From assembly GCF_003312875.1 (NCBI RefSeq), contig NZ_CP015163.1:3162001-3226000 (forward strand): a stretch of 64,000 nt of DNA, in the 5' to 3' direction. The stretch's first letter is position 1. Each line of letters begins with the position of its first letter. Positions 1-64,000 of this stretch are shown here, piece by piece. A program made the translations under genes and the position numbers. The notes beneath the pieces were generated by a model. The model made no database searches. It was not told the DNA's origin and worked only from the letters and a program-made list of their open reading frames with translations. This stretch comes from Amycolatopsis albispora (GTDB lineage: Bacteria > Actinomycetota > Actinomycetes > Mycobacteriales > Pseudonocardiaceae).

Positions 1-600
1 CACGCCGGCGGGCAGGTCCGCGCAGCCGGTCAGGTAGCGGAGCACGTCACGAACGGCGATCGGCTGCACCCGGTGGTGCGCCCACTTCGGCACCACCATC
101 ACCGGCAGCCGCTCGGTCAGGTACCGCAGCATCTCGAAGCTCGCCGAACCGGAGCCGAGAATGATCGCTGCCTGCAACACGGCCGTGGGCACGCCCGAGC
201 GCAGGAAGATCTCGCCGACCTCGGCACGCGACGCGAGGTGGTCCGACAGCTCCTCGCCCTCGGGCTTCAGCCCGCCGAGGTAGACGATGCGGCCGACGCC
301 GTTGTCCCGCGCGGCCTCCGCGGTGAGCAGCGCGGCCCGCCGGTCGATCCCGGCGAACCCCTTCCGCGAAAGCGAATGCACGAGGTAGTAGAGAACGTCG
401 ATGCCTTCGGTGGCGGCGTGCAGGCTGTCCGCGTCGAGCACGTCACCACGCACGATCTCGACCTCACCGGCCCACGGCACGTCCCGCAGCTTCGACGGGT
501 CCCGCACCAGGCACCGCACCGAATGCCCCGCCGCGAGCAGGTTCGGCACCAGCCTGCCGCCGATGTACCCGGTCGACCCGGTGACCAGACAGCGTGGCAT
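1..600 (-). CDS. NAD(P)-binding SDR-family protein (3' part missing)
   Basis: The reverse strand reads from an ATG at 600 to the window edge without a stop, giving about 200 residues. The N-terminus MPRCLVTGSTGYIGG is a Rossmann-fold start with a TGxxGxxGG dinucleotide-binding motif. Later come a D-V-L segment and an R-I-V-Y-L-G-G strand typical of NmrA-like or extended SDR proteins that precede a DUF2867 region. The C-terminal part lies outside the window, so the substrate cannot be named. Its ATG directly follows the stop codon of the dehydratase gene at 601-603, so the two are probably co-transcribed. Confidence 0.85.
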   Translation of the reverse strand, partial: MPRCLVTGSTGYIGGRLVPNLLAAGHSVRCLVRDPSKLRDVPWAGEVEIVRGDVLDADSLHAATEGIDVLYYLVHSLSRKGFAGIDRRAALLTAEAARDNGVGRIVYLGGLKPEGEELSDHLASRAEVGEIFLRSGVPTAVLQAAIILGSGSASFEMLRYLTERLPVMVVPKWAHHRVQPIAVRDVLRYLTGCADLPAGV

Positions 601-1542
601 TCAAGCCAGCCGGGTCAGGTCCGCGTTGCCGCCGGAGACGACCAGCACGGTCACCCCGTCCCGCGGCGCCTCCACCACGCCGGACCGCAGCGCCGCCAGG
701 CACACCGCCGACGCGGGCTCCACCAGCAGCTTGCTCGACTCGATCAGCTCCGGCCACGCCGCGGAGATGGCGGCTTCGTCCACCTCGACCACGTCGTCCA
801 CATAGGCCTGGACGTGCGGAAGCGTGTGCTCACCGGCGAAGGGCGCGGTCAGCCCGTCCGCCACGGTCGCCGACGGGTTGTCGATCCGCACCACCTTGCC
901 CGCGGCCAGGCTCTGGCTCATCGCGTTCGAAGTCGCCGGTTCGACGCCGACCACGCGGGCCGACGGCGCCAGCTTGCGCACCGCGGCGGCCACCCCGCTG
1001 AGCAGCCCGCCACCGCCGACCGGCACCAGCACCAGATCGGGCGGCGGGCCGTCCGCGCACAGTTCCAGCCCGGCCGTGCCCTGCCCGGCGATCACCTCGG
1101 GCTGGTCGAACGGGTGCAGGATGGGGAAACCGTGTTCCTCGGCGAGTTCGGCCAGCGTCGCGGCCAGGTCGTCGGTCGGCACGATCTCACCGCCGAACCG
1201 CCGCACGTTCGCCACCTTCGACGGCACCGGATTGCTCGGCATGGCGACGATGACCCGCACGCCGAGACGCTTGCCCGCGTACGCGACGGCCGCCGCGTGG
1301 TTGCCGGCGGAGAAGCTGACCACGCCCTCCGGCAGCTCACCGCGTTCCTGCCAGGTGAGCAGCGTGTTCAGCGCACCGCGCACCTTGAAGCTGCCCGCGT
1401 GCTGCAGGTTCTCGGCCTTGAGCAGCACCCGCGTGCCGAACTCGTGCGACAGCACCTGGTTGTCGACCAGCGGGGTGCGCAGCACGAGCCCTTCGATGCG
1501 GTTCGCCGCATCGGAGATGTCGTCGATGGTCACCAAAGCCAC
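601..1542 (-). CDS. Threonine/serine dehydratase-like PLP enzyme
   Basis: This 313-residue protein belongs to the fold-type II PLP family of serine/threonine ammonia-lyases, which deaminate Thr or Ser to 2-oxoacids. Visible signatures are GSFKVRGA with the Schiff-base lysine, the SAGNHAAAVAYAG loop, and the glycine-rich phosphate-binding loop PVGGGGLLSG. It lacks the C-terminal ACT regulatory domain of biosynthetic IlvA, so it resembles short catabolic dehydratases or serine racemase-like enzymes. A GTG at 1542 is chosen because family members begin with residues like VTIDDI; a second GTG lies at 1533. The stop is immediately followed by the ATG of the SDR gene. Confidence 0.88.
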   Translation of the reverse strand: MALVTIDDISDAANRIEGLVLRTPLVDNQVLSHEFGTRVLLKAENLQHAGSFKVRGALNTLLTWQERGELPEGVVSFSAGNHAAAVAYAGKRLGVRVIVAMPSNPVPSKVANVRRFGGEIVPTDDLAATLAELAEEHGFPILHPFDQPEVIAGQGTAGLELCADGPPPDLVLVPVGGGGLLSGVAAAVRKLAPSARVVGVEPATSNAMSQSLAAGKVVRIDNPSATVADGLTAPFAGEHTLPHVQAYVDDVVEVDEAAISAAWPELIESSKLLVEPASAVCLAALRSGVVEAPRDGVTVLVVSGGNADLTRLA

Positions 1543-1593
1543 GCCCCGACCGTACCCCGCGAAACTGTCGGGGGCCCGGTGCATGATGGCGGC

Positions 1594-2316
1594 GTGTACC
1601 GCGAACTGCCCGCTCCCGCCCCACTGCGCTCGGTGGTGCGCTGCCGCTGGCTGTCGGTGGCCGAGGCGGGCGGCGGCAAGCGGATCGTGCCGGACGGCTG
1701 CCTCGACCTGATCGCGGGCGGTGGCCGCGTTTTTGTCGCCGGGCCGGACACCACGGCCTGGTGGTCGGAGCAGGCGCCGGGCACCAGGCTGCACGGGGTC
1801 CGGTTCCGGCCGGGGCACGCGCCGCGGGTGCTCGGTGTGCCCGCCGACGAGTTGCGTGACCAGCGGGTCGACCTGGCCGACCTGTGGGGTGCGCGCGGAC
1901 GCAGGCTCGGCGAGCGCGTACTGGACTCCCCTGCCGCCCTGATCGATCTCGTCGGCGTGCCGGAGGACCCGGCGGATCAGGCGCTCGACGTGGTGCTGGC
2001 CCGGCTGGATCGCGGGGTGCCGAGGGTGTCGGCGGCGCTCACCGGGCTGGACCTGGGTGCCCGGCAGTTCCGCCGCCGCTTCGGCGCGGCGGTCGGCTAC
2101 GGGCCCGCCACCTACCTGCGGGTGGCCCGGTTGCGGCGGGCCATCGAGCTCGCCGGGGCGGTGCCGGACCTGGCCACGCTCGCCGCCGAAGCCGGGTACG
2201 CCGACCAGGCGCACCTGAGCCGGGACTGCCGCGAGCTGACCGGTTCCACGCCGTCGGCGTACTTCCGTTCCGTTCAAGACGGCGCCGGGCGCGCCGGCCT
2301 ACGGTCGCCGGCATGA
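1594..2316 (+). CDS. AraC-family transcriptional regulator
   Basis: About 240 residues. The C-terminal third is an AraC/XylS-type double helix-turn-helix: LAAEAGYADQAHLSRDCRE followed by LTGSTPSAYFR is the usual second HTH. The N-terminal half (RCRWLSV, PDGCLDLIAG, GVRFRPGHAPRVLG) matches the DUF6597-type sensor domain of small AraC regulators. GTG at 1594 (VYRELPAP) is preferred because homologues start with MYRE; an in-frame GTG lies at 1579. The gene is divergent from the dehydratase and its stop overlaps the ATG of the next gene by 4 bp, so it may regulate that gene or the dehydratase. Confidence 0.85.
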   Translation: MYRELPAPAPLRSVVRCRWLSVAEAGGGKRIVPDGCLDLIAGGGRVFVAGPDTTAWWSEQAPGTRLHGVRFRPGHAPRVLGVPADELRDQRVDLADLWGARGRRLGERVLDSPAALIDLVGVPEDPADQALDVVLARLDRGVPRVSAALTGLDLGARQFRRRFGAAVGYGPATYLRVARLRRAIELAGAVPDLATLAAEAGYADQAHLSRDCRELTGSTPSAYFRSVQDGAGRAGLRSPA

Positions 2317-3188
2317 ACACCGAAAACCTCGCCCGCGCAAGGGAATTCCTGGCCACCCACGCCCGGCTGCTGGAGCGGCGGCTCGCCGAGGTGCGCGCCG
2401 GAGCACACAACGCGGCGCCTGGGGTGCTCGCCGCGCTCGCCGCCTACCGCAATCCCGACGGCGGGCTGGGCCACGCGCTCGAACCCGACGTCCGCGCGCC
2501 GGAAAGCCAGCCGCTCGCCGTCGACTTCGGCCTGGCGGTGCTCGCCGAACTGGTCGAGACGGTGCCGTCGATCCGGGAAGACGCCGCCGCATTCGCCGCC
2601 GGTCTGCTGCCCTACCTGGAGTCCGTGGCGTCACCGGGCGGTGGCCTGCGCATCGTGACGCCGTCGATCACCGCGCATCCGCACGCCGCGCACTGGGGCG
2701 ACGGCCGGTTCCCGCCGGGCCTCAACCCGACCGCGAACATCGTCGCGCGGCTGTGTGCGCTCGGGCTGTCGTCGGCGTGGCTGGACGAGGCGAGCCGGTT
2801 CTGCCGCACCGAAATCGAGCGGGCGCTCGAGGGCGAGCTGGACGCGCACACCGCGCTCAACGTGCTGACCTACCTGGAAAGCACGGAAGACGAGGCGTTG
2901 ACGGCGGCCTTCGAAGCCAAGGTGCCCGGCATGACGTTGTTCCACCTCTACCCCGGCGCGGGCTACGGGCTCACCCCGCTGGACTTCGTGCCGCACCCGG
3001 AGAGCCCGCGGGCCCGGCTGTTCCCGCGCGAGGCCATCGAGGCGCATCTGGACCAGCTCGAAAAGGCGCAGGATGCGGACGGCGGCTGGCCGATGAGCTG
3101 GGCTCCGCCGGGTCCGGCGGCCGAGTTGGAGTGGCGTGGGGTGCTCACGCTGCACGCGATCAGTCAGCTCGATGCCTATGGCCGCTAG
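2313..3188 (+). CDS. Terpenoid-cyclase/prenyltransferase-fold protein, unknown function
   Basis: 291 residues from an ATG overlapping the AraC stop (ATGA). Two repeat motifs of the prenyltransferase/squalene-oxidase alpha-toroid are visible: YRNPDGGLGHALEPD near residue 45 and AQDADGGWPMSW near residue 255. These resemble QW-type repeats of the alpha6/alpha6 barrel. No DxDD or other cyclase catalytic motif is evident, so a terpene cyclase activity should not be assumed. Similar stand-alone proteins are common in actinomycetes and uncharacterised. Co-transcription with the regulator before it and the GNAT after it, which starts on the next base, is likely. Confidence 0.75.
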   Translation: MNTENLARAREFLATHARLLERRLAEVRAGAHNAAPGVLAALAAYRNPDGGLGHALEPDVRAPESQPLAVDFGLAVLAELVETVPSIREDAAAFAAGLLPYLESVASPGGGLRIVTPSITAHPHAAHWGDGRFPPGLNPTANIVARLCALGLSSAWLDEASRFCRTEIERALEGELDAHTALNVLTYLESTEDEALTAAFEAKVPGMTLFHLYPGAGYGLTPLDFVPHPESPRARLFPREAIEAHLDQLEKAQDADGGWPMSWAPPGPAAELEWRGVLTLHAISQLDAYGR

Positions 3189-3620
3189 GTGATCCGGCGG
3201 GCCGTCGCGGCCGACGCACCCGCCGCGGCGGAGGTGTGGCTGCGCTCGTTCGCCACGCTCGGCGTCCGCCGCGCGCATTCCGAGGACGAGGTCCGCGCCT
3301 GGTTTGCCCAGGTGGTGGTGCCCCGGCTGGAGACCTGGGTGTCGGTGGACGGCGGCGCGATCACCGGCCTGCTCGTGCTGGACGGGCCGGAGCTGGCGCA
3401 GCTCTACCTCGATCCGGCGTGGCGCGGGCGCGGCCTCGGTGACCGGTTCGTCGCGCTGGCGAAACGGCGGCGGCCCGGTGGGCTGGAGTTGCGAACTTTC
3501 CAGGTCAACGAACCGGCGCGGCGGTTCTACCGGCGGCACGGGTTCACCGAAGTGGCGTGGTCGGACGGCACTGACAACGAGGAGGGCGAGCCGGACGTGC
3601 GGCTGGTGTGGTCGCCATAA
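3189..3620 (+). CDS. GNAT-family N-acetyltransferase
   Basis: 143 residues from a GTG that directly follows the previous TAG. The acetyl-CoA pyrophosphate-binding loop of the GNAT fold is clear as LDPAWRGRGLGDRFVALAK, followed by the C-terminal NEPARRFYRRHGFTEV pattern typical of RimI-like enzymes. The acceptor substrate is unknown. Its junction with the upstream terpenoid-cyclase-fold gene implies one mRNA. Confidence 0.85.
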   Translation: MIRRAVAADAPAAAEVWLRSFATLGVRRAHSEDEVRAWFAQVVVPRLETWVSVDGGAITGLLVLDGPELAQLYLDPAWRGRGLGDRFVALAKRRRPGGLELRTFQVNEPARRFYRRHGFTEVAWSDGTDNEEGEPDVRLVWSP

Positions 3621-3678
3621 CCACGGGTTATCGGCGAAGGTATTCGCCTCGGTGCCAAGATCACGCCAGGATGGACGC

Positions 3679-4668
<990 letters not shown>

Positions 4669-4670
4669 GC

Positions 4671-6161
4671 TCATTCGGCGGCGCGCTGCTCGGCGGCGAG
4701 GAAGTGCGCGATTTCGCTGGTCGCCGGGTAGAGCGCGCGGTACCGCTGGTAGAAGCGGTCGTACACGCGGGCTCGCCCGGCGTCCGGCCGGACCACCGAG
4801 CGCACCGGGTTCCACGCGGCGATGTCGGGTGACCAGCCGAGCGCGACCGCGGCCAGGTAGGCGTCGCCGAGCGCGGCGCCCACCGTCTCGGCGGGCACCT
4901 CCTGGTCGAGCCCGGTGACGTCGCTGACGATCCGCGTCCACAGTCCACCTTGGACACCGCCGCCGACGGCGACCAGCCGCCGGGCCGCCCCGCCCGCCTC
5001 GGTCATCACCTCCAGGTTGTGCCGGACGCCGTACGCGATGCCCTCCAGCACGGCCCGGTACAGCTCGGCGAGCCCGTGGCCAGTGGTCAGCCCGGCGATC
5101 ACCCCGCGGGCGTCCGGGTCGAACAGCGGCGTGCGCTCCCCGGCGAAGTAGGGCAGCATCAGCAGCCCCCGGCTGCCCGCGGGCACTTCCGCGGCCGCCG
5201 ACACCAGTTCGGCGAAGTCGCGCCCGGCCAGTTTGCGCAGCCAGTCGGTGATCGCGCCGGAGGTGGCCATGCCCGCGGCGAGCGAGTAACTGCCTTCGCT
5301 GACCCCGCGCGTGGTCCACAGCCCCGGATGCGGGCTGGGGTCGGCGAGCAGCTGGATCAGGAACATGGTCGTGCCGTACATGACCATGGTGTCGCCGGGC
5401 TCGGTCACGCCGACGCTGGCCGCCTCGGCCCAGGCGTCCACCGTGCCCGCGGTGACCGGAAGTCCTTCCGGCAGCCCGGTTTCCGCAGCCGCGGCGGCGG
5501 TGACGGTGCCGGCGATCTCGGTCGGCCAGCACAGCCGCGGCAGCCGGATGCCGGGCGCGACCGCCTCGGCCCAGTCCGGTGCCCAGTCCGCCGCGCGCAG
5601 GTCGTACATCGGATCGGACTGGCTGGCCGAGTGGTGGTCGAGCACGTACTCGCCGGTCAGCCGGTGCACCAGGTACGAGCTGGCCATCAGGAACAACCGC
5701 GACGCGCCGAACACCTCGGGCTCGTGCCGGGCCAGCCAGCGCCACTTCGGCCCGACCGCCTGCGAGGACAGCACCGTGCCGCCACGCTCCACAATGGACT
5801 CGGCGCCGAGTTCCGCGGTCAGCTCGTCGATCTCGCGGCTCGCCCTGGTGTCCACCCCGTAGAGCACCGCGGGCCGCAGCGGCCTGCCGTCGGCGTCCGC
5901 GGGCAGCAGCACCGGGCCGATCCCGCTGACGCCCAGCCCGGCCAGCGGGCGCCCGCCCGCCGCGGCGGCCAGCTCACCGGCGATGGCGGTGAAGTCCCGC
6001 CACCACACCGCCTCCGCGTCGTGCTCCACCCAGCCGGGGTGCGGGTAGGAGGTCTCGTGCGGCCGCGAGGCACGCGCCACGATCGTCCCCTGTGGATCGA
6101 CGAGCACCCCCTTGGAACTCGAGGTGCCGATGTCGATGCCGAGCAGCAACCCGTCAGCCAC
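4671..6161 (-). CDS. FGGY-family carbohydrate kinase (xylulokinase-like)
   Basis: 496 residues from a GTG at 6161 that overlaps the isomerase stop by 8 bp, so translation is probably coupled. The FGGY fold is shown by the N-terminal phosphate loop LLGIDIGTSSSKG, the GVSGIGPVLLP segment, the central catalytic region VTAGTVDAWAEA with its Asp, and the C-terminal adenosine-binding VAVGGGVQGGLWTRIVSDV. The family phosphorylates ketoses, ribulose, xylulose, glycerol or similar. With the isomerase upstream and the importer beyond, it should phosphorylate the ketose made by the isomerase. The exact sugar is not determined by sequence. Confidence 0.88.
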   Translation of the reverse strand: MADGLLLGIDIGTSSSKGVLVDPQGTIVARASRPHETSYPHPGWVEHDAEAVWWRDFTAIAGELAAAAGGRPLAGLGVSGIGPVLLPADADGRPLRPAVLYGVDTRASREIDELTAELGAESIVERGGTVLSSQAVGPKWRWLARHEPEVFGASRLFLMASSYLVHRLTGEYVLDHHSASQSDPMYDLRAADWAPDWAEAVAPGIRLPRLCWPTEIAGTVTAAAAAETGLPEGLPVTAGTVDAWAEAASVGVTEPGDTMVMYGTTMFLIQLLADPSPHPGLWTTRGVSEGSYSLAAGMATSGAITDWLRKLAGRDFAELVSAAAEVPAGSRGLLMLPYFAGERTPLFDPDARGVIAGLTTGHGLAELYRAVLEGIAYGVRHNLEVMTEAGGAARRLVAVGGGVQGGLWTRIVSDVTGLDQEVPAETVGAALGDAYLAAVALGWSPDIAAWNPVRSVVRPDAGRARVYDRFYQRYRALYPATSEIAHFLAAEQRAAE

Positions 6162-7572
6162 GCGTCCACTCCTCCAGCCGGATCCCCAGCAACTCCGCCG
6201 CCGCCCGCAGTTCCGGCCGCAGGTCACCGGGCACCGCGTGGATGTGGTTGGCGCCGAACCGGCTCAGGAAGGTCTCCGCCGGCACGTCCAGCCGCGCGAA
6301 GGCATGCGGCCACTCCGGGGTGGACTGCCGCACCAGTTCCGCGGTGGTCTGCTCGTCGTAGTTTTCGAACGTGCCCAGCATCAGCTGCAGCCGGTACTCG
6401 CCGTTGTGCCGGGTCAGCCTGCCCAGCGTCATCTCGCCGGGCGCGGCCACGTGCTGCACCGAGGCGCCACCCGCCGGGAAGAAGAACACTTCCGGGTAGA
6501 AGTTGACGTGCCGCAGGTTCTCCTTCGGATCCGCGCTGCGGGCGGCGTACCAGGTGGCGTGCTGCCCGGAGTTGCACAGGTCCCAGATGTCGCGGTCGGC
6601 GTGGTAGTGCCGGACGTCGGCGAACAGCACCGGATCCCCGGAGAGCCGGTGCATCAGCTGCATGGTCAGCGCGCCGTCCATGTCGGCCTCGGTCGCGGTG
6701 ACGTGCACGGGTTTCGGGCCGTTCCAGTCGTACGGGTCGTTGAGGAAGGCCTCGGTCACGTCCATCGTGGCGAACCGCTCGGTCAGCTCCGGCTGGCCCT
6801 TGATGCCGGAGAAGTCCAGGTTCCGCTCGGCGATGATGTCGCGGATCGCGAGGTACGACCGGAGCTGGCGCTCCAGCAGTTCCGGGGTCAGCTTCCGCCC
6901 GTCGTAGTGGACCCCGGCCGCGTGTGCCTCGATCCACTCGCGCGCCTGGCGTGCTTCGGCGGCGTGCGCGCTGTCGGCGGCCCGTGAGACCAGCTCGTAC
7001 TGGTCGATCTCCTCGACGTCGATGCCGAACTGGCGCATCCACTGGTCGGTGTTGGCCACCGCGGTGTTCATGCCCATCGGGCGCCCGCCGAACCGGCCGA
7101 AGGTGGCGCCGCGCAGCCCGGCGACCGCTCCCGCGGCTGTGGCCAGCACGCCGATCCGCGCGATCACCTCGCCGTCGTCCGGCGCACCCCACAGCCGGAC
7201 GTGCGCACGCCCGATCTGGTCCAGCGCGCCCCCGGCGGCCAGCATGCCGACCAGGCCGGGTTCCGTGGGATCGGTGCTGGCCAGCAGCACCAGCGGCCCG
7301 GGGGTGGCGTCCGCGGCGAGCACGGAGAAGTGCGGGAAGCTCCAGACCGGGTAGTGGAACACCGTGACGTCCACCCCGGCCGCGGCAATCTCCCTCGGCA
7401 CGGACACGGCCAGCGCGTTGTCCGACAGCGGCGCCGCCCCGGTCACCACCTGGTGGCCCGCTCTGGTCAGCGCGCTGACCAGAGCGTCCAGTTTGGACTG
7501 GATGAACGCGGCGTTGCGCTCGTGCACGTGGCCGCGTCCGTCGGAAACACTGAGCACGCCGATCCGGGCCAC
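6154..7572 (-). CDS. L-fucose/L-arabinose isomerase-family protein
   Basis: About 472 residues related to L-fucose isomerase. The N-terminal domain begins VARIGVLSVSDGRG and the C-terminal domain contains DVRHYHADRDIWDLCNSG and FNDP-type segments of the metal-dependent aldose-ketose isomerase fold. GTG 7572 is chosen because a strong GGAGGA lies 5 bases upstream; an ATG at 7584 also opens the frame. The gene overlaps the kinase by 8 bp and faces the LacI gene across a shared control region, so it should be derepressed when LacI binds the imported sugar or a derivative. Fucose, arabinose or a rarer aldose are all possible. Confidence 0.85.
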   Translation of the reverse strand: MARIGVLSVSDGRGHVHERNAAFIQSKLDALVSALTRAGHQVVTGAAPLSDNALAVSVPREIAAAGVDVTVFHYPVWSFPHFSVLAADATPGPLVLLASTDPTEPGLVGMLAAGGALDQIGRAHVRLWGAPDDGEVIARIGVLATAAGAVAGLRGATFGRFGGRPMGMNTAVANTDQWMRQFGIDVEEIDQYELVSRAADSAHAAEARQAREWIEAHAAGVHYDGRKLTPELLERQLRSYLAIRDIIAERNLDFSGIKGQPELTERFATMDVTEAFLNDPYDWNGPKPVHVTATEADMDGALTMQLMHRLSGDPVLFADVRHYHADRDIWDLCNSGQHATWYAARSADPKENLRHVNFYPEVFFFPAGGASVQHVAAPGEMTLGRLTRHNGEYRLQLMLGTFENYDEQTTAELVRQSTPEWPHAFARLDVPAETFLSRFGANHIHAVPGDLRPELRAAAELLGIRLEEWTRG

Positions 7573-7620
7573 CGCATCCTCCATGCCTCGGTTCGCGCAG
7601 GGGCGCTGGGGTATGGTACT

Positions 7621-7634
7621 GGGTAATCGTTTAC
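7621..7634. promoter_or_regulatory. Putative LacI-family operator (isomerase/lacI intergenic region)
   Basis: GGGTAATCGTTTAC contains GTAA and TTAC arms around TCGT, the form of a LacI/GalR-family half-symmetric operator with a central CG. It lies between the divergent isomerase and LacI genes. A 12-of-14 match in reverse orientation sits in front of the importer operon at 12252-12265, which supports both as sites of the same regulator. Confidence 0.65.
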
Positions 7635-7701
7635 TCATGACGCTATTGCGCGGGTTGAGTAGTGTCAATAGCCGCCACAGCACGAGGAAAGGGGGCTCGC
7701 C

Positions 7702-8688
7702 ATGGCGACCATCAGCGACGTGGCGGCCAGGGCGGGTGTGTCCACCGCGACCGTCTCCAGAGCCCTGAACGGGAAGTCCACTGTGGACCCGGCATTGGCG
7801 GAGAAGGTGCGCGAGGCCGCCGCCTACCTCGGTTACCAGCCGAACGGGCTGGCCAGGAACCTGCGCCGCCAGGAGACCGCGGTGCTCGCGCTGGTGATCT
7901 CCGACGTGGAGAACCCGTTCTTCACCGCGATCGCGCGCGGCGTGGAGGACGTGGCGCAGACCGCGGGCTACTCGGTCGTGCTGTGCAATTCGGACGAGAA
8001 CGCCGAGAAGGAGCGCCGCTACCTCGACGTGGCGTTGCAGGAGCGGGTGGCGGGCGTGGTGCTCTCGCCGACCGGCGGCGACACCGACGTCACCCAGCTG
8101 CTCAGCCGCGGCACCCCGGTGGTCGCGGTGGACCGGCCGCTGAACGCGGTCGACGGCGACCAGGTGCTGGTCAACACCCGGTGCGCCGCCGACGAAGCGA
8201 CCCGTCACCTGATCGAGGCCGGTTACCGCCGGATCGGGTGCCTCACCGGCCCGGAGGGCGTGCGCACCGCCGACGACCGGCTCGCCGGGTACCAGAGCGC
8301 GATCGCCGCCTCGGCCCAGGCCACCACCTGCTACCGCCGGTGCGAACTGCGCACCGCGCACGCCAAGGCGGCGGCACTGGACCTGCTCGACGAAGGCGAC
8401 GCGCCCGACGCGCTGCTCATCGCCAACAGCACGATGGCCATCGGCGTGCTGGAAGCCTTGCGGGAGCGCGGCATCCGGCCCGGCCGCGACTTCGGCCTGG
8501 TCAGCTTCGACGACGCGCCGTGGGCCGCGCTGCTCGATCCCCCGCTGACCGTGGTCGCGCAGCCCGCCTACGAGATCGGCAGCATCGCCGCCCGGCTGCT
8601 GCTCGACCGGATCGCCGACGGCTCCCGGCCGCCGGAGGCCAGGGAACTGGCCGCCCGGCTGATCGAGCGCGGCAGCAGCCACCGGTGA
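7702..8688 (+). CDS. LacI-family transcriptional regulator of the sugar locus
   Basis: 328 residues from ATG 7702. The N-terminal LacI HTH is complete (TISDVAARAGVSTATVSRAL, residues about 2-22) with a hinge helix near residue 50, followed by a periplasmic-binding-protein-like ligand domain (VLALVISDVENPFF to VAQPAYEIG). It lies between the divergent isomerase-kinase operon and the convergent importer operon, and candidate operators occur in front of both. The stop shares the palindrome TGATCA with the stop of the binding-protein gene. The inferred role is repression relieved by the transported sugar. Confidence 0.9.
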   Translation: MATISDVAARAGVSTATVSRALNGKSTVDPALAEKVREAAAYLGYQPNGLARNLRRQETAVLALVISDVENPFFTAIARGVEDVAQTAGYSVVLCNSDENAEKERRYLDVALQERVAGVVLSPTGGDTDVTQLLSRGTPVVAVDRPLNAVDGDQVLVNTRCAADEATRHLIEAGYRRIGCLTGPEGVRTADDRLAGYQSAIAASAQATTCYRRCELRTAHAKAAALDLLDEGDAPDALLIANSTMAIGVLEALRERGIRPGRDFGLVSFDDAPWAALLDPPLTVVAQPAYEIGSIAARLLLDRIADGSRPPEARELAARLIERGSSHR

Positions 8689-9687
8689 TCAGCCGCCGGC
8701 GTTGAGCCGGGCGTAGACCTCCGCCGCGTTCTCCTTGGTCACCCGTTCGATGGGCAGGCCCTGCACCTTCGGCACCTGCTGGCAGTCGACCAGGATCTTG
8801 CGCGCCGCCTCGACCGCCTCCTTGCCACCGGTCGGGTAGACGAAGGTGGCGGCCAGCCTGCCCGCCTCCACCGCCTTGATGCCGCCGGCCTCGATCGGCA
8901 GCCCGTCGATGCCGACCACCTTGATGCCGGTCAGCCCGGCGTCCTGCGCGGCCAGGTAGGCGCCCTCGCCCATCGGGTCGTTGTGCGCGTAGACCACCTG
9001 GATGCCGGGCGTGCCCTTGAGCAGCGCGTCGGCCTGCTGGCGGCCCTTGTCACGCAGCCAGTCGCCGTCGGCACTGGCCACGATTTCGATGTTCTTGCCG
9101 CCGATGCCCAGTTTGAACCCGTCGCTGCGCTCCTTGGCCGGGCTCGATCCCGCCAGCCCCTTCAGTTCCGCGACCTTGCCGCCGCCGGGCAGCAGTGACT
9201 CGGCGACGAACTCCCCGGCGCGGCGGCCGATGTCGAAGTTGTCGGCGCCGATGAACGAGGTGAACGAGTCGCCGTTGACCTTGCGGTCGAGCACCAGCAC
9301 CGGCACGCCCTGCTCGTAGGCCTTCTTCACCACCGAGGTCAGCGGCGTGGCCTCGTTCGGGCTGATGATCAGCAGGTCGATCTGCTGGGTGAGGAAGTTC
9401 TCCACCTGCTCGACCTGCTTGGAGTTGTCCTGCTGCGCGTCGGCGAAGTTGACGGTGAACTGCGGGACGCCCGCCGCCGCCTTCCGGATGTCGGCGTCCA
9501 TCCGCTCGCGGTACGGCTCGGCGACGTTGGCCTGGCTCACCCCGATCGTGTACTTGCCGCCCGCCCCGCCGCAGGGCTTGGGCTCGGCCGGGCCACCACC
9601 CGCGTTCTCGCTGGTGGTGCCGCAGGCGGAGACCACCAGCGTCAAGCCAAGCAGCAGTGAAAGCGCGCCACGCGCCCGTTTTGGCAT
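8689..9687 (-). CDS. Sugar ABC transporter substrate-binding lipoprotein (RbsB type)
   Basis: 332 residues. The signal peptide is a lipoprotein type: positive MPKRAR, a Leu-rich core and the lipobox VSAC with Cys22 as lipidation site. The mature part has the periplasmic-binding-protein class I fold of ribose/xylose binders (YTIGVSQANVAEPYRERM near the start, LLIISPNEATPL, VYAHNDPMGEGAYLAAQ). It is the last gene of the leftward importer operon and follows the permease by 12 bp. It should capture the sugar outside the membrane for import. Confidence 0.9.
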   Translation of the reverse strand: MPKRARGALSLLLGLTLVVSACGTTSENAGGGPAEPKPCGGAGGKYTIGVSQANVAEPYRERMDADIRKAAAGVPQFTVNFADAQQDNSKQVEQVENFLTQQIDLLIISPNEATPLTSVVKKAYEQGVPVLVLDRKVNGDSFTSFIGADNFDIGRRAGEFVAESLLPGGGKVAELKGLAGSSPAKERSDGFKLGIGGKNIEIVASADGDWLRDKGRQQADALLKGTPGIQVVYAHNDPMGEGAYLAAQDAGLTGIKVVGIDGLPIEAGGIKAVEAGRLAATFVYPTGGKEAVEAARKILVDCQQVPKVQGLPIERVTKENAAEVYARLNAGG

Positions 9688-9699
9688 GAGTTCCTCCCT

Positions 9700-10677
9700 C
9701 TACCCCACCGCGGCGGGCCGCAGGCGCTGCAGCCCCGCGGCCGCCACGATCACCAGTCCGATGATCAGCAGCTGGATGTTCGAGTCCACGTTGTTCAGCG
9801 TCAGGATGTTGCGCAGGACCCCGACCAGCAGCGCCCCGGCGACCGTACCGACCACCGTGCCCCGCCCGCCGGACAGGCTCGCCCCGCCGATCACCACCGC
9901 GGCGATGGCGTCCAGCTCCGCCATCGACCCGTCGTTCGGGCCGCCGTAGTTCAGCTGCCCGGCGTGCACGATCCCGGCCAGCGCGGCGAGCAGCCCGCAC
10001 AGCCCGAAGACCAGGATCTTCACGCGATTCACCGGGACGCCGGACAGGCGCGCGGCCTTCTCGTTGCCGCCGATCGCGTAGATGTGCCGCGAGAAGGCGG
10101 TGACCCGCAACAGGATCGCGGCCAGCCCGGCGACCACCGCGAAGATGAGCGCGGGAATCGGCACCAGTCCGTTGAAGGTGCGCTCGCCGAGCAGTGAGAA
10201 GGCCAGCGGCGCGCGGCCGGGCGCGTCCCCGTAGGCGATCTCCACGCCCTGCCCGCCGGACCAGATCCGCGCCAGCGCGCGGGCGATCTGCATGCCGGCG
10301 AGCGTGACGATGAAGGCCTGGATGCCCAGTTTCGCGGTGACCACACCCTGCAGCAGCCCGAAGACCAGCCCGGCGGCGAGCACCACGAGCACCGCGGGCA
10401 GCACGCCGAAGTCCTGGCGCACCAGCAGCACCGCGGCGCCCACGCTGGCCAGGCCAAGCACCGAGCCGACCGACAGGTCGATGCCGCCGACCAGGATCAC
10501 GAAGGTCATGCCGACGGCGAGAATGCCGATCTCCGACATCGCGCGCACCACGTTGAACAGGTTGCCGCTGTCGAGGAAGAGCAGTTCCCCGTTGCGCACC
10601 GGCGAGAAGATCACCGCCGCGAGGAAGACCAGCACCAGGCCGAACAGGCTCTGGAAGCGGAACAGCCAGGCGATCAT
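9700..10677 (-). CDS. Sugar ABC transporter permease (RbsC type)
   Basis: 325 residues, largely hydrophobic, with about 9-10 predicted membrane segments. The signature GMTFVILVGGIDLSVGSVLGL and the later AVVIGGASLSGGRGTVVGT loop are hallmarks of BPD_transp_2 permeases for ribose, xylose and related sugars. Its ATG overlaps the stop of the ATPase gene by 4 bp. It should form the membrane channel of the importer with the double-ATPase protein. Confidence 0.92.
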   Translation of the reverse strand: MIAWLFRFQSLFGLVLVFLAAVIFSPVRNGELLFLDSGNLFNVVRAMSEIGILAVGMTFVILVGGIDLSVGSVLGLASVGAAVLLVRQDFGVLPAVLVVLAAGLVFGLLQGVVTAKLGIQAFIVTLAGMQIARALARIWSGGQGVEIAYGDAPGRAPLAFSLLGERTFNGLVPIPALIFAVVAGLAAILLRVTAFSRHIYAIGGNEKAARLSGVPVNRVKILVFGLCGLLAALAGIVHAGQLNYGGPNDGSMAELDAIAAVVIGGASLSGGRGTVVGTVAGALLVGVLRNILTLNNVDSNIQLLIIGLVIVAAAGLQRLRPAAVG

Positions 10678-12224
10678 CCGGCCTCCTCGCCGAGCGAGAG
10701 CTCACCCATCGACGCGGCGAGCAGTTCGGCTTCGCCCGCCTCCTCGGTGTGCAGTTCGCGCACGCTCCGTCCTTCGCGCAGCACCACCACGCGGTCGCAC
10801 ACCCCCATCAGTTCCGCGAGTTCCGACGAAGCCAGCAGCACGCCGACGCCCTGGGCGGCGATTTCGGACAGCAGCTGGTAGATCTCGGCCTTGGCGCCGA
10901 CGTCCACCCCGCGGGTCGGGTCGTCGAGCAGCAGCAGCGCCGGTTCGGTGAGCAGGTTCCGGCCGAGCACCACCTTCTGCTGGTTGCCGCCGGACAGCGA
11001 GCCCGCCGGGGCGGCCAGCCCGGACAGCTTGATGCCGAGTCGTTCCGCGGTGCCCATCGCGGCGCGGCGCTCGCGGGCGGCGGGCACCACGCCGAACCGC
11101 CCGATCCGGTCGACCACGGACAGCACCGTGTTCGCCAGCACCGAGTGCTCCAGCGCGAGTCCCGAGGTCCGGCGGTCCTCCGGCACGAACGCGATGCCGC
11201 GGCGGAGCGCGTCGCGTGGCCCCTTCGGGTGAATCTCGGTGCCGTGCAACCGCACGCTCCCGGTCCACCGGCCGGGCGTGCCCACGCCGTACAGCGTCTC
11301 CAGCAGTTCGGTGCGCCCCGAGCCGAGCAGGCCGGCCAGGCCGACGATCTCCCCTTCGCCCACGCGCAGCGAAATCCCGGCGGGTTCGCGCCTGCCGGGC
11401 ACCGGGCGCCGCGGGCGGAGCACCAGGTTGTCCACCTCCAGCAGCGCCTTGCCGCCCGCCGCCGCGGTCTCGGTGTGGAACAGCAGGTCCACCCGGCGGC
11501 CCACCATCGCTTCGGACGCCTGCTCCGCGGTCATCTCGCGCGCGTCGAACTCGGCCACCACCTGGCCGTTGCGCAGCACCGTGGCTCGGTCGGCGACCTG
11601 GCCGATCTCGGCCATGCGGTGCGAGATGTAGACGATGCCTGCCCCGCCCGCGCGCAGTTCGGCGATCACCCGGAACAACTGCTCGGCCTCGGCGGGCGGC
11701 AGCGCGGAGGTCGGCTCGTCCATGATCAGCACCCGCGCGTCGAGCGAGAGCGCTTTGGCGATGGTGACCAGCTGCTGCTCGCCCGTGCGCAACTGCTCCA
11801 CCGGCCGCTTCGGGTCGAGGTCGACACCGGTGCGGGCGAGCAGTTCACGGGCCGCGGCGAGCATGCGCCGCCGGTCCAGCGCGCCGATCCGGTTGCGGGG
11901 TTCGCGGCCGAGGAAGATGTTCTCCGCCACCGACAGCGCCGGGACCAGGTCCAGTTCCTGCGGGATCATCGAGATGCCTGCCCGCTGCGCGTCGGCGGGA
12001 CCGGAGAAGCGCACCGGCTCGCCGTCGATCCGGATCTCGCCCTGGTGGCCGCCGACCTCACCGGCGAGCACCTTCATCAGCGTGGACTTGCCCGCCCCGT
12101 TCTCGCCGAGCAGCGCGTGCACCTCACCGGCGTGCACGGTGAAGTCGGCGTCCCGGATCGCGCGCACCCCGCCGTAGGACTTGCTGACGCCCGTCATGGC
12201 GACCAGCGGTGCCCGATCGGTCAT
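10674..12224 (-). CDS. Sugar ABC transporter ATP-binding protein, double ATPase (RbsA type)
   Basis: 516 residues with two tandem ABC domains. The N-terminal one has Walker A GENGAGKST, signature LRTGEQQLV and Walker B VLIMDEPTSALP. The C-terminal one has the typically degenerate GLLGSGRTE P-loop but a clear LSGGNQQKV signature and LLLLDDPTRGVD. ATG 12224 is preferred over 12230 because an AGGGG element ends 6 bases upstream of the former and abuts the latter. First gene of the importer operon; a LacI-type operator lies at 12252-12265. Confidence 0.92.
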   Translation of the reverse strand: MTDRAPLVAMTGVSKSYGGVRAIRDADFTVHAGEVHALLGENGAGKSTLMKVLAGEVGGHQGEIRIDGEPVRFSGPADAQRAGISMIPQELDLVPALSVAENIFLGREPRNRIGALDRRRMLAAARELLARTGVDLDPKRPVEQLRTGEQQLVTIAKALSLDARVLIMDEPTSALPPAEAEQLFRVIAELRAGGAGIVYISHRMAEIGQVADRATVLRNGQVVAEFDAREMTAEQASEAMVGRRVDLLFHTETAAAGGKALLEVDNLVLRPRRPVPGRREPAGISLRVGEGEIVGLAGLLGSGRTELLETLYGVGTPGRWTGSVRLHGTEIHPKGPRDALRRGIAFVPEDRRTSGLALEHSVLANTVLSVVDRIGRFGVVPAARERRAAMGTAERLGIKLSGLAAPAGSLSGGNQQKVVLGRNLLTEPALLLLDDPTRGVDVGAKAEIYQLLSEIAAQGVGVLLASSELAELMGVCDRVVVLREGRSVRELHTEEAGEAELLAASMGELSLGEEAG

Positions 12225-12251
12225 GCCCATCCCCTGCCGGCGGTGGCCCGA

Positions 12252-12265
12252 GAAATCGATTACCC
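12252..12265. promoter_or_regulatory. Putative LacI-family operator in front of the importer operon
   Basis: On the reverse strand the site reads GGGTAATCGATTTC, sharing 12 of 14 positions with the site at 7621-7634. It lies 28 bases upstream of the ATPase start, where a repressor would block transcription. The shared site ties importer, isomerase and kinase into one regulon. Confidence 0.6.
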
Positions 12266-12276
12266 GAAGCTAGGGG

Positions 12277-12855
12277 TCAGTCGTCCCGGGTGTCAAGCAC
12301 GGCCTGTCCGCGTGCCGAGAGCCGGTAGCCGACCGGCAGGCTTTCGGTCAGGCCCAGTTCCTTGAGCTTGCGGACGTCGGCCTTGAACACCGGCGTGGCC
12401 AGGCCGAACCGCTCGGCCAGCTCCGCCGCGCGCACCCCGGGACGCGCCGCGATCTCGGCGAGAAAGGCACGCGTCCACGGGCCCCGGCTGCTCATTTTGT
12501 CCTTCTTGTTCAGCTTGTCCAGCAGTTCGGCCAATTCCGCACCCACCGGCACCTCGTCCCGCAGTGCCACCCGCGGATCCGCGCCACCGGGCCGCAGCTG
12601 GATGCGGTAGACCTGCCCCTCCGGCCGCCGGCTCAGGAAATGCCGCAGTTCGGCGGTGTTTTCATACCCCGCCCGCCGGGCATCCTCGGCCGGGATGGCT
12701 GTCAACGCGATCGGGTCGACCGAGTCCACCGCCACCACGCCCAGCGCGGTGCGCAGGGTGCCGCCCGCGCGCACGGTGGGGCGGCGCCAGCGGCGGAAGG
12801 CGAGCGTGACCTCGCCGGACATGACGCGCTCGAGGGTCGCTCGTGGAATAAGCAC
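12277..12855 (-). CDS. ASCH-like domain protein with C-terminal winged helix
   Basis: 192 residues from GTG 12855, which is preceded by a strong GAAGGAGG. The first ~100 residues (LAFRRWRRPTVRAGGTLRTALGVV) resemble the ASCH/PUA-like RNA-binding fold in its RWRRP form. The C-terminal ~65 residues (PWTRAFLAEIAARPGVRAAELAERFG, then FKADVRKLKELGL) form a winged-helix DNA-binding module. The combination suggests a nucleic-acid-binding regulator, but no target can be stated. It is divergent from the RES toxin-antitoxin operon, and the two share a 156-bp control region with nested inverted repeats. Confidence 0.72.
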   Translation of the reverse strand: MLIPRATLERVMSGEVTLAFRRWRRPTVRAGGTLRTALGVVAVDSVDPIALTAIPAEDARRAGYENTAELRHFLSRRPEGQVYRIQLRPGGADPRVALRDEVPVGAELAELLDKLNKKDKMSSRGPWTRAFLAEIAARPGVRAAELAERFGLATPVFKADVRKLKELGLTESLPVGYRLSARGQAVLDTRDD

Positions 12856-12952
12856 GGAGCCTCCTTCGTCACCAACCGCCAAAGGACCCTGGACAACCGC
12901 ACCCGAGACGGTCAGACTAACCCTCGTTCGTCTACGGTACGTGTTGAGTTAT

Positions 12953-13009
12953 GTGCGTTCTGTGTCGATCTTTGGTGACTTGACACACAATAGCGGCACG
13001 AGAACGCAC
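12953..13009. promoter_or_regulatory. Nested inverted repeats in the toxin-antitoxin control region
   Basis: GTGCGTTCT at 12953-12961 is the exact reverse complement of AGAACGCAC at 13001-13009. Inside it TGTGTC at 12961-12966 pairs with GACACA at 12982-12987. The elements lie between the divergent ASCH-like gene and the antitoxin gene. Antitoxins of this class often autoregulate by binding such repeats, so these are candidate operators. A TAGTCT hexamer at 13028-13033 lies 6 bases from the antitoxin ATG and could be the -10 box of a leaderless mRNA. Confidence 0.5.
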
Positions 13010-13039
13010 GAACCCGCACACGCAGGATAGTCTGGGTGC

Positions 13040-13624
13040 ATGTCTGTGGCGCTGGAGACCGTACTGGCGAAAGCCGGGCTCAAGGTGGACGCGACCGAGT
13101 TCCTCACGCACGTGGAGGACGCGGCCCGCAAACTGTCCCCGCCGAATCCGGACCCGTCGGATTATTTCTCCGCCGAGCAGCGCGACGCGCTCATCGACGT
13201 CGGGCTGGACCTCGCGCCGCAGTCGGAGAGCGAGCCGGACATGCGAGCCAGGACGGTCGCCGCGCACGCGGTGCTCGCCGACTCGTCGCTGACCGTGCTC
13301 GCCGCCGCCGAGCGGCTGGGCGTGGACGACAGCCGCATCCGGCACAAGATCAAGGACCGCAGGCTGGCCGCGTGGAAGGCGCAGGGCGGCTGGCGGCTGC
13401 CGTCGTGGCAGTTCACCTCCTCCGGGCTGCTGCCCGGGCTGGACGTGGTGCTGCGCGCGGTGCCCGAGGACCAGCCGCCGCTGGTGGTGGCCGCGTTCAT
13501 GAGCACCCCGCAGCCGGACCTGGTGATCAACGACCGGCCGGCCACTCCCCGGCAGTGGTTGCTGGCGGGTGGTGATCCCGAGCCCGTCGCCCGGCTGAGC
13601 GAGACACTGGGCACCCCCGCCTGA
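13040..13624 (+). CDS. Antitoxin-like DNA-binding protein of a RES toxin-antitoxin pair
   Basis: 194 residues. The N-terminal helical region (VLAKAGLKVDATEFLTHVEDA) is followed by a short helix-turn-helix (LTVLAAAERLGVDDSRIRHKI) and a segment DRRLAAWKAQGGWRLPSWQF typical of proteins encoded directly upstream of RES-domain toxins in actinobacteria. The C-terminal part (VINDRPATPRQWLLAGGDPEPVARL) matches the region that in MbcA/ParS-like antitoxins covers the toxin active site. The toxin gene starts 50 bp downstream on the same strand. The expected roles are to neutralise the toxin and repress its own promoter. Confidence 0.75.
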   Translation: MSVALETVLAKAGLKVDATEFLTHVEDAARKLSPPNPDPSDYFSAEQRDALIDVGLDLAPQSESEPDMRARTVAAHAVLADSSLTVLAAAERLGVDDSRIRHKIKDRRLAAWKAQGGWRLPSWQFTSSGLLPGLDVVLRAVPEDQPPLVVAAFMSTPQPDLVINDRPATPRQWLLAGGDPEPVARLSETLGTPA

Positions 13625-13674
13625 GCGCTCACGCCAGCTCACCTGTCCGCACGAGAAAGTGTTGAACCCCACGC

Positions 13675-14331
13675 ATGGCCAGGCTCCCCCTGCCACCCGC
13701 GCGTGCCGTCCTGGTCAGGGAACTGCGGCGCACCGAGGACATCGTCGCGGTGCACCCGGCGACCAGGCTGGTCCGCATCTTCACCGCGCACGGCAACCAC
13801 CCCCAGCAGTGGAACTCGTTCCGCTACACCGGTCCCCTGCCGCACGGCCGCTTCGACCAGCAGCGGCCGGGCCGCGGTGGGGTGCCGGTGACCGACCAGA
13901 AGAACGGCGTGCTCTATTTCGGGCTCACCGTCCGCACGAGCGTCGCGGAGGTGTACCAGACCACGTCCACCGTGGACCGCAAGACCCGCGGCCCGCGCCT
14001 GGTCGTGGTCCGGCCGACGCGCACCCTGCGCCTGCTTGATCTCGGTGGCCTGTGGCCGACCAGGGTCGGGGCGTCGCAGGAGATCTCCAGCGGGCCGAAG
14101 AAGATCACCCAGGCCTGGGCGCGCGCCATCCGCTCGGCCTTCGGTGACCTCGACGGGCTGTGGTACCGCTCTTCGATGGACTCCGGCGACCCGGCCCTGT
14201 GCCTGTGGGACCCCCCGGCGGGCGGTGCGCTGCCGCTGAAGCCGGAGGTCCTGCTCCCACTGGACCACCCGGGGCTGGACGTGCCGCTGGGCCGCGTGTG
14301 CCACGAACTCAACTACGACATGGTCAACTGA
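13675..14331 (+). CDS. RES-domain toxin (NAD+-consuming type)
   Basis: 218 residues. The RES fold is recognised from RIFTAHGNHPQQWNSFRYTG, the conserved aromatic/Gly segment GRFDQQ, the Tyr-containing VLYFGLT strand followed by SVAEVYQTT with the conserved Glu, and a C-terminal Ser-containing region (WYRSSMDSGDPALCLWD). RES toxins such as MbcT degrade NAD+ or ADP-ribosylate targets; that activity is established for family members and inferred here. Conserved Arg, Tyr, Glu and Ser are all present, so the gene looks intact. It follows the antitoxin gene in the usual antitoxin-first order. Confidence 0.8.
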   Translation: MARLPLPPARAVLVRELRRTEDIVAVHPATRLVRIFTAHGNHPQQWNSFRYTGPLPHGRFDQQRPGRGGVPVTDQKNGVLYFGLTVRTSVAEVYQTTSTVDRKTRGPRLVVVRPTRTLRLLDLGGLWPTRVGASQEISSGPKKITQAWARAIRSAFGDLDGLWYRSSMDSGDPALCLWDPPAGGALPLKPEVLLPLDHPGLDVPLGRVCHELNYDMVN

Positions 14332-14361
14332 CCGCGGCCCGGCGGGCTTGAGCGCTGGGGC

Positions 14362-14694
14362 CTAGGCGCTCACCACGACGTCGCGGTCGCCGAACCCGGC
14401 CACCACGCGCAACCGCCCACCGAGCGCGGCGATGTAGCGGCGGATCGTGTCCAGCTCCATCTGGGCGAGGTCGCCGTTCTCCAACTGGCTCACCCGCGGC
14501 TGGCTGATCCCGATCCGCCGGGCGAGTTCGGCCTGGCTCACCCCGGCTTGCTGCCGAAGCTGTGCCAGCCGGAAGCCGACGAGGTAGGCGTCGGTGGTCT
14601 CCCGTGCGGATGCCCGCGCTTCCTCGACATCCCGCCCGGCGGCGCGATCTCGCTCTTCCTTCTCAGCCTTGACTTCCCGCCAAGATCGGCTCAT
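14362..14694 (-). CDS. XRE-family antitoxin-like regulator (HigA type)
   Basis: 110 residues. The C-terminal two-thirds hold a Cro/C1-type HTH (LRQQAGVSQAELARRIGISQ, then PRVSQLENGD), preceded by a charged helix. Antitoxins of HigBA-like pairs have this architecture and are encoded downstream of the toxin. Its ATG overlaps the stop of a toxin remnant by 4 bp, the normal coupling for such pairs. Since the toxin is truncated, this protein may now act only as a DNA-binding regulator. Confidence 0.8.
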   Translation of the reverse strand: MSRSWREVKAEKEERDRAAGRDVEEARASARETTDAYLVGFRLAQLRQQAGVSQAELARRIGISQPRVSQLENGDLAQMELDTIRRYIAALGGRLRVVAGFGDRDVVVSA

Positions 14695-14894
14695 GTCCCC
14701 GCCTCCTCCAGCCCGCGCAGATGTTGGTCATACCGCCGTTCGGCCACCGGGATGTTCGCGGTGTACCACCCACGCCAGTCACCCGCCTTGTCCCCGCCCA
14801 CCAGCAGGATCGCCCGGCGGCGCGGGTCGAACGCGAACAGGATCCGAACCTCCGTGCTTCCACCAGATCCGCACTGAGCGGATCCACCTCGCAC
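14691..14894 (-). pseudogene. Truncated HigB/RelE-like toxin remnant
   Basis: Only about 67 residues remain: TEVRILFAFDPRRRAILL, then GGDKAGDWRGWYTANIPVAE and a closing HLRGLEE. This is the C-terminal half of phage-derived Gp49-like/HigB toxins, which are usually about 110-120 residues. The first ~50 residues are absent; upstream, the frame is closed by a TAG at about 14937-14939, inside the neighbouring GNAT gene. It overlaps the antitoxin ATG. A GTG at 14894 could still initiate a short peptide. An inactive remnant is most likely, but a short functional protein cannot be excluded. Confidence 0.65.
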
Positions 14895-14933
14895 ATCTGG
14901 GAGCGCAACTTCACGCGATGGGGTGGGCGGAAA

Positions 14934-15443
14934 CTACGGCAGTGGACGTGAGTAGCGGATCTCCACAGCGGAGCCGTCGGCGAACTTGGTGGCTTGGGTG
15001 ACCTCGTCGCACCGCCAGCCGTGGGCTTCGTAGAACCGGCGCGAAGGGGTGTTCCGCTCGAAGACCCACAGCACGGCGCGCGAGAAACCGCAGGCGGCCA
15101 GGTGCGCGACGGCGGCTTCGTGGGCGGCGTGGCCCGCGCCGGTGCCGCGCCATTCGGTGGCGGCGTAGAGCGCGCCCAGCATGCCGGGCTCGCGCTCCCC
15201 CAGCACGCCCGCGTAGGCCCCGATCTCACCGTCCGCGTTGACCGCGGCCAGCATCGTCGTCCGTTCGGTCGAGGCGGCGACGCGGGCGGCGAACATCTCC
15301 TCCCACTCCGCCAGGTTCAGCGCATCCAGGTAGTCGTCCGGCAGGATGCCGCGGTAGGCCGTCCGCCAGCCGCCGAGGCAGATCGACGCCAGCCGCGGGG
15401 CGTCGGCGGCGACGGCCCGGCGGACGGCCCACCGCCCGGTCAC
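14934..15443 (-). CDS. GNAT-family N-acetyltransferase
   Basis: 169 residues from a GTG at 15443 that overlaps the S9 peptidase stop (GTGA); a longer frame opens at 15461 inside that gene. GNAT features are the acetyl-CoA loop ATEWRGTGAGHAAHEAAVAHL and the C-terminal VFERNTPSRRFYEAHGWR. The N-terminal RRAVAADAPRLASI resembles the GNAT at 3189. Its substrate is unknown. It is probably translated with the peptidase. Confidence 0.85.
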   Translation of the reverse strand: MTGRWAVRRAVAADAPRLASICLGGWRTAYRGILPDDYLDALNLAEWEEMFAARVAASTERTTMLAAVNADGEIGAYAGVLGEREPGMLGALYAATEWRGTGAGHAAHEAAVAHLAACGFSRAVLWVFERNTPSRRFYEAHGWRCDEVTQATKFADGSAVEIRYSRPLP

Positions 15444-17371
15444 CGCAGGTACCGCCCCCACCAGTCGAGGACCGCCTCGAACCGCTGCACCCGGTGCCGC
15501 GGCCGCCCCGACCGGCTCAGTTCGTGGCCCTCACCGGGGAACAGCAGGAACTCCGTCTCCACCCCGTTCGCCCTCAGCGCCACGAACAGCCGCTGCGCCT
15601 GCTCCACCGGGCAGCGCCAGTCCTCTTCGGAATGCACCACCGCGAACGGGATGCCGATCTTCGCCGCGTAGGTGAGCGGGCTGCGTTCGCGCTGCACCTC
15701 CGGATCGGTGCCGACGTAGCACTCGACGAACTCCCAGCCGATGTCCGAGCTGCCGGCGAACGAGTCCCACGCGTTGACCGCCCGCTCGCTCCACGCCGCC
15801 CGGAACCGCTCACCGTGGTGCGCCGAAAGCCAGGTGGTCATCAGCCCGCCGTACGAACCACCCATCACGCCAACGCGCGAAGAGTCCAAATCGGACCGTT
15901 CCAGCGCGGCGTCGAGAAAGCTCAGCAGATCCGTTACGTCCACAGTGCACAGTGCGTGGACGATGGCCCTGCCGTGCGACTCGCCGTACCCGGCCGAGCC
16001 GCGCGGGTTCGCCATGACCACCGCGTACCCGGCCGACGCGTACACCTGCGCCTCGTCGAACAGCGACCACTCGTACGGCGCGAACGGCCCGCCGTGGACC
16101 ACCAGCAGGACCGGGTGCGGGCCCTCCCCCTCCGGTAGCACGACCCAGCCGTGCACCTGGTGACCGTCCGACGCGGTGGCGGTCAGTTCCACCGCCGGGC
16201 GCACCTTTTCCCGCAGCGGGGCGGAGAACTCGGTGAGCGTGCGAGCCTCGCCGCCCTCCAGCAGCACCACCTCGCCGGCGTCCACCGGCGAAGCCACCAC
16301 CGCGGCGATGCGGTCACCGTCCACAGTGAACCCGCGGACGGCGGCCTTCTCACCGAGCAGACAACGGAGGTCGGCGAGCTTGGCCAGGTGCGCGTCCGAC
16401 GGCACCGCCCGCAGCTCGGCCGCGCCCCGTGTGCGGACGACCACCAGCACCTCGTCCCCGAGCAGGGCCGGTCGTCCCGCGCCGCCGTCGGTGTCGACGG
16501 TCTCGGCGTCGGTGAGCCGCCGCGCGGTCGCGGGTTCGCCGTCCGTGCGCAGCGGCGCGGCCCACAGACCGCGGTTGCGCACCATGTCGGGGCCGGTGAA
16601 TTCCAGGCCGTGGAAGTAAACCGTGCCGTCGGCGGTGACCAGCGGCGCCGCCGCGTCACCTTCGGTGCGCACGGCGAGCACCGGCTCACCGCCGTCCACG
16701 GGCACGGCGTAGAGATCGGCGTTCAACGTCTCCACGCGGCCCCAGTCACGCGGCGCGACCACCAGCACGAACTCGCCGTCCGGGGTCCATTCCGGATCGT
16801 GGACGTCCACCTGGTGGTCGGTCAGCGGCGACAGCTCGGCCGGTTCCTCGACCTCGGTGTCCACCACGAACAGTCGTTGTGGACGGTCACGCAGGAAACC
16901 GATGTCGTCGATGCGGTAGTCGAACCGGGTGATCCGGCGCGGCGCCTCGGCCGCGGCCTCCACGGTCCGGCCGTCGGCGTCGGGCGTGCCGTACCGCCCC
17001 GGTTCGGGAACCCGGGCGGTGAAGGCGATCCGCCGGGAATCCGGCGCCCACCGGAAAGCCTCGACACCCAGCGGCACGTCGGTGACCGCCCTGGCCTCAC
17101 CACCGTCGGCGGGCATCACGTGCAGCTGGGCGCCGCGCTCACCGGTCACCCTCAGGAAAGCGACCCGCGTCCCGTCCGGGGAGATGGCCGGGGCGCTGTC
17201 ACGCGGACCGTGGGTCCACGGCCGGTCACCGCCGGCCGGGCTGATGCGGCGAACCACGCCGTGGGCGCGGTTCGCCGCCAGGTCCGGCTTGGACAACCCG
17301 GTCAGCAGCAGTTCCCCGTGCAACGCGGGCGAATGGGGCGCGGTCAGCAGTTCGATGTCAGTCGGAAGCAC
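15440..17371 (-). CDS. S9-family (prolyl oligopeptidase) serine peptidase
   Basis: 643 residues. The N-terminal ~380 residues form a beta-propeller of TolB/PD40-like blades (for example SPDGTRVAFLRV, WAPDSRRIAFTAR), which in this family filters access to the active site. The C-terminal ~250 residues form the alpha/beta hydrolase catalytic domain with the nucleophile motif GGSYGG (Ser506), HSEEDWRCP with the likely Asp, and GEGHELSRSGRP with the His. No signal peptide is visible, so it is probably cytoplasmic. Acylaminoacyl-peptidase or oligopeptidase activity is the family expectation. Confidence 0.9.
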   Translation of the reverse strand: MLPTDIELLTAPHSPALHGELLLTGLSKPDLAANRAHGVVRRISPAGGDRPWTHGPRDSAPAISPDGTRVAFLRVTGERGAQLHVMPADGGEARAVTDVPLGVEAFRWAPDSRRIAFTARVPEPGRYGTPDADGRTVEAAAEAPRRITRFDYRIDDIGFLRDRPQRLFVVDTEVEEPAELSPLTDHQVDVHDPEWTPDGEFVLVVAPRDWGRVETLNADLYAVPVDGGEPVLAVRTEGDAAAPLVTADGTVYFHGLEFTGPDMVRNRGLWAAPLRTDGEPATARRLTDAETVDTDGGAGRPALLGDEVLVVVRTRGAAELRAVPSDAHLAKLADLRCLLGEKAAVRGFTVDGDRIAAVVASPVDAGEVVLLEGGEARTLTEFSAPLREKVRPAVELTATASDGHQVHGWVVLPEGEGPHPVLLVVHGGPFAPYEWSLFDEAQVYASAGYAVVMANPRGSAGYGESHGRAIVHALCTVDVTDLLSFLDAALERSDLDSSRVGVMGGSYGGLMTTWLSAHHGERFRAAWSERAVNAWDSFAGSSDIGWEFVECYVGTDPEVQRERSPLTYAAKIGIPFAVVHSEEDWRCPVEQAQRLFVALRANGVETEFLLFPGEGHELSRSGRPRHRVQRFEAVLDWWGRYLR

Positions 17372-17411
17372 GCTGCCGACCGTACAACTTCGACCGGCCC
17401 CAGCGGCGGAA

Positions 17412-18467
17412 TCAGCGCTCCGGCTGGGCGTCGGCCGCCTCGCGGCCCTCCGCCTCGCGCTCCGCCGCCTCGCGCTCCTCCGGCGACTTCGCGTTCAGCT
17501 CCAGGTTCGGGCCCTTCGCCGACTCCGGGTCCTTCTTCGCCTTGCGCAGGCTGAGCACCGTGGTCAGGGTCAGCACGGTGACGATCACACCGAGCGAGAC
17601 CCAGTTGTTGATGTCGAGCCAGTCCGGCACCAGGTGGTACTCGTGCAGCGCGTGCAGGAACAGCTTGGCACCGATGAAGCCGAGGATGATCGCCAGCCCG
17701 TAGGACAGGTAGACCAGCTTGGTGACCAGGCCGCCGAGCAGGAAGTACAGCTGCCGCAGGCCCATCAGCGCGAAGGCGTTCGCGGCGAAGACCAGGTAGG
17801 CGTCCTGGGTGATGCCGAAGATGGCGGGAATGGAGTCGACCGCGAACAGCAGGTCGGCGCTGCCGATGGCGACGATGACCACGAACATCGGCGTGATCCA
17901 GCGCTTGCCGTCGCGCTTGACGAAGGACTTGTGGCCCACGTAGTCGTCGGTGACCGGGAAGATCTTGCGGACCATCCGGGTGACCGCGTTCTCGTGGTAC
18001 TCCTCGTGCTCGTCGTTGCCGCGCACCATGCTGACGGCCGTCCAGATCAGGATGGCGCCGAACAGGAAGAACACCCAGACGAACTGCGCGATCAGGGCCG
18101 CGCCGATGGCGATGAAGGCACCGCGCATGACCAGCGCCAGCAGGATGCCGATGAGCAGCACCCGGTGCTGGTGGATCGCGGGCACCTTGAACGAGGACAT
18201 GATCACCATGAAGATGAACAGGTTGTCCACGCTGAGCGAGTATTCGGTGATGTACCCGGTGAAGAATTCGACGCCGGGATCGTGGCCGCCGAACACCCAC
18301 ACGCCGATCCCGAACAGGACCGCGCAGGCGACGTAGAAGGTGACCCACCGGGCGGCTTCACCGGTTGTCACCTGGTGTGGCTTGCGATCGACGACCACGA
18401 GGTCGATGGCGATCAGGACCAGCAGGCCACCGATCGTCGCGATCCATAGCCACAATGGAACCGTCAT
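17412..18467 (-). CDS. TerC/Alx-family integral membrane protein
   Basis: 351 residues from ATG 18467, which has GGAGGG upstream. About nine membrane segments are evident. TerC signatures are TEYSLSVDNLFIFMVI and FAVDSIPAIFGITQD, each carrying the conserved acidic residues of metal-transporting TerC/MneP-like proteins. The C-terminus is a charged tail rich in Glu, Ala and Arg. Family members export Mn2+ or support metalation of secreted proteins. The leader upstream resembles a manganese-sensing yybP-ykoY riboswitch, which fits a Mn2+ efflux role. Confidence 0.9.
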   Translation of the reverse strand: MTVPLWLWIATIGGLLVLIAIDLVVVDRKPHQVTTGEAARWVTFYVACAVLFGIGVWVFGGHDPGVEFFTGYITEYSLSVDNLFIFMVIMSSFKVPAIHQHRVLLIGILLALVMRGAFIAIGAALIAQFVWVFFLFGAILIWTAVSMVRGNDEHEEYHENAVTRMVRKIFPVTDDYVGHKSFVKRDGKRWITPMFVVIVAIGSADLLFAVDSIPAIFGITQDAYLVFAANAFALMGLRQLYFLLGGLVTKLVYLSYGLAIILGFIGAKLFLHALHEYHLVPDWLDINNWVSLGVIVTVLTLTTVLSLRKAKKDPESAKGPNLELNAKSPEEREAAEREAEGREAADAQPER

Positions 18468-18504
18468 GAAACTACCCTCCGGTATAGCGGGGACGACCAA
18501 CCAC

Positions 18505-18610
18505 TACCCGGAGGTCTCTTCCACCGGTTCCCGAACCGGCCGATGGCGCCGGGCGCCACTGAGGACGGCCGTGCTGACGACGCCACCGCGAAGGAATACT
18601 CCCCTCCACG
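18505..18610 (-). promoter_or_regulatory. Probable yybP-ykoY (Mn2+) riboswitch upstream of the TerC gene
   Basis: On the reverse strand the leader of the TerC gene contains the hallmark loop GGGGAGTA (revcomp of 18597-18604), then TCGTCAGCAC (revcomp of 18571-18580) and AGAGACCT (revcomp of about 18512-18519) in the order expected for the yybP-ykoY element. GC-rich self-complementary stretches join them. The element ends about 38 bases before the start codon and could gate translation or termination. The assignment is from memory of the motif; a covariance search was not possible. Confidence 0.65.
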
Positions 18611-18753
18611 TGCTTGACCATCTTCGCCGTTGAGCGGGACAAACGCCAGCCGGGGTCACCAGTGTCACCGAATTGCCCGGCGTAACGTGCGTCACGTCCG
18701 AGCAACCAGATACCCACAGGACACTCTCAGCAAACGTCCCATACGGTCACCCT

Positions 18754-21675
18754 GTGCCCCGAATTCCACTACTCCGAGATACGCCGCCCCGGCGACGGCG
18801 GGTGATCGCGCTGGCGCTGGTCGCCGTGATCGCCGCGGCCGGTGTGCTCGTCTGGTCGCAGACCGGTGAAGAGGCCTCCCCGGTCCGCACCGAAGATGCC
18901 ACCGTCGAGGTCGCCGCGGCGCCCGGTTCGCCCGATCGTGTGCGCCTGGACACCACCCTGTACCTCCCCGAGGTGACCCCCGCGCCCGCTGTGCTGATGC
19001 CACACGGTTTCGGCGGCAGCAAGAACAGCGTGGACGCCGACGCCCGCGAGATGGCCGAACGCGGTTTTGTCGTGCTGGCCTGGTCGGCGCGTGGTTTCGG
19101 CCGCAGCACCGGGCAGATCGCGCTGAACGACCCGGACTACGAAGTCGCCGACGCGCAGCGCCTGCTCGACAACCTGGCCCAGCGGCCGGAGGTGCGGACC
19201 GACGGTCCCGGCGACCCCCGCGTCGGCGTCACCGGCGGGTCCTACGGCGGCGCGCTCTCGCTGCTGCTCGCCGGGATCGACAAGCGCGTGGACAGCATCG
19301 CGCCGGTGATCACCTACAACGACCTCGGCCAGGGCCTGATCCCGAACTCGGCGACGCCGGCCACCTCGGCGGCCGGCACGCCGGCGGAGAACGCCTTCGC
19401 CCCGGACGGGGTGTTCAAGCGCTCCTGGGCAGGCATTTTCTTCTCGGCCGGTTCCGGCGGGGCCAGCTCGGGTGAACCGGGCAACGAGGCACCCGAGGCC
19501 GGTCAGGAACAGGACGACGACGCGCCCGGCGGCGGCATGGGCGGTGGCCAGGACAGCGCGGCGGCGGCCGGTGCCGTGGCGGGCGCCGGTCAGCCCGGCG
19601 GCCAGGCCGGTCAGGGCGGCCCCGGCGGCCCGCCCGGCGCGGGCAACCCGTGCGGCCGGTTCACCGAAGCCGTCTGCCGTGCCTACGCCGACGTCGCCGC
19701 GACCGGCAAGGCCGGGCCGGAGACGCTCGAGCTGCTGCACCGCGTGTCCCCGGTGTCGGTGACCTCGAACATCACCGCTCCCACGCTGCTGGTGCAGGGC
19801 GAGCGCGACACGTTGTTCGGGCTGGACCAGTCCGACGCCACCGCGCGGCAGATCGCCGCGGCGGGCGGCAAGGTCAAGTCGATCTGGTACGCGGGCGGGC
19901 ACGACGGCGGCCGCCCCGGCCCGAAGCTGCGGGCGCAGATCGCCGACTGGATGGCCTTCCACCTCAAGGGTGAGGGCAGCGACCCCGGCACCGGCTTCAC
20001 CTACGACGTCCAGGGCGCGCTGCGCGCGGACGGCGCGCCGTCGGTCCGCACGGTCGAGGCCGCCGCCTACCCCGGCATCGGCGCCCCGCCCGCGGAACGC
20101 AGGCAGATCCCGCTGCTGGGACAGGAACAGCCGATCGTGAACCCGCCGGGCGGCAATCCGGCGGCGGTCAGCGGCATCCCGGGGCTCAACGGTGTCGCGG
20201 CCAGCTCGTCGCGCCTGGCCGGGCTGTTCTCGGTCGAACCGCCTGGTCAGTCGGCGCGCTTCGCCTCCGCACCGGTCGACTCGCAGGTGCTGGTCACCGG
20301 CTCGTCGACGGTCCGGCTGCGGGTCGCGGCCAACGGCCCGGTCCCGCCGGAGGGCGCGGTGCTGTTCGCGAAGCTGTACGACGCCAGCCAGGACGGCACG
20401 CGCACGCTGCCGGGCAACGCGGTCGCGCCGATCCGCATCCCGGCGCTGCCCGCGGACGGCTCGGCCACCGAGGTCACCGTGACGCTGCCGCCGATCGTGC
20501 GGCCGGTCGAGTCCGGGCACTCGCTGGTGCTCGTGGTCAGCACGACCGACCAGGCCTACGCCACGCCGGTGCAGCCGGCCACCTACCGGGTTTCGCTCGC
20601 CGAGGGCAGCGCGCTCGAGGTGCCGGTGGTGCCGGGCACGGCGGTCAGCGCGGGCTGGCCGGTCGGGCAGGTGCTGGGCATCGCGGGCACGCTGATCGCC
20701 GCGCTGGTGGTGGCCGTGATCGCGGGCATCCGGCGCAAGCGGTCACACGTGCTCGACGAGGACCTGGCGGACACCCCGCTGGTGATCGAGAACCTGACGA
20801 AGTCGTACCCGGGCGGGCTCACCGCGGTGAAGGACCTGTCCTTCCGCGTGGAACCCGGCCAGGTGCTGGGCCTGCTCGGGCCGAACGGCGCCGGGAAGAC
20901 CACCACGCTGCGCATGCTGATGGGCCTGATCTCGCCGAGTTCCGGAACCATCCGCGTGTTCGGGCACACGGTCACCTCCGGGGCGCCGGTGCTGTCGCGG
21001 ATCGGTTCGTTCGTGGAGGGGTCCGGCTTCCTGCCGCACCTGTCCGGCCAGGACAACCTGCGGCTGTACTGGGACGCCACCGGGCGGCCCGCGGACAAGG
21101 CGCACTTCACCGAGGCGCTGGAGATCGCCGGCCTCGGCGACGCGGTGCACCGCAAGGTCCGCACCTACAGCCAGGGCATGCGGCAGCGGCTGGCGATCGC
21201 CCAGGCCATGCTCGGCCTGCCGGAGCTGCTCGTGCTCGACGAACCCGCCAACGGGCTCGACCCGCCACAGATCCACCAGATGCGCGAGGTGCTGCAGCGG
21301 TACGCCGCGACCGGCCGCACCGTGGTGGTGTCCAGCCACCTGCTCGCCGAGGTGGAGCAGACCTGCACCCACGTGGTGGTGATGCACCGCGGCAGGCTGG
21401 TCGCCGCGGGTGAGGTCAACGACATCGTGGCGGCCGGCGGCGAGGCGACCTTCCGGGTGGACCGCCCGGACGCGGCCGCCGAGACGCTGCGCGAGGCCGG
21501 AGTGTCCGATGTGGACATCGAAGGCAGGCTGGTGCACGCCGACCTCGGCGGCATGGAGCGGGCCGACGCGGTGGCCGTGCTGGTCAAGGCGGGCATCGCG
21601 GTCGAGCAGGCCGGGCCGCGGCGGCGGCTGGAAGACGCGTTCCTGCAACTGGTCGGAGAGGAGGCGAACGCATGA
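18754..21675 (+). CDS. Membrane-spanning alpha/beta hydrolase (CocE/X-Pro type) fused to an ABC ATPase
   Basis: 973 residues from GTG 18754; the longer frame from TTG 18673 is unlikely. In order: RRRR and a membrane helix (about 17-35); a CocE/NonD-type alpha/beta hydrolase with nucleophile GGSYGG (Ser163), VQGERD carrying the Asp and GGHDGG the His; a Gly/Ala/Gln-rich disordered insert at about 236-298; a beta-rich C-terminal jelly-roll-like part; a second membrane helix (about 640-660); and a complete ABC ATPase with Walker A GPNGAGKTT (Lys715), signature YSQGMRQRL and Walker B LLVLDEP. This predicts an external hydrolase tied to a cytoplasmic ATPase. TACGGT at 18742-18747 could drive a leaderless mRNA. 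Confidence 0.85.
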   Translation: MPRIPLLRDTPPRRRRVIALALVAVIAAAGVLVWSQTGEEASPVRTEDATVEVAAAPGSPDRVRLDTTLYLPEVTPAPAVLMPHGFGGSKNSVDADAREMAERGFVVLAWSARGFGRSTGQIALNDPDYEVADAQRLLDNLAQRPEVRTDGPGDPRVGVTGGSYGGALSLLLAGIDKRVDSIAPVITYNDLGQGLIPNSATPATSAAGTPAENAFAPDGVFKRSWAGIFFSAGSGGASSGEPGNEAPEAGQEQDDDAPGGGMGGGQDSAAAAGAVAGAGQPGGQAGQGGPGGPPGAGNPCGRFTEAVCRAYADVAATGKAGPETLELLHRVSPVSVTSNITAPTLLVQGERDTLFGLDQSDATARQIAAAGGKVKSIWYAGGHDGGRPGPKLRAQIADWMAFHLKGEGSDPGTGFTYDVQGALRADGAPSVRTVEAAAYPGIGAPPAERRQIPLLGQEQPIVNPPGGNPAAVSGIPGLNGVAASSSRLAGLFSVEPPGQSARFASAPVDSQVLVTGSSTVRLRVAANGPVPPEGAVLFAKLYDASQDGTRTLPGNAVAPIRIPALPADGSATEVTVTLPPIVRPVESGHSLVLVVSTTDQAYATPVQPATYRVSLAEGSALEVPVVPGTAVSAGWPVGQVLGIAGTLIAALVVAVIAGIRRKRSHVLDEDLADTPLVIENLTKSYPGGLTAVKDLSFRVEPGQVLGLLGPNGAGKTTTLRMLMGLISPSSGTIRVFGHTVTSGAPVLSRIGSFVEGSGFLPHLSGQDNLRLYWDATGRPADKAHFTEALEIAGLGDAVHRKVRTYSQGMRQRLAIAQAMLGLPELLVLDEPANGLDPPQIHQMREVLQRYAATGRTVVVSSHLLAEVEQTCTHVVVMHRGRLVAAGEVNDIVAAGGEATFRVDRPDAAAETLREAGVSDVDIEGRLVHADLGGMERADAVAVLVKAGIAVEQAGPRRRLEDAFLQLVGEEANA

Positions 21676-22634
21676 GCAAGGCGGAGAAACTGGCCGAGGC
21701 CAATGACGCGGTCGACCACGGCGTGCACACCGATCCGGCCGCGCTGCAGGAGCTGTCCGACGCGGCCAGCGCCGAACCCACCGAGGTGGGCGCGGACGGT
21801 GCCGTCGCGGGTTACCGCGCCGGGCGCACCCTGCGGCTCGGCGTGGAACTGCGGCGCCAGCTCAAGCGGCGGCGCACGCAGCTGGTGCTCGGCCTGGTCG
21901 CGCTGCTGCCGTTCATCCTGGTGATCGCCTTCGAGATCGGCGAGGCGAACCCGAACCGGCGCTCGGGCGGGTTCGTCGACCTGGCCACCGCGAGCGCGCC
22001 GAACTTCGTGGTGCTGGCGTTGTTCGTCTCGGGCACGTTCCTGCTGCCGATGATCGTGGCGTTGTTCTTCGGCGACACCATCGCCAGCGAGGCGTCCTGG
22101 TCGAGCCTGAAGTACCTGCTCGCCATCCCGGTGCCGCGGCACCGGGTGCTGCGGCAGAAGGCGATCGTCTCGGCACTGCTCTCGGCGATCGCGCTGGTGC
22201 TGCTGCCGCTGGTGTCGTTGCTGGTCGGCGTGGTCTGGTACGGGGCGGGTGACGCGATCAGCCCGACCGGCGACGCGGTCACCTTCGCCGACAGCCTGCT
22301 CGCGCTGGGCATGGCGATCGTCTACATCGTGATCCAGCTGGCCTGGGTGGCCGGGCTGGCGCTGCTGCTCAGCGTGCTCACCGACGCGCCGCTGGGCGCG
22401 GTCGGCGGCGCGGTGCTGGTGGCGATCGTGTCGCAGATCCTCGACCAGATCACCGCGCTCGAGGACCTGCGGAACTACCTGCCGACGCACTACTCGTTCG
22501 CGTGGATCGACCTGATCTCCACGGACATCGACTGGTCGAACATGGCCAGCGGGGCGTTGTCCTCGGTGTTGTTCGGCACGGTGTTCGGCCTGCTGGCGGC
22601 GCGCCGGTTCGCCACGAAGGACATCACCAGCTGA
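21672..22634 (+). CDS. ABC-2-type transporter permease partner of the hydrolase-ATPase fusion
   Basis: 320 residues. A charged N-terminal ~60 residues precede six predicted membrane helices, starting with LVLGLVALLPFILVIAFEIG and including the FFGDTIASEASWSSLKYLLAIPV segment typical of ABC-2 permeases. The ATG overlaps the fusion gene stop by 4 bp, so the two should form one transporter. A strong hairpin at 22650-22682 closes the operon. The transported substrate is unknown. Confidence 0.85.
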   Translation: MSKAEKLAEANDAVDHGVHTDPAALQELSDAASAEPTEVGADGAVAGYRAGRTLRLGVELRRQLKRRRTQLVLGLVALLPFILVIAFEIGEANPNRRSGGFVDLATASAPNFVVLALFVSGTFLLPMIVALFFGDTIASEASWSSLKYLLAIPVPRHRVLRQKAIVSALLSAIALVLLPLVSLLVGVVWYGAGDAISPTGDAVTFADSLLALGMAIVYIVIQLAWVAGLALLLSVLTDAPLGAVGGAVLVAIVSQILDQITALEDLRNYLPTHYSFAWIDLISTDIDWSNMASGALSSVLFGTVFGLLAARRFATKDITS

Positions 22635-22649
22635 GGTGGTCGTGCACGA

Positions 22650-22682
22650 AGCCCCGGTCGTCCGCGCTGGACGGCCGGGGCT
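22650..22682 (+). terminator. Transcription terminator hairpin after the fusion ABC operon
   Basis: AGCCCCGG at 22650-22657 pairs with CCGGGGCT at 22675-22682, with inner CGTCC/GGACG pairing, followed by TTTCG. The stem is GC-rich and lies 16 bases after the permease stop. The T-run is short, as is usual in actinomycetes. Confidence 0.7.
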
Positions 22683-22737
22683 TTCGCATCCGGACAGCCG
22701 ATTGCCCACCGCGGCCCGGTTCTGTGAAGATTCGGCG

Positions 22738-24114
22738 ATGCGCAGGTTCGGGGCCGCGGTGGCGGCGTTGCTGATGGCTGTGGTGGTCGCCGCACCTCCC
22801 GCGCGGGCGGCTGAGGACATCGCCGACGCTTTGCGGCGGATCCCGGGGCTGACGGTGGTCGCCGAGGCGCCCGCGCCCGAGGGGTTCCGGTTCTTCAAGC
22901 TGACCTTCACCCAGCCCGCCGACCACCGGCAGCCCGGCGCGGGCACGTTCGAGCAGCGGCTGACGCTGCTGCACCGGGACGTGCGCGCGCCGATGGTGAT
23001 GTACACGAGCGGGTACAACGTCTCGGAGAACCCGAACCGGTCGGAGCCCACGCAGCTGGTGGACGGGAACCAGCTGTCCATGGAGTACCGGTACTTCACG
23101 CCGTCGCGGCCGGAACCGCCGGACTGGGACAGGCAGCTGACCATCTGGCAGGCGGCGACCGACCAGCACCGGGTGGCGGTGGCGTTCAAGGGGATGTACG
23201 GGGCCCGCTGGCTGGCCACCGGCGGGAGCAAGGGCGGCATGACCGCGACGTACTTCCGGCGGTTCTACCCGTCGGACGTCCAGGGCACCGTCGCCTACGT
23301 CGCGCCGAACGACGTCATCGACCGGCATGATGTCTACGACCGGTTCCTGTCCACTGTGGGCGATGACCCGGCGTGCCGGGAAGCGTTGCGCGCCAACCAG
23401 CGCGAGTCGCTGAAACGCCGGGACGAGCTGGGCGCGCTGGCTTCGGCGGAGGCGGCCGAGAAGGGCTACACCTTCGACATCGTCGGCTCGCAGGACAGGG
23501 CGATGGAGATCGCGATCATCGATTCGTATTTCACGTTCTGGCAGTACCAGAAGCAGTCGGACTGCGCTTCGGTGCCGGGGCCGTCGGCGTCCACGGCGGA
23601 GATCTTCGAGTTCTACGTGAAGGTGGAGAGCCTGAACACCTACGCGGACCAGGAGCTGGCGCGGTATGTGCCGTACTACTACCAGGCGGCGGTGCAGCTG
23701 GGCATGCCCGCTTCGTACGAGCGGCACCTGGCTGACCTGCTGCGCTACCCGGGCTCGAACGTGGCGGCGACGTATGTGCCGGATTCGGTGCGGTTGCCGC
23801 GGTTCGACCACCTGGCGATGCCGGATGTGGACCTTTGGGTGCGCACGCGCGGTTCGCAGCTGCTCTTCGTCGATGGGGAGAACGACCCTTGGAGCGCCGA
23901 GCCTTTCCGGCTGGGCTTCGGTTCGCGGGACTCGTACCGCTATGTGGTGCCCGGGGGCAATCACGGTGCGAAGATCGCGCAACTCCCACCTTCGGAGGCG
24001 GCCGCCGCCACGGCCACGGTCCGGCGGTGGGCCGGGGTCGAGGCCCCCGCCGCACGGTTGGCTCCCCCGTCACTGGACGCCGACCCCCTACTCGAAACCC
24101 GACCACGCCTCTGA
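22738..24114 (+). CDS. Secreted S37-family serine peptidase (PS-10 tripeptidyl aminopeptidase-like)
   Basis: 458 residues from ATG 22738. The start MRRFGAAVAALLMAV with an Ala-rich end (ARA) is a Sec signal peptide. The mature protein carries TGGSKGGMTATY with the nucleophile Ser164, VDGENDPWSA with the Asp and PGGNHGAKI with the His of the alpha/beta-hydrolase triad. This arrangement and length match family S37, whose Streptomyces members remove tripeptides from exported proteins. It follows a terminator, so it is probably monocistronic. Confidence 0.85.
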   Translation: MRRFGAAVAALLMAVVVAAPPARAAEDIADALRRIPGLTVVAEAPAPEGFRFFKLTFTQPADHRQPGAGTFEQRLTLLHRDVRAPMVMYTSGYNVSENPNRSEPTQLVDGNQLSMEYRYFTPSRPEPPDWDRQLTIWQAATDQHRVAVAFKGMYGARWLATGGSKGGMTATYFRRFYPSDVQGTVAYVAPNDVIDRHDVYDRFLSTVGDDPACREALRANQRESLKRRDELGALASAEAAEKGYTFDIVGSQDRAMEIAIIDSYFTFWQYQKQSDCASVPGPSASTAEIFEFYVKVESLNTYADQELARYVPYYYQAAVQLGMPASYERHLADLLRYPGSNVAATYVPDSVRLPRFDHLAMPDVDLWVRTRGSQLLFVDGENDPWSAEPFRLGFGSRDSYRYVVPGGNHGAKIAQLPPSEAAAATATVRRWAGVEAPAARLAPPSLDADPLLETRPRL

Positions 24115-24145
24115 CTCTCGCCGGGCGCGCACCGGACACCTCCGA

Positions 24146-24200
24146 CGCTATGAATGTGGCTTTCATAGCGTTTGGCGCAATGAAAGCCACATTCATAGCG
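24146..24200. repeat. Long perfect hairpin, GAATGTGGCTTTC family, copy A
   Basis: The 20 bases at 24146-24165 are the exact reverse complement of 24181-24200, extended by one more pair, giving a 21-bp perfect stem with a 13-base loop. The core GAATGTGGCTTTC and its complement recur in copies B to E. Located 32 bases after the S37 peptidase stop, between convergent genes. It could terminate transcription but has no T-run. Confidence 0.8.
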
Positions 24201-24239
24201 CAGCCGCTGCCCAACTCGAGCCGGGCCGCCGCAGCCGGG

Positions 24240-24290
24240 ACACGAATGTGGCTTTCGGGGCGGATTTCGCCCCGAAAGCCACATTCGTGT
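24240..24290. repeat. Long perfect hairpin, GAATGTGGCTTTC family, copy B
   Basis: The 23 bases at 24240-24262 pair perfectly with 24268-24290 around a 5-base loop. The core GAATGTGGCTTTC is shared with copies A, C, D and the half-elements at 52985-53066. The outer bases ACAC and inner GGGGCG differ from copy A but remain self-complementary, showing compensatory change. Confidence 0.85.
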
Positions 24291-24407
24291 TCATGCTGCG
24301 CCCGGTCCCCTTGGCGCGAAGCGACATTCGAAGCTGTGGCGAGCGGGCGCTGCCAAGGCGGGGCCAGCCACAGTCCCCCTTCCCCGCCCCGGTCCACAGC
24401 CAAAGAC

Positions 24408-24467
24408 ACGGCGAAGAACTCGTTGTCAAGGTACTCTTTCCAGCCTTGACAACGAGTTCTTCGCCGT
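24408..24467. repeat. 24-bp perfect inverted repeat of a different sequence
   Basis: Bases 24408-24431 pair perfectly with 24444-24467 around a 12-base loop. The arm sequence, containing GAAGAACTCGTTGTC, is unrelated to the GAATGTGGCTTTC family. It lies between the convergent S37 peptidase and uvrB genes and may act as a terminator or as a mobile repeat. Confidence 0.8.
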
Positions 24468-24631
24468 CGTCACCATGAAAAACCGGGGTGGACCCGCCGA
24501 GATCAGCTGATCGGGGCGGCGCACAGGCCAAGTTCGCCAACCGCCAGGCCCTGCAGCGGGCCGCGAACCGCCGCGTCCTCAGGCAAGGGCACCATCGGAT
24601 GCACCGGCCCCCGTGGCCCGGCGGAGCAACG

Positions 24632-24905
24632 GACACCCAACCGCCCGGCACAACCCCGGCTGCGGGACGCGCTGCCCGGGCAGCGAACCGGGGTGCACTG
24701 CCGGACGGATCCATCGAACCCAAGCCGCAGGGTGCGTTGCCCGGCACGCCCATCGCACCGAGCCGCGGGACGCGCTGCCCAGACCGGCCCATCGCACCGG
24801 GCCGCGGGACGCGCTGCCCAGACGGGCCCATCGCACCAAGCCGCGGCGGGCGCGGTCCAGGTAAGCCCATCGCACCGAGCCGTAAGGTTCGTGCACGGGC
24901 GGCTC
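24632..24905. repeat. GC-rich tandem repeat, 39-bp unit, about 6-7 degenerate copies
   Basis: The marker CCCATCGCACC recurs at 24749, 24788, 24827 and 24866, exactly 39 bases apart. A degenerate copy is at 24710 and the partner segment GGGACGCGCTGCCC recurs from 24663 onward. The period is a multiple of three, so several frames stay open across it, but none looks like a gene. With the hairpins this accounts for most of the 860-base gap 24115-24975, in which I see no other feature. Confidence 0.75.
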
Positions 24906-24975
24906 CATCAGGCCGGACCGTGGACGCGCCCAGACAGGCCCTCCGGATGGGCCCGCCCGAAAGCGCCTGCCGGGG

Positions 24976-27132
<2,157 letters not shown>

Positions 27133-27187
27133 GGGTCCAGGGTAGGCGCACCCACCGACAGTTTCAGATCCGCAGGTCGGGCCGGAC

Positions 27188-28405
27188 TCAGCAGTCGCAC
27201 CCGCAGTCGCAGCAGTCACAGCTGTCGCACCAGGCGTCGTGCGGCTTGCCGCTCCACGGCCCCGGGTACGGGTCGCGGCAGCAGTTCTGGCAGCTGCAGC
27301 ACTGGTAGAAGGCGACCAGGCAGCCCAGCACCGCGTTCCGCCTGCGCGGCGGCACCCGGAACTTCGGCACCCAGCAGCAGCCACCGTCGCCGTCGTGCGG
27401 GCCGGGGCCGCGCTTCTTGTTCTTCTTGGGCGGCTTGCCGCCGGGACCGGTCGCCCCCGGCGGGCCGGGTGGCGGCCCCGGCTGCCCGTACGGTCCGTAG
27501 TGCCCGGGGTGCCCGTACGGCGACTGCCCGCCGGGGTGGTGCGCTTCGATCTCCAGGTGCCCGAAGGTCCGGCGGACCGCCTGCTCCAGCTCGTGCACCA
27601 GCAGCGCGTGCACCAGCTTGCCGTTTTCGAAGCTCGCCTCCCGCATCGCCAGCCGCACGCCGAGCACGGCGTCGTCGCAGTGGCGGCGCACCTCGGCCAC
27701 GGTCGCGCCGGTGGCCAGCAGCGGGTTCCACGCGCCGGTCTCGGTGTCCTCCGCCAGGTCCTCGACCGCGTCGAGCAGGTGCGCCGCCCGGCCGAACAGC
27801 CTACCGACCTCGGTCAGCGGCGCCACGTTGCCCGGCCGCCCGGCCAGCACCGCGGTCTGCGCGAACGCGGCCGCGGTGGCCTCCTCGGTCGGCTCGGTGG
27901 CCAGCAGGACCGGGTCGCCGAGGCGGACCGCGCGCTCGACCTCGCCCTGCCGGTCCACCGCCTCGGTGAGCACGGCGGTGTCGAAGCCGATCCGCGAGCC
28001 GGTGCGGCTGCCCTGCTCGGCCCAGCGCGACGCCACCCGGCGGGCCGCGCCCGCCACCGCCTTGCGGCCGAACGCGCCGTCGCCGTCCTCGACGTGGTCG
28101 CTGACCTTCGCCGACGCCAGCACCAGCGAAACCGCGGCCGCCAGCTGTGCCCCGGACCCGCGCGCCACCGACGTCGGGCGCATCGCGCGCAACGGGCACG
28201 GCCCGGCGTCGCGGCGGCCGTCCGGCCTCGGTGACTGCGCCTCCACCAGCGCCGAGATGACCAGGCCGTCGTAGTTGGTGACCACGCGCGCCAGCTGCCC
28301 GTGCTCGTCACGCAGCGCCAGGCAGAGGCCGCACAGGTGCGCCAGCCAGTCGGCGTGCAGGCTTTCGGACAGGCGGTGGCGGCAGGGCCGGATGATGCCG
28401 AACAT
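27188..28405 (-). CDS. DUF5685-family protein with cysteine-rich tail
   Basis: 405 residues. The start [20 protein letters not shown], followed by [11 protein letters not shown], is the signature of the actinobacterial DUF5685 family, whose function is unknown. The middle is mainly helical. A Pro/Gly/Tyr-rich linker (about 300-340, containing [12 protein letters not shown]) leads to a Lys/Arg patch and a tail with about 13 cysteines, ending [13 protein letters not shown]. The N-terminal C-x2-C pair and the tail suggest metal or thiol chemistry. It is divergent from the DUF402 gene with 50 bases between. Confidence 0.82.
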
Positions 28406-28455
28406 GTGCTTCCCCTCGATCTTCCCGGCCAGACCCTAACCGGGAAGATGGGCCG

Positions 28456-28968
28456 ATGAGCGCACATCCGCCCAAAGTGGAGACCTTCGACCCGGACAAC
28501 GCCGAAAACACCGACAACAAGGGCATCGTGCGGGAGGTCGAACGCTTCCAGGTCGAGTCCTACGGGCTGTACATGGCGCGTCACGCGCCCGGCCGCGCGC
28601 AGTTCCACTACCTCGAGTCGTGGCTGCTGCCCGCGCGCGGGTTGCGGATCACCGACTTCTGGTTCAGCCCCGGCCACGAGCGCGACCAGGACTTCTACCT
28701 CGACGTGGTGGAGGTGGAGACGGACGGGCGGATCTGGCGGGCGACCGATCTCTACGTGGACATCGTGCTGCGCGACGGCGATGGCCTCGAGGTGATCGAC
28801 ACCGACGAGCTGCTCGAAGCCACCGTCGCCGGGCTGGTCACCGAGAAGGCCGCGCAGCGTGCGCTCGAAACCACGTACGCCACCGTCGAAGGCCTCGCCG
28901 CGCACGGTTACCGGCTGCGCGACTGGCTCGGCTCCGGCGGTGAACACCTGACGTGGCTGCGGAAGTGA
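28456..28968 (+). CDS. DUF402-domain protein (nucleotide phosphatase-like)
   Basis: 170 residues from ATG 28456. The DUF402 fold is recognised from FHYLESWLLPARGLRITDFWF, then FYLDVVEVETDG and ATDLYVDIVLRDG, with the acidic metal ligands preserved. Characterised members (Ntdp/FomD-like) hydrolyse nucleoside di- or triphosphates or related esters; which substrate applies here is unknown. The stop overlaps the GTG of a decayed endonuclease V gene, so the two were once one operon. Confidence 0.82.
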   Translation: MSAHPPKVETFDPDNAENTDNKGIVREVERFQVESYGLYMARHAPGRAQFHYLESWLLPARGLRITDFWFSPGHERDQDFYLDVVEVETDGRIWRATDLYVDIVLRDGDGLEVIDTDELLEATVAGLVTEKAAQRALETTYATVEGLAAHGYRLRDWLGSGGEHLTWLRK

Positions 28969-29349
28969 CCGGCTGGCCGTCCACTGTGGAGGACGCGGTG
29001 GCGGTGCAGGAACGGCTCGCGCCCTCGGTGCTCCGGGAGGCGCCGCCGGGCTGGACGTGGCCGCGGTGACCGGGCTGGACCTGGACACGCTGGCCGTCGT
29101 GGACCAGGCAGTGGTCGAGGGTGAAGTCGATTTCCCTTACGTACCAGGGTTGTTCGCCTTCCGCGAGTTGCCCCCGCTGCTCGGCGCGCTGAAAAGCTCG
29201 GCGGTCACGAACCGCCCGGACCCGAGCGCGGCGCGTGGTCGCCGCTGTATGACAGCGGTGAGGTGGTCGGCCGCGCACTGCTCCGCCTGACCCCGCGCTT
29301 CCGCCTGCCGGAGACCACGCGCATCGCCGACCGCCTGTCCCGGGGCTGA
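28965..29349 (+). pseudogene. nfi: Decayed endonuclease V (deoxyinosine 3'-endonuclease) gene
   Basis: Three pieces of endonuclease V can be read in different frames. First, VTGWPSTVEDAVAVQERLAP from GTG 28965, halted by a TGA at 29067-29069. Second, in another frame from about 29057, VTGLDLDTLAVVDQAVVEGE, then VDFPYVPGLFAFRELPPLLGAL, which covers the conserved PYVPG region. Third, ending at 29349, ERGAWSPLYDSGEVVGRALL and LCPRFRLPETT-like RFRLPETTRIADRL. The middle, including the catalytic DGHG region, is missing. Frameshifts plus a large internal deletion mean no active enzyme is made. Confidence 0.8.
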
Positions 29350-29476
29350 GCCGCCGGTCCACCGATCGGTGGATGCGCGGCACCCGCCGGTGGACCGTTG
29401 TTCTGGCCGCCGAGGCGATCCGGAAACCCCCGCTCCCCCGCCACTCTGGTGGCACACAGGGAAAGGGGACGCGCCG

Positions 29477-30388
29477 ATGCCGATCATCGAGGTATCCGGG
29501 CTGCACAAGCGCTACGGGGAAAAACGGGCGGTGGACGGGGTTTCGTTCACCGTCGAACGCGGGGAGATCTTCGGCATCCTGGGGCCGAACGGGGCGGGCA
29601 AGACCACCACGGTCGAATGCCTGGAAGGGCTGCGCCAGCCCGACGAGGGCACCATCTCGGTGCTCGGGCTCGACCCGCGGCGGGACACCGCCGAGCTGCG
29701 CCAGCGGCTCGGTGTGCAGCTCCAGGAAAGCGAACTGCCCGAGAAGCTGAAGGTGCGGGAGGCACTGGACCTCTACGCCTCCTTCTACCGCAACCCCGCC
29801 GATCCGGACCGGCTGCTGGCCGACCTGGGGCTCACGGACAAGCGGGACACCGCCTACAAGAAGCTCTCCGGCGGGCAGAAGCAGCGGCTGTCCATCGCGC
29901 TGGCGCTGATCGGCAGCCCCGAGGTGGCCGTGCTCGACGAGCTGACCACCGGGCTGGACCCGCAGGCCCGCCGCGACACCTGGCAGCTGATCGAGGACAT
30001 CCGCGCCGGCGGCGTGACCATCGTGCTGGTCACCCACTTCATGGAGGAGGCCGAGCGGCTCTGCGACCGGATCGCGGTGATCGACTCCGGCCGCGTGGTG
30101 GCCATCGACACGCCGGCCGGCCTGGTCGCCGGGGTGGACGACGAGCAGCGCATCCGGTTCCGCCCGTCGGCGGCGATCGAGGACGAGGCGTTCACCGCGC
30201 TGCCCGAGGTGCGCCGGGTCGACCGGCAGGGCGGTGTGGTGGTGGTCACCGGCACCGGGAACCTGCTGCACGCGGTCAGCTCGGTGCTCGCGCGGCGGCA
30301 GATCATCGCCGGTGAGCTGCGCGTGGAACAGACCACTTTGGACGACGCCTTCGTGGCGCTGACCGGCCGGAAGCTGGAGGACGCGTGA
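29477..30388 (+). CDS. ABC exporter ATP-binding protein (DrrA/CcmA-like)
   Basis: 303 residues from ATG 29477 with AAAGGGG upstream. The ATPase has Walker A GPNGAGKTTT, signature LSGGQKQRL and Walker [13 protein letters not shown]. Note the Asp-Glu-Leu in place of the usual Asp-Glu-Pro, which occurs in some drug exporters. A C-terminal ~80-residue domain with LARRQIIAGELRVEQTTLDD is typical of DrrA-like multidrug or lipid exporters. The stop is in a TGATG overlap with the permease start. Substrate unknown. Confidence 0.9.
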   Translation: MPIIEVSGLHKRYGEKRAVDGVSFTVERGEIFGILGPNGAGKTTTVECLEGLRQPDEGTISVLGLDPRRDTAELRQRLGVQLQESELPEKLKVREALDLYASFYRNPADPDRLLADLGLTDKRDTAYKKLSGGQKQRLSIALALIGSPEVAVLDELTTGLDPQARRDTWQLIEDIRAGGVTIVLVTHFMEEAERLCDRIAVIDSGRVVAIDTPAGLVAGVDDEQRIRFRPSAAIEDEAFTALPEVRRVDRQGGVVVVTGTGNLLHAVSSVLARRQIIAGELRVEQTTLDDAFVALTGRKLEDA

Positions 30389-31131
30389 TGCGCGCACTGG
30401 GGAAACTGACCGCGGTCGAGGCGAAGCTGTTCCTGCGCGACCCCGGCGCGGCGATCGTGGTGCTCGGCGTGCCGGTCGCGCTGCTGGTGGTGTTCGGCTT
30501 GGTGCCGGGCGCCCGGCAGCCGTCGGAGGACTTCGGCGGCAAGGTTCCGCTGGATACCTTCATCGCGCCGCTGTCGGTGGCGGTCCTGCTGGCCATGCTG
30601 GCGCTGACGATGTTCCCGACGGCGATGGCGACCTACCGGGAGAAGGGCGTGTTGCGGCGGTTGTCGGCCAGCCCGGTGCCGCCGGTCCGGCTGCTCACCG
30701 CGCAACTCGTGGTGAACCTGGCCGCGGCGCTGGTGGTGGTGCTGCTCATCGTCGGCTTCGGCGCGGCGGTGCTGAGCATGGCGCTGCCCGCCAATCTCGG
30801 CGGCTTCCTGTTGGTGGCGGTGCTCGGCACGGGTGCGTTGTTCTCGGTGGGCCTGCTGATCGCGGCGCTGGTCCCGACCGGGCGGACCGCGGGCGGCGTC
30901 GGTGCCGCGGTGTTCTTCCCGATGCTGGCGCTCGGCGGGGTGTGGGTGCGCAAGGAGGACCTGCCGTCCTTCCTGCAGCCGGTGGCCGACGTGCTGCCGC
31001 TGGGCGCGACGCTGAACGGCATGCGCGAGACCTGGTCCGGGGGCAGCCCGGAGCTGCTGCAGCTCGCGGCGCTGGTGGTGGTCGCGCTGGTCTGCGGTGG
31101 GCTCGCCGCCCGGTTCTTCCGCTGGGAGTGA
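30388..31131 (+). CDS. ABC-2-type transporter permease
   Basis: 247 residues. Six predicted membrane helices; the middle carries MFPTAMATYREKGVLRRLSASPV, the cytoplasmic elbow motif of DrrB-like ABC-2 permeases, and the later LPSFLQPVADVLPLGATLNGMR is also family-typical. It overlaps the ATPase stop by one base, so the two make a heteromeric exporter. Confidence 0.9.
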   Translation: MRALGKLTAVEAKLFLRDPGAAIVVLGVPVALLVVFGLVPGARQPSEDFGGKVPLDTFIAPLSVAVLLAMLALTMFPTAMATYREKGVLRRLSASPVPPVRLLTAQLVVNLAAALVVVLLIVGFGAAVLSMALPANLGGFLLVAVLGTGALFSVGLLIAALVPTGRTAGGVGAAVFFPMLALGGVWVRKEDLPSFLQPVADVLPLGATLNGMRETWSGGSPELLQLAALVVVALVCGGLAARFFRWE

Positions 31132-31135
31132 GCCG

Positions 31136-32644
31136 GTGACGACCACGTTGGAGGCGCGGGCGGACGAGGCGGTCCGCCCGCTCGCCAAGGGGCCGGTGTT
31201 CGCCGTGGCCGGCGCGATGGCGGCGGTGTTGCTGCTGGTCAACGGCCGCTACGGGTACTTCGGCGACGAGCTGTACTTCCTGGCCGCGGGCAGGCACCTC
31301 GACTGGGGCTACGCCGACCAGCCGCCCGCGCTGCCGTTGCTCGCGCACCTGATGGACCTGCTCGCGCCCGGTTCGGTGTGGGCGCTGCGGCTGCCCGCGG
31401 TGCTGGCGGTGGTGGCGTCGGCCGTGCTCACCGCGCTGATCGCCCGAGAGCTCGGCGGTGGCACGCGGGCGCAGGTGCTGGCGGCGGGCGCGTTCGCGGT
31501 CAGCATGCAGTTCCTCGGCAGCGGCCACTACCTCGCCACGTCCACAATGGACCCTTTCCTGTGGACGGTGGTGCTGTGGCTGCTCGTCCGGTGGCTGCGC
31601 ACGCGGTCCGACGGGCTGCTGCTCTGGGCGGGCGTGGTCACCGGGCTGGCGCTGAACGTCAAGTTCCTGATCCCGGCGTTCTGGGTGGTGGCGCTGCTGT
31701 TCGCGGCCTGGCTCGGCCCGCGTGAGCTGCTGACCAGGCCGAAGCTGTGGCTGGGCGCGGGTGTCGCGGTGCTGGCCGCGGTGCCGACCGTGCTGTGGCA
31801 GGCGGCGAACGGCTGGCCGCAGCTGGAAATGGGCGAGGCGATCGGCGACGAGAACCCGGACAAGGTGGCCGCCGCGCTCGCCTACCCCGTGCTGGCACTG
31901 GCTTCGGCCGGGCTGGTGGTCGGTGTGGTGCTCGTCCTTTACGGACTGTGGCGACTGCTGCGCACCCCGTCGCTGCGCTTCCTCGGCTGGACCTTGCTGG
32001 CGCTGACCGTGTTGTTCGCGGTGGCGGGCGGTCGCTTCTACTACGTGGCCGGCCTGTTCCCGCTGTGCTGGGCGGTCGCCGCGGTCCACCTCGAGGCCGG
32101 GCGGGCGCGGCGGTGGTGGCGGTGGCTGGCGACCTGGCCGGTGTACGCGCTCAGCGCGGTGATCGCCGTCCCGCTGACCCTGCCGGTGCTGCCCGCGCAC
32201 GTGCTCGACGCCAACCCCGGCCTGCCGCGGCCGCTGTTCACTTCGGCCGAACGCGGCTGGCCGGAGTTCGCCGACGCGGTGGCCGCGGTCCATCGTTCGC
32301 TGCCCCCGGAGCAGCGGGCGCGGACGGCGATCGTCACGCAGGTGTACTGGCAGGCCTCCGCGCTGGACCACTACGGCCCGGAACGCGGCCTGCCCGAGCC
32401 GTACAGCGGCAACCGCGGGTACTGGACGCTGGCCACTCTCCCGGCTTCGGCGGACACCGTGCTCTACGTCGGCGCGGACAGCCCGGTGCTGCGGGCGCAC
32501 TTCGCGCGGGTGGACCAGGTGGGCGTGGTGGACACCGGACTGCCCGCCCCGATGTTCACCCAGGGCGTGCCGATCTGGCTGGCCACCGGGCCGTCGGCGC
32601 CGCTGCCGCAGCTGTGGCCGTCGTTCCGGGACCTGCGGCTGTGA
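31136..32644 (+). CDS. GT39-like membrane glycosyltransferase
   Basis: 502 residues from GTG 31136 with GGGAG 7 bases upstream. About ten membrane segments. The first external loop carries YGYFGDELYFLAAGRHLDWG with the Asp-Glu pair of the catalytic loop of ArnT/PMT-type (PF13231, GT39-like) enzymes, then YADQPPALPLLAHL. Such enzymes transfer sugars from polyprenyl-phosphate donors to lipids or proteins at the outer face of the membrane. Acceptor and donor are unknown. It follows the ABC exporter by 4 bases and leads into a two-component system, so it may share their control. Confidence 0.85.
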   Translation: MTTTLEARADEAVRPLAKGPVFAVAGAMAAVLLLVNGRYGYFGDELYFLAAGRHLDWGYADQPPALPLLAHLMDLLAPGSVWALRLPAVLAVVASAVLTALIARELGGGTRAQVLAAGAFAVSMQFLGSGHYLATSTMDPFLWTVVLWLLVRWLRTRSDGLLLWAGVVTGLALNVKFLIPAFWVVALLFAAWLGPRELLTRPKLWLGAGVAVLAAVPTVLWQAANGWPQLEMGEAIGDENPDKVAAALAYPVLALASAGLVVGVVLVLYGLWRLLRTPSLRFLGWTLLALTVLFAVAGGRFYYVAGLFPLCWAVAAVHLEAGRARRWWRWLATWPVYALSAVIAVPLTLPVLPAHVLDANPGLPRPLFTSAERGWPEFADAVAAVHRSLPPEQRARTAIVTQVYWQASALDHYGPERGLPEPYSGNRGYWTLATLPASADTVLYVGADSPVLRAHFARVDQVGVVDTGLPAPMFTQGVPIWLATGPSAPLPQLWPSFRDLRL

Positions 32645-33921
32645 TCGTGGCGGATAATGCCGTGGTGCGGACGATGCAGGAGCGGCCGAGCTGGACCGGG
32701 TTGTCCGACGACACCCCGGCGCAGTGGGCACCGTGGGCGCGGCGGGTCGAGCTGTGGTTCCCCTACCTCATGCTCGGCCTGTGCGTGGCGATCCAGCCGA
32801 TCTCGTCCAGCCAGCCCGCCGGGCACCAGCGCACGACGCTGGTGCTCGCGGGCGTGGCGCTGTGCTGGGTCGCGCTGACCGACACGCTGCCCCGGCTGCG
32901 CGTGCCGGACAACCAGTGGTGGCCGCTGCTCTCGCTGGCCGGGCTGCTGGCGCTGGCGAGCGTGCTGATGGCCAGGGAGACGCTGTACCTGCTGTTCCTG
33001 ATCGTCGGCTTCTTCCACGCGCTGCGCCTGCGCCCGGTCTGGCTGATGCTGCTCGGCCTGCTCACCACCTCGGTGCTGATCAACAGCCTGGCCGGGGGCG
33101 GGCCGAGGGAGGCGCTGAGCGAGTCGCCCGAGGTGTTCATCCCGGTGGTGCTGGTGCAGACGCTGGCCATCGCCGGTGGCTCGCTGATGGGCGACAAGCT
33201 GATGGAGCAGAGCGCCAAGCGCCGCGAAACGCTGGAGAAGCTGGAAGCCGCGATGACCGAGAACGCCGGGCTGCACCGGCAGCTGCTCGCGCAGGCACGC
33301 GAGGCCGGGGTGCTCGACGAGCGGCAGCGGCTCAGCCGCGAGATCCACGACACCCTGGCCCAGGGCTTCACCGGCATCATCACCCAGCTCGAGGCCGCGC
33401 GGAACGAGCCTGCCGACCGCGACCGCCACCTCGACCTGGCCACCGCGCTGGCCAGGGAGAACCTCGCCGAGGCGCGGCGCGCGGTGCACGCCCTGCGGCC
33501 GGAGGCGCTGGACGCCGCGCAGCTGCCCGACGCGCTGCGCGGGGTGGCCGGGCGGTGGTCCGACCGCACCGGCGTGCCGATCGAGTTCACCACCACCGGC
33601 ACGGTCCGCCCGCTGCACCCCGAGGTGGAGGCCACCCTGCTGCGGATCACCCAGGAGGCGCTGACCAATGTGGACAAGCACGCCGCCGCGGGCCGCGCCG
33701 GGCTGACGCTGTCCTACATGGAGGATCAGGTGACGCTGGACCTGCGCGACGACGGGCGCGGCTTCGACCCGGCCGGGCCGCGGCCGGACGGCTACGGGCT
33801 GAGCGGGATGCGGCAGCGCGCCGAACGGCTGGCCGGTTCGCTGCACGTGGAGTCCGAACCGGGCGCGGGCACCGCGATCTCGGTGAACCTGCCCGCCATC
33901 ACCGCGGTGGAGGACCGATGA
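32641..33921 (+). CDS. Sensor histidine kinase, NarL/LiaS type
   Basis: 426 residues from GTG 32641, which overlaps the previous stop; in-frame GTGs at 32662 and 32665, the latter 7 bases past a GATAAT hexamer at 32653-32658, are alternative starts. Five or so membrane helices form a short sensor, then a coiled coil (QSAKRRETLEKLEAAMTEN), the HisKA_3 box with phospho-His (LSREIHDTLAQGFTGIITQL) and an HATPase domain (DLRDDGRGFDP, GYGLSGMRQRAERL). The response regulator is encoded next with a 4-bp overlap. The signal is unknown; a cell-envelope cue is typical of such sensors. Confidence 0.9.
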   Translation: MIVADNAVVRTMQERPSWTGLSDDTPAQWAPWARRVELWFPYLMLGLCVAIQPISSSQPAGHQRTTLVLAGVALCWVALTDTLPRLRVPDNQWWPLLSLAGLLALASVLMARETLYLLFLIVGFFHALRLRPVWLMLLGLLTTSVLINSLAGGGPREALSESPEVFIPVVLVQTLAIAGGSLMGDKLMEQSAKRRETLEKLEAAMTENAGLHRQLLAQAREAGVLDERQRLSREIHDTLAQGFTGIITQLEAARNEPADRDRHLDLATALARENLAEARRAVHALRPEALDAAQLPDALRGVAGRWSDRTGVPIEFTTTGTVRPLHPEVEATLLRITQEALTNVDKHAAAGRAGLTLSYMEDQVTLDLRDDGRGFDPAGPRPDGYGLSGMRQRAERLAGSLHVESEPGAGTAISVNLPAITAVEDR

Positions 33922-34544
33922 TCACCCTGCTCATCACCGACGACCACCCGGTGGTCCGCGACGGCCTGCGCGGCATCTTCACCCCGGAGCACGGGTTCGA
34001 GGTGCTCGGCGAGGCCGCCGACGGCGCGGAGGCGGTCGAGCTGGCCGAGCGGCTGCGGCCCGACGTGGTGCTGATGGACCTGCGCATGCCCGGCCTGGAC
34101 GGGACCGCCGCGATCACCGAGCTGGCCAGGCGCGGCAACCCGGCCAAGGTGCTGGTGCTGACCACCTACGACACCGACTCCGACGTGCTGCCCGCGATCG
34201 AAGCCGGGGCCACCGGTTACCTGCTCAAGGACTCGCCGAAGGAGGACCTGTTCCGCGGGGTGCGGGCGGCCGCGCGCGGCGAGTCGGTGCTGTCCCCGGC
34301 GGTGGCCAGCCGGATGATGGCGCAGCTGCGCGCGCCGGCCAGGGAGCCGCTGAGCGGGCGCGAACTGGAGGTGCTCGGGCTGGTCGCCCGCGGTTCGACG
34401 AACAAGGAGGCCGCGGCGAAGCTGTTCATCAGCGAGGCCACGGTCAAGACGCACCTGCTGCACGCCTACGCGAAGCTCGGGGTGAAGGACCGGGCCGCGG
34501 CGGTGGCGGTGGCCTACGAACGCGGGCTGCTCACACCACGCTGA
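33918..34544 (+). CDS. LuxR/NarL-family response regulator
   Basis: 208 residues. The receiver domain has the acidic pair DDH at 8-10, phospho-acceptor Asp54 in LMDLRMPG, the conserved Thr and Lys in VLTTYDTD and YLLKDSP. The C-terminal LuxR HTH reads [20 protein letters not shown] then [17 protein letters not shown]. It is coupled to the kinase by an ATGA overlap. Its 3' end overlaps the convergent coaE gene by 14 bases. Targets may include the exporter and the GT39-like gene upstream. Confidence 0.92.
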
Positions 34545-35445
34545 TGGTGACCGGGCGCCCCGGGTCGGCACCGCGGTGCAGGCCGGGCGGGTCCTCGGGG
34601 TCGCGCGGGAACCCGGCGGCGGCCAGTTCCTCGGTGACGTCGGCGTTCGCGGTGAGCCGCAGGTCGATCACGTCGGGTGCCTCGGTGCCCGGTTCGGCGG
34701 TCGGCCCGATGTGCTCGATGTTCTCGCCCTTGGGCCCGACGGCCGCGCGCACCCGCGCGATCACCCGCTCGGCCTGCACCGGCCAGGTGTCGTCGTGGGG
34801 CACCGGCTTGAGCGAGGGCAGCGGGCGCACCCGCCGCAGCCGGACGTTCGCCTCGTACGGCACGATCCGGTCGGCCCACAGCGCATCCACTTCGGACAGC
34901 ACGATGTCCGGCGCGCCGCCGTTGTCCAGCCACACGTCGGCGACCAGGCGGCGCTGCTCGGGGCTGGCCTGTGCGGCGATCCTGGCGCGCGCGTCGGCCT
35001 CGGCCATGCCGCGCGACTCGACCAGCCGCCGCACCCGCACCTCCGGGTCCGCGTCGACCACCAGCACCAGGTGGTAGTGCGCGGCGAGGCCGTTCTCCAC
35101 CAGCAGCGGCACGTCGTGCACCACGATGCCGTCGGCGGCGGCCTGGCCCATCAGCTCGGCGGTGCGCGCGCCCACCCTCGGGTGCACGATCGCGTTGAGC
35201 TTGCGCCGCGACTCGTCGTCGGCGAAGGCCTTGGCGGCCAGCGCCGGGCGGTTGAGCGAGCCGTCGTCGGTCAGCACGTCCTCGCCGAACGCGGCGACCA
35301 CCTCGGCCAGGCCGTCGGTCCCCGGCTCCACCACCTCGCGCGCGATGCGGTCGGCGTCGATGACCAGCGCCCCGTGCTCGGCGAGCCGGGTCGCCACCGT
35401 CGACTTGCCCGCCCCGATCCCGCCGGTCAGCCCCACACGCAGCAT
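34531..35445 (-). CDS. coaE: Dephospho-CoA kinase with truncated GrpB-like tail
   Basis: 304 residues from ATG 35445. CoaE phosphorylates dephospho-CoA, the last step of CoA synthesis. Features are the P-loop [32 protein letters not shown] and the [10 protein letters not shown] segment. The family core ends near residue 200. The rest resembles the GrpB/UPF0157 domain fused to mycobacterial CoaE ([20 protein letters not shown] then IDLRLTAN) but stops about 100 residues early, so the domain looks incomplete. It lies in the typical uvrB-coaE-rpsA neighbourhood. Confidence 0.93.
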
Positions 35446-35582
35446 GGCCGCATTCAACCAGCTCGCTCGCGGTACCACCGTGAGTGGTCGTTACCGAACC
35501 GATTTGGGTGACACGCCGCGCGACTACGCCGGATTCGCGGCCACGTTGCGTACGGTGCCGGTGATCGATCGACGGAGGGAAG

Positions 35583-35798
35583 ATGCCCGCGAGCAAGCAC
35601 GCCGGAAGGCACCGGCTCGGCACCCCGGGCCTGGTGCATTGCGTCCGGCATCGGCAGGTGGCCGAGGCACTGGTGGAGTACCGCCGCACCTGGCTGACCG
35701 CGCTGCTCGTGCCCGCCAAGCACAGCTTCGCCGGCCTGAAGCGCCGGGCGCGCGCCGCCGCGACCATCGATCGCATGTGGGCACCGGCCACTACTTGA
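35583..35798 (+). CDS. Small basic hypothetical protein
   Basis: 71 residues, rich in Arg, Ala and His, with no family I recognise. The case for a gene is a good GGAGGG element 3 bases before the ATG and an open frame in the gap between coaE and the TetR gene. The case against is its short length in a GC-rich sequence where spurious frames are common. Its stop lies in the palindrome in front of the TetR gene. Confidence 0.35.
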   Translation: MPASKHAGRHRLGTPGLVHCVRHRQVAEALVEYRRTWLTALLVPAKHSFAGLKRRARAAATIDRMWAPATT

Positions 35799-35805
35799 TG
35801 AAGTA
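35792..35805. promoter_or_regulatory. Putative TetR operator
   Basis: TACTTGATGAAGTA has 5-base arms (TACTT/AAGTA) around GATG, 36 bases before the TetR start. Such a site would allow autoregulation. Arms are short, so this is a weak call. Confidence 0.4.
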
Positions 35806-35841
35806 TGTTTCCGCGGCGGAGCCGAGGAAACGGGGACGACC

Positions 35842-36477
35842 ATGGCGGCACGGGAGAGCGCGGCGCGGTCGGCCGCCGAGACCAGGGAGCGCTTCCTGCG
35901 CGCCGCCGTCCGCGTGCTGGCCGAGCAGGGCGTCGGCGGGCTCACCGTGCGCAACCTCGCCGAAGCCGCCGGCTCCTCCACGATCGGCGTGTACAGCCGC
36001 TTCGGCGGGCGCGCGGGAGTGCTGGACGCGCTCTACGAACGGGCCTTCGAGCAGCTGGACGCCGCCTTCGCCGCGCTGCCGCCGCGCTCGGGTGACCGCG
36101 CGCGGGACCTGCTCGACCTCGCGCTGGCGTACCGGCGGTTCGCGCTGGAGAACCCGGCCAGGTACGCGTTCATGTTCGAGCGCCCGGTGGCCGACTTCGA
36201 CCCGGATCCGGCGCTGCGGCTGAGCGTGCTGCGTTCCGGGTTCACCCACGTGGTTGACCGCGCCAGCCCGCCGGGTGCCTCCGATGAGGACGCCCGGCGG
36301 TACTCCTATCTGCTGTGGACGACCATGCACGGGCTGATCAGCGTGGAGCTGACCAATGCCGCGCGCAGCCCGCTGCCCGGCTGGTTCGTCGGCCAGGACG
36401 AGGCCGCGCGCGAGCAGGTCTACCGCGAAGGCGTCCAGGCCATCACCGCCGGGCTGGACGCCCGGTTCTCGGTGTAG
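35842..36477 (+). CDS. TetR-family regulator with WHG-type C-terminal domain
   Basis: 211 residues. The N-terminal TetR HTH is LTVRNLAEAAGSSTIGVYSRF followed by GGRAGVLDALYERAF. The C-terminal ligand domain (PARYAFMFERPV, LLWTTMHGLISVEL) matches the TetR_C_33/WHG group common in actinobacteria. It lies directly upstream of the lipid-PKS operon and has the same direction, 310 bases away. It could regulate that operon or only itself. Confidence 0.88.
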   Translation: MAARESAARSAAETRERFLRAAVRVLAEQGVGGLTVRNLAEAAGSSTIGVYSRFGGRAGVLDALYERAFEQLDAAFAALPPRSGDRARDLLDLALAYRRFALENPARYAFMFERPVADFDPDPALRLSVLRSGFTHVVDRASPPGASDEDARRYSYLLWTTMHGLISVELTNAARSPLPGWFVGQDEAAREQVYREGVQAITAGLDARFSV

Positions 36478-36564
36478 GCGATTCACCCGACCCGGATTCA
36501 TGAATTGTTGACGTGCTGGTTACACGCGGAATATCCAGCTTTTCCGGGGCAGCTTTCCTGAGTG

Positions 36565-36604
36565 GCTTGCCGAGCACTTGGCCGCCGCTTGGCTGCCGCT
36601 TGAC
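36565..36604 (+). promoter_or_regulatory. Four 11-bp-phased CTTG heptamers, candidate SARP binding site
   Basis: GCTTGCC (36565), ACTTGGC (36576), GCTTGGC (36587) and GCTTGAC (36598) are spaced exactly 11 bases apart, one helical turn. SARP activators (ActII-ORF4, DnrI, AfsR) bind direct heptamer repeats with this spacing next to the promoter they activate. The site lies upstream of the lipid-PKS operon and a SARP gene closes that cluster at 50270-52105. Confidence 0.7.
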
Positions 36605-36620
36605 CCGCAGGTCAGCACCG

Positions 36621-36649
36621 TTGACGCGGTGGCCAAGGCCAACCTAAAT
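36621..36649 (+). promoter_or_regulatory. Putative promoter of the lipid-PKS operon
   Basis: TTGACG at 36621-36626, a 17-base spacer, then CTAAAT at 36644-36649. The hexamers are fair matches to a housekeeping sigma promoter. It lies 17 bases after the last SARP-type heptamer and about 140 bases before the PKS start. SARP sites usually overlap the -35, so a second promoter closer to the repeats is possible. The 310-base gap 36478-36787 otherwise holds only the RBS GAGGA at 36776-36780. Confidence 0.5.
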
Positions 36650-36787
36650 TGACCCGGCATCACACTTTTGAGTTCATCGCCGCCACTCACGAGTGATGCT
36701 TTCGGCGGAAAATCGGCACGGACCGGCACAGCGGGTCACGTCCAGCAGGTCACCCCCCAAGCACTGGCGAACACTGAGGAATTTACG

Positions 36788-39700
36788 GTGAATTCGGTGA
36801 ATACCCGATCGGCGGCCGGCCTCGTCCTCGCACTGGGCCCCCGCGGCTTTTCCGGCGCCCGGCTCGTCGCCGCGGCGTGCCAGGCAGGCGCGCTCGGCGT
36901 GCTGGAACTCGGGGCGCGGGCCCGCGAAGAACTCGACCGCGTGGCCGAATGGACCTCGCGCGAGTTCGGCGTGCGCCCGGTCGCCGGGTGCGGCCTGCGG
37001 CCGGCAGATCTGCCCGAGCGGGCCCGCACGGTGGTGATCGGCGCGGATTCGCCTTGGGAGATGGGGGAAATCCCCAGTGGTCTCCAGGTACTGGCCGAGG
37101 TGACCAGCCTCGGTGAGGCCGAGCGGGCGATCGCGGCCGGGGCACACGGGCTGATCGCCCGCGGCCACGAATGCGGTGGCCCGGTCGGCGAACTGAGCAC
37201 CTTCGTCCTGCTGCAGCGGCTGGTCGCGGCGACGGACCTGCCGGTGTGGGCCTGCGGTGGCATCGGCCCGCGCACCGCGGTCGCGGCGATGGTGGGTGGC
37301 GCGGCCGGGGTGGTGCTCGATTCCCAGCTCGCCCTGCTGCCCGAAACCGGATTGCCCGCCGGAATCGCCGCGGCGGTGCGGGGAATGGACGGTTCGGAGA
37401 CCACCGTGGCCGACGGCCGCCGCGTGCTCAACCGCGGTGGGCACACCCTGGAAATCGGCCAGGACGGATTTCTGGCGAAAAAGTTCGCGGATCGCTGGGG
37501 CACCACACGCGCCGCGATTCGCGGAATTCGCGAAGCCGTGAAAAGTGTAAAAGTCGAGTACGACGCGAAATTGCCGATCGCGCAGGGACCGATGACCCGG
37601 GTGAGCGATCGCGCCGGTTTTGCCGTTTCCGTCGCCGAAGCCGGCGCACTGCCGTTCGTCGCGCTCGCGCTGTCCGGCCGCGACCAAACCCGCGAACTGC
37701 TGGAACAGACCAAGGCCGCGATCGGCGACCGGCCGTGGGGCGTCGGCGTGCTCGGATTCGCGCCGGAGGAGACGCGCTCCGCGCAGCTCGAAGCCGTGCG
37801 TGAGCTGCGGCCGACACACGCGATCGTGGCCGGTGGCCGTCCCGCGCAGGCGAGCGCGCTGGAGGCCGACGGCATCCGCACCTACCTGCACGTGCCCTCC
37901 CCCGGCCTGCTGGCCCAGTTCCTGCGCTCGGGCGCGCGCCGGTTCGTCTTCGAGGGCTCCGAATGCGGTGGTCACGTGGGGCCGCGCACCAGCTTCCCGC
38001 TGTGGGAGGCGCAGTTGGACACCCTGCTGGAGGCCGGTGACCTGGACGGCGTCGAGGTCTACTTCGCCGGCGGCATCCACGACGAGCGCTCGGCGGCGAT
38101 GGTGGCCGCGATGGCCGCGCCGCTGACCGCCCGCGGCGCGAAGTTCGGCGTGCTGATGGGCACCGCGTACCTGTTCACCGAGGAGGCCGTCGGCCACGGC
38201 GCGATCCTGCCCGCGTTCCAGCGCGAGGTGGTCGCCGCGACCGGCACCGCGCTGCTGGAAACCGCGCCGGGCCACGCCACGCGCTGCGTGCGCAGCCCGT
38301 TCACCGAGGACTTCACCGGCATCCGCGACCGGCTGCGTGCCGAAGGCGTGCCGGACAAGCAGGCGTGGGCCGAGCTGGAGCAGCTCAACGTCGGCAGGCT
38401 CCGCCTGGCCAGCAAGGGCATCGAGCGCGTCGGCGCCGAGCTGCGCGAGGTCGGCGAAGACCGCCAGCTCGCCGAGGGCATGTTCATGGCCGGTGAAGTC
38501 GCGGTGCTCCGGTCGTCGGTGACCACGCTCGCGCGACTGCACGAGTCCGTGAGTTCGGGCGCGGCGGACTTCCTGGCCGAGAGCGCGGGGCGGTTGCGTG
38601 GTGAGGACGCCCCGAAGCCCGCGGCCAAGCCGCTGGACGTGGCGATCGTCGGCATGGCGGGCATGTTCCCCGGTGCCGCCGATCTCGCCGAGTTCTGGGC
38701 GAACGTGCTGAGCGGCACCGACTCGGTCACCGAGGTGCCGCCGCACCGCTGGGATCCCGCGGTGCACTACGAATCCGGCGCCAGCAAGTCCAAATGGGGC
38801 GGTTTCCTGCCCGAGATCCCGTTCGACCCGCTGCGGTACGGCATTCCGCCCGCGTCGCTGGGCAGCATCGAGCCGGTGCAGCTGCTCGCGCTGGAAGCCG
38901 CGCGGCGCGCGCTGGACGACGCCGCGCTCGGCTCGTTCGACCGCACCCGCACCTCGGTGGTCTTCGGCGCCGAGGCGGGCAGCGACCTGTCCAACGCGGC
39001 CACCCTCGGCGCGGTCCTGCCGTCCTATGTGGACCAGGTGCCGCCCGCGCTGGCCGGTCAGCTGCCGGAGCTGACCGAGGACTCCTTCCCCGGCATGCTG
39101 GCGAACGTGATCGCCGGTCGCATCGCGAACCGGCTCGACCTCGGCGGCGCGAACTACACCGTCGACGCCGCGTGCGCCTCCTCCCTCGCCGCGCTCGACG
39201 TGGCGTGCAAGGAACTGGTCGCGGGCACCAGCGACGTGGTGCTGTGCGGTGGCGCCGACCTGCACAACGGGATCAACGACTACGTGCTGTTCTCCTCGGT
39301 GCACGCGCTCTCGCCGACCGGCCGGTCCCGCACCTTCGACGACTCCGCCGACGGCATCGCGCTCGGTGAGGGCGTGGCCTGCCTGGTCCTCAAGCGACTG
39401 TCCGATGCGGAACGTGACGGCGACCGGATCTACGCCGTGGTCAAGGGGGTGGGCAGCGCCAGCGACGGGCGGTCGCTCGGGCTGACCGCGCCCCGGCCGG
39501 AGGGCCAGCGCGCGGCGCTGGAGCGCGCGTACACCTCGGCGGGCATCTCCCCGGCGGCGGTCGGGCTGGTCGAGGCACACGGCACCGGGACCGTGGTCGG
39601 TGACCGCACCGAGCTGACCACGCTGACCAGCGTGTTCACCGAGGCGGGCGCCGAGCCGTCGAGCTGCGCGCTCGGCTCGGTGAAGTCGCAGATCGGGCAC

Positions 39701-42700
39701 ACCAAGTGCGCGGCGGGGCTGGCCGGGCTGATCAAGGCGGCACTGGCGCTGCACACCGGGGTCAAGCCGCCGACGCTGCACGTGACCAAGCCGAACGCGG
39801 CGTGGCAGGCGGAAACCAGCCCGTTCGAGTTCCACGCTTCGCCGAGCCCGTGGGCCTCATCCGAGCGGATCGCCGGGGTCAGCGCGTTCGGCTTCGGTGG
39901 CACCAACTTCCACGCGGTGCTGACCGCGCACCACGACGGCCCGCCGCCACGGCACACCCTGGACGCCTGGCCGGCCGAGCTGTTCCTGTTCCGCGATCCC
40001 GCCGACGCGGAAAAGCTGCTGGAGCAGGCGCGGTCCGGGCGCTGGCGGCTGCGGGACCTCGCGCTCGTCGCGGCGCGCCGGTCGGACACGCGCCCCGGGC
40101 CGGTCCGGATCGCCGTGGTCGCGAGCAGCGTCGGTGAGCTGATCTCGCGGCTGAGCGAGCCCGCGCCCGAACCGCCGGTCACCGGGGAGGTGGCGTTCCT
40201 GTTCCCCGGGCAGGGCAGCCAGAAGCCCGGCATGCTCGCCGAACTCTTCGTCCACTTCCCGGAACTGCACCGGTACCTCCGTCTCGGCGAGCGGTGGCTG
40301 CGGGAGTTGTTCCCGCCCGCGGACTTCGACCGCGACGCGGCCGCCGCCCGCAAGGCCGCGATCACCGACACCCGGGTCGCGCAGCCCGTGCTGGGCATCG
40401 CCGGGCTCGCGGTCGCCGAGCTGCTGGCCCAGGCGGGCGTCCGGCCCGCGATGACCGCCGGGCACAGCTACGGCGAGCTGGTCGCGCTCAGCGTCGCGGG
40501 CGCCATCGATCCGGCGACCCTGCTGGAGCTGTCCGCCGCCCGCGCCGAGTCGATCCTGGCCGCGGCCGGGGACGATCCCGGCACGATGGCGGCCGTGTCC
40601 GCCGGTGCCGACGAGGTCGACGCCGCGCTCGCCGGGCTCGGCACGGTGGTCACCGCGAACCGGAATTCCCCGGCGCAGACGGTCATTTCCGGGCCGACGG
40701 CCGAAGTGGGCAAAGCCATCACGATCCTGCGCGAGGCCGGGTTCAGCGCGAAGCGCATCCCGGTCGCGTGTGCCTTCCACAGCCCGGTGGTGGCCGGCGC
40801 GGAAAGCCGGTTCGCCGAAGTACTGGCGCAGCACCAGATCGGCGCGCCCACCCGGCCGGTGTGGTCGAACCGCACGGCGAGCGAGTACCCGGCGCGGCCG
40901 GACGCGATCCGCGCCGAACTGGCCGCGCAGATCGGCGCGCCGGTGCGGTTCGCCGAGCAGATCGAGGCGATGTACGCGGCGGGCGCCAGGATCTTCGTCG
41001 AAGCGGGGCCCGGCTCGGTGCTCACCAAGCTGACCGCGGCCGTGCTCGGCGACCGTCCACATCAGACGGTAACCTGCGACGGCGGGTTGCGAGGCTTCCT
41101 CGAAGCACTGGCCAAGCTCGCGCTCGCCGGGGCGGACGTCACCGCGAGCCACCTGTTCGACGGCCGTGAAGCGGTGACCGAGCCGCCCGTGAAGCGTCCT
41201 GGGTGGACGGTCGACGGGCAGCTGGTGCGGACCGCCGACGGCAGCATCCCGGCGGGCGCCCTGCGGCCCGCCACCCGAGTCCAGCTAACCAGCAAGGAGA
41301 CGTCAGTGACCGGACCGGACGCGCTCATCGCCGAATTCCTGCGCAGCAGCCGCGAAATGGTCGCGGCGCAGCGTGACGTGCTGCTCGGGTACCTCGGCAC
41401 GCAGCAGGGCGTGCCCGCCCTGCCCGCGCCGGTGCTCCCGGTCCCGGAACCGGTTCAGGTCGCCGCCGTTCCCCAGGTCCAGGCCGCACCCGAACCCGCG
41501 CCCGCCGGTGAGGTGGACGTGATGCGGGCCGTCGTCGAGATCATCGGCGACCGCACTGGTTACCCGGCCGACATGATCGAGCCGGAGCTGGACCTGGAAG
41601 CCGATCTGAGCGTGGACTCGATCAAGCGGGCCGAGATCGCCGGTGAACTGGCGGTGCGCCTCGGCCTGAACTCCGGATCCGACGAGGAACTGGAGGAGCT
41701 GTCCAAGGCGCGGACGGCGGCCGCCATCGCCGGACTGCTCGAAGCCAAGCTGTCCGGGAACAGCACCCCCGCCACGGAATCGACACCCGAACCGGAACCC
41801 GAAGGCGGCGTCGCGCCCAAGCGGTTCGAACTCGTGCCCGCCGCACTGAACGGCACCCCGGCGGCCCCGGAAAGGCTGGCGGGCCGGTCCTTTCGTGTCC
41901 TCGGCGGTGGCGCCCACGCCGACCGCCTGACCGCACTGCTCACCAAGAGCGGCGCCGAACCCGCTGACTCCACTGTGGACCTACTGGTTCACCTCGATGC
42001 GTTCACCGGCGTGGATCCCCTGTTCCCCGAAGCCTTCGCCACCTTCCGTGAAGCACTTGCCGGGCAGCCGGGCACGCTGATCACCGGAGTCCCCGCCGGG
42101 CTGACCGAGCGCACCGACGGCCTGCGCGGCTTCTTCCGCACCCTGGCCCGCGAGTATCCGGAGAGCACGATCCGGCTGGTCGAGATCGACGGTGAGGACC
42201 CGGCCGAGGCGGTCCTGCGCGAACTGCTCACCGATGAGGGCGCGCCGGTGGTGCTGCGCTCGGCGGAGGCGCGGCAGTCGCTCGAACTGGTGGAAACCCC
42301 GCTGGGCCTGCTCGGCTCCACCGGCGCCGGGCCCGCCGGGGACGGTGCCGCCGAGGCCGCCGCGCTCGGGCTGGACGCCGACTCCGTGGTGCTGCTCGTC
42401 GGCGGTGGCCGGGGCATCACCGCGCACTTCGCCGAAACGCTCGCCGCGGCAAGCCGGTGCCGGATCGAGCTCGTCGGCCGCACGGTGCTGCCCACCGCGC
42501 CGGAGGACCCGGCGACCGCGGGCGCGGTCACACTCGCCGAGTTGCGGGGCGCGCTCGCCGCACCGGGCCGCACCCCGGCCGAGATCGACCGCGAGGCCAA
42601 CCGCCTGCTCGCCCAGCGCGAAGTCGCCGCCACCCTGGCGAAACTGGCCGAACTGGGCAGCCCCGCCCGCTACCACGCGCTCGACGTCCGCGACGCCGAA

Positions 42701-43213
42701 GCCGTGCACCGGCTGGTCAAGGAGGTCCACACCGAGCACGGCAGGCTCGACGGGCTGGTCTACGCGGCGGGCGTGATCGAGGACAAGCTGCTCGCCGAGA
42801 AGGACCCGGAGTCCTTCCGCCGGGTCTTCGACACCAAAGTGGACGGTGCGAAGGCGCTGCTGGCGGCCGGGACCGAACTGCCGGTGGCGCCGCGGTTCGC
42901 GGTGTTGTTCGGCAGCATCGCCGCCGTGCTCGGCAACCGCGGCCAGTGCGACTACGCGGCGGCGAACGACGCGCTCGAAGCCATCGGCCGCCGGTGGTCC
43001 ACTTCGGAGCGCCGCGCGCTGACCGTCCACTGGGGACCGTGGGCACCCGGCGGCAGGCACGGCGGCATGGTCTCCCCCGAGCTGATGCGTTCCTACCAGC
43101 GGCGCGGGATCGGGCTGATCGACCAGGAAGAGGGCGCGCTCGCCCTGCTGCGGGAACTGGCCTGGGGCGAGGATTCGGCGCGGTCCGTGGTCTACAGCGC
43201 CTCCGGGTGGTGA
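36788..43213 (+). CDS. Multidomain lipid/polyketide synthase: NMO-NMO-KS-AT-ACP-KR
   Basis: 2141 residues from GTG 36788, placed by GAGGA 7 bases upstream. In order: a short NMO/2-nitropropane-dioxygenase-like barrel (about 10-200, RGHECGG at 126-131, CGGIGP at 156); a fuller second one (about 255-530, IAQGPMTRVS, EGSECGGHVG at 389-398, VLMGTAYLFTEEA); KS (about 615-1045) with Cys796, His931 and His971; AT (about 1130-1420) with GHSYGE Ser1227 and AFHSP His1331; one ACP with LSVDSIKR (Ser1611); and KR (about 1680-2141) with GGGRGI, FGSIAA and CDYAAAN. The NMO type is the enoyl reductase of PfaD, here fused N-terminally and doubled. All catalytic residues checked are present. Likely an iterative chain builder. 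Product unknown. Confidence 0.93.
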   Translation: MNSVNTRSAAGLVLALGPRGFSGARLVAAACQAGALGVLELGARAREELDRVAEWTSREFGVRPVAGCGLRPADLPERARTVVIGADSPWEMGEIPSGLQVLAEVTSLGEAERAIAAGAHGLIARGHECGGPVGELSTFVLLQRLVAATDLPVWACGGIGPRTAVAAMVGGAAGVVLDSQLALLPETGLPAGIAAAVRGMDGSETTVADGRRVLNRGGHTLEIGQDGFLAKKFADRWGTTRAAIRGIREAVKSVKVEYDAKLPIAQGPMTRVSDRAGFAVSVAEAGALPFVALALSGRDQTRELLEQTKAAIGDRPWGVGVLGFAPEETRSAQLEAVRELRPTHAIVAGGRPAQASALEADGIRTYLHVPSPGLLAQFLRSGARRFVFEGSECGGHVGPRTSFPLWEAQLDTLLEAGDLDGVEVYFAGGIHDERSAAMVAAMAAPLTARGAKFGVLMGTAYLFTEEAVGHGAILPAFQREVVAATGTALLETAPGHATRCVRSPFTEDFTGIRDRLRAEGVPDKQAWAELEQLNVGRLRLASKGIERVGAELREVGEDRQLAEGMFMAGEVAVLRSSVTTLARLHESVSSGAADFLAESAGRLRGEDAPKPAAKPLDVAIVGMAGMFPGAADLAEFWANVLSGTDSVTEVPPHRWDPAVHYESGASKSKWGGFLPEIPFDPLRYGIPPASLGSIEPVQLLALEAARRALDDAALGSFDRTRTSVVFGAEAGSDLSNAATLGAVLPSYVDQVPPALAGQLPELTEDSFPGMLANVIAGRIANRLDLGGANYTVDAACASSLAALDVACKELVAGTSDVVLCGGADLHNGINDYVLFSSVHALSPTGRSRTFDDSADGIALGEGVACLVLKRLSDAERDGDRIYAVVKGVGSASDGRSLGLTAPRPEGQRAALERAYTSAGISPAAVGLVEAHGTGTVVGDRTELTTLTSVFTEAGAEPSSCALGSVKSQIGHTKCAAGLAGLIKAALALHTGVKPPTLHVTKPNAAWQAETSPFEFHASPSPWASSERIAGVSAFGFGGTNFHAVLTAHHDGPPPRHTLDAWPAELFLFRDPADAEKLLEQARSGRWRLRDLALVAARRSDTRPGPVRIAVVASSVGELISRLSEPAPEPPVTGEVAFLFPGQGSQKPGMLAELFVHFPELHRYLRLGERWLRELFPPADFDRDAAAARKAAITDTRVAQPVLGIAGLAVAELLAQAGVRPAMTAGHSYGELVALSVAGAIDPATLLELSAARAESILAAAGDDPGTMAAVSAGADEVDAALAGLGTVVTANRNSPAQTVISGPTAEVGKAITILREAGFSAKRIPVACAFHSPVVAGAESRFAEVLAQHQIGAPTRPVWSNRTASEYPARPDAIRAELAAQIGAPVRFAEQIEAMYAAGARIFVEAGPGSVLTKLTAAVLGDRPHQTVTCDGGLRGFLEALAKLALAGADVTASHLFDGREAVTEPPVKRPGWTVDGQLVRTADGSIPAGALRPATRVQLTSKETSVTGPDALIAEFLRSSREMVAAQRDVLLGYLGTQQGVPALPAPVLPVPEPVQVAAVPQVQAAPEPAPAGEVDVMRAVVEIIGDRTGYPADMIEPELDLEADLSVDSIKRAEIAGELAVRLGLNSGSDEELEELSKARTAAAIAGLLEAKLSGNSTPATESTPEPEPEGGVAPKRFELVPAALNGTPAAPERLAGRSFRVLGGGAHADRLTALLTKSGAEPADSTVDLLVHLDAFTGVDPLFPEAFATFREALAGQPGTLITGVPAGLTERTDGLRGFFRTLAREYPESTIRLVEIDGEDPAEAVLRELLTDEGAPVVLRSAEARQSLELVETPLGLLGSTGAGPAGDGAAEAAALGLDADSVVLLVGGGRGITAHFAETLAAASRCRIELVGRTVLPTAPEDPATAGAVTLAELRGALAAPGRTPAEIDREANRLLAQREVAATLAKLAELGSPARYHALDVRDAEAVHRLVKEVHTEHGRLDGLVYAAGVIEDKLLAEKDPESFRRVFDTKVDGAKALLAAGTELPVAPRFAVLFGSIAAVLGNRGQCDYAAANDALEAIGRRWSTSERRALTVHWGPWAPGGRHGGMVSPELMRSYQRRGIGLIDQEEGALALLRELAWGEDSARSVVYSASGW

Positions 43214-46200
43214 GCGACGTGACGCCCGTGGCCATCGTCGGCATGTCGGTCCTGCTGCCCGGCGCGCCCGACCTGGCCACCTACTGGCGCAACATCACCG
43301 GCGGGGTCGACGCGATCAGCGAGGTGCCCGGCGGACGCTGGGAATCCGACGACGCCGAGGTCTACTGCCGACGCGGTGGTTTTGTCTCCGGCGCCGAGAT
43401 CGACGTGACCCGGTTCGGGATCATGCCGAACTCGGTGCCCGGCACCGAACCCGACCAGCTGATCGCGCTCCGGGTGGCCGCCGAGGCGCTCGCCGACGCG
43501 GGCGGCAGCCTGCCGGACCGGCAGCGCGCAGGGGTGATCCTCGGCCGCGGTGGTTACCTCACGCCCGGCCTCGTCCGGCTCGACCAGCGCGTGCGCACCG
43601 CCCAGCAGCTCACCCGCACGCTCGGCGAACTGCTGCCGGAGCTGGGTTCCGACCAGCTGGACCGCGTGCGTTCGGCGTTCACCGACGCGCTCGGCCCGCA
43701 CTCCCCCGAGTCCGCGATCGGCCTGGTGCCGAACCTCGCCGCCTCCCGGGTGGCGAACCGGCTCGACCTGCGCGGCCCGGCGTACACAGTGGACGCCGCG
43801 TGCGCGTCCTCGCTGATCGCGGTGGACCACGCGGTGCGCGAGCTGGCGAGCGGCCGGTGCGACCTGATGCTCGCGGGCGGTGTGCACCACTGCCACGACA
43901 TCACCCTGTGGAGCGTGTTCTCCCAGCTCAAGGCGCTTTCCCCGAGCGAGCGCATCCGCCCGTTCCACCGCGAGGCCGACGGCATCCTGATCGGTGAGGG
44001 CACCGGGGTGGTGGTGCTCAAGCGGCTGGCCGACGCGCAGCGCGACGGCGACCGGATCTACGCGGTGATCCGCGGGTGCGGGGTGGCCAGCGACGGCCGC
44101 ACCGCCAGCCTGGTCAACCCGGACTCCGGCGGCCAGGTCACCGCGGTGCGCGCGGCCTGGCGGCAGGCCGGCCTCGATCCGGCGTCGATCGGCCTGCTGG
44201 AGGCGCACGGGACGGCCACCCCGGCCGGGGACGGCGCCGAACTGGCCACGCTCGCCGAGGTGTTCGGCCCGGCCGACGGCCCGCGCGCGGTGCTCGGCTC
44301 GGTGAAGTCGATGATCGGGCACACCATGCCGGCCGCCGGGGTGGCCGGGCTGGTCAAGGCCGCGCTGGCGGTCTACCACGGTGTGCTGCCGCCCACCCTG
44401 CACTGCGACGACCCGCACCCCGGCTTGGCGGACACCCGCTTCCGGACCACCGGCCAGCCCGAAGAATGGCCGGGCCACCGGCTGGCGGGCGTGAACGCGT
44501 TCGGCTTCGGCGGCATCAACGCCCACGTGGTGCTCGAACAGGCCGGTGAGGCCAAGCCGGTGGTCGAAGTCCGCGAGCCGGAACGCACCCTGCGCCTCGC
44601 CGCGTCCACTGTGGACGAGCTGGCCCGCGCGCTGGACGGCGACCCGGTGACCGGCGGCAGCGGCCCGGTCCGGCTGGCGATCGCTGACCCGACGCCGAAA
44701 CGCCTGGCCGTGGCGAGGAAGGCGGTCGCCAAGGGCAAGCCGTGGCGTGGCCGCAACGACATCTGGTTCACCCCGGAGCCACTGCTGTCCGGCGGCGGCA
44801 AGATCGCGTTCATCTTCCCCGGCCTGGAAGCCGAGTTCGAACCGCGGGCCGACGACGTGGCCGCGCACTTCGGCCTGCCGTGGTCGGCACCGGACGCCTC
44901 GGTGCTCGGCGGGCACGGCGCCGGGGTCTTCCAGCTGGGCAGGCTGCTCGACACCGCGCTGCGCCGGATGAACGTGGTCCCCGACGCGGTGGCCGGGCAC
45001 AGCGTCGGGGAATGGACCGCGATGGCCTGCGGTGGCATCTACGACAAGTCCGCTGTGGACGAGTTCCTCGGCTCCTTCGACCCCGCCGGGTTGCGCGTGC
45101 CGGGGTTGGCCTTCGCGGTCATCGGCACGTCGGCCGAGCGCGTCGCCGAAGCGCTGCCGCCGGAAGTGGTGCTGTCCCACGACAACGCGCCGAAGCAGGC
45201 GATGGTCTGCGGCCCGGCCGAACCGGTGGGCGAGCTGGTCCGGACCATGCGCGCGGCCGGGGTGATCAGCCAGGTGCTGCCGTTCCAGTCGGGCTTCCAC
45301 ACGCCGATGCTGGAGCCGTACCTCGGCCCGATCCGCGCCGCCGCCGACCGGTTCGAGCTGCACCCGCCGCGGGTCCCGGTCTGGTCGGCGACCACCGCGG
45401 CGGAGTTCCCGGCCGCGCCGGAGCGGGTGCGTGAGCTGTTCGTCCGGCACCTGCTCGAACCGGTGCGGTTCCGGCCGATGATCGAAGCCATGCACGCGGC
45501 CGGGTTCCGCGCCTTCGTCCAGCTGGGCGCGGGCCAGGTCGGCTCGCTGATCGGTGACACGCTCGCCGGGGCGCCGCACCTGGTGGTGGCCGCGAACTCG
45601 GCCAAGCGCTCCGGCCTCGCGCAGCTGCGCCGGGTGGCGCTGGCGTTGTGGACCGAAGGCGAGCAGCCCGATCTGCTGGAACGCCGGCCCGGGGTACCGA
45701 TCGACCTGGACACCCCGCCGGTACGCCTCGGCGGCTCGGTCCGCCTGGACGTCGGCCGCGGGGAATCCACTTTGGACAGGTTCGCGGACTCCTCCCCCAT
45801 CGCCGCCGAGCTTTCCGCGTTGATGCGGGAGACCGCGAACACCGCGGCCGAACTGCTCGCCGTGCGCAAGCCGCCCGTGCTCCGCGTGTCGGTGGACGAG
45901 ATGCCGTACCTGGCCGACCACTGCTTCTTCCGGCAGCGCGAAGACTGGCCGGAGCTGGAGGACCGCTGGCCGATCGTGCCGGCCACCACGGTGATCCACC
46001 ACCTGATCGAGTTCGCCGAGCGGGCGGTGCCGGGCACCCGCGCGATCGGCGTGCACGACGTGCACCTCTCGCGCTGGCTCGCCGCCATCCCGGCCACCGA
46101 GATCCCGGTGTCGGTCCAGGTGACCGCGCCCGGCCGGGTCGCGGTGGAACTCACCGGGTACGCCCGCGCCGTGGTCGAGCTGGCCACCGGCTACCCGGCA

Positions 46201-47070
46201 CCGGGCGCGCTGTGGCGGCCGGGTCCCGAGCGCGCGCCGGAGATGACCGCGGCCCAGCTGTACGAAGAGAACTGGATGTTCCACGGCCCGCGCTACCAAG
46301 GGGTTTCGGAGCTGACCGCGATCGGCCCCGCGCACGTGCGCGGCGTGTTGACCACGCCGCCCGCACCGGGCGCGCTGCTGGACAACGTGGGCCAGCTGCT
46401 CGGTTACTGGATCATCGCGCACCACCCGGAGCGGGACGTGGTGTTCCCCGTCCACATGCGGCAGATCCGGTTCTTCGGCCCGCACCCGGCCACCGGCGAG
46501 CGGCTGGACTGCCACCTCCGGATCACCGCGCTCACCGAGTCCACTTTGGATGCCGACGTGCAGCTGTCGGCGGGCGGCAGGCTGTGGGCCGAGATCACCG
46601 GCTGGCGTGACCGCCGGTTCGACAGCAGCCCGCACACCCGCTCGGCCGACCGCTTCCCCAGCCGCAACACGCTGTCCGTGCCGGACGACGGCGGCTGGGT
46701 GGTGCTGCGCGAGCAGTGGCCGGACCTGGCCTCGCGTGAGCTGATCATGCGCAACCACCTCGGCAAGACCGAGCGGGCGGACTACGAAGCGGTGCCACCA
46801 CGGGAAAAGCGGCAGTGGCTGCTGCGGCGGATCGCGATCAAGGACGCGGTGCGGTGGTGGCTCTGGAACCGCGGTGAGGGCGAGCTGTTCCCCGCCGAAA
46901 TCCAGGTGATCGACGAGCACACGGTCATCGGGGCACACGGCCGCGTGCTGCCGCCGCTGACCATCGGCGTGGCGGGTCACGGCACCACCGCGGTGGCCAT
47001 GGTCGACCCGGGCGGCACCGCGCTGGACCGGATCGCCGCGCAGGCGGCGGAGGAAGGAGCAGGCGTATGA
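43210..47070 (+). CDS. PfaC-like synthase: KS-AT-DH with C-terminal PPTase-like domain
   Basis: 1286 residues from GTG 43210 overlapping the first synthase stop. KS (about 5-430): Cys198 in DAACASS, His333 in EAHGTAT, His371 in GHTMPAA. AT (about 535-800): GHSVGE Ser598 and GFHTP His697. DH (about 890-1140), double hot-dog: YLADHCFF with His904 and LLDNVGQLLGYW with Asp1058. The last ~110 residues (REKRQWLLRRIAIKDAVRWW with Lys1211, then LFPAEIQVIDEH) look like the phosphopantetheinyl transferase domain that ends enediyne and PUFA synthases. If active it would arm the operon's own ACPs. No ACP or KR here, so it must act with the first synthase or the discrete ACP. Confidence 0.9.
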   Translation: MSDVTPVAIVGMSVLLPGAPDLATYWRNITGGVDAISEVPGGRWESDDAEVYCRRGGFVSGAEIDVTRFGIMPNSVPGTEPDQLIALRVAAEALADAGGSLPDRQRAGVILGRGGYLTPGLVRLDQRVRTAQQLTRTLGELLPELGSDQLDRVRSAFTDALGPHSPESAIGLVPNLAASRVANRLDLRGPAYTVDAACASSLIAVDHAVRELASGRCDLMLAGGVHHCHDITLWSVFSQLKALSPSERIRPFHREADGILIGEGTGVVVLKRLADAQRDGDRIYAVIRGCGVASDGRTASLVNPDSGGQVTAVRAAWRQAGLDPASIGLLEAHGTATPAGDGAELATLAEVFGPADGPRAVLGSVKSMIGHTMPAAGVAGLVKAALAVYHGVLPPTLHCDDPHPGLADTRFRTTGQPEEWPGHRLAGVNAFGFGGINAHVVLEQAGEAKPVVEVREPERTLRLAASTVDELARALDGDPVTGGSGPVRLAIADPTPKRLAVARKAVAKGKPWRGRNDIWFTPEPLLSGGGKIAFIFPGLEAEFEPRADDVAAHFGLPWSAPDASVLGGHGAGVFQLGRLLDTALRRMNVVPDAVAGHSVGEWTAMACGGIYDKSAVDEFLGSFDPAGLRVPGLAFAVIGTSAERVAEALPPEVVLSHDNAPKQAMVCGPAEPVGELVRTMRAAGVISQVLPFQSGFHTPMLEPYLGPIRAAADRFELHPPRVPVWSATTAAEFPAAPERVRELFVRHLLEPVRFRPMIEAMHAAGFRAFVQLGAGQVGSLIGDTLAGAPHLVVAANSAKRSGLAQLRRVALALWTEGEQPDLLERRPGVPIDLDTPPVRLGGSVRLDVGRGESTLDRFADSSPIAAELSALMRETANTAAELLAVRKPPVLRVSVDEMPYLADHCFFRQREDWPELEDRWPIVPATTVIHHLIEFAERAVPGTRAIGVHDVHLSRWLAAIPATEIPVSVQVTAPGRVAVELTGYARAVVELATGYPAPGALWRPGPERAPEMTAAQLYEENWMFHGPRYQGVSELTAIGPAHVRGVLTTPPAPGALLDNVGQLLGYWIIAHHPERDVVFPVHMRQIRFFGPHPATGERLDCHLRITALTESTLDADVQLSAGGRLWAEITGWRDRRFDSSPHTRSADRFPSRNTLSVPDDGGWVVLREQWPDLASRELIMRNHLGKTERADYEAVPPREKRQWLLRRIAIKDAVRWWLWNRGEGELFPAEIQVIDEHTVIGAHGRVLPPLTIGVAGHGTTAVAMVDPGGTALDRIAAQAAEEGAGV

Positions 47071-47354
47071 GCACCGAGCGGATCCTCGCCGAGATCAGCG
47101 AGATGATCGAGGTGGTGCTGGCCGACTACGGCACCGGTGACGTGGAGATCGGGATGGACACCCGGTTCACCGATGACCTCGAGATGGAGAGCATCGACCT
47201 GGTGGCGCTGGCCGGGCAGCTCGAGGAGCGCTACGGCGGCCAGGTCAACTTCGCCGAGTTCATCGCCGGGCTGGAGCTCGACGAGATCATCGAGCTGACC
47301 GTCGGCGCGCTGGTGCGGCACGTGGAAGGCTCGCTCGTGGGGGCGGGCCGGTGA
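47067..47354 (+). CDS. Discrete acyl carrier protein
   Basis: 95 residues from an ATG overlapping the previous stop. The 4'-phosphopantetheine site is LEMESIDLVAL with Ser42, in an acidic four-helix ACP fold (FTDDLEMES, EERYGGQVNF). It is less like the first synthase's ACP (LSVDSIKR) than like type II ACPs. It probably carries a starter, an extended chain or a product intermediate for the hydrolase and tailoring enzymes that follow. Confidence 0.92.
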   Translation: MSTERILAEISEMIEVVLADYGTGDVEIGMDTRFTDDLEMESIDLVALAGQLEERYGGQVNFAEFIAGLELDEIIELTVGALVRHVEGSLVGAGR

Positions 47355-48133
47355 AGCTGACCGCGAACGGCATCGGCGTGCACGTCCAGCGGCTGGGCGA
47401 CCCGGACGGCGCGCCGGTGGTCTTCCTGCACGGCCTGGGCACGGACAGCCTGGCCAGCTACTACTTCACGCTCGGCCCGGCGTTCGCCGCGGCCGGGCAC
47501 GACGTGGTGATGTACGACCTGCGCGGGCACGGCCGCAGCGAGCGGCCGCCGAGCGGGTACCAGCTGGAGACCTTCGTCGACGACCTCACCGCGCTGCTCG
47601 GCGAGCTGGCCGTGACCGGGCCGGTGCACCTGGTCGGCAACTCCTTCGGCGGCACCATCGCGTTCGGCTTCGCGGCGCGGCTGCCGGAGCGCGTGGCGTC
47701 GGTGACCATGATCGAATCGGAACCCGCCACCGCGGCGTGGGCGGCGAAGATGGCGGTGAACCTCGGCCGGGCGCGCGAGCAGCTGGCCGAGGAAGCGGCC
47801 TTCGAGTGGATCACCGCGAACCACGGCGCGCACACCAGCAGGCTGGCGCGGTCGGCCGGGAAGGTGCTGCGCTCCAGCACGCTCGCCGACGACATCCCGG
47901 CCAGCGCGGTGCTCGCGCCCGGCGACATCGCCGCGGTGACCGCTCCGGTGCTGGCGATCTACGGCGCCGAGTCCGATCTCGCCGAGCAGGCCCCGGTGCT
48001 GGCCGGGCTGCTGCCGGTCTGCCGGACCGTGGTGGTGCCCGGCCAGCGGCATTCGGTGCTGGTGGAGCGGACCGAGCTGACCAGGGGCCTGGTGCTGGAC
48101 TGGGTGCGCGAGCACACGCTGGTGCAGGCGTGA
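47351..48133 (+). CDS. Alpha/beta hydrolase, probable chain-release or editing enzyme
   Basis: 260 residues from GTG 47351 overlapping the ACP stop. Alpha/beta-hydrolase triad: nucleophile GNSFGG (Ser98), GAESD (Asp209) and GQRHSV (His234), with oxyanion HGLGTDS. Directly after an ACP gene and with no thioesterase domain in either synthase, it is the best candidate to release the acyl chain or to load it on an alcohol. It could instead be an editing hydrolase. No signal peptide, so cytoplasmic. Confidence 0.87.
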   Translation: MKLTANGIGVHVQRLGDPDGAPVVFLHGLGTDSLASYYFTLGPAFAAAGHDVVMYDLRGHGRSERPPSGYQLETFVDDLTALLGELAVTGPVHLVGNSFGGTIAFGFAARLPERVASVTMIESEPATAAWAAKMAVNLGRAREQLAEEAAFEWITANHGAHTSRLARSAGKVLRSSTLADDIPASAVLAPGDIAAVTAPVLAIYGAESDLAEQAPVLAGLLPVCRTVVVPGQRHSVLVERTELTRGLVLDWVREHTLVQA

Positions 48134-49260
48134 GCCGGTTCCTCCTGGTGGTGCCGCCCCTGGTGGGCCACGTCAACCCGGTGGTCGGGGTGGCCGCCGA
48201 GCTGGTCCGCCGCGGGCACGAGGTGGCGTGGGCCGGGCACGGTGAGCTGATCACCCGCCTGGCCGGGGCCGCGCACGTCTACGACTGCGCCCTGCCGCCC
48301 GCCACCCCGCGACCGCCCGAGCTGCGGGGTGCGGCGGCGCTGAAGTTCCTGTGGGAAGAGGGTTTCCTGCCGCTGGCCGAGTCGATGGCACCGGGCGTCG
48401 AAGCGGCGATCGAGCGGTTCCGGCCGGACGCGCTGCTGGTCGACCAGCAGGCGGTGGCCGGTGGACTGATCGCCGACCGCCTCGGGCTGCCGTGGCTGAC
48501 CTCGGCCACCACCTCCGCCGAGCTGACCGACCCGCTCGCCTCGATGCCCAAGGTGCGCGACTGGGTGCTCGAGCGGCTCGCCGCGCTGCGCGCGTCGATC
48601 GGCGACCCCGACGGCAGCACCGATCCCCGGTTCTCCCCGCACGGCGTGCTGGCCTTCACCACCGCGGAACTGGCGGGCGAGATGCGCGGTGTCACCTTCG
48701 TCGGGCCGTCCATCGGTGATCGGGAGTCCGAAGTGGACTTCCCATGGGATTGGCTGGACCACCGGCCCACCGTGCTGGTCACCCTCGGCACCGCCAACGT
48801 CGACGCCGGTGCCCGGTTCCTCACCGAATGCGCGGCCACCGGGATACGGGCCGTGGTCGCCGATCCGGCCCGTGTGCTGTCCACTTCGGACACCGTGTTG
48901 CCGCTGCCGCACGTGCCGCAGCTCGACCTGCTGCCCAAGATGGACGCGGTGGTCTGCCACGGCGGGCACAACACCGTCTGCGAGGCGCTCTGGCACGACC
49001 TGCCGCTGGTGGTCGCGCCGATCCGGGACGACCAGCCGGTGATCGCCGAGCAGGTGGCCGAGGCGGGTGCTGGCGTCCGCGTGCGCTTCACCAAGGCCAC
49101 CGCCGAGCACCTGCGGGTGGCGATCAGCACCGTGCTCGACCCCGGCAGCGGCATGCGGGCCAACGCGGCCCGGATCGGCCGGTCCTTCCGCGCGGCCGGT
49201 GGCGCCGCCGCGGCCGCGGCCCAACTGGAAGCCCTGATCACGGCGGGAGTGCACGCATGA
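48130..49260 (+). CDS. UGT/MGT-type glycosyltransferase (GT1)
   Basis: 376 residues from GTG 48130 overlapping the hydrolase stop. The N-terminal FLLVVPPLVGHVNPVVGVA and the C-terminal donor motif VVCHGGHNTVCEALWHDLPL with PIRDDQPVIAEQV are typical of macrolide and carotenoid/lipid GT1 enzymes using UDP- or dTDP-sugars. In this operon it should glycosylate the released lipid. No deoxysugar genes are in the window, so a common UDP-sugar is likely. Confidence 0.9.
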   Translation: MSRFLLVVPPLVGHVNPVVGVAAELVRRGHEVAWAGHGELITRLAGAAHVYDCALPPATPRPPELRGAAALKFLWEEGFLPLAESMAPGVEAAIERFRPDALLVDQQAVAGGLIADRLGLPWLTSATTSAELTDPLASMPKVRDWVLERLAALRASIGDPDGSTDPRFSPHGVLAFTTAELAGEMRGVTFVGPSIGDRESEVDFPWDWLDHRPTVLVTLGTANVDAGARFLTECAATGIRAVVADPARVLSTSDTVLPLPHVPQLDLLPKMDAVVCHGGHNTVCEALWHDLPLVVAPIRDDQPVIAEQVAEAGAGVRVRFTKATAEHLRVAISTVLDPGSGMRANAARIGRSFRAAGGAAAAAAQLEALITAGVHA

Positions 49261-50300
49261 CCGAAATCGACCGGCTGCGGCCGGTTTACCAGGCGGATCT
49301 CGCCGGCGGGCTGGACCGGTTCTTCGAGCCGCGTGCCACGCGGTGCCCGTGGTGCTCGTCCGAGCGGCTGTCGGTCCGGCTGCGCACGCGGGACTTCCTG
49401 CAGCACAAGCCGGGCCGGTTCACGCTCGAGCAGTGCCGCGACTGCACGCACATCTTCCAGAACCCGCGGCTGAACGCGGCCGGACTGGAGTTCTACTACC
49501 GCGACTTCTACGACGGTCTCGGGGAAAAGCAGCTGGCCGGGCAGTTCGAGGGGCGCGGCAAGACCTATCTCGACCGGGCTCGGGCGGTCTCCGGCTTGGT
49601 GGAGCCGTCGAACTGGCTGGACGTCGGCACCGGGCACGGCCACTTCTGCGAATCCGCGCGCGAGGTGTTCCCGGAAACGCGGTTCGACGGGCTGGACCTC
49701 AGCGAGGGCGTGAAGCTGGCCGAGGAACACGGCCGCGTGGCCACCGGGTACCGCGGGCTCTTCGCCGAACTGGCCGGGGACCTGGCGAACACCTACGACG
49801 TGGTCAGCATGTACCACTACCTGGAGCACAGCACAGCACCGCAAGCCGAACTCGACGCCGCGCACCAGGTGCTGCGCGACGGCGGTCACCTGGTGATCGA
49901 GGTGCCCGATCCCGAGAGCCGCTACGCCCGGCTGCTCGGCCGCCGCTGGCTGCCGTGGCTGCAGCCGCAGCACCTGCACTTCGTGCCGCTGGCGAACCTG
50001 CGGCAGCGCCTCGAATCGCTCGGCTTCACCGTGGTGCTGGAGCAGCGCGCCGAGGCACACGACCCGATCGACCTGGTGGCGGCGGCCTGGCTCACGCTCG
50101 ACGACCTCGCCCCGCGTGAGGACGCGCCGTGGCACCCGCGCCCGCCCGGCCGGTTCCGCCGAATCGCCCGCGGCGGCGTGCTGCTGGCCGGGGCGCTCGG
50201 TGTGGTGCTGGCCGCGGTCGCCGACCGGCTGGTGCGCCCGTTCGCCGGTCGCGCGCGGTTGTCGAACGCCTACCGGATGGTGGCACGCAAGGAATCGTGA
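49257..50300 (+). CDS. Zinc-ribbon class I SAM methyltransferase with C-terminal membrane helix
   Basis: 347 residues from ATG 49257 overlapping the GT stop. N-terminal Cys30, Cys33, Cys60 and Cys63 form a zinc-ribbon-like module (CPWC, CRDC) as in sugar or lipid methyltransferases such as those acting on dTDP-sugars. The SAM motif is LDVGTGHGHF near 113-122, with LDLSEG next. A hydrophobic stretch LLAGALGVVLAAVADRLV near 305-322 suggests membrane attachment. It should methylate the product's head group or sugar. Its 3' end overlaps the convergent SARP gene by 31 bases. Confidence 0.86.
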   Translation: MTEIDRLRPVYQADLAGGLDRFFEPRATRCPWCSSERLSVRLRTRDFLQHKPGRFTLEQCRDCTHIFQNPRLNAAGLEFYYRDFYDGLGEKQLAGQFEGRGKTYLDRARAVSGLVEPSNWLDVGTGHGHFCESAREVFPETRFDGLDLSEGVKLAEEHGRVATGYRGLFAELAGDLANTYDVVSMYHYLEHSTAPQAELDAAHQVLRDGGHLVIEVPDPESRYARLLGRRWLPWLQPQHLHFVPLANLRQRLESLGFTVVLEQRAEAHDPIDLVAAAWLTLDDLAPREDAPWHPRPPGRFRRIARGGVLLAGALGVVLAAVADRLVRPFAGRARLSNAYRMVARKES

Positions 50301-52105
50301 GCCTCCTGCGCGCGTTCGCCAATGGCCAGCGCGGCCAGCCGGATCAGCGGGTGCATGCGATAGGTGAAGTAGCCGCTGCCCGGCTGCGGGCGGTTCTCCT
50401 CGACCTCGATCAGCTGCAGTTCGACCAGCTGCTCCAGCCGGGACTCCGCGGCGCGCTCGCCGATCAGGCAGGCGCGGGCGAACTCCGGCACCGACACCGC
50501 GGTGCTGAACAGGCCCGCGAACCGCTGGAAGGCGTCCGCCTGGTCGGCGTCGAGCAGCGCCGAGGTGCGTTCCACGCTGGCGAGCAGGTCGAGCCTGCCC
50601 GCGGTCAGCTCGCCGAGGCGGTCCCCCGGCGCGCGCAGGCGCGCCACCACGCGTGAGATCGACCAGTGCGGCCGCAGCGCCAGGCGGGTCGCCGCGCCGA
50701 TCAGCGCCGCGGGCAGTCCACCGCACAGTTCGGCCAGTTCGCGCGCGGCGTCGGGTTCGCGTTCCACCTGCGTGCCGATCATGGATTCCAGCAGCCGCAG
50801 GGAGTCCTCGCCGGTCAGCGGGCGCAGCGCCACCGCCAGCCCGGCCGGGTCGGCGATGCGGCGGCGGCAGCCGGCGAGCACCGCGCTGCCCTCTCCGCCG
50901 GGCAGCAGCAGGTTCAGCTGCTGGGCGGCGGTCACGTTGTCCAGCACCACCAGCATGCGTCGGCGGGCGGTCCAGCTGCGGAACAGGTCGGCCCGCTCCT
51001 GTTCGCTGGCGGGCAGCCAGCAGTCCGGGCCGCGGATCGCACGCAGGAACCCGGCCAGCACCTCGGCCGGTGACTCGTGGGCCAGCAGGTCCGCGTACAG
51101 CTGACCGTCCGGAAAGGACTCCCGCACCTGGTTCGCCACGTGCGCGCAGAGCGTGGAGGTGCCCACCCCCGGCCCGCCGGCCACGGTCACCACGGCCAGC
51201 TTCGACGCCGCCCGCAGCTCGGCGGTGATCCGCTCGGCCTCGGCGCCGCGGCCGATCACCTCGACCGGGTCGGGCAGCAGCTGCGCGGGCGGGTGCCACC
51301 ACGACTTGGCGCGGCGGATGCTGGTGGTGCCCGGTGGCTGGTCGGGCTTGACCTCGCCGTCGAGCAGGTCCTGGTGCAGGCGGCGGGTGGAGGCGCTCGG
51401 CTCGAGGCCGAGCTGGTCGATGAGGTCGGCACGCAGGCGCTGGAACACGCTCAGCGCCTCGGAACGCATGCCGGAGCGGTGCAGCGCCAGCATGAGCTTG
51501 GCGTGCAGGCCTTCGTGCGTCGGGTATTCCTGCACCAGCACACGCAGTTCGCCGATCAGGTCGAGGTGGCGGCCGAGCACCAGGTCGACCTCGATGCGCT
51601 GCTCCAGCACGGCCGCGCGTTCCTGGCGCAGCCGGGCCACGTGCGGGGCGAGGACTTCGCCGGGGTCGAGGTCGCACAGCGGGCCGCCGCGCCATTCTTC
51701 GAGCGCGCCGCGGAAGGCGGCCGAGGCTTCTTCGAGGCGCCCGGCGTCCAGTTCGGCGCGGCCGGAGCGGGCCAGCTCGGTGAAGCGCGCGATGTCGAGC
51801 GTGTGCTCCGGGAGGTTCAGCGCGTAGCCGACGCGGGGCCGGTGGACCACGGTGCCGCTGGCCGAGCGCGGTTCGCCCGCCAGCATGCGGCGGATGTTGG
51901 AGACGTAGACCTGGAGGGTGGTGCTGGCCTTCGGGGGCGGGTTGGCGCCCCACAGCTCGGCGCGGAGCTGCTCGGTGCGGACGACCTTGTTCCAGTTGAC
52001 CGCGAGAAGGGCGAGGAGCTGGCGCACCTTGGGCTGCGAAGGCGTGACCAGGAGGCCATCACGGACGACCTCGAGCTCGCCGAGAACCCGCACGCCGACA
52101 GTCAT
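50270..52105 (-). CDS. SARP-family transcriptional activator with NB-ARC-like module
   Basis: 611 residues. The N-terminal winged helix (VRVLGELEVVRDG to LQVYVSNIRRML) is the OmpR-like DNA-binding domain of SARPs, followed by the BTAD domain (about 100-245, ELRVLVQEYPTHEGLHAKLM) and an AfsR-type NB-ARC region. The P-loop reads GGPGVGTSTL with Thr316 where Lys is expected, so ATP binding may be lost or altered; LVVLDN remains. No TPR tail is seen. It converges on the lipid-PKS operon and is its likely pathway-specific activator. Confidence 0.9.
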   Translation of the reverse strand: MTVGVRVLGELEVVRDGLLVTPSQPKVRQLLALLAVNWNKVVRTEQLRAELWGANPPPKASTTLQVYVSNIRRMLAGEPRSASGTVVHRPRVGYALNLPEHTLDIARFTELARSGRAELDAGRLEEASAAFRGALEEWRGGPLCDLDPGEVLAPHVARLRQERAAVLEQRIEVDLVLGRHLDLIGELRVLVQEYPTHEGLHAKLMLALHRSGMRSEALSVFQRLRADLIDQLGLEPSASTRRLHQDLLDGEVKPDQPPGTTSIRRAKSWWHPPAQLLPDPVEVIGRGAEAERITAELRAASKLAVVTVAGGPGVGTSTLCAHVANQVRESFPDGQLYADLLAHESPAEVLAGFLRAIRGPDCWLPASEQERADLFRSWTARRRMLVVLDNVTAAQQLNLLLPGGEGSAVLAGCRRRIADPAGLAVALRPLTGEDSLRLLESMIGTQVEREPDAARELAELCGGLPAALIGAATRLALRPHWSISRVVARLRAPGDRLGELTAGRLDLLASVERTSALLDADQADAFQRFAGLFSTAVSVPEFARACLIGERAAESRLEQLVELQLIEVEENRPQPGSGYFTYRMHPLIRLAALAIGERAQEAHDSLRATIR

Positions 52106-52367
52106 TCACCCACCCCGAATCAGCGGTCCGAAGATCCGACAACCCGCGAGCACCGGCGGTGCGGGCGACGACAGGCAGCCCATCCCGGCTGTCATCCCTG
52201 AGTATTCCGCCGGATCGGTGCCGCGTCCATCAAAATCACCACGGAACGCACACTAGTGAATACCTCCGGGCACGCAAATTTCCCACGATCAGGGAGCCGT
52301 CACTCGTAGGTGTTCCACCCTATTCGGCTGCGGGCAACTACCTCACCCGGGTGAGCCGGCGATGGGC

Positions 52368-52422
52368 TGTCACGAATGTGGCTTTCGAGACATCGGGCGT
52401 CTCGAAAGCCACATTCGTGACA
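52368..52422. repeat. Long perfect hairpin, GAATGTGGCTTTC family, copy C
   Basis: The 24 bases 52368-52391 pair perfectly with 52399-52422 around a 7-base loop. The core is identical to copies A and B while the inner bases (GAGAC/GTCTC) differ and still pair. It lies in the 1.05-kb gap 52106-53157 between the SARP gene and rpsA. Confidence 0.85.
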
Positions 52423-52583
52423 CGGGCGGGGTTCCGCTGAGGCCGCCTGAGGAGGCTGAGCCCGGGGGAAGCCTGCCGGGCCCCGGGGAGCCGCTGCCGG
52501 GCCGAGCCTTGCCACGGCAGATCCGCGCCCGGAACGCACCCGGCGAGGGGGCGCCCGGCGGAACGCGCCCAATGGGACCGCCC

Positions 52584-52822
52584 GCCCGGTGGGACCGCGC
52601 ACCAGTGGGCCAGCGCACCAGTGGGCCGCACGCCGATGGAGCCGCACGCCCGATGGCCGCGCACCAGTGGGCCGTGCACCAGTGGGCCGCGCGCCGATGG
52701 AGCCGCACGCCCGATGGCCGTGCGCCGATGGAGCCACGCGCCCGGTGGCCGCACACCAGTGGGCCGCGCACCAATGGAGCCGCGCCCGGTGGCCGCGTCG
52801 GTGGGATGCGCACCCGGTGGCC
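52584..52822. repeat. GC-rich short tandem repeat, about 15-bp unit, at least 13 copies
   Basis: Units of the type CACCAGTGGGCC, CGCCGATGGAGC and CGCCCGATGGCC follow each other with a 14-16 base period from about 52600 to 52794. The interleaved variants suggest higher-order duplications. Several frames are open through it, but none has a start, RBS or known family. With the hairpins, this and a rpsA terminator account for most of the gap 52106-53157. Confidence 0.75.
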
Positions 52823-52891
52823 CGGGAGAGCCCGGTTGCCTGGGCGCCGGAAGCCGGGGATGCGCGGCCGCCCGTCCCCGGCTGCCTCAGA

Positions 52892-52942
52892 ACACGAATG
52901 TGGCTTTCGGAGCGTTTTCCGCCCCCAAAGCCACATTCGTGT
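52892..52942. repeat. Imperfect hairpin, GAATGTGGCTTTC family, copy D
   Basis: ACACGAATGTGGCTTT at 52892-52907 pairs perfectly with AAAGCCACATTCGTGT at 52927-52942; the inner part carries mismatches (CGGAGCG against CCGCCCCC). The 16-bp outer stem matches copy B exactly. Confidence 0.8.
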
Positions 52943-52984
52943 CCGATGCCGCGCCGCCGCGGCCCACCGTTCGGGCCCCGCGCC

Positions 52985-53066
52985 CCGAAAGCCACATTCG
53001 TGTCCGCGCCCCGCCCCCAAAGCCACATTCGTGTCCAGCCCCGCGCCCCCAAAGCCACATTCGTGT
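52985..53066. repeat. Three tandem half-elements of the GAATGTGGCTTTC family
   Basis: AAAGCCACATTCGTGT recurs in direct orientation at 52988, 53019 and 53051, spaced 31 and 32 bases, each preceded by a C-rich run. They are right arms of the hairpin without left arms, probably from duplication or partial deletion. They can still pair with the left arm of copy D. Confidence 0.8.
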
Positions 53067-53100
53067 TCCGCGGCACCGGCACGCCGACCCCCGGGAAAGC

Positions 53101-53139
53101 GGAAACCCCGGGACCCATGAAGCGGGTCCCGGGGTTTCC
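53101..53139 (-). terminator. Terminator hairpin after rpsA
   Basis: GGAAACCCCGGGACCC at 53101-53116 pairs perfectly with 53124-53139 around a 7-base loop, giving a 16-bp stem. It lies 18 bases beyond the rpsA stop on the transcript. On the rpsA strand the stem ends in CC and not a T-run, as is common in actinomycetes. Confidence 0.75.
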
Positions 53140-53157
53140 GGAGAGGCTAGGCGTGGC

Positions 53158-54660
53158 TCACGCGCCGCCGGAGAGCTTTTCGCGGAGGGCCGCGAGCTGC
53201 TCGTCGGAGGCCAGGGTGCCGCCGCTGCTCTTCGAGCCGGAGTCGGCCGGGGCGGAGGTGTAGCTCTGCTCCCCACCGGACGGGTCGCCACCGGTCGCCG
53301 CGTTGGCAGCGGCTTCGGCGTCCTGCTCGGCGGCCTTGGCGATCTGCTTCATGTGCGCCTCGTACCGGGTGTGGGCCTCGGCGTACTGCCGCTCCCACTC
53401 CTCACGCTGCTTGTCGAAGCCTTCCTGCCACTCCTGGGTGTCCGGGTCGAAGCCCTCGGGGTAGATGTAGTTGCCCTGCTCGTCGTACTCGGCGGCCATG
53501 CCGTACTGCGTCGGGTCGAACTCCGAGTCCGGGGTGAAGCCCTCGTTGGCCTGCTTCAGCGACAGCGAGATGCGGCGGCGCTCCAGGTCGATGTCGATGA
53601 CCTTGACCATCACATCGCCGTTGACCTGCACGACCTGCTCCGGGATCTCCACGTGGCGCTCGGCCAGCTCGGAGATGTGCACCAGGCCCTCGATGCCCTC
53701 CTCGACGCGCACGAACGCGCCGAACGGCACCAGCTTGGTGACCTTGCCCGGCACGATCTGGCCGATCGCGTGGGTGCGGGCGAACTGACGCCACGGGTCT
53801 TCCTGGGTCGCCTTCAGCGACAGCGACACGCGCTCGCGGTCCATGTCCACGTCGAGCACCTCGACGGTGACCTCCTGGCCGACCTCGACCACCTCGGACG
53901 GGTGGTCGATGTGCTTCCAGGACAGCTCGGAGACGTGCACCAGGCCGTCGACGCCACCCAGGTCCACGAAGGCACCGAAGTTGACGATGGAGGACACCAC
54001 GCCCTTGCGGACCTGGCCCTTGGCGAGCGCGTTGAGGAACTCGCTGCGCACCTCGGACTGGGTCTGCTCCAGGTAGGCGCGGCGGGACAGCACCACGTTG
54101 TTGCGGTTCTTGTCCAGCTCGATGATCTTCGCCTCGAGCTCGCGGCCGACGTAGGGCTGCAGGTCGCGCACGCGGCGCATCTCGACCAGCGACGCGGGCA
54201 GGAAGCCGCGCAGGCCGATGTCCAGGATCAGGCCGCCCTTGACCACCTCGATGACGGTGCCCTTGACCGGCTCGTCCTTCTCCTTGAGCTCCTCGATGGT
54301 GCCCCAGGCGCGCTCGTACTGCGCGCGCTTCTTGGAGAGGATCAGGCGGCCTTCCTTGTCCTCCTTCTGGAGGACCAGGGCCTCGACCTCGTCGCCGACG
54401 GTGACCACCTCGGCCGGGTCGACATCGTGCTTGATGGACAGCTCACGCGAGGGGATGACGCCCTCGGTCTTGTACCCGATGTCGAGCAGCACCTCGTCGC
54501 GATCGACCTTGACGATGGTGCCTTCGACGATGTCGCCATCGTTGAAGTACTTGATCGTCTTGTCGATCGCGGCCAGGAAGTCTTCCTCCGACCCGATGTC
54601 GTTGACGGCGACTTGCTGCGGGGTGGACGCAGTCGGGGCGGTGGCGGTGTCGATGGTCAT
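53158..54660 (-). CDS. rpsA: 30S ribosomal protein S1
   Basis: 500 residues from ATG 54660. Four S1 RNA-binding repeats are clear: GDIVEGTIVKVDRDEVLLDI, then VKGTVIEVVKGGLILDIGLRG, GQVRKGVVSSIVNFGAFVDL and GQIVPGKVTKLVPFGAFVRV, each ending with an R-I/V-S-L-S-type strand. The C-terminal ~110 residues are acidic and low in order. S1 recruits mRNA to the ribosome. Length fits actinobacterial S1 (about 480-500). In many actinobacteria coaE is adjacent; here 17.7 kb separates them. Confidence 0.97.
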   Translation of the reverse strand: MTIDTATAPTASTPQQVAVNDIGSEEDFLAAIDKTIKYFNDGDIVEGTIVKVDRDEVLLDIGYKTEGVIPSRELSIKHDVDPAEVVTVGDEVEALVLQKEDKEGRLILSKKRAQYERAWGTIEELKEKDEPVKGTVIEVVKGGLILDIGLRGFLPASLVEMRRVRDLQPYVGRELEAKIIELDKNRNNVVLSRRAYLEQTQSEVRSEFLNALAKGQVRKGVVSSIVNFGAFVDLGGVDGLVHVSELSWKHIDHPSEVVEVGQEVTVEVLDVDMDRERVSLSLKATQEDPWRQFARTHAIGQIVPGKVTKLVPFGAFVRVEEGIEGLVHISELAERHVEIPEQVVQVNGDVMVKVIDIDLERRRISLSLKQANEGFTPDSEFDPTQYGMAAEYDEQGNYIYPEGFDPDTQEWQEGFDKQREEWERQYAEAHTRYEAHMKQIAKAAEQDAEAAANAATGGDPSGGEQSYTSAPADSGSKSSGGTLASDEQLAALREKLSGGA

Positions 54661-54851
54661 TAGGCGGGTTGCTCCGGTAACGGCTTGGGGATAGTAGGTT
54701 TGCTGTTTGCGCGCGCACCGGGCTGCCGGACGAACGATTCTGCTGCGTTCCCGAAGAAATCGGCCACGTGCATCACCGACGGCGGTGCGCGACCCGGACC
54801 CCAGCTGTGCGCCGGAGGGAGAGGTAGCGCGAACCCACTGCGCTAGTGAGT

Positions 54852-54881
54852 ATCCTACGCGGCCCACTGGGCAGGGCACAA
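54852..54881 (-). promoter_or_regulatory. Putative rpsA promoter
   Basis: On the reverse strand TTGTGC, an 18-base spacer and TAGGAT form a good housekeeping promoter. It would give a 5' leader of about 185 bases, long enough for regulation. It overlaps the control region of the divergent methyltransferase gene. Confidence 0.5.
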
Positions 54882-54931
54882 ACAGGGTCCACACGCGCGG
54901 TCCGCTACGGCGCCTGCGGGAGGATGACCCG

Positions 54932-55777
54932 GTGACCTCACCGCCGCCCGACCGCCACGACCGCGCCGAGCAACGCCTCGGCACCGCCGCCATCGCCTAC
55001 CGCGAGGTGGGTTCCGCGGAGGCCGCCGCGGCCAATCTTGCCTGGTGGGACGCCGACGCCGACGAGTACCACGAGACACACGGCGACTTCCTCGGCGAGG
55101 CCGACTTCCTCTGGTGCCCGGAGGGCCTGCGCGAGGCCGACACCGGCTTCCTCGGCCCGCTGGCGGGCCGCCGCGTGCTGGAGGTGGGCTGCGGTTCGGC
55201 GCCGTGCGCGCGCTGGCTCGCGGCACAGGGCGCGCACCCGGTCGCGCTCGACCTGTCCGCCGGCATGCTGCGCCACGCCCGCGAGGCCGCCGGGCGCACC
55301 GGCATCCACGTGCCGCTGGTCCAGGCGAACGCCGAGTTCCTGCCGCTGGCCGACGGCAGCTTCGACGCCGCGTGCTCGGCCTTCGGCGCGCTGCCGTTCG
55401 TGTCCTCGGTGGACGCCGTGTTCGCCGAGGTGCACCGTGTGCTGCGGCCCGGCGCGCCGTGGGTCTTCGCGGTCACCCACCCGATGCGCTGGATCTTCCC
55501 GGACGACCCCGGCCCCGCCGGGCTGACCGCCACCCAGCCGTACTTCGACCGCACCCCGTACGTCGAAGTGGACGGTGACGGCCGCGCGACCTATGTGGAG
55601 TACCACCGCACGCTCGGCGACTACGTCCGCGGCCTGGCCGGCGCCGGGCTGGAGCTGCTCGACCTGGTCGAACCGGAGTGGCCGGACGGGCACACCCGGG
55701 TGTGGGGCCAGTGGAGCCCGTTGCGCGGCAAGCTCTTCCCCGGCACCGCGATCTTCCGGACGCGGAAGCCGGGGTGA
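54932..55777 (+). CDS. Class I SAM-dependent methyltransferase
   Basis: 281 residues from GTG 54932 with GGGAGG 8 bases upstream. The SAM-binding loop is LEVGCGSAPCARWLA, the acidic strand VALDLSAGML, and a later VHRVLRPGAPWVFAVTHPM is typical of UbiE/Methyltransf_11 enzymes. A divergent methyltransferase next to rpsA is a common actinobacterial arrangement, but its substrate is unknown. It is coupled by a GTGA overlap to two GNAT genes. Confidence 0.88.
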   Translation: MTSPPPDRHDRAEQRLGTAAIAYREVGSAEAAAANLAWWDADADEYHETHGDFLGEADFLWCPEGLREADTGFLGPLAGRRVLEVGCGSAPCARWLAAQGAHPVALDLSAGMLRHAREAAGRTGIHVPLVQANAEFLPLADGSFDAACSAFGALPFVSSVDAVFAEVHRVLRPGAPWVFAVTHPMRWIFPDDPGPAGLTATQPYFDRTPYVEVDGDGRATYVEYHRTLGDYVRGLAGAGLELLDLVEPEWPDGHTRVWGQWSPLRGKLFPGTAIFRTRKPG

Positions 55778-56664
55778 GCTTCGCCGGGCTGGATCCGCTG
55801 CTGCCGGAGCCGAGTGCCCCGGCGGGCGAGCGCATCCACGCCCGCGTACCGGGTGAGGGCCGCGAGGTCACCGCGGTGCTCTACCGGAGCAAGCTGACCC
55901 CCGGCACCGTCGAGCGCCTCTTCTCCCCCGCCGTGACCTGGGAGATCACGCCACTGCTCGACGCCGGTGACGCGGCGGGCCTGCGCGCGCTGCTGCCCGC
56001 GCTCCGGCTGCGGGTGCTGGCCGAGCGGCCGGACGCCGATTCGGCGTGCGTGCTGGCCTGGCCGAGCCTGGACGCACCGGTGCTCGGTGTGCTGCCGCGG
56101 CACGGCTTCCTGCCGAGGACCGCGATCGGCGTGCGCACGGGTCCCGTTCCGCCCGAGTACCGGCCGTCCGGCTTGGTCGTGCGCCCGGCGCGCGAGGCCG
56201 ATCTGGAGGAACTGCTCGAGCTGGAGGTCGCCGAGCTGCGTTACGCGGCGCTGGTCGGCACGGCCCGGCTGCTCGACGGCGCCGCCACCCTGCTCGAACC
56301 GGGACTGCGGCGGCTGCTGGTGGAAGGCCGGGTGTGGCTGGCCGAAGCGGACGGGCTGGCCGTCGGCATGGTGAGCACGCGCTGCCTGATCCCGGAGGCC
56401 GGCGGCCCGCTGGCGAACCGGCTGCCCGGCGGGCGCTGGGGATACGTCTCGACGCTGTCGGTCACCGAAAGCGCACGCGGCACCGGCGTCGGCCGCGCCT
56501 TGATGGCCGAGGCGCACCGGACGATGCTCGGCTCCGGTGTGCGCGGCACCTTCCTGTTCTACAACCCGTGCAACCCGCTCTCCTCGGTGTTCTGGCACCG
56601 CCAGGGTTATCGTCCACTGTGGACCATCTGGGACGTGACCCCGGCGGGGGAGATGAGGGCATGA
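55774..56664 (+). CDS. GNAT-family acetyltransferase, first of a tandem pair
   Basis: 296 residues from GTG 55774. A non-catalytic N-terminal half (about 1-125) precedes a GNAT domain with LSVTESARGTGVGRALMAEAH as the acetyl-CoA loop and LFYNPCNPLSSVFWHRQGYR near the end. The next gene has the same layout and tail, so they are paralogues from a local duplication. Substrate unknown. Confidence 0.85.
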   Translation: MSFAGLDPLLPEPSAPAGERIHARVPGEGREVTAVLYRSKLTPGTVERLFSPAVTWEITPLLDAGDAAGLRALLPALRLRVLAERPDADSACVLAWPSLDAPVLGVLPRHGFLPRTAIGVRTGPVPPEYRPSGLVVRPAREADLEELLELEVAELRYAALVGTARLLDGAATLLEPGLRRLLVEGRVWLAEADGLAVGMVSTRCLIPEAGGPLANRLPGGRWGYVSTLSVTESARGTGVGRALMAEAHRTMLGSGVRGTFLFYNPCNPLSSVFWHRQGYRPLWTIWDVTPAGEMRA

Positions 56665-57494
56665 CCGAACTGCACGCGGTGACCGCCGATGGCGAGCGCG
56701 TGTCCGCGGTGCTGCGCCGGGAACGGCTCGAGCCCGGCGCGGTGGACCTGCTGTGGTCGGCCGCCGAGGTGTGGCGGCTGTTCCCCGCCACCGGCACGAC
56801 CGGCACCGCGGCGATGGACGCGCTGCTCCGGGCGTGGCGCGCCGAACTGGACCACGAGTCACCCGGCGAGGACTCGGCGTGCGTGGTGACCTGGCCGAGC
56901 CACGACGCCGAGGCGATCCGCGCCTTCCTCGACCACGGGCTCGCGCCGGTCACCGCGCTGGCGACGCGCACCGGGCCGCCGGAACCGGGTGGCCACCCGG
57001 AGGTGACGGTCCGCCAGGCGCGGCCGGACGACTTTCCCGCCGTGCTGGACCTCGTGCTGGAGGTCTTCGAGTACTCCTCGCTGGTCGCGCTCCCCCGGCG
57101 AGGGGATGCCGCCGAACTGGTCGCGCCGAGAATGCGGCGGAAGCTGGAGCAGGACACCGGCACCGTCTGGGTGGCCGAGGTGGGCGGTGTTGTCGCAGGT
57201 CTGGCCGACTGCTCGTGGGTGGACGTGACCGGCGACGCCGGTGCCGCCGAGCTGCTGCCGCCGGGCAGCTGGGGTTATCTGAACAACGTCGGCACGGCGC
57301 GCGAAGTGCGCGGGCGCGGCATCGGGCGGACACTGGCCGCGGCAGCGCACGCGTACTTCCACGAACGCGGGGCGGCGGGCACCTACCTCTACTACAACCC
57401 GCCGAACCCGTTGTCGTCGGTGTTCTGGCACCGCCGGGGCTATCGTCCACTTTGGACGATCTGGGAGGTTCGCCCGGCTTCGCTGTTGCGGTAG
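56661..57494 (+). CDS. GNAT-family acetyltransferase, second of a tandem pair
   Basis: 277 residues from ATG 56661, overlapping the previous stop. Same architecture as its neighbour: acetyl-CoA loop VGTAREVRGRGIGRTLAAAA and tail YYNPPNPLSSVFWHRRGYR. The N-terminal half aligns roughly to the neighbour's (HAVTADGERVSAVLRRERL vs. ARVPGEGREVTAVLYRSKL). A heterodimer or divergent substrates are both possible. Confidence 0.85.
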   Translation: MTELHAVTADGERVSAVLRRERLEPGAVDLLWSAAEVWRLFPATGTTGTAAMDALLRAWRAELDHESPGEDSACVVTWPSHDAEAIRAFLDHGLAPVTALATRTGPPEPGGHPEVTVRQARPDDFPAVLDLVLEVFEYSSLVALPRRGDAAELVAPRMRRKLEQDTGTVWVAEVGGVVAGLADCSWVDVTGDAGAAELLPPGSWGYLNNVGTAREVRGRGIGRTLAAAAHAYFHERGAAGTYLYYNPPNPLSSVFWHRRGYRPLWTIWEVRPASLLR

Positions 57495-57553
57495 TCACTC
57501 GACCGGGGTGTTCTGCCCGGCTGAGCTTGCCCACACCCAGCTCCAGGCCTACT

Positions 57554-57577
57554 TTTGAACTGACCAGTCAGTTCAAA
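57554..57577. promoter_or_regulatory. Near-perfect 24-bp palindrome, candidate TetR operator
   Basis: TTTGAACTGAC at 57554-57564 and GTCAGTTCAAA at 57567-57577 are exact reverse complements around CA. The site ends 15 bases before the first gene of an operon whose last gene encodes a TetR regulator. Length and symmetry fit a TetR dimer pair, so the operon is probably self-repressed. Confidence 0.8.
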
Positions 57578-57591
57578 TCCCGGGAGCCCCC

Positions 57592-58269
57592 GTGCAGGTT
57601 CACGCCGATCGCGTGTCCGTCACCGGACCGCACGGCACGTTGATGCCACCGACCTCGTTGACCGTCGCCGCCGGGCAGCTGGCGGTGCTCCACGGCGAGC
57701 CGGGGGCCGGGCTGACCGCGTTCGGGCTGGCGCTGGCCGGGCGGTTCAAGCCCGCGACCGGCACGATCACCGGTCCCGCGAAGCTGCGTGAGGCCTCCGC
57801 CGTGGTCGACGCGCCCGGGGTCAGCGAGCCGGACGGCGCGCTGAGCCTGAGCGTGGTCGCCGGTGAGGAACTGGCGCTGGCGCGGCGGCCGTCGTCGAAG
57901 GAGGACGTGCGGCGCTGGCTCGCCGCGAACGACGTCGGCCCGTTCGCCGACACCCGCTTCGAAAACCTGGAGCCGGTGGTGCGCACGCGCCTGCTGACCA
58001 CGCTCGCCGCGAGCCGGAAGGGCGTCGAACTGCTGGTGCTCGACACCCCCGACCGGCACACCAGTGACGTCGACAGCTGGGTGTCCCTGGCCCGTGAGCA
58101 CGCCGAACGCGGGCTGGCGGTGGTGGTGCTGAGCGCGACCACACCCGCCTCCGCGCTGCCGTTCACCCCGGCGCGTGCCGGTGAGCTGGCGCAGCCGGAG
58201 CCGGAGCAGTGCGCTCCCCTGCCCGCGCCCGGGAACGACACGGAAGACGCCGAAGGAGAACAGCAGTGA
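57592..58269 (+). CDS. ABC-ATPase-like protein lacking key catalytic residues
   Basis: 225 residues from GTG 57592 with GGGAG 5 bases upstream. The overall form is that of an ABC ATPase (MQVHADRVSVTGPHGTLMPP to LLVLDTPDRHTSD), but the Walker A reads GEPGAGLTAF with Leu for the invariant Lys, the Walker B is followed by Thr and not Glu, and no LSGGQ signature is visible. It is coupled to the YhgE/Pip membrane gene. It is probably a non-hydrolysing partner. Such ABC-like proteins beside YhgE/Pip genes occur elsewhere in actinobacteria. Confidence 0.8.
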   Translation: MQVHADRVSVTGPHGTLMPPTSLTVAAGQLAVLHGEPGAGLTAFGLALAGRFKPATGTITGPAKLREASAVVDAPGVSEPDGALSLSVVAGEELALARRPSSKEDVRRWLAANDVGPFADTRFENLEPVVRTRLLTTLAASRKGVELLVLDTPDRHTSDVDSWVSLAREHAERGLAVVVLSATTPASALPFTPARAGELAQPEPEQCAPLPAPGNDTEDAEGEQQ

Positions 58270-60161
58270 GCAGCGTCCGGATCGCCCTCAACGAACTGCG
58301 GAGGCTGACCGCCGGGAAGCTGCCCAAGCTGGCGATGCTCGCGCTGGTGCTGGTCCCGCTGCTCTACGCCTCGTTCTACCTGTACGCGAACTACGACCCG
58401 TACGGCAGGCTGAACAAGCTGCCCGCCGCGGTGGTCTCCGCCGACATCGGCGCCACCGACAGCGAGGGCACCCAGCGCAACATCGGCCGCGAGGTGACCG
58501 ACGAGCTGGTCGGCTCGGGCACCTTCCAGTGGCACGAGGTGTCCGCGGAGGAGGCGCAGAACGGGGTGCGCGACGACAAGTACTCGTTCGCCATCACCAT
58601 TCCCCGCGAGTTCTCCACCGCGCTGCTGTCCACCGGCAACTTCCAGCCGCAGCAGGCCACCATCACGCTGACCACCAACGACGCCAACAACTACCTGTCC
58701 GGCACCATCGCCGACCAGGTGGCCGAGCAGGTGCGCGCGACGATCGCGGAGAAGGTGGGCAGCGAGGCCGCGGACCGGTTCCTGGTCGGCTTCTCCACCA
58801 TCTACGGCAAGATCGAAGAGGCCTCGCGCGGCGCGACGCAGCTCGCCGACGGTGCCGGGCAGCTGGTCAGCGGGCAGCAGCAGCTGGCGGACGGCGCGAG
58901 CCAGCTCTCCACCGGCAGCACCCAGCTGTCCACCGGGCTCAACACACTGCGCGACAGCACGAAGGAACTGCCGTCGAAGTCGAAGCAGCTCGCCGACGGC
59001 GCGAGCCAGGTCGCGGCGGGCAACGCGAAGGTCGCCTCGGCCGCGCAGGTGGCCGCGGGCGCGTCCACCGACCTGCAGAACTCGCTGGACAACGCGAACG
59101 GGCAGCTGGCGCAAGCGCTGCGCAACGGCGGGCTCAGCGAAGAGGAGGTGCAGCACGCGCTCAGCGTGCTCGGCCAGCTGCGCAAGCCGGTGGACGACGC
59201 GAACGCGAAGATCCAGCAGGCGAACAGCGATCTGAGCAGGCTCGCCGACGGCGCCCGCCAGGTCTCCGAGGGCGCCGCGCAGCTCGCCGCGTCGGCACCG
59301 ACCCTGGTCGACGGCATCGGCAAGGCCGCGGACGGCGCGCAGCAGCTGGTCGACGGCTCGTCGAAGCTGGCCACCGGCGAGCAGGACGCGCTCAAGGGCA
59401 GCACGCAGCTGCGTGACGGCGCCAACCAGCTCCGCGACGGCCTCGGCGCCGGGCTGAAGGAGATCCCGAACCCCGACGACCCGACCCGGCAGGCCACCGC
59501 GAACACCATCGCCGACCCGGTGGCGGTCAACTCGGTCGGCGTGGCCTCGGCGGGCACCTACGGCGCCGGGCTGGCCCCGTTCTTCATCGCGCTGGCCACC
59601 TGGATCGGCGCGTTCGTGTTGTTCCTGCTGCTGCGGCCGCTCTCGACCAGGGCGCTGACCGCGGGCGCGTCGCCGGTGCGGGTGGCCGTCGGCGGCTGGC
59701 TGGCCTCGGCGCTGCTCGGCATCGCGCAGGTGATCGTGTTGTTCGGCGCGGTGACCTGGCTGGTCGGCATCCACGTGGCGCACCCGCTGGGCGCGATCGG
59801 CTTCGCCATCCTGGTCTCGCTGTCGTTCACCGCGATCGTGCACGCGCTGAACGCGCTGTTCGGCGCGGTCGGCAAGTTCCTCGGCCTGGTGCTGCTGGTG
59901 CTGCAGCTGGTCAGCGCGGGCGGGACCTTCCCGTGGCAGACCATCCCGGACGCGCTGTACCCGCTGCACATCGTGCTGCCGATGGGCTACGCCATCGACG
60001 GGTTCCGGCACCTGCTCTACAGCGGGGCGTCACTGCAGATCCTCGGGGACATCGGGGTGCTGGTCGCCTATCTGGTCGGCGCGCTCGCGGTGTCCGCGTA
60101 CGCGGCCAGCAAGCGTCGCATGTGGACGGTGTCGCAGCTGAAGCCGGAGCTGAGCCTGTGA
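58266..60161 (+). CDS. YhgE/Pip-domain membrane protein
   Basis: 631 residues from GTG 58266, overlapping the previous stop. One N-terminal membrane helix (LAMLALVLVPLLYASFYL), a large extracytoplasmic region with a long helical segment of repeated LADGA/QLSTG-type heptads (about 190-400), and five or so C-terminal membrane helices (WIGAFVLFLLLRPLSTRAL to LVAYLVGALAVSAYA). This is the YhgE/Pip architecture also seen in phage-infection proteins and ESX-linked or lipid exporter relatives of the ABC-2 superfamily. A lipid or drug efflux role under TetR control is plausible, not shown. Confidence 0.9.
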   Translation: MSSVRIALNELRRLTAGKLPKLAMLALVLVPLLYASFYLYANYDPYGRLNKLPAAVVSADIGATDSEGTQRNIGREVTDELVGSGTFQWHEVSAEEAQNGVRDDKYSFAITIPREFSTALLSTGNFQPQQATITLTTNDANNYLSGTIADQVAEQVRATIAEKVGSEAADRFLVGFSTIYGKIEEASRGATQLADGAGQLVSGQQQLADGASQLSTGSTQLSTGLNTLRDSTKELPSKSKQLADGASQVAAGNAKVASAAQVAAGASTDLQNSLDNANGQLAQALRNGGLSEEEVQHALSVLGQLRKPVDDANAKIQQANSDLSRLADGARQVSEGAAQLAASAPTLVDGIGKAADGAQQLVDGSSKLATGEQDALKGSTQLRDGANQLRDGLGAGLKEIPNPDDPTRQATANTIADPVAVNSVGVASAGTYGAGLAPFFIALATWIGAFVLFLLLRPLSTRALTAGASPVRVAVGGWLASALLGIAQVIVLFGAVTWLVGIHVAHPLGAIGFAILVSLSFTAIVHALNALFGAVGKFLGLVLLVLQLVSAGGTFPWQTIPDALYPLHIVLPMGYAIDGFRHLLYSGASLQILGDIGVLVAYLVGALAVSAYAASKRRMWTVSQLKPELSL

Positions 60162-60736
60162 GCGCCAGGGCCGACGCCACCCGGCGCAGGCTGTTCGAGG
60201 CCACCCTGAAGCTGGCCACCGACCGCGGCCTGGTCGGGCTGACCGTGGACGAGATCGCGGCCGAGGCCGGGGTGGCCAAGGGCACCGTGTACTACAACTT
60301 CGGCAGCAAGGACGGGCTGATCGACGCGCTGCTGCGCTACGGCGTCGGCCAGCTCGCCGACCGGCTGCGCGAAGCGGCCGCGCCCGCTGACCCGGTCGAG
60401 GCACTGGAGTCCCAAGTGGACAGTGCGCTCCGGTTCATCGCCGAGTACCCCGGCTTCTCGCAGATCCTGGTCAGCGAGATGTGGCGGACGCCGGGCCAGT
60501 GGCACGAAACGCTGTCGCTGCTGCGCGAGGAGATCATCTCCATCGTCAAGGAGCAGTTGCAGCGCGTCGCCGACGCTGGACGCCTGCCCGACGGCGTGCA
60601 GATCCCGACCGCGGCGGCCGGGTTGTTCGGCACGCTGCTGGTGGTGGCGCTGGACTGGCAGGTGTTTCAGCGGCAGCGCAGCCGGGACGAGGTCCGCGAG
60701 TCGGTGATGGTGCTGATCAGGGGCCTCGCGAGGTGA
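60158..60736 (+). CDS. TetR-family regulator of the YhgE/Pip operon
   Basis: 192 residues from GTG 60158, overlapping the previous stop. TetR HTH: LTVDEIAAEAGVAKGTVYYNF, then GSKDGLIDALLRYG. The C-terminal ligand domain (FSQILVSEMWRTPGQW) matches the TetR_C group often found with such exporters. The palindrome at 57554-57577 is its likely operator. Its 3' end overlaps the convergent beta-propeller gene by 20 bases. Confidence 0.9.
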   Translation: MSARADATRRRLFEATLKLATDRGLVGLTVDEIAAEAGVAKGTVYYNFGSKDGLIDALLRYGVGQLADRLREAAAPADPVEALESQVDSALRFIAEYPGFSQILVSEMWRTPGQWHETLSLLREEIISIVKEQLQRVADAGRLPDGVQIPTAAAGLFGTLLVVALDWQVFQRQRSRDEVRESVMVLIRGLAR

Positions 60737-61742
60737 CCGACGGGGACGAGCCCCACGGCACCAGCAGCCTTGGGGCACCGGAACCGTCGGCGGGCACGGC
60801 CCAGATGTCCGAGCCGCCGTCCCGCGGCAGTTCGTAGGCCACGGTGTGTTCGTCCAGCCAGACCACCTGGTCGTCGACGCTGCGCGTCTCGGCCAGCGGC
60901 GTCTCCCGCAGGGTTTCCAGGTCGAGCACGTACTCGCGCCACGGCCGCGCGGCGTCGTCGGAAACGCGTTTCTTGATCGCCAGCCGCCTGCCGTCCGGTG
61001 ACAGCGACGGGCATTCGGCGTTCTCGGCCAGGGTGCGCGCGGTCCACGCGTCGTAGTCGCCTTCGAGCAGGTGGGTCCGCCCGGCGGTGGACACGGTGGC
61101 GTAGAAGCGGCTGCCGTCGGCGGTGAAGCCCGCGCCCCAGACGTTGACGTCCTCGGCCTGGTACGGCCTGCCGTCCACGGTGAGCGGGATGCCCTCGATG
61201 TTGCTCAGGTACGCGCCGTCCCGGCGGTCCAGGATCGCGGTGCGCGTGGAGAACCCGGTGCCCTGGGTGTACGAGTCGCCGGTGACGAAGGTGGTCCAGG
61301 TGGCCATGCGGCCGCCGGCGGACAGCTTCGCCCGGCTCGGGATGCCCGCGACCTCCACGCGTTCGGTCTCGCGCAGCCGCTCGTCCACCCGCAGCGCGAC
61401 CGCGCTGGGCATCAGGCCCGGCGCGGTCGCCAGGCACACCCCGGTCCCGGCTTCGGTGTGGAACCGGTCGCAGGCGAGCTGGCTGATCCGCCGCGGCCCG
61501 CCGGGATCGGCCAGCGCGACCGAGGCGACCTTGCCGTGGTCCGGTCCCGGCGCGGTGGTGCGGAACAGCAGGCGGCCCGGTTCGAGCAGGTCGGGCGGGC
61601 CGCTGTGGTCGACCGCGACGGTGACGTCCGGCCGTGCCCGCGTCGGATTTCCCGCCATCGCGTCGAGCGTGTAGATCGTGGCCGCCCCGCCGAGCAGCAC
61701 GGTGGCGCCGAGCGCGGTCCACACCTTGACCCCGAACCTCAT
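60717..61742 (-). CDS. Membrane-anchored beta-propeller (TolB/PD40-like) protein
   Basis: 341 residues from ATG 61742. A single N-terminal hydrophobic helix (VWTALGATVLLGGAATIYTL) is a signal anchor. The rest has PD40-type blade motifs such as PSLSPDGRRLAIKKR, FTADGSRFYATV and IWAVPADGSGAPRLL, as in secreted beta-propellers that bind proteins or ligands. No enzyme motif is seen. Its ATG overlaps the stop of the MFS gene (ATGA), so the pair is co-translated. Confidence 0.78.
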   Translation of the reverse strand: MRFGVKVWTALGATVLLGGAATIYTLDAMAGNPTRARPDVTVAVDHSGPPDLLEPGRLLFRTTAPGPDHGKVASVALADPGGPRRISQLACDRFHTEAGTGVCLATAPGLMPSAVALRVDERLRETERVEVAGIPSRAKLSAGGRMATWTTFVTGDSYTQGTGFSTRTAILDRRDGAYLSNIEGIPLTVDGRPYQAEDVNVWGAGFTADGSRFYATVSTAGRTHLLEGDYDAWTARTLAENAECPSLSPDGRRLAIKKRVSDDAARPWREYVLDLETLRETPLAETRSVDDQVVWLDEHTVAYELPRDGGSDIWAVPADGSGAPRLLVPWGSSPSVTSRGP

Positions 61743-62983
61743 ACCGCTCCCCTTTCCGCGCGCAGCGGCCGGACGATCAGCGCCGCGACCACCACCACCG
61801 CCAGCGCTCCCGCCGCGAGGTACAGCGCGGGCCGCATGCCCCACAGCGTCCAGGCCGCGCCGAACAGCACCGAGGACGCGAGCTTCGCCAGCGCCTGCCC
61901 GGTCTGCAGCACGGCGAGGCCGCTGGTCCGCAGCCCGGCGGGCAGCAGCGGGCCGGCCGCGGCCATCAGCACCCCGTCGGTGCAGGCGTAGAACAGGCCG
62001 TGCGCGGTCAGGCTCGCCACCACCAGCCACAGCCCGTCCGCCGCGCCGAGCAGCAGCGTGTAGGCCGCGAGCAGCGCGAGGTGACCGGCCACGAACACCT
62101 TCCAGCGGCCGATCCGATCGGCGACCCGGCCCAGCGGCACGGCCAGCAGCAGGTAGATCCCGGCGGTGCCCAGCGGCAGCACCGCGAAGTAGGCCGGCTC
62201 GATGGACAGCCGGTCCTGCAGCAGCAGGTAGACAAACGCGTCACCGACGGTGGCCAGGCCGAACAGCGCCGCCCAGCCGCAGATCCGCCGGAACCCGCGA
62301 TCACGCAGCAGGCCGAACGCCGCCCGCGGCGAAACCGAGCTTCGCCGGTCGACCGGCTCCCGGTGGTCCCGGACGAACAACACCAGCAGCACCACACCCA
62401 GCGTCGCGACGCAGAAGCTGACGAAGAACACCGCCTGGTAACCGCCGGTCACCGCCCACAGGAGCAGGAAGGCGACCAGCGGCCCGAGAAAGGCGCCGAC
62501 GGTGTCCATCGCGCGGTGCACGCCGAACGCGCGGCCGAGCGTGCCGGGATCGCTGCTCAGCGAGATCAGCGCGTCACGAGGGGCGGTGCGCAGGCCCTTG
62601 CCGGTCCGGTCGGCCGCCAGCACCAGCCCCATCGAGGTGGCCGAGCCGGTCACCCCGAGCAGGCCGAGCTTGGCCACGGCGGAGATGCCGTAGCCGAGCC
62701 CGGCCACCAGCTTGCGACGCTGCCAGCGGTCGGCGAGCGTGCCGCCGGCGATCCGCACGAACGCGGTCACCCCGGAGTACAGCCCGTCCAGGATGCCGAA
62801 CTGCAGCGGCGAAAAACCCAGCTGCAGCACCAGGTACAGCGGGAGCACCGCGGTCACCATCTCCGAGGAGACGTCGGTGACCAGGCTGACCGCGCCGAGG
62901 GCGAACACGTTGCCAGCCACGCGGCGCCCGGCGCCGTCCGGCCGCGCTTCGAGGCCGGTTTCCCGCGCCGATGCGATGTACAC
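61739..62983 (-). CDS. MFS transporter
   Basis: 414 residues from GTG 62983 with GGGGGAG upstream. Twelve predicted membrane helices. Motif A of the MFS is visible in the loop after helix 2 as GGTLADRWQRRKLVAGLG, with a second copy as LGRVADRIGRWKVFVAG in the other half. The N-terminal VSLVTDVSSEMVTAVLPLYL resembles transporters of the YxaM/YhjX-like group. Substrate unknown. It lies between the phosphoesterase and the propeller gene in one leftward operon. Confidence 0.9.
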   Translation of the reverse strand: MYIASARETGLEARPDGAGRRVAGNVFALGAVSLVTDVSSEMVTAVLPLYLVLQLGFSPLQFGILDGLYSGVTAFVRIAGGTLADRWQRRKLVAGLGYGISAVAKLGLLGVTGSATSMGLVLAADRTGKGLRTAPRDALISLSSDPGTLGRAFGVHRAMDTVGAFLGPLVAFLLLWAVTGGYQAVFFVSFCVATLGVVLLVLFVRDHREPVDRRSSVSPRAAFGLLRDRGFRRICGWAALFGLATVGDAFVYLLLQDRLSIEPAYFAVLPLGTAGIYLLLAVPLGRVADRIGRWKVFVAGHLALLAAYTLLLGAADGLWLVVASLTAHGLFYACTDGVLMAAAGPLLPAGLRTSGLAVLQTGQALAKLASSVLFGAAWTLWGMRPALYLAAGALAVVVVAALIVRPLRAERGAV

Positions 62984-62998
62984 GGTGGTCTCCCCCGG

Positions 62999-64000
62999 TC
63001 AGCGGCAGGTGTAGGGACCGGCCTTGTCGAGGAGCTTCCCGTCGGTGCCGATGATCTCCCACGAGTAGGTCTTGCCGCTGGTCACGAACTTCATCACGCC
63101 GTGCTTGGCGAACGACTTCTCCACGCCATCGCGCGGCTTGATCTGCGTGTACAGGCTGTCACCGCCGATGCCGACGATCGCCGACCGCACGCCGTTCGCC
63201 TCGTCCACCCGGCCCTGCGAGTTCAGCGGCTTGATCCGCTCGTAGTGGTGGTCGTGCCCGCCGAAGACCACGTCGGCCCTGGCCTTGACCATCTCGTCCC
63301 ACAGCGGCGCGATGGCCTTGTTGTCGCCGTACTCGCCCGAGTTGAACCGCGGGTGGTGCCAGTAGCCGACCACGCACGACTTCGTGTTCTTGGCCAGGTC
63401 CTGCTTGAGCCACGTGACCTGCTCGGCGTGGTTGCCGTCGGTCACCGGATCGGAGTCGAGCGCGACGAAGTGGAAGTCACCGACGTCGAAGCTGTAGTAC
63501 GGCTTGCCCTGCGGCGTGGCGATCGAGCCGAAGTACGCCTTGTACCCCTTGAGCTGGTCGTACCACTCGTGGTTGCCGGGAGTGGGCTTGGTGATGCTTT
63601 TGAACTTGCCCCAGGTCTTGTCGTAGTAGGCCCTGAACTCGCTCAGCGTGCCGTTGTCGTACTGGTTGTCACCGACGGTCAGCACGTGCTGCGGCTTGAT
63701 GCCCGCGACCAGTTCGGCGGTCTTCGAGTGCTCGGACGGCAGTTCGCGCTTGGCGATGTCCCCGGCGATGACAAAAACCGTGCCGCCGGTGCCGTTGCCC
63801 GGCTGGGTGCTCGCCTGCACCGACGCGCTCGGCGCCGACAGATTGCCCGCGGCGTCGCGGGCACGCACCGCGTAGGTGAACGTGGTGCCGGAGGCGAGGT
63901 TCGTGTCGGTGAACCCGGCGGTGGTGCTGGTGCCGACGACGTTGCCGTTGCGGAGCACCTCGTACCCGGTGACGCCGACGTTGTCGGTGGCGGGCGTCCA
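62999..64000 (-). CDS. Metallophosphoesterase (purple-acid-phosphatase type) with FN3 domain, 5' part missing
   Basis: The frame runs from the right edge to a stop at 62999, about 333 residues. First a fibronectin type III domain (TPATDNVGVTGYEVLRNG to SAPSASVQAST), then a Gly-rich linker, then the calcineurin-like metallophosphoesterase core: AGDIAKRE, VGDNQYDNG, PGNHEWYD, GYWHHPRF and GGHDHHYERI supply the metal ligands of the five family motifs. Such proteins are usually secreted; the signal peptide would be outside the window. The stop lies 15 bases before the MFS GTG. Confidence 0.88.
   Translation of the reverse strand, partial: WTPATDNVGVTGYEVLRNGNVVGTSTTAGFTDTNLASGTTFTYAVRARDAAGNLSAPSASVQASTQPGNGTGGTVFVIAGDIAKRELPSEHSKTAELVAGIKPQHVLTVGDNQYDNGTLSEFRAYYDKTWGKFKSITKPTPGNHEWYDQLKGYKAYFGSIATPQGKPYYSFDVGDFHFVALDSDPVTDGNHAEQVTWLKQDLAKNTKSCVVGYWHHPRFNSGEYGDNKAIAPLWDEMVKARADVVFGGHDHHYERIKPLNSQGRVDEANGVRSAIVGIGGDSLYTQIKPRDGVEKSFAKHGVMKFVTSGKTYSWEIIGTDGKLLDKAGPYTCR

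Follow-up and report, generated by a model that had tools for sequence, protein, structure and literature searches.

A six-gene cassette between coaE and rpsA of Amycolatopsis albispora: a candidate ArsA/ArsD-related synthase of a glycosylated long-chain lipid

What is made by the six closely joined genes that lie between coaE and rpsA in Amycolatopsis albispora? The window (the whole stretch of DNA that was analysed, 64,000 nucleotides of contig NZ_CP015163.1) had been read, from its letters alone, as containing an orphan secondary-lipid synthase cluster for a glycosylated, methylated lipid. Our answer, to which we give slightly better than an even chance, is that the cassette encodes an iterative type I FAS/PKS of an ArsA/ArsD-related actinobacterial family, which would make a glycosylated long-chain lipid. 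The genes concerned are:

34531..35478, minus strand: coaE, dephospho-CoA kinase with GrpB domain, left flank, outside the operon (Pfam; spacing to rpsA)
35842..36477, plus strand: TetR-family regulator 5' of the operon (Pfam)
36788..43213, plus strand: synthase A, 2141 aa; degenerate NMO1, NMO2 (enoyl reductase-like), KS, AT, single in-line ACP, KR (Pfam, motifs, alignment with ArsA homologue)
43210..47070, plus strand: synthase B, 1286 aa; KS, AT, PKS-type DH, truncated PPTase remnant (Pfam, motifs, AF2 model and PDB matches, alignment with ArsD homologue)
47067..47354, plus strand: free-standing acyl carrier protein, 95 aa (PP-binding, 28.3 bits, Pfam)
47351..48133, plus strand: alpha/beta-hydrolase, 260 aa, proposed release enzyme, thioesterase/esterase-like (Pfam, AF2 model, PDB matches)
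48130..49260, plus strand: GT1 glycosyltransferase (GT), macrolide (MGT) family, 376 aa (TIGR01426, OleI/YjiC-type structure matches)
49257..50300, plus strand: class I SAM methyltransferase (MT), 347 aa (PF13489, 93.4 bits; motifs, hydropathy)
50270..52105, minus strand: SARP regulator, BTAD, Trans_reg_C and NB-ARC, candidate regulator of the operon (Pfam)
53158..54993, minus strand: rpsA, ribosomal protein S1, right flank, outside the operon (Pfam S1, four stretches)

Five overlaps, each of exactly 4 bp, join the six plus-strand genes (36788-50300), and the SARP gene converges on the MT gene and overlaps its 3' end, so that the layout given in the sequence-only reading is borne out by the gene coordinates. 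The SARP protein probably regulates the operon; loci L009, L029 and L159 likewise have a SARP homologue next to the cassette. The start of synthase A is more probably 36788 than 36668, because in the L009 orthologue, 91% identical, the earliest start codon aligns with the former. For rpsA the start codon is probably further in, homologues aligning mostly from residue ~90. The distance from rpsA to coaE is 0.5-3.7 kb in 33 of the 34 same-genus genomes measured; in A. albispora the two genes are separated by the cassette. Small and bounded by coaE and rpsA, this six-gene copy is convenient to move or delete.

Of the 94 loci with enough sequence on either flank, 88 keep the order A-B-ACP-hydrolase-GT, which is therefore above chance. 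The exceptions are L023, L025, L026, L086, L088 and L100; a hydrolase match is absent in the two Streptomyces loci L086 and L088, and a GT match in L023 and L100. Altogether 126 loci were compared, which are 122 distinct ones (four pairs are the same strain twice); L025 and L026 were retained in the denominators, L026 not being of this family. Relatives of B occur in 50 of 394 sampled genomes of the class and, at a looser threshold, in 31 of 35 genomes of one family, which appears to be the Frankiaceae, including Frankia; in the host's own family 62 of 150 genomes have the cassette family. Another search at a looser threshold, 1e-100, also lists G066, whose locus L026 falls outside the family. 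Genomes that we take to be Frankia alni ACN14a, Frankia CcI3, Actinosynnema mirum and Saccharopolyspora erythraea carry the cassette, those presumed to be Frankia EuI1c and ACN14a in two copies.

In synthase A, Pfam finds NMO (two stretches), KS, AT, PP-binding and KR domains, the content claimed for it before, with the active-site motifs KS C/H/H, AT GHSYG and AFHS, ACP DSI and KR YAAAN. Both claimed NMO domains are detected, but only the second has the GGH motif, whose His we take to be the catalytic residue as in FabK; the first has GGP and is degenerate. The in-line ACP (a weak Pfam match, 22.1 bits) is single in the window, as had been claimed, and up to three occur among 12 aligned proteins.

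In synthase B, Pfam finds KS and AT (motifs KS C/H/H and AT GHSVG). Its DH has no Pfam match, yet 7 of the 12 B proteins in the alignment have one to PS-DH; the C-terminal part, modelled with AF2 using 27 relatives (mean pLDDT 91.3), is closest among PDB structures to PKS dehydratase domains (5bp3, E 3e-15), and the DH active-site motif is present in the synthase. Of the earlier description "KS-AT-DH-PPTase-like" the first three domains stand, whereas the PPTase is reduced to a remnant in which PF01648 is absent and the motifs GID.E and W..KE[AG] are both missing. Among 28 aligned B tails W..KE[AG] is kept in 18 and lost in 10, so that loss is common in the family (a stricter regular-expression pattern, which gave 63/126, was set aside for this alignment).

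The nearest named relative of A is not PfaA but ArsA, a type I fatty acid synthase that serves the making of phenolic lipids. The Beijerinckia ArsA homologue aligns with A at 42% over 1577 columns, both NMO domains being covered and the GG-X/GGH pattern of the NMO pair being common to both proteins, and the C-terminus of B aligns with an ArsD homologue (DH-PPTase) at 27% over 428 columns. Azotobacter ArsA makes C23-C25 fatty acids (PMC4824345); the function of ArsA is known from Azotobacter, and the protein compared here is the Beijerinckia homologue.

The KS phylogeny has 71 rows (partial modular KS, two weaker L026 matches and the partial L140 KS were left out). The 24 A-type KS all fall in a single clade (100/99), which joins three Ars-like plasmid rows at 99/97; a second clade (97/95) holds 23 B-type KS and one reduced KS-AT protein. 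Nodes deeper than that of A with Ars are weak (83/41, 83/83), the join with PfaA-like rows being the one at 83/41, and long branches lead to the Ars-like row L136 and to the PfaC rows. Both clades are apart from the modular, PKSE, FabF and PfaC rows, so that neither synthase falls among the modular or enediyne PKSs, and the earlier assignment to the secondary-lipid synthases gains support from the tree and from the kinship with ArsA. An enediyne PKSE, a single KS-AT-ACP-KR-DH protein, was rejected, the SgcE plasmid copy and the PKSE-like protein of the host forming a KS clade of their own (100/100); likewise a modular PKS, from whose rows the KS domains stand apart.

Behind the synthases, the alpha/beta-hydrolase pattern of the hydrolase is intact, and the best PDB matches of its AF2 model (pLDDT 95.9) are esterases and lactonases. 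The GT scores 162 bits against TIGR01426, under the curated cut-off of 260, matches OleI/YjiC-type structures by sequence and belongs in Pfam to the UDPGT/EryCIII-like proteins. The MT (Methyltransf_23 in Pfam) has two N-terminal CxxC motifs and, near its C-terminus, one hydrophobic stretch (19-residue mean 2.1), which makes membrane tethering plausible. Of 95 loci that extend far enough downstream, 50 contain an MT homologue. Of the proposed glycosylated, methylated lipid the glycosylation thus agrees with a GT coupled to the synthase, whereas methylation is not general. RhlA and RhlB of rhamnolipid synthesis were considered as a functional analogy for hydrolase and GT1; no comparison showed kinship, and the analogy is not claimed.

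In the pathway that we propose, AT-A and AT-B would load malonyl units, KS-A would extend the chain, and KR, the DH on B and NMO2 would reduce it in each cycle, A and B acting as one split synthase. KS-B may catalyze a distinct condensation, perhaps that of the final one or two rounds, and a hydroxyl may survive there if reduction is incomplete. The chain would then move to the free ACP and be released by the hydrolase as acid or ester; the GT would add a hexose whose donor is likely an ordinary UDP-sugar, since the scan of genes from 32,724 to 56,664 showed none for deoxysugars, and the MT would cap the sugar or the chain. Because the PPTase of B is truncated, the ACPs would have to be activated by one encoded elsewhere. 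For the degree of chain reduction, and for what the sugar and the methyl group sit on, we infer rather than observe. The hydrolase matches are to generic esterases, which we count against the lipid-release model.

The alternative that survives best, still an unlikely one, is a non-lipid polyketide, such as a glycosylated lactone, with the hydrolase closing the ring and the GT acting on it as a macrolide-type enzyme. It would agree with the best family of the GT, MGT, which also glycosylates macrolides, so that the acceptor may be a non-lipid, with the intact hydrolase and its esterase and lactonase matches, and with the separate clade of KS-B; the lack of modular organisation, the single reductive set and the kinship of A with a fatty acid synthase speak against it. 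A doubtful alternative takes its model from ArsA, which hands its chains to a type III PKS: here the chain would be passed directly to an enzyme for a shared head group, encoded elsewhere, and ACP, hydrolase, GT and MT would act on the conjugate. The kinship with ArsA and the free ACP adjoining the synthase fit this scheme, but no head-group gene is present among the genes scanned (32,724-56,664) and none is added by the conserved gene order. That the cassette encodes a PUFA (EPA/DHA-like) synthase, the annotation given to the S. coelicolor cluster, is very improbable: among NCBIfam families TIGR02813 does fit A and B best, but both stay below its cut-off (835 and 421 of 1010 bits, respectively), the window has no KS-CLF pair and one in-line ACP, the DH is PKS-type rather than FabA-type and KS-B stands apart from the PfaC KS and CLF. 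That the cluster is decayed or silent in this strain, as the truncated PPTase and the occurrence of MT and cassette at the coaE-rpsA locus in otherwise only one close relative might suggest, is hardly to be expected, since A and B have intact motifs and no internal stop, a 93% relative has the identical truncation with open frames and W..KE[AG] is missing in other B tails, too.

The preferred reading, a glycosylated long-chain lipid, turns an "unknown PKS" of a widespread family, listed since 2011, into a testable prediction. The prediction follows from the ties of A to ArsA and of B to ArsD and from the fixed ACP-hydrolase-GT set behind both. Tentatively, and with a probability that we put low, the cassette could be an actinobacterial counterpart of the heterocyst glycolipid system, its split Ars-like synthase and a UDP-sugar glycosyltransferase supplying a long-chain envelope glycolipid of specialised cells (spores or aerial hyphae; in Frankia the nitrogen-fixing vesicle or spores). 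If true, such envelope lipids, each assembled independently, would number three, the other two being the heterocyst glycolipids and the phenolic lipids of cysts. If made in Frankia, the lipid would bear on what vesicle or spore envelopes contain besides hopanoids; the excerpts seen of the Frankia vesicle papers PMC5745019 and PMC12501873 name hopanoid genes, not this cluster.

How does the cassette compare with known systems? That it is an "orphan" holds within the open-licence literature, where no described product of a syntenic cluster was found. It is probably the "Type M" of Shulse and Allen (2011; PMC3098273), which the excerpted listing gives without product for Actinosynnema mirum, Frankia, Renibacterium and S. 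avermitilis. This identity is drawn from the organisms listed, not from domain layout: the carriers of the cassette appear to include the listed F. alni, CcI3 and A. mirum. Type M has a PPTase in direct proximity, which is truncated in the window and keeps W..KE[AG] in 18/28 aligned relatives. Saccharopolyspora erythraea appears in the same listing under Type H (PMC3098273), which runs against Type M.

The parallel once drawn to SCO0124-SCO0129 of S. coelicolor is not supported, that organism being listed as Type L (PMC3098273), which in the excerpt is a fused KS-CLF-DH2-AT protein with a separate 5' pfaD; by that description Type L is set apart from the cassette, in which the NMO is fused to A and B is KS-AT-DH. 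SCO0126-SCO0127 is likewise of the secondary-lipid type, its EPA product by annotation alone. PUFA synthases have 4-6 tandem ACPs, whereas A in the window has one in-line, and carry KS-CLF and two DH on one protein, whereas B is KS-AT-DH with Cys-His-His motifs; the reference Pfa-like proteins have two KS and two FabA domains.

Doroghazi and Metcalf (2013) describe, in the part available, a type I PKS conserved in all Frankia compared and duplicated in EuI1c and ACN14a; it shows the two-copy pattern of the cassette, is given no product in that description and is likened here by its conservation and copy number. The nodule-abundant polyketide synthase FRAAL4072 (PMC8951365, in excerpt) was not used as a link to symbiosis, its position not being tied to either cassette copy. 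The heterocyst glycolipid (hgl) system likewise combines a long-chain synthase with a glycosyltransferase, HglT, for the head group (PMC11804610, in excerpt), a likeness by description only, and the Amycolatopsis clusters called hglE-KS by antiSMASH in the excerpted PMC11004387 may be such cassettes.

Closest is the Ars system, known as arsABCD in Azotobacter and, in Beijerinckia, listed as Type P, for phenolic-lipid alkyl chains (Shulse and Allen, 2011; PMC3098273, in excerpt). The analogy stops at the acyl chain, because a Beijerinckia type III PKS query matched, among 12 loci, only L134 and L135 themselves, and no type III PKS was found among the window genes scanned (32724-56664). The few ACPs of the cassette fit the kinship, since the same excerpt cites the ars cluster to show that a fatty-acyl pathway can lack multiple ACPs (PMC3098273), and the ars cluster on Beijerinckia pBIND02 has a glycosyltransferase gene nearby. 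ArsA is collinear with A (two NMO, KS, AT, ACP, KR) and shares its KS clade, and ArsD is homologous to the C-terminus of B; the cassette differs by the extra KS-AT in B, the truncated PPTase in the window and the added ACP-hydrolase-GT(-MT) set.

Six genes on the + strand, joined by a 4-bp overlap at each of their five junctions, encode synthase A (NMO-NMO-KS-AT-ACP-KR), synthase B (KS-AT-DH with a PPTase-like tail), a free ACP, a hydrolase, a GT1 glycosyltransferase (GT) and a methyltransferase (MT), and are followed by a convergent SARP regulator gene. The sequence-only reading had described this cluster correctly; Pfam matches were obtained for A, ACP, hydrolase, GT, MT and SARP, and in B for KS and AT. 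The genome is a single contig of 9.12 Mb. A TetR-family gene lies beside coaE on the operon's left side; the flanking genes are:

34531-35478, - strand, coaE, left flank
53158-54993, - strand, ribosomal S1 gene (rpsA), right flank

The motifs of KS (Cys, His, His), AT (GHS.G), ACP (DSI), KR (Y..AN) and DH (DH, LLDN..Q) are intact in A and B. Pfam found no DH in the window's B, but did so in 7 of the 12 B proteins that were aligned; the C-terminal part of the window's B was modelled with a pLDDT of 91.3, its best PDB matches being PKS dehydratase domains. The PPTase of B is a remnant; PF01648 was found in 5 of those 12 proteins and not in the window's B, and the W..KE[AG] motif, kept in 18 of 28 aligned B tails, is absent from its tail. 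The hydrolase has an esterase fold (predicted structure and PDB matches) and the GT belongs to the MGT family. The number of in-line ACPs in A varies, from one in the window to two at loci L010 and L015 and three at L023.

In a KS tree of 71 rows (LG+C20 PMSF), all 24 A-type KS formed a single clade (node support 100/99), which was joined with three Ars-like plasmid rows at 99/97, Ars being the ArsA/ArsD type I FAS system of phenolic lipids. The deeper joins were weak, with PKSE at 83/83 and at 83/41 with PfaA-like rows, these and the PfaC-like rows being plasmid-borne and named by architecture (two verified as KS-KS-two FabA). The B-type KS (23, plus one reduced KS-AT protein) formed a separate clade at 97/95. 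A is 42% identical to the Beijerinckia ArsA homologue over 1577 columns spanning both NMO domains, and GGH is present in the second NMO domain and not the first, a pattern shared by the Beijerinckia and Methylosinus homologues; residues 900-1280 of B are 27% identical to the Beijerinckia ArsD homologue. On the Beijerinckia plasmid the two homologue genes flank two type III PKS-like genes. The available part of Shulse and Allen (2011; PMC3098273) places Beijerinckia under Type P and names phenolic-lipid alkyl chains as what it makes, and in the excerpt of PMC4824345 Azotobacter ArsA produces C23-C25 fatty acids and ArsD is termed a PPTase. The class first read from the sequence, a secondary-lipid synthase, stands in outline; its nearest kin are Ars-type and not EPA synthases.

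On a plasmid of Rhodobacteraceae bacterium SC52 (L136, 7993-22612) an Ars-like pair surrounds a TauD/TfdA dioxygenase and a methyltransferase gene, without type III PKS genes, and is another head-group variant. The window's own genome also encodes a 2006-aa KS-AT-KR-DH protein (L143, G000:C1:7954001-7970000, ORF 6130-12147, + strand). Its KS clusters with the C-1027 enzyme SgcE (100/100), which marks the protein as an enediyne-type PKS.

We propose that A and B would together form a single iterative, fully reducing synthase divided over two proteins, like ArsA with ArsD, with the ACPs primed by a PPTase from elsewhere. The KS of B may attach the last unit or units, leaving a hydroxyl; the hydrolase would release the chain, the GT glycosylate the product and the MT perform a capping step. 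A common UDP-hexose is the probable sugar donor, because the scan of genes between 32,724 and 56,664 showed none for deoxysugars.

The coaE-rpsA distance is 17.7 kb in the window, 17.0 kb in a 91-93% identical relative (G004) and 0.54-3.66 kb in 33 other genomes of the genus with both genes on one contig. In the host lineage the cassette has been added at this position; other members of the genus carry relatives at different sites. Loci from genomes of the genus include ones identical at B to records of Amycolatopsis rifamycinica, A. antarctica, A. anabasis and A. marina, which makes the host an Amycolatopsis.

Relatives of B were found, the window's genome counted, in 53 of the 100 nearest genomes (threshold 1e-100), 62 of 150 genomes of the host's family (1e-250) and 50 of 394 class genomes (1e-250). 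One family has them in 31 of 35 genomes (1e-150). Of 126 loci examined (122 distinct), those with enough sequence upstream number 122, and 120 of them have the KR part of A immediately ahead of B; of the 94 with enough sequence on either side, 88 keep the full order A-B-ACP-hydrolase-GT. An MT homologue occurs in 50 of 95 with downstream room, in 42 of these at most 273 bp from the GT. Several genomes of the same genus, G020, G025 and G031 among them, carry two paralogous copies, with ~67-70% and ~53-54% identity to the window's B. The linear plasmids (>800 kb) of Streptomyces sp. NBC_01243 and NBC_00984 (L044, L045), typed mobilizable, hold all six genes in the window's order, with transposase genes nearby (IS3 in both, IS6 in one). 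At L159 (G497, 14386-16245) a convergent SARP homologue (38%) abuts the cassette's GT, an arrangement like the window's. A reduced relative (L025 in G029, ~9151-12931) has an 849-aa KS-AT protein with a GT directly after it and no A, ACP or hydrolase match beside it.

This kind of cassette is already known, yet uncharacterised, and the window's copy adds a member; the main interest is that a widespread, conserved family now has a concrete product hypothesis. Among the cassette-bearing genomes are those we take to be Frankia alni ACN14a, CcI3, EuI1c and Actinosynnema mirum, with two copies in the presumed ACN14a and EuI1c. A further one, presumably of S. erythraea, calls for some reserve in an assignment to Type M of Shulse and Allen. 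In its available part, their survey lists Frankia and A. mirum under Type M, with no product given there, S. erythraea under Type H and S. coelicolor under Type L (PMC3098273). Doroghazi and Metcalf describe, in the accessible portion of their paper, a type I PKS conserved across all compared Frankia and duplicated in EuI1c and ACN14a (PMC3848822). Since the presumed Frankia and A. mirum genomes carry the cassette and are listed under Type M, and the Frankia PKS duplications agree, the window's cassette is probably a Type M member.
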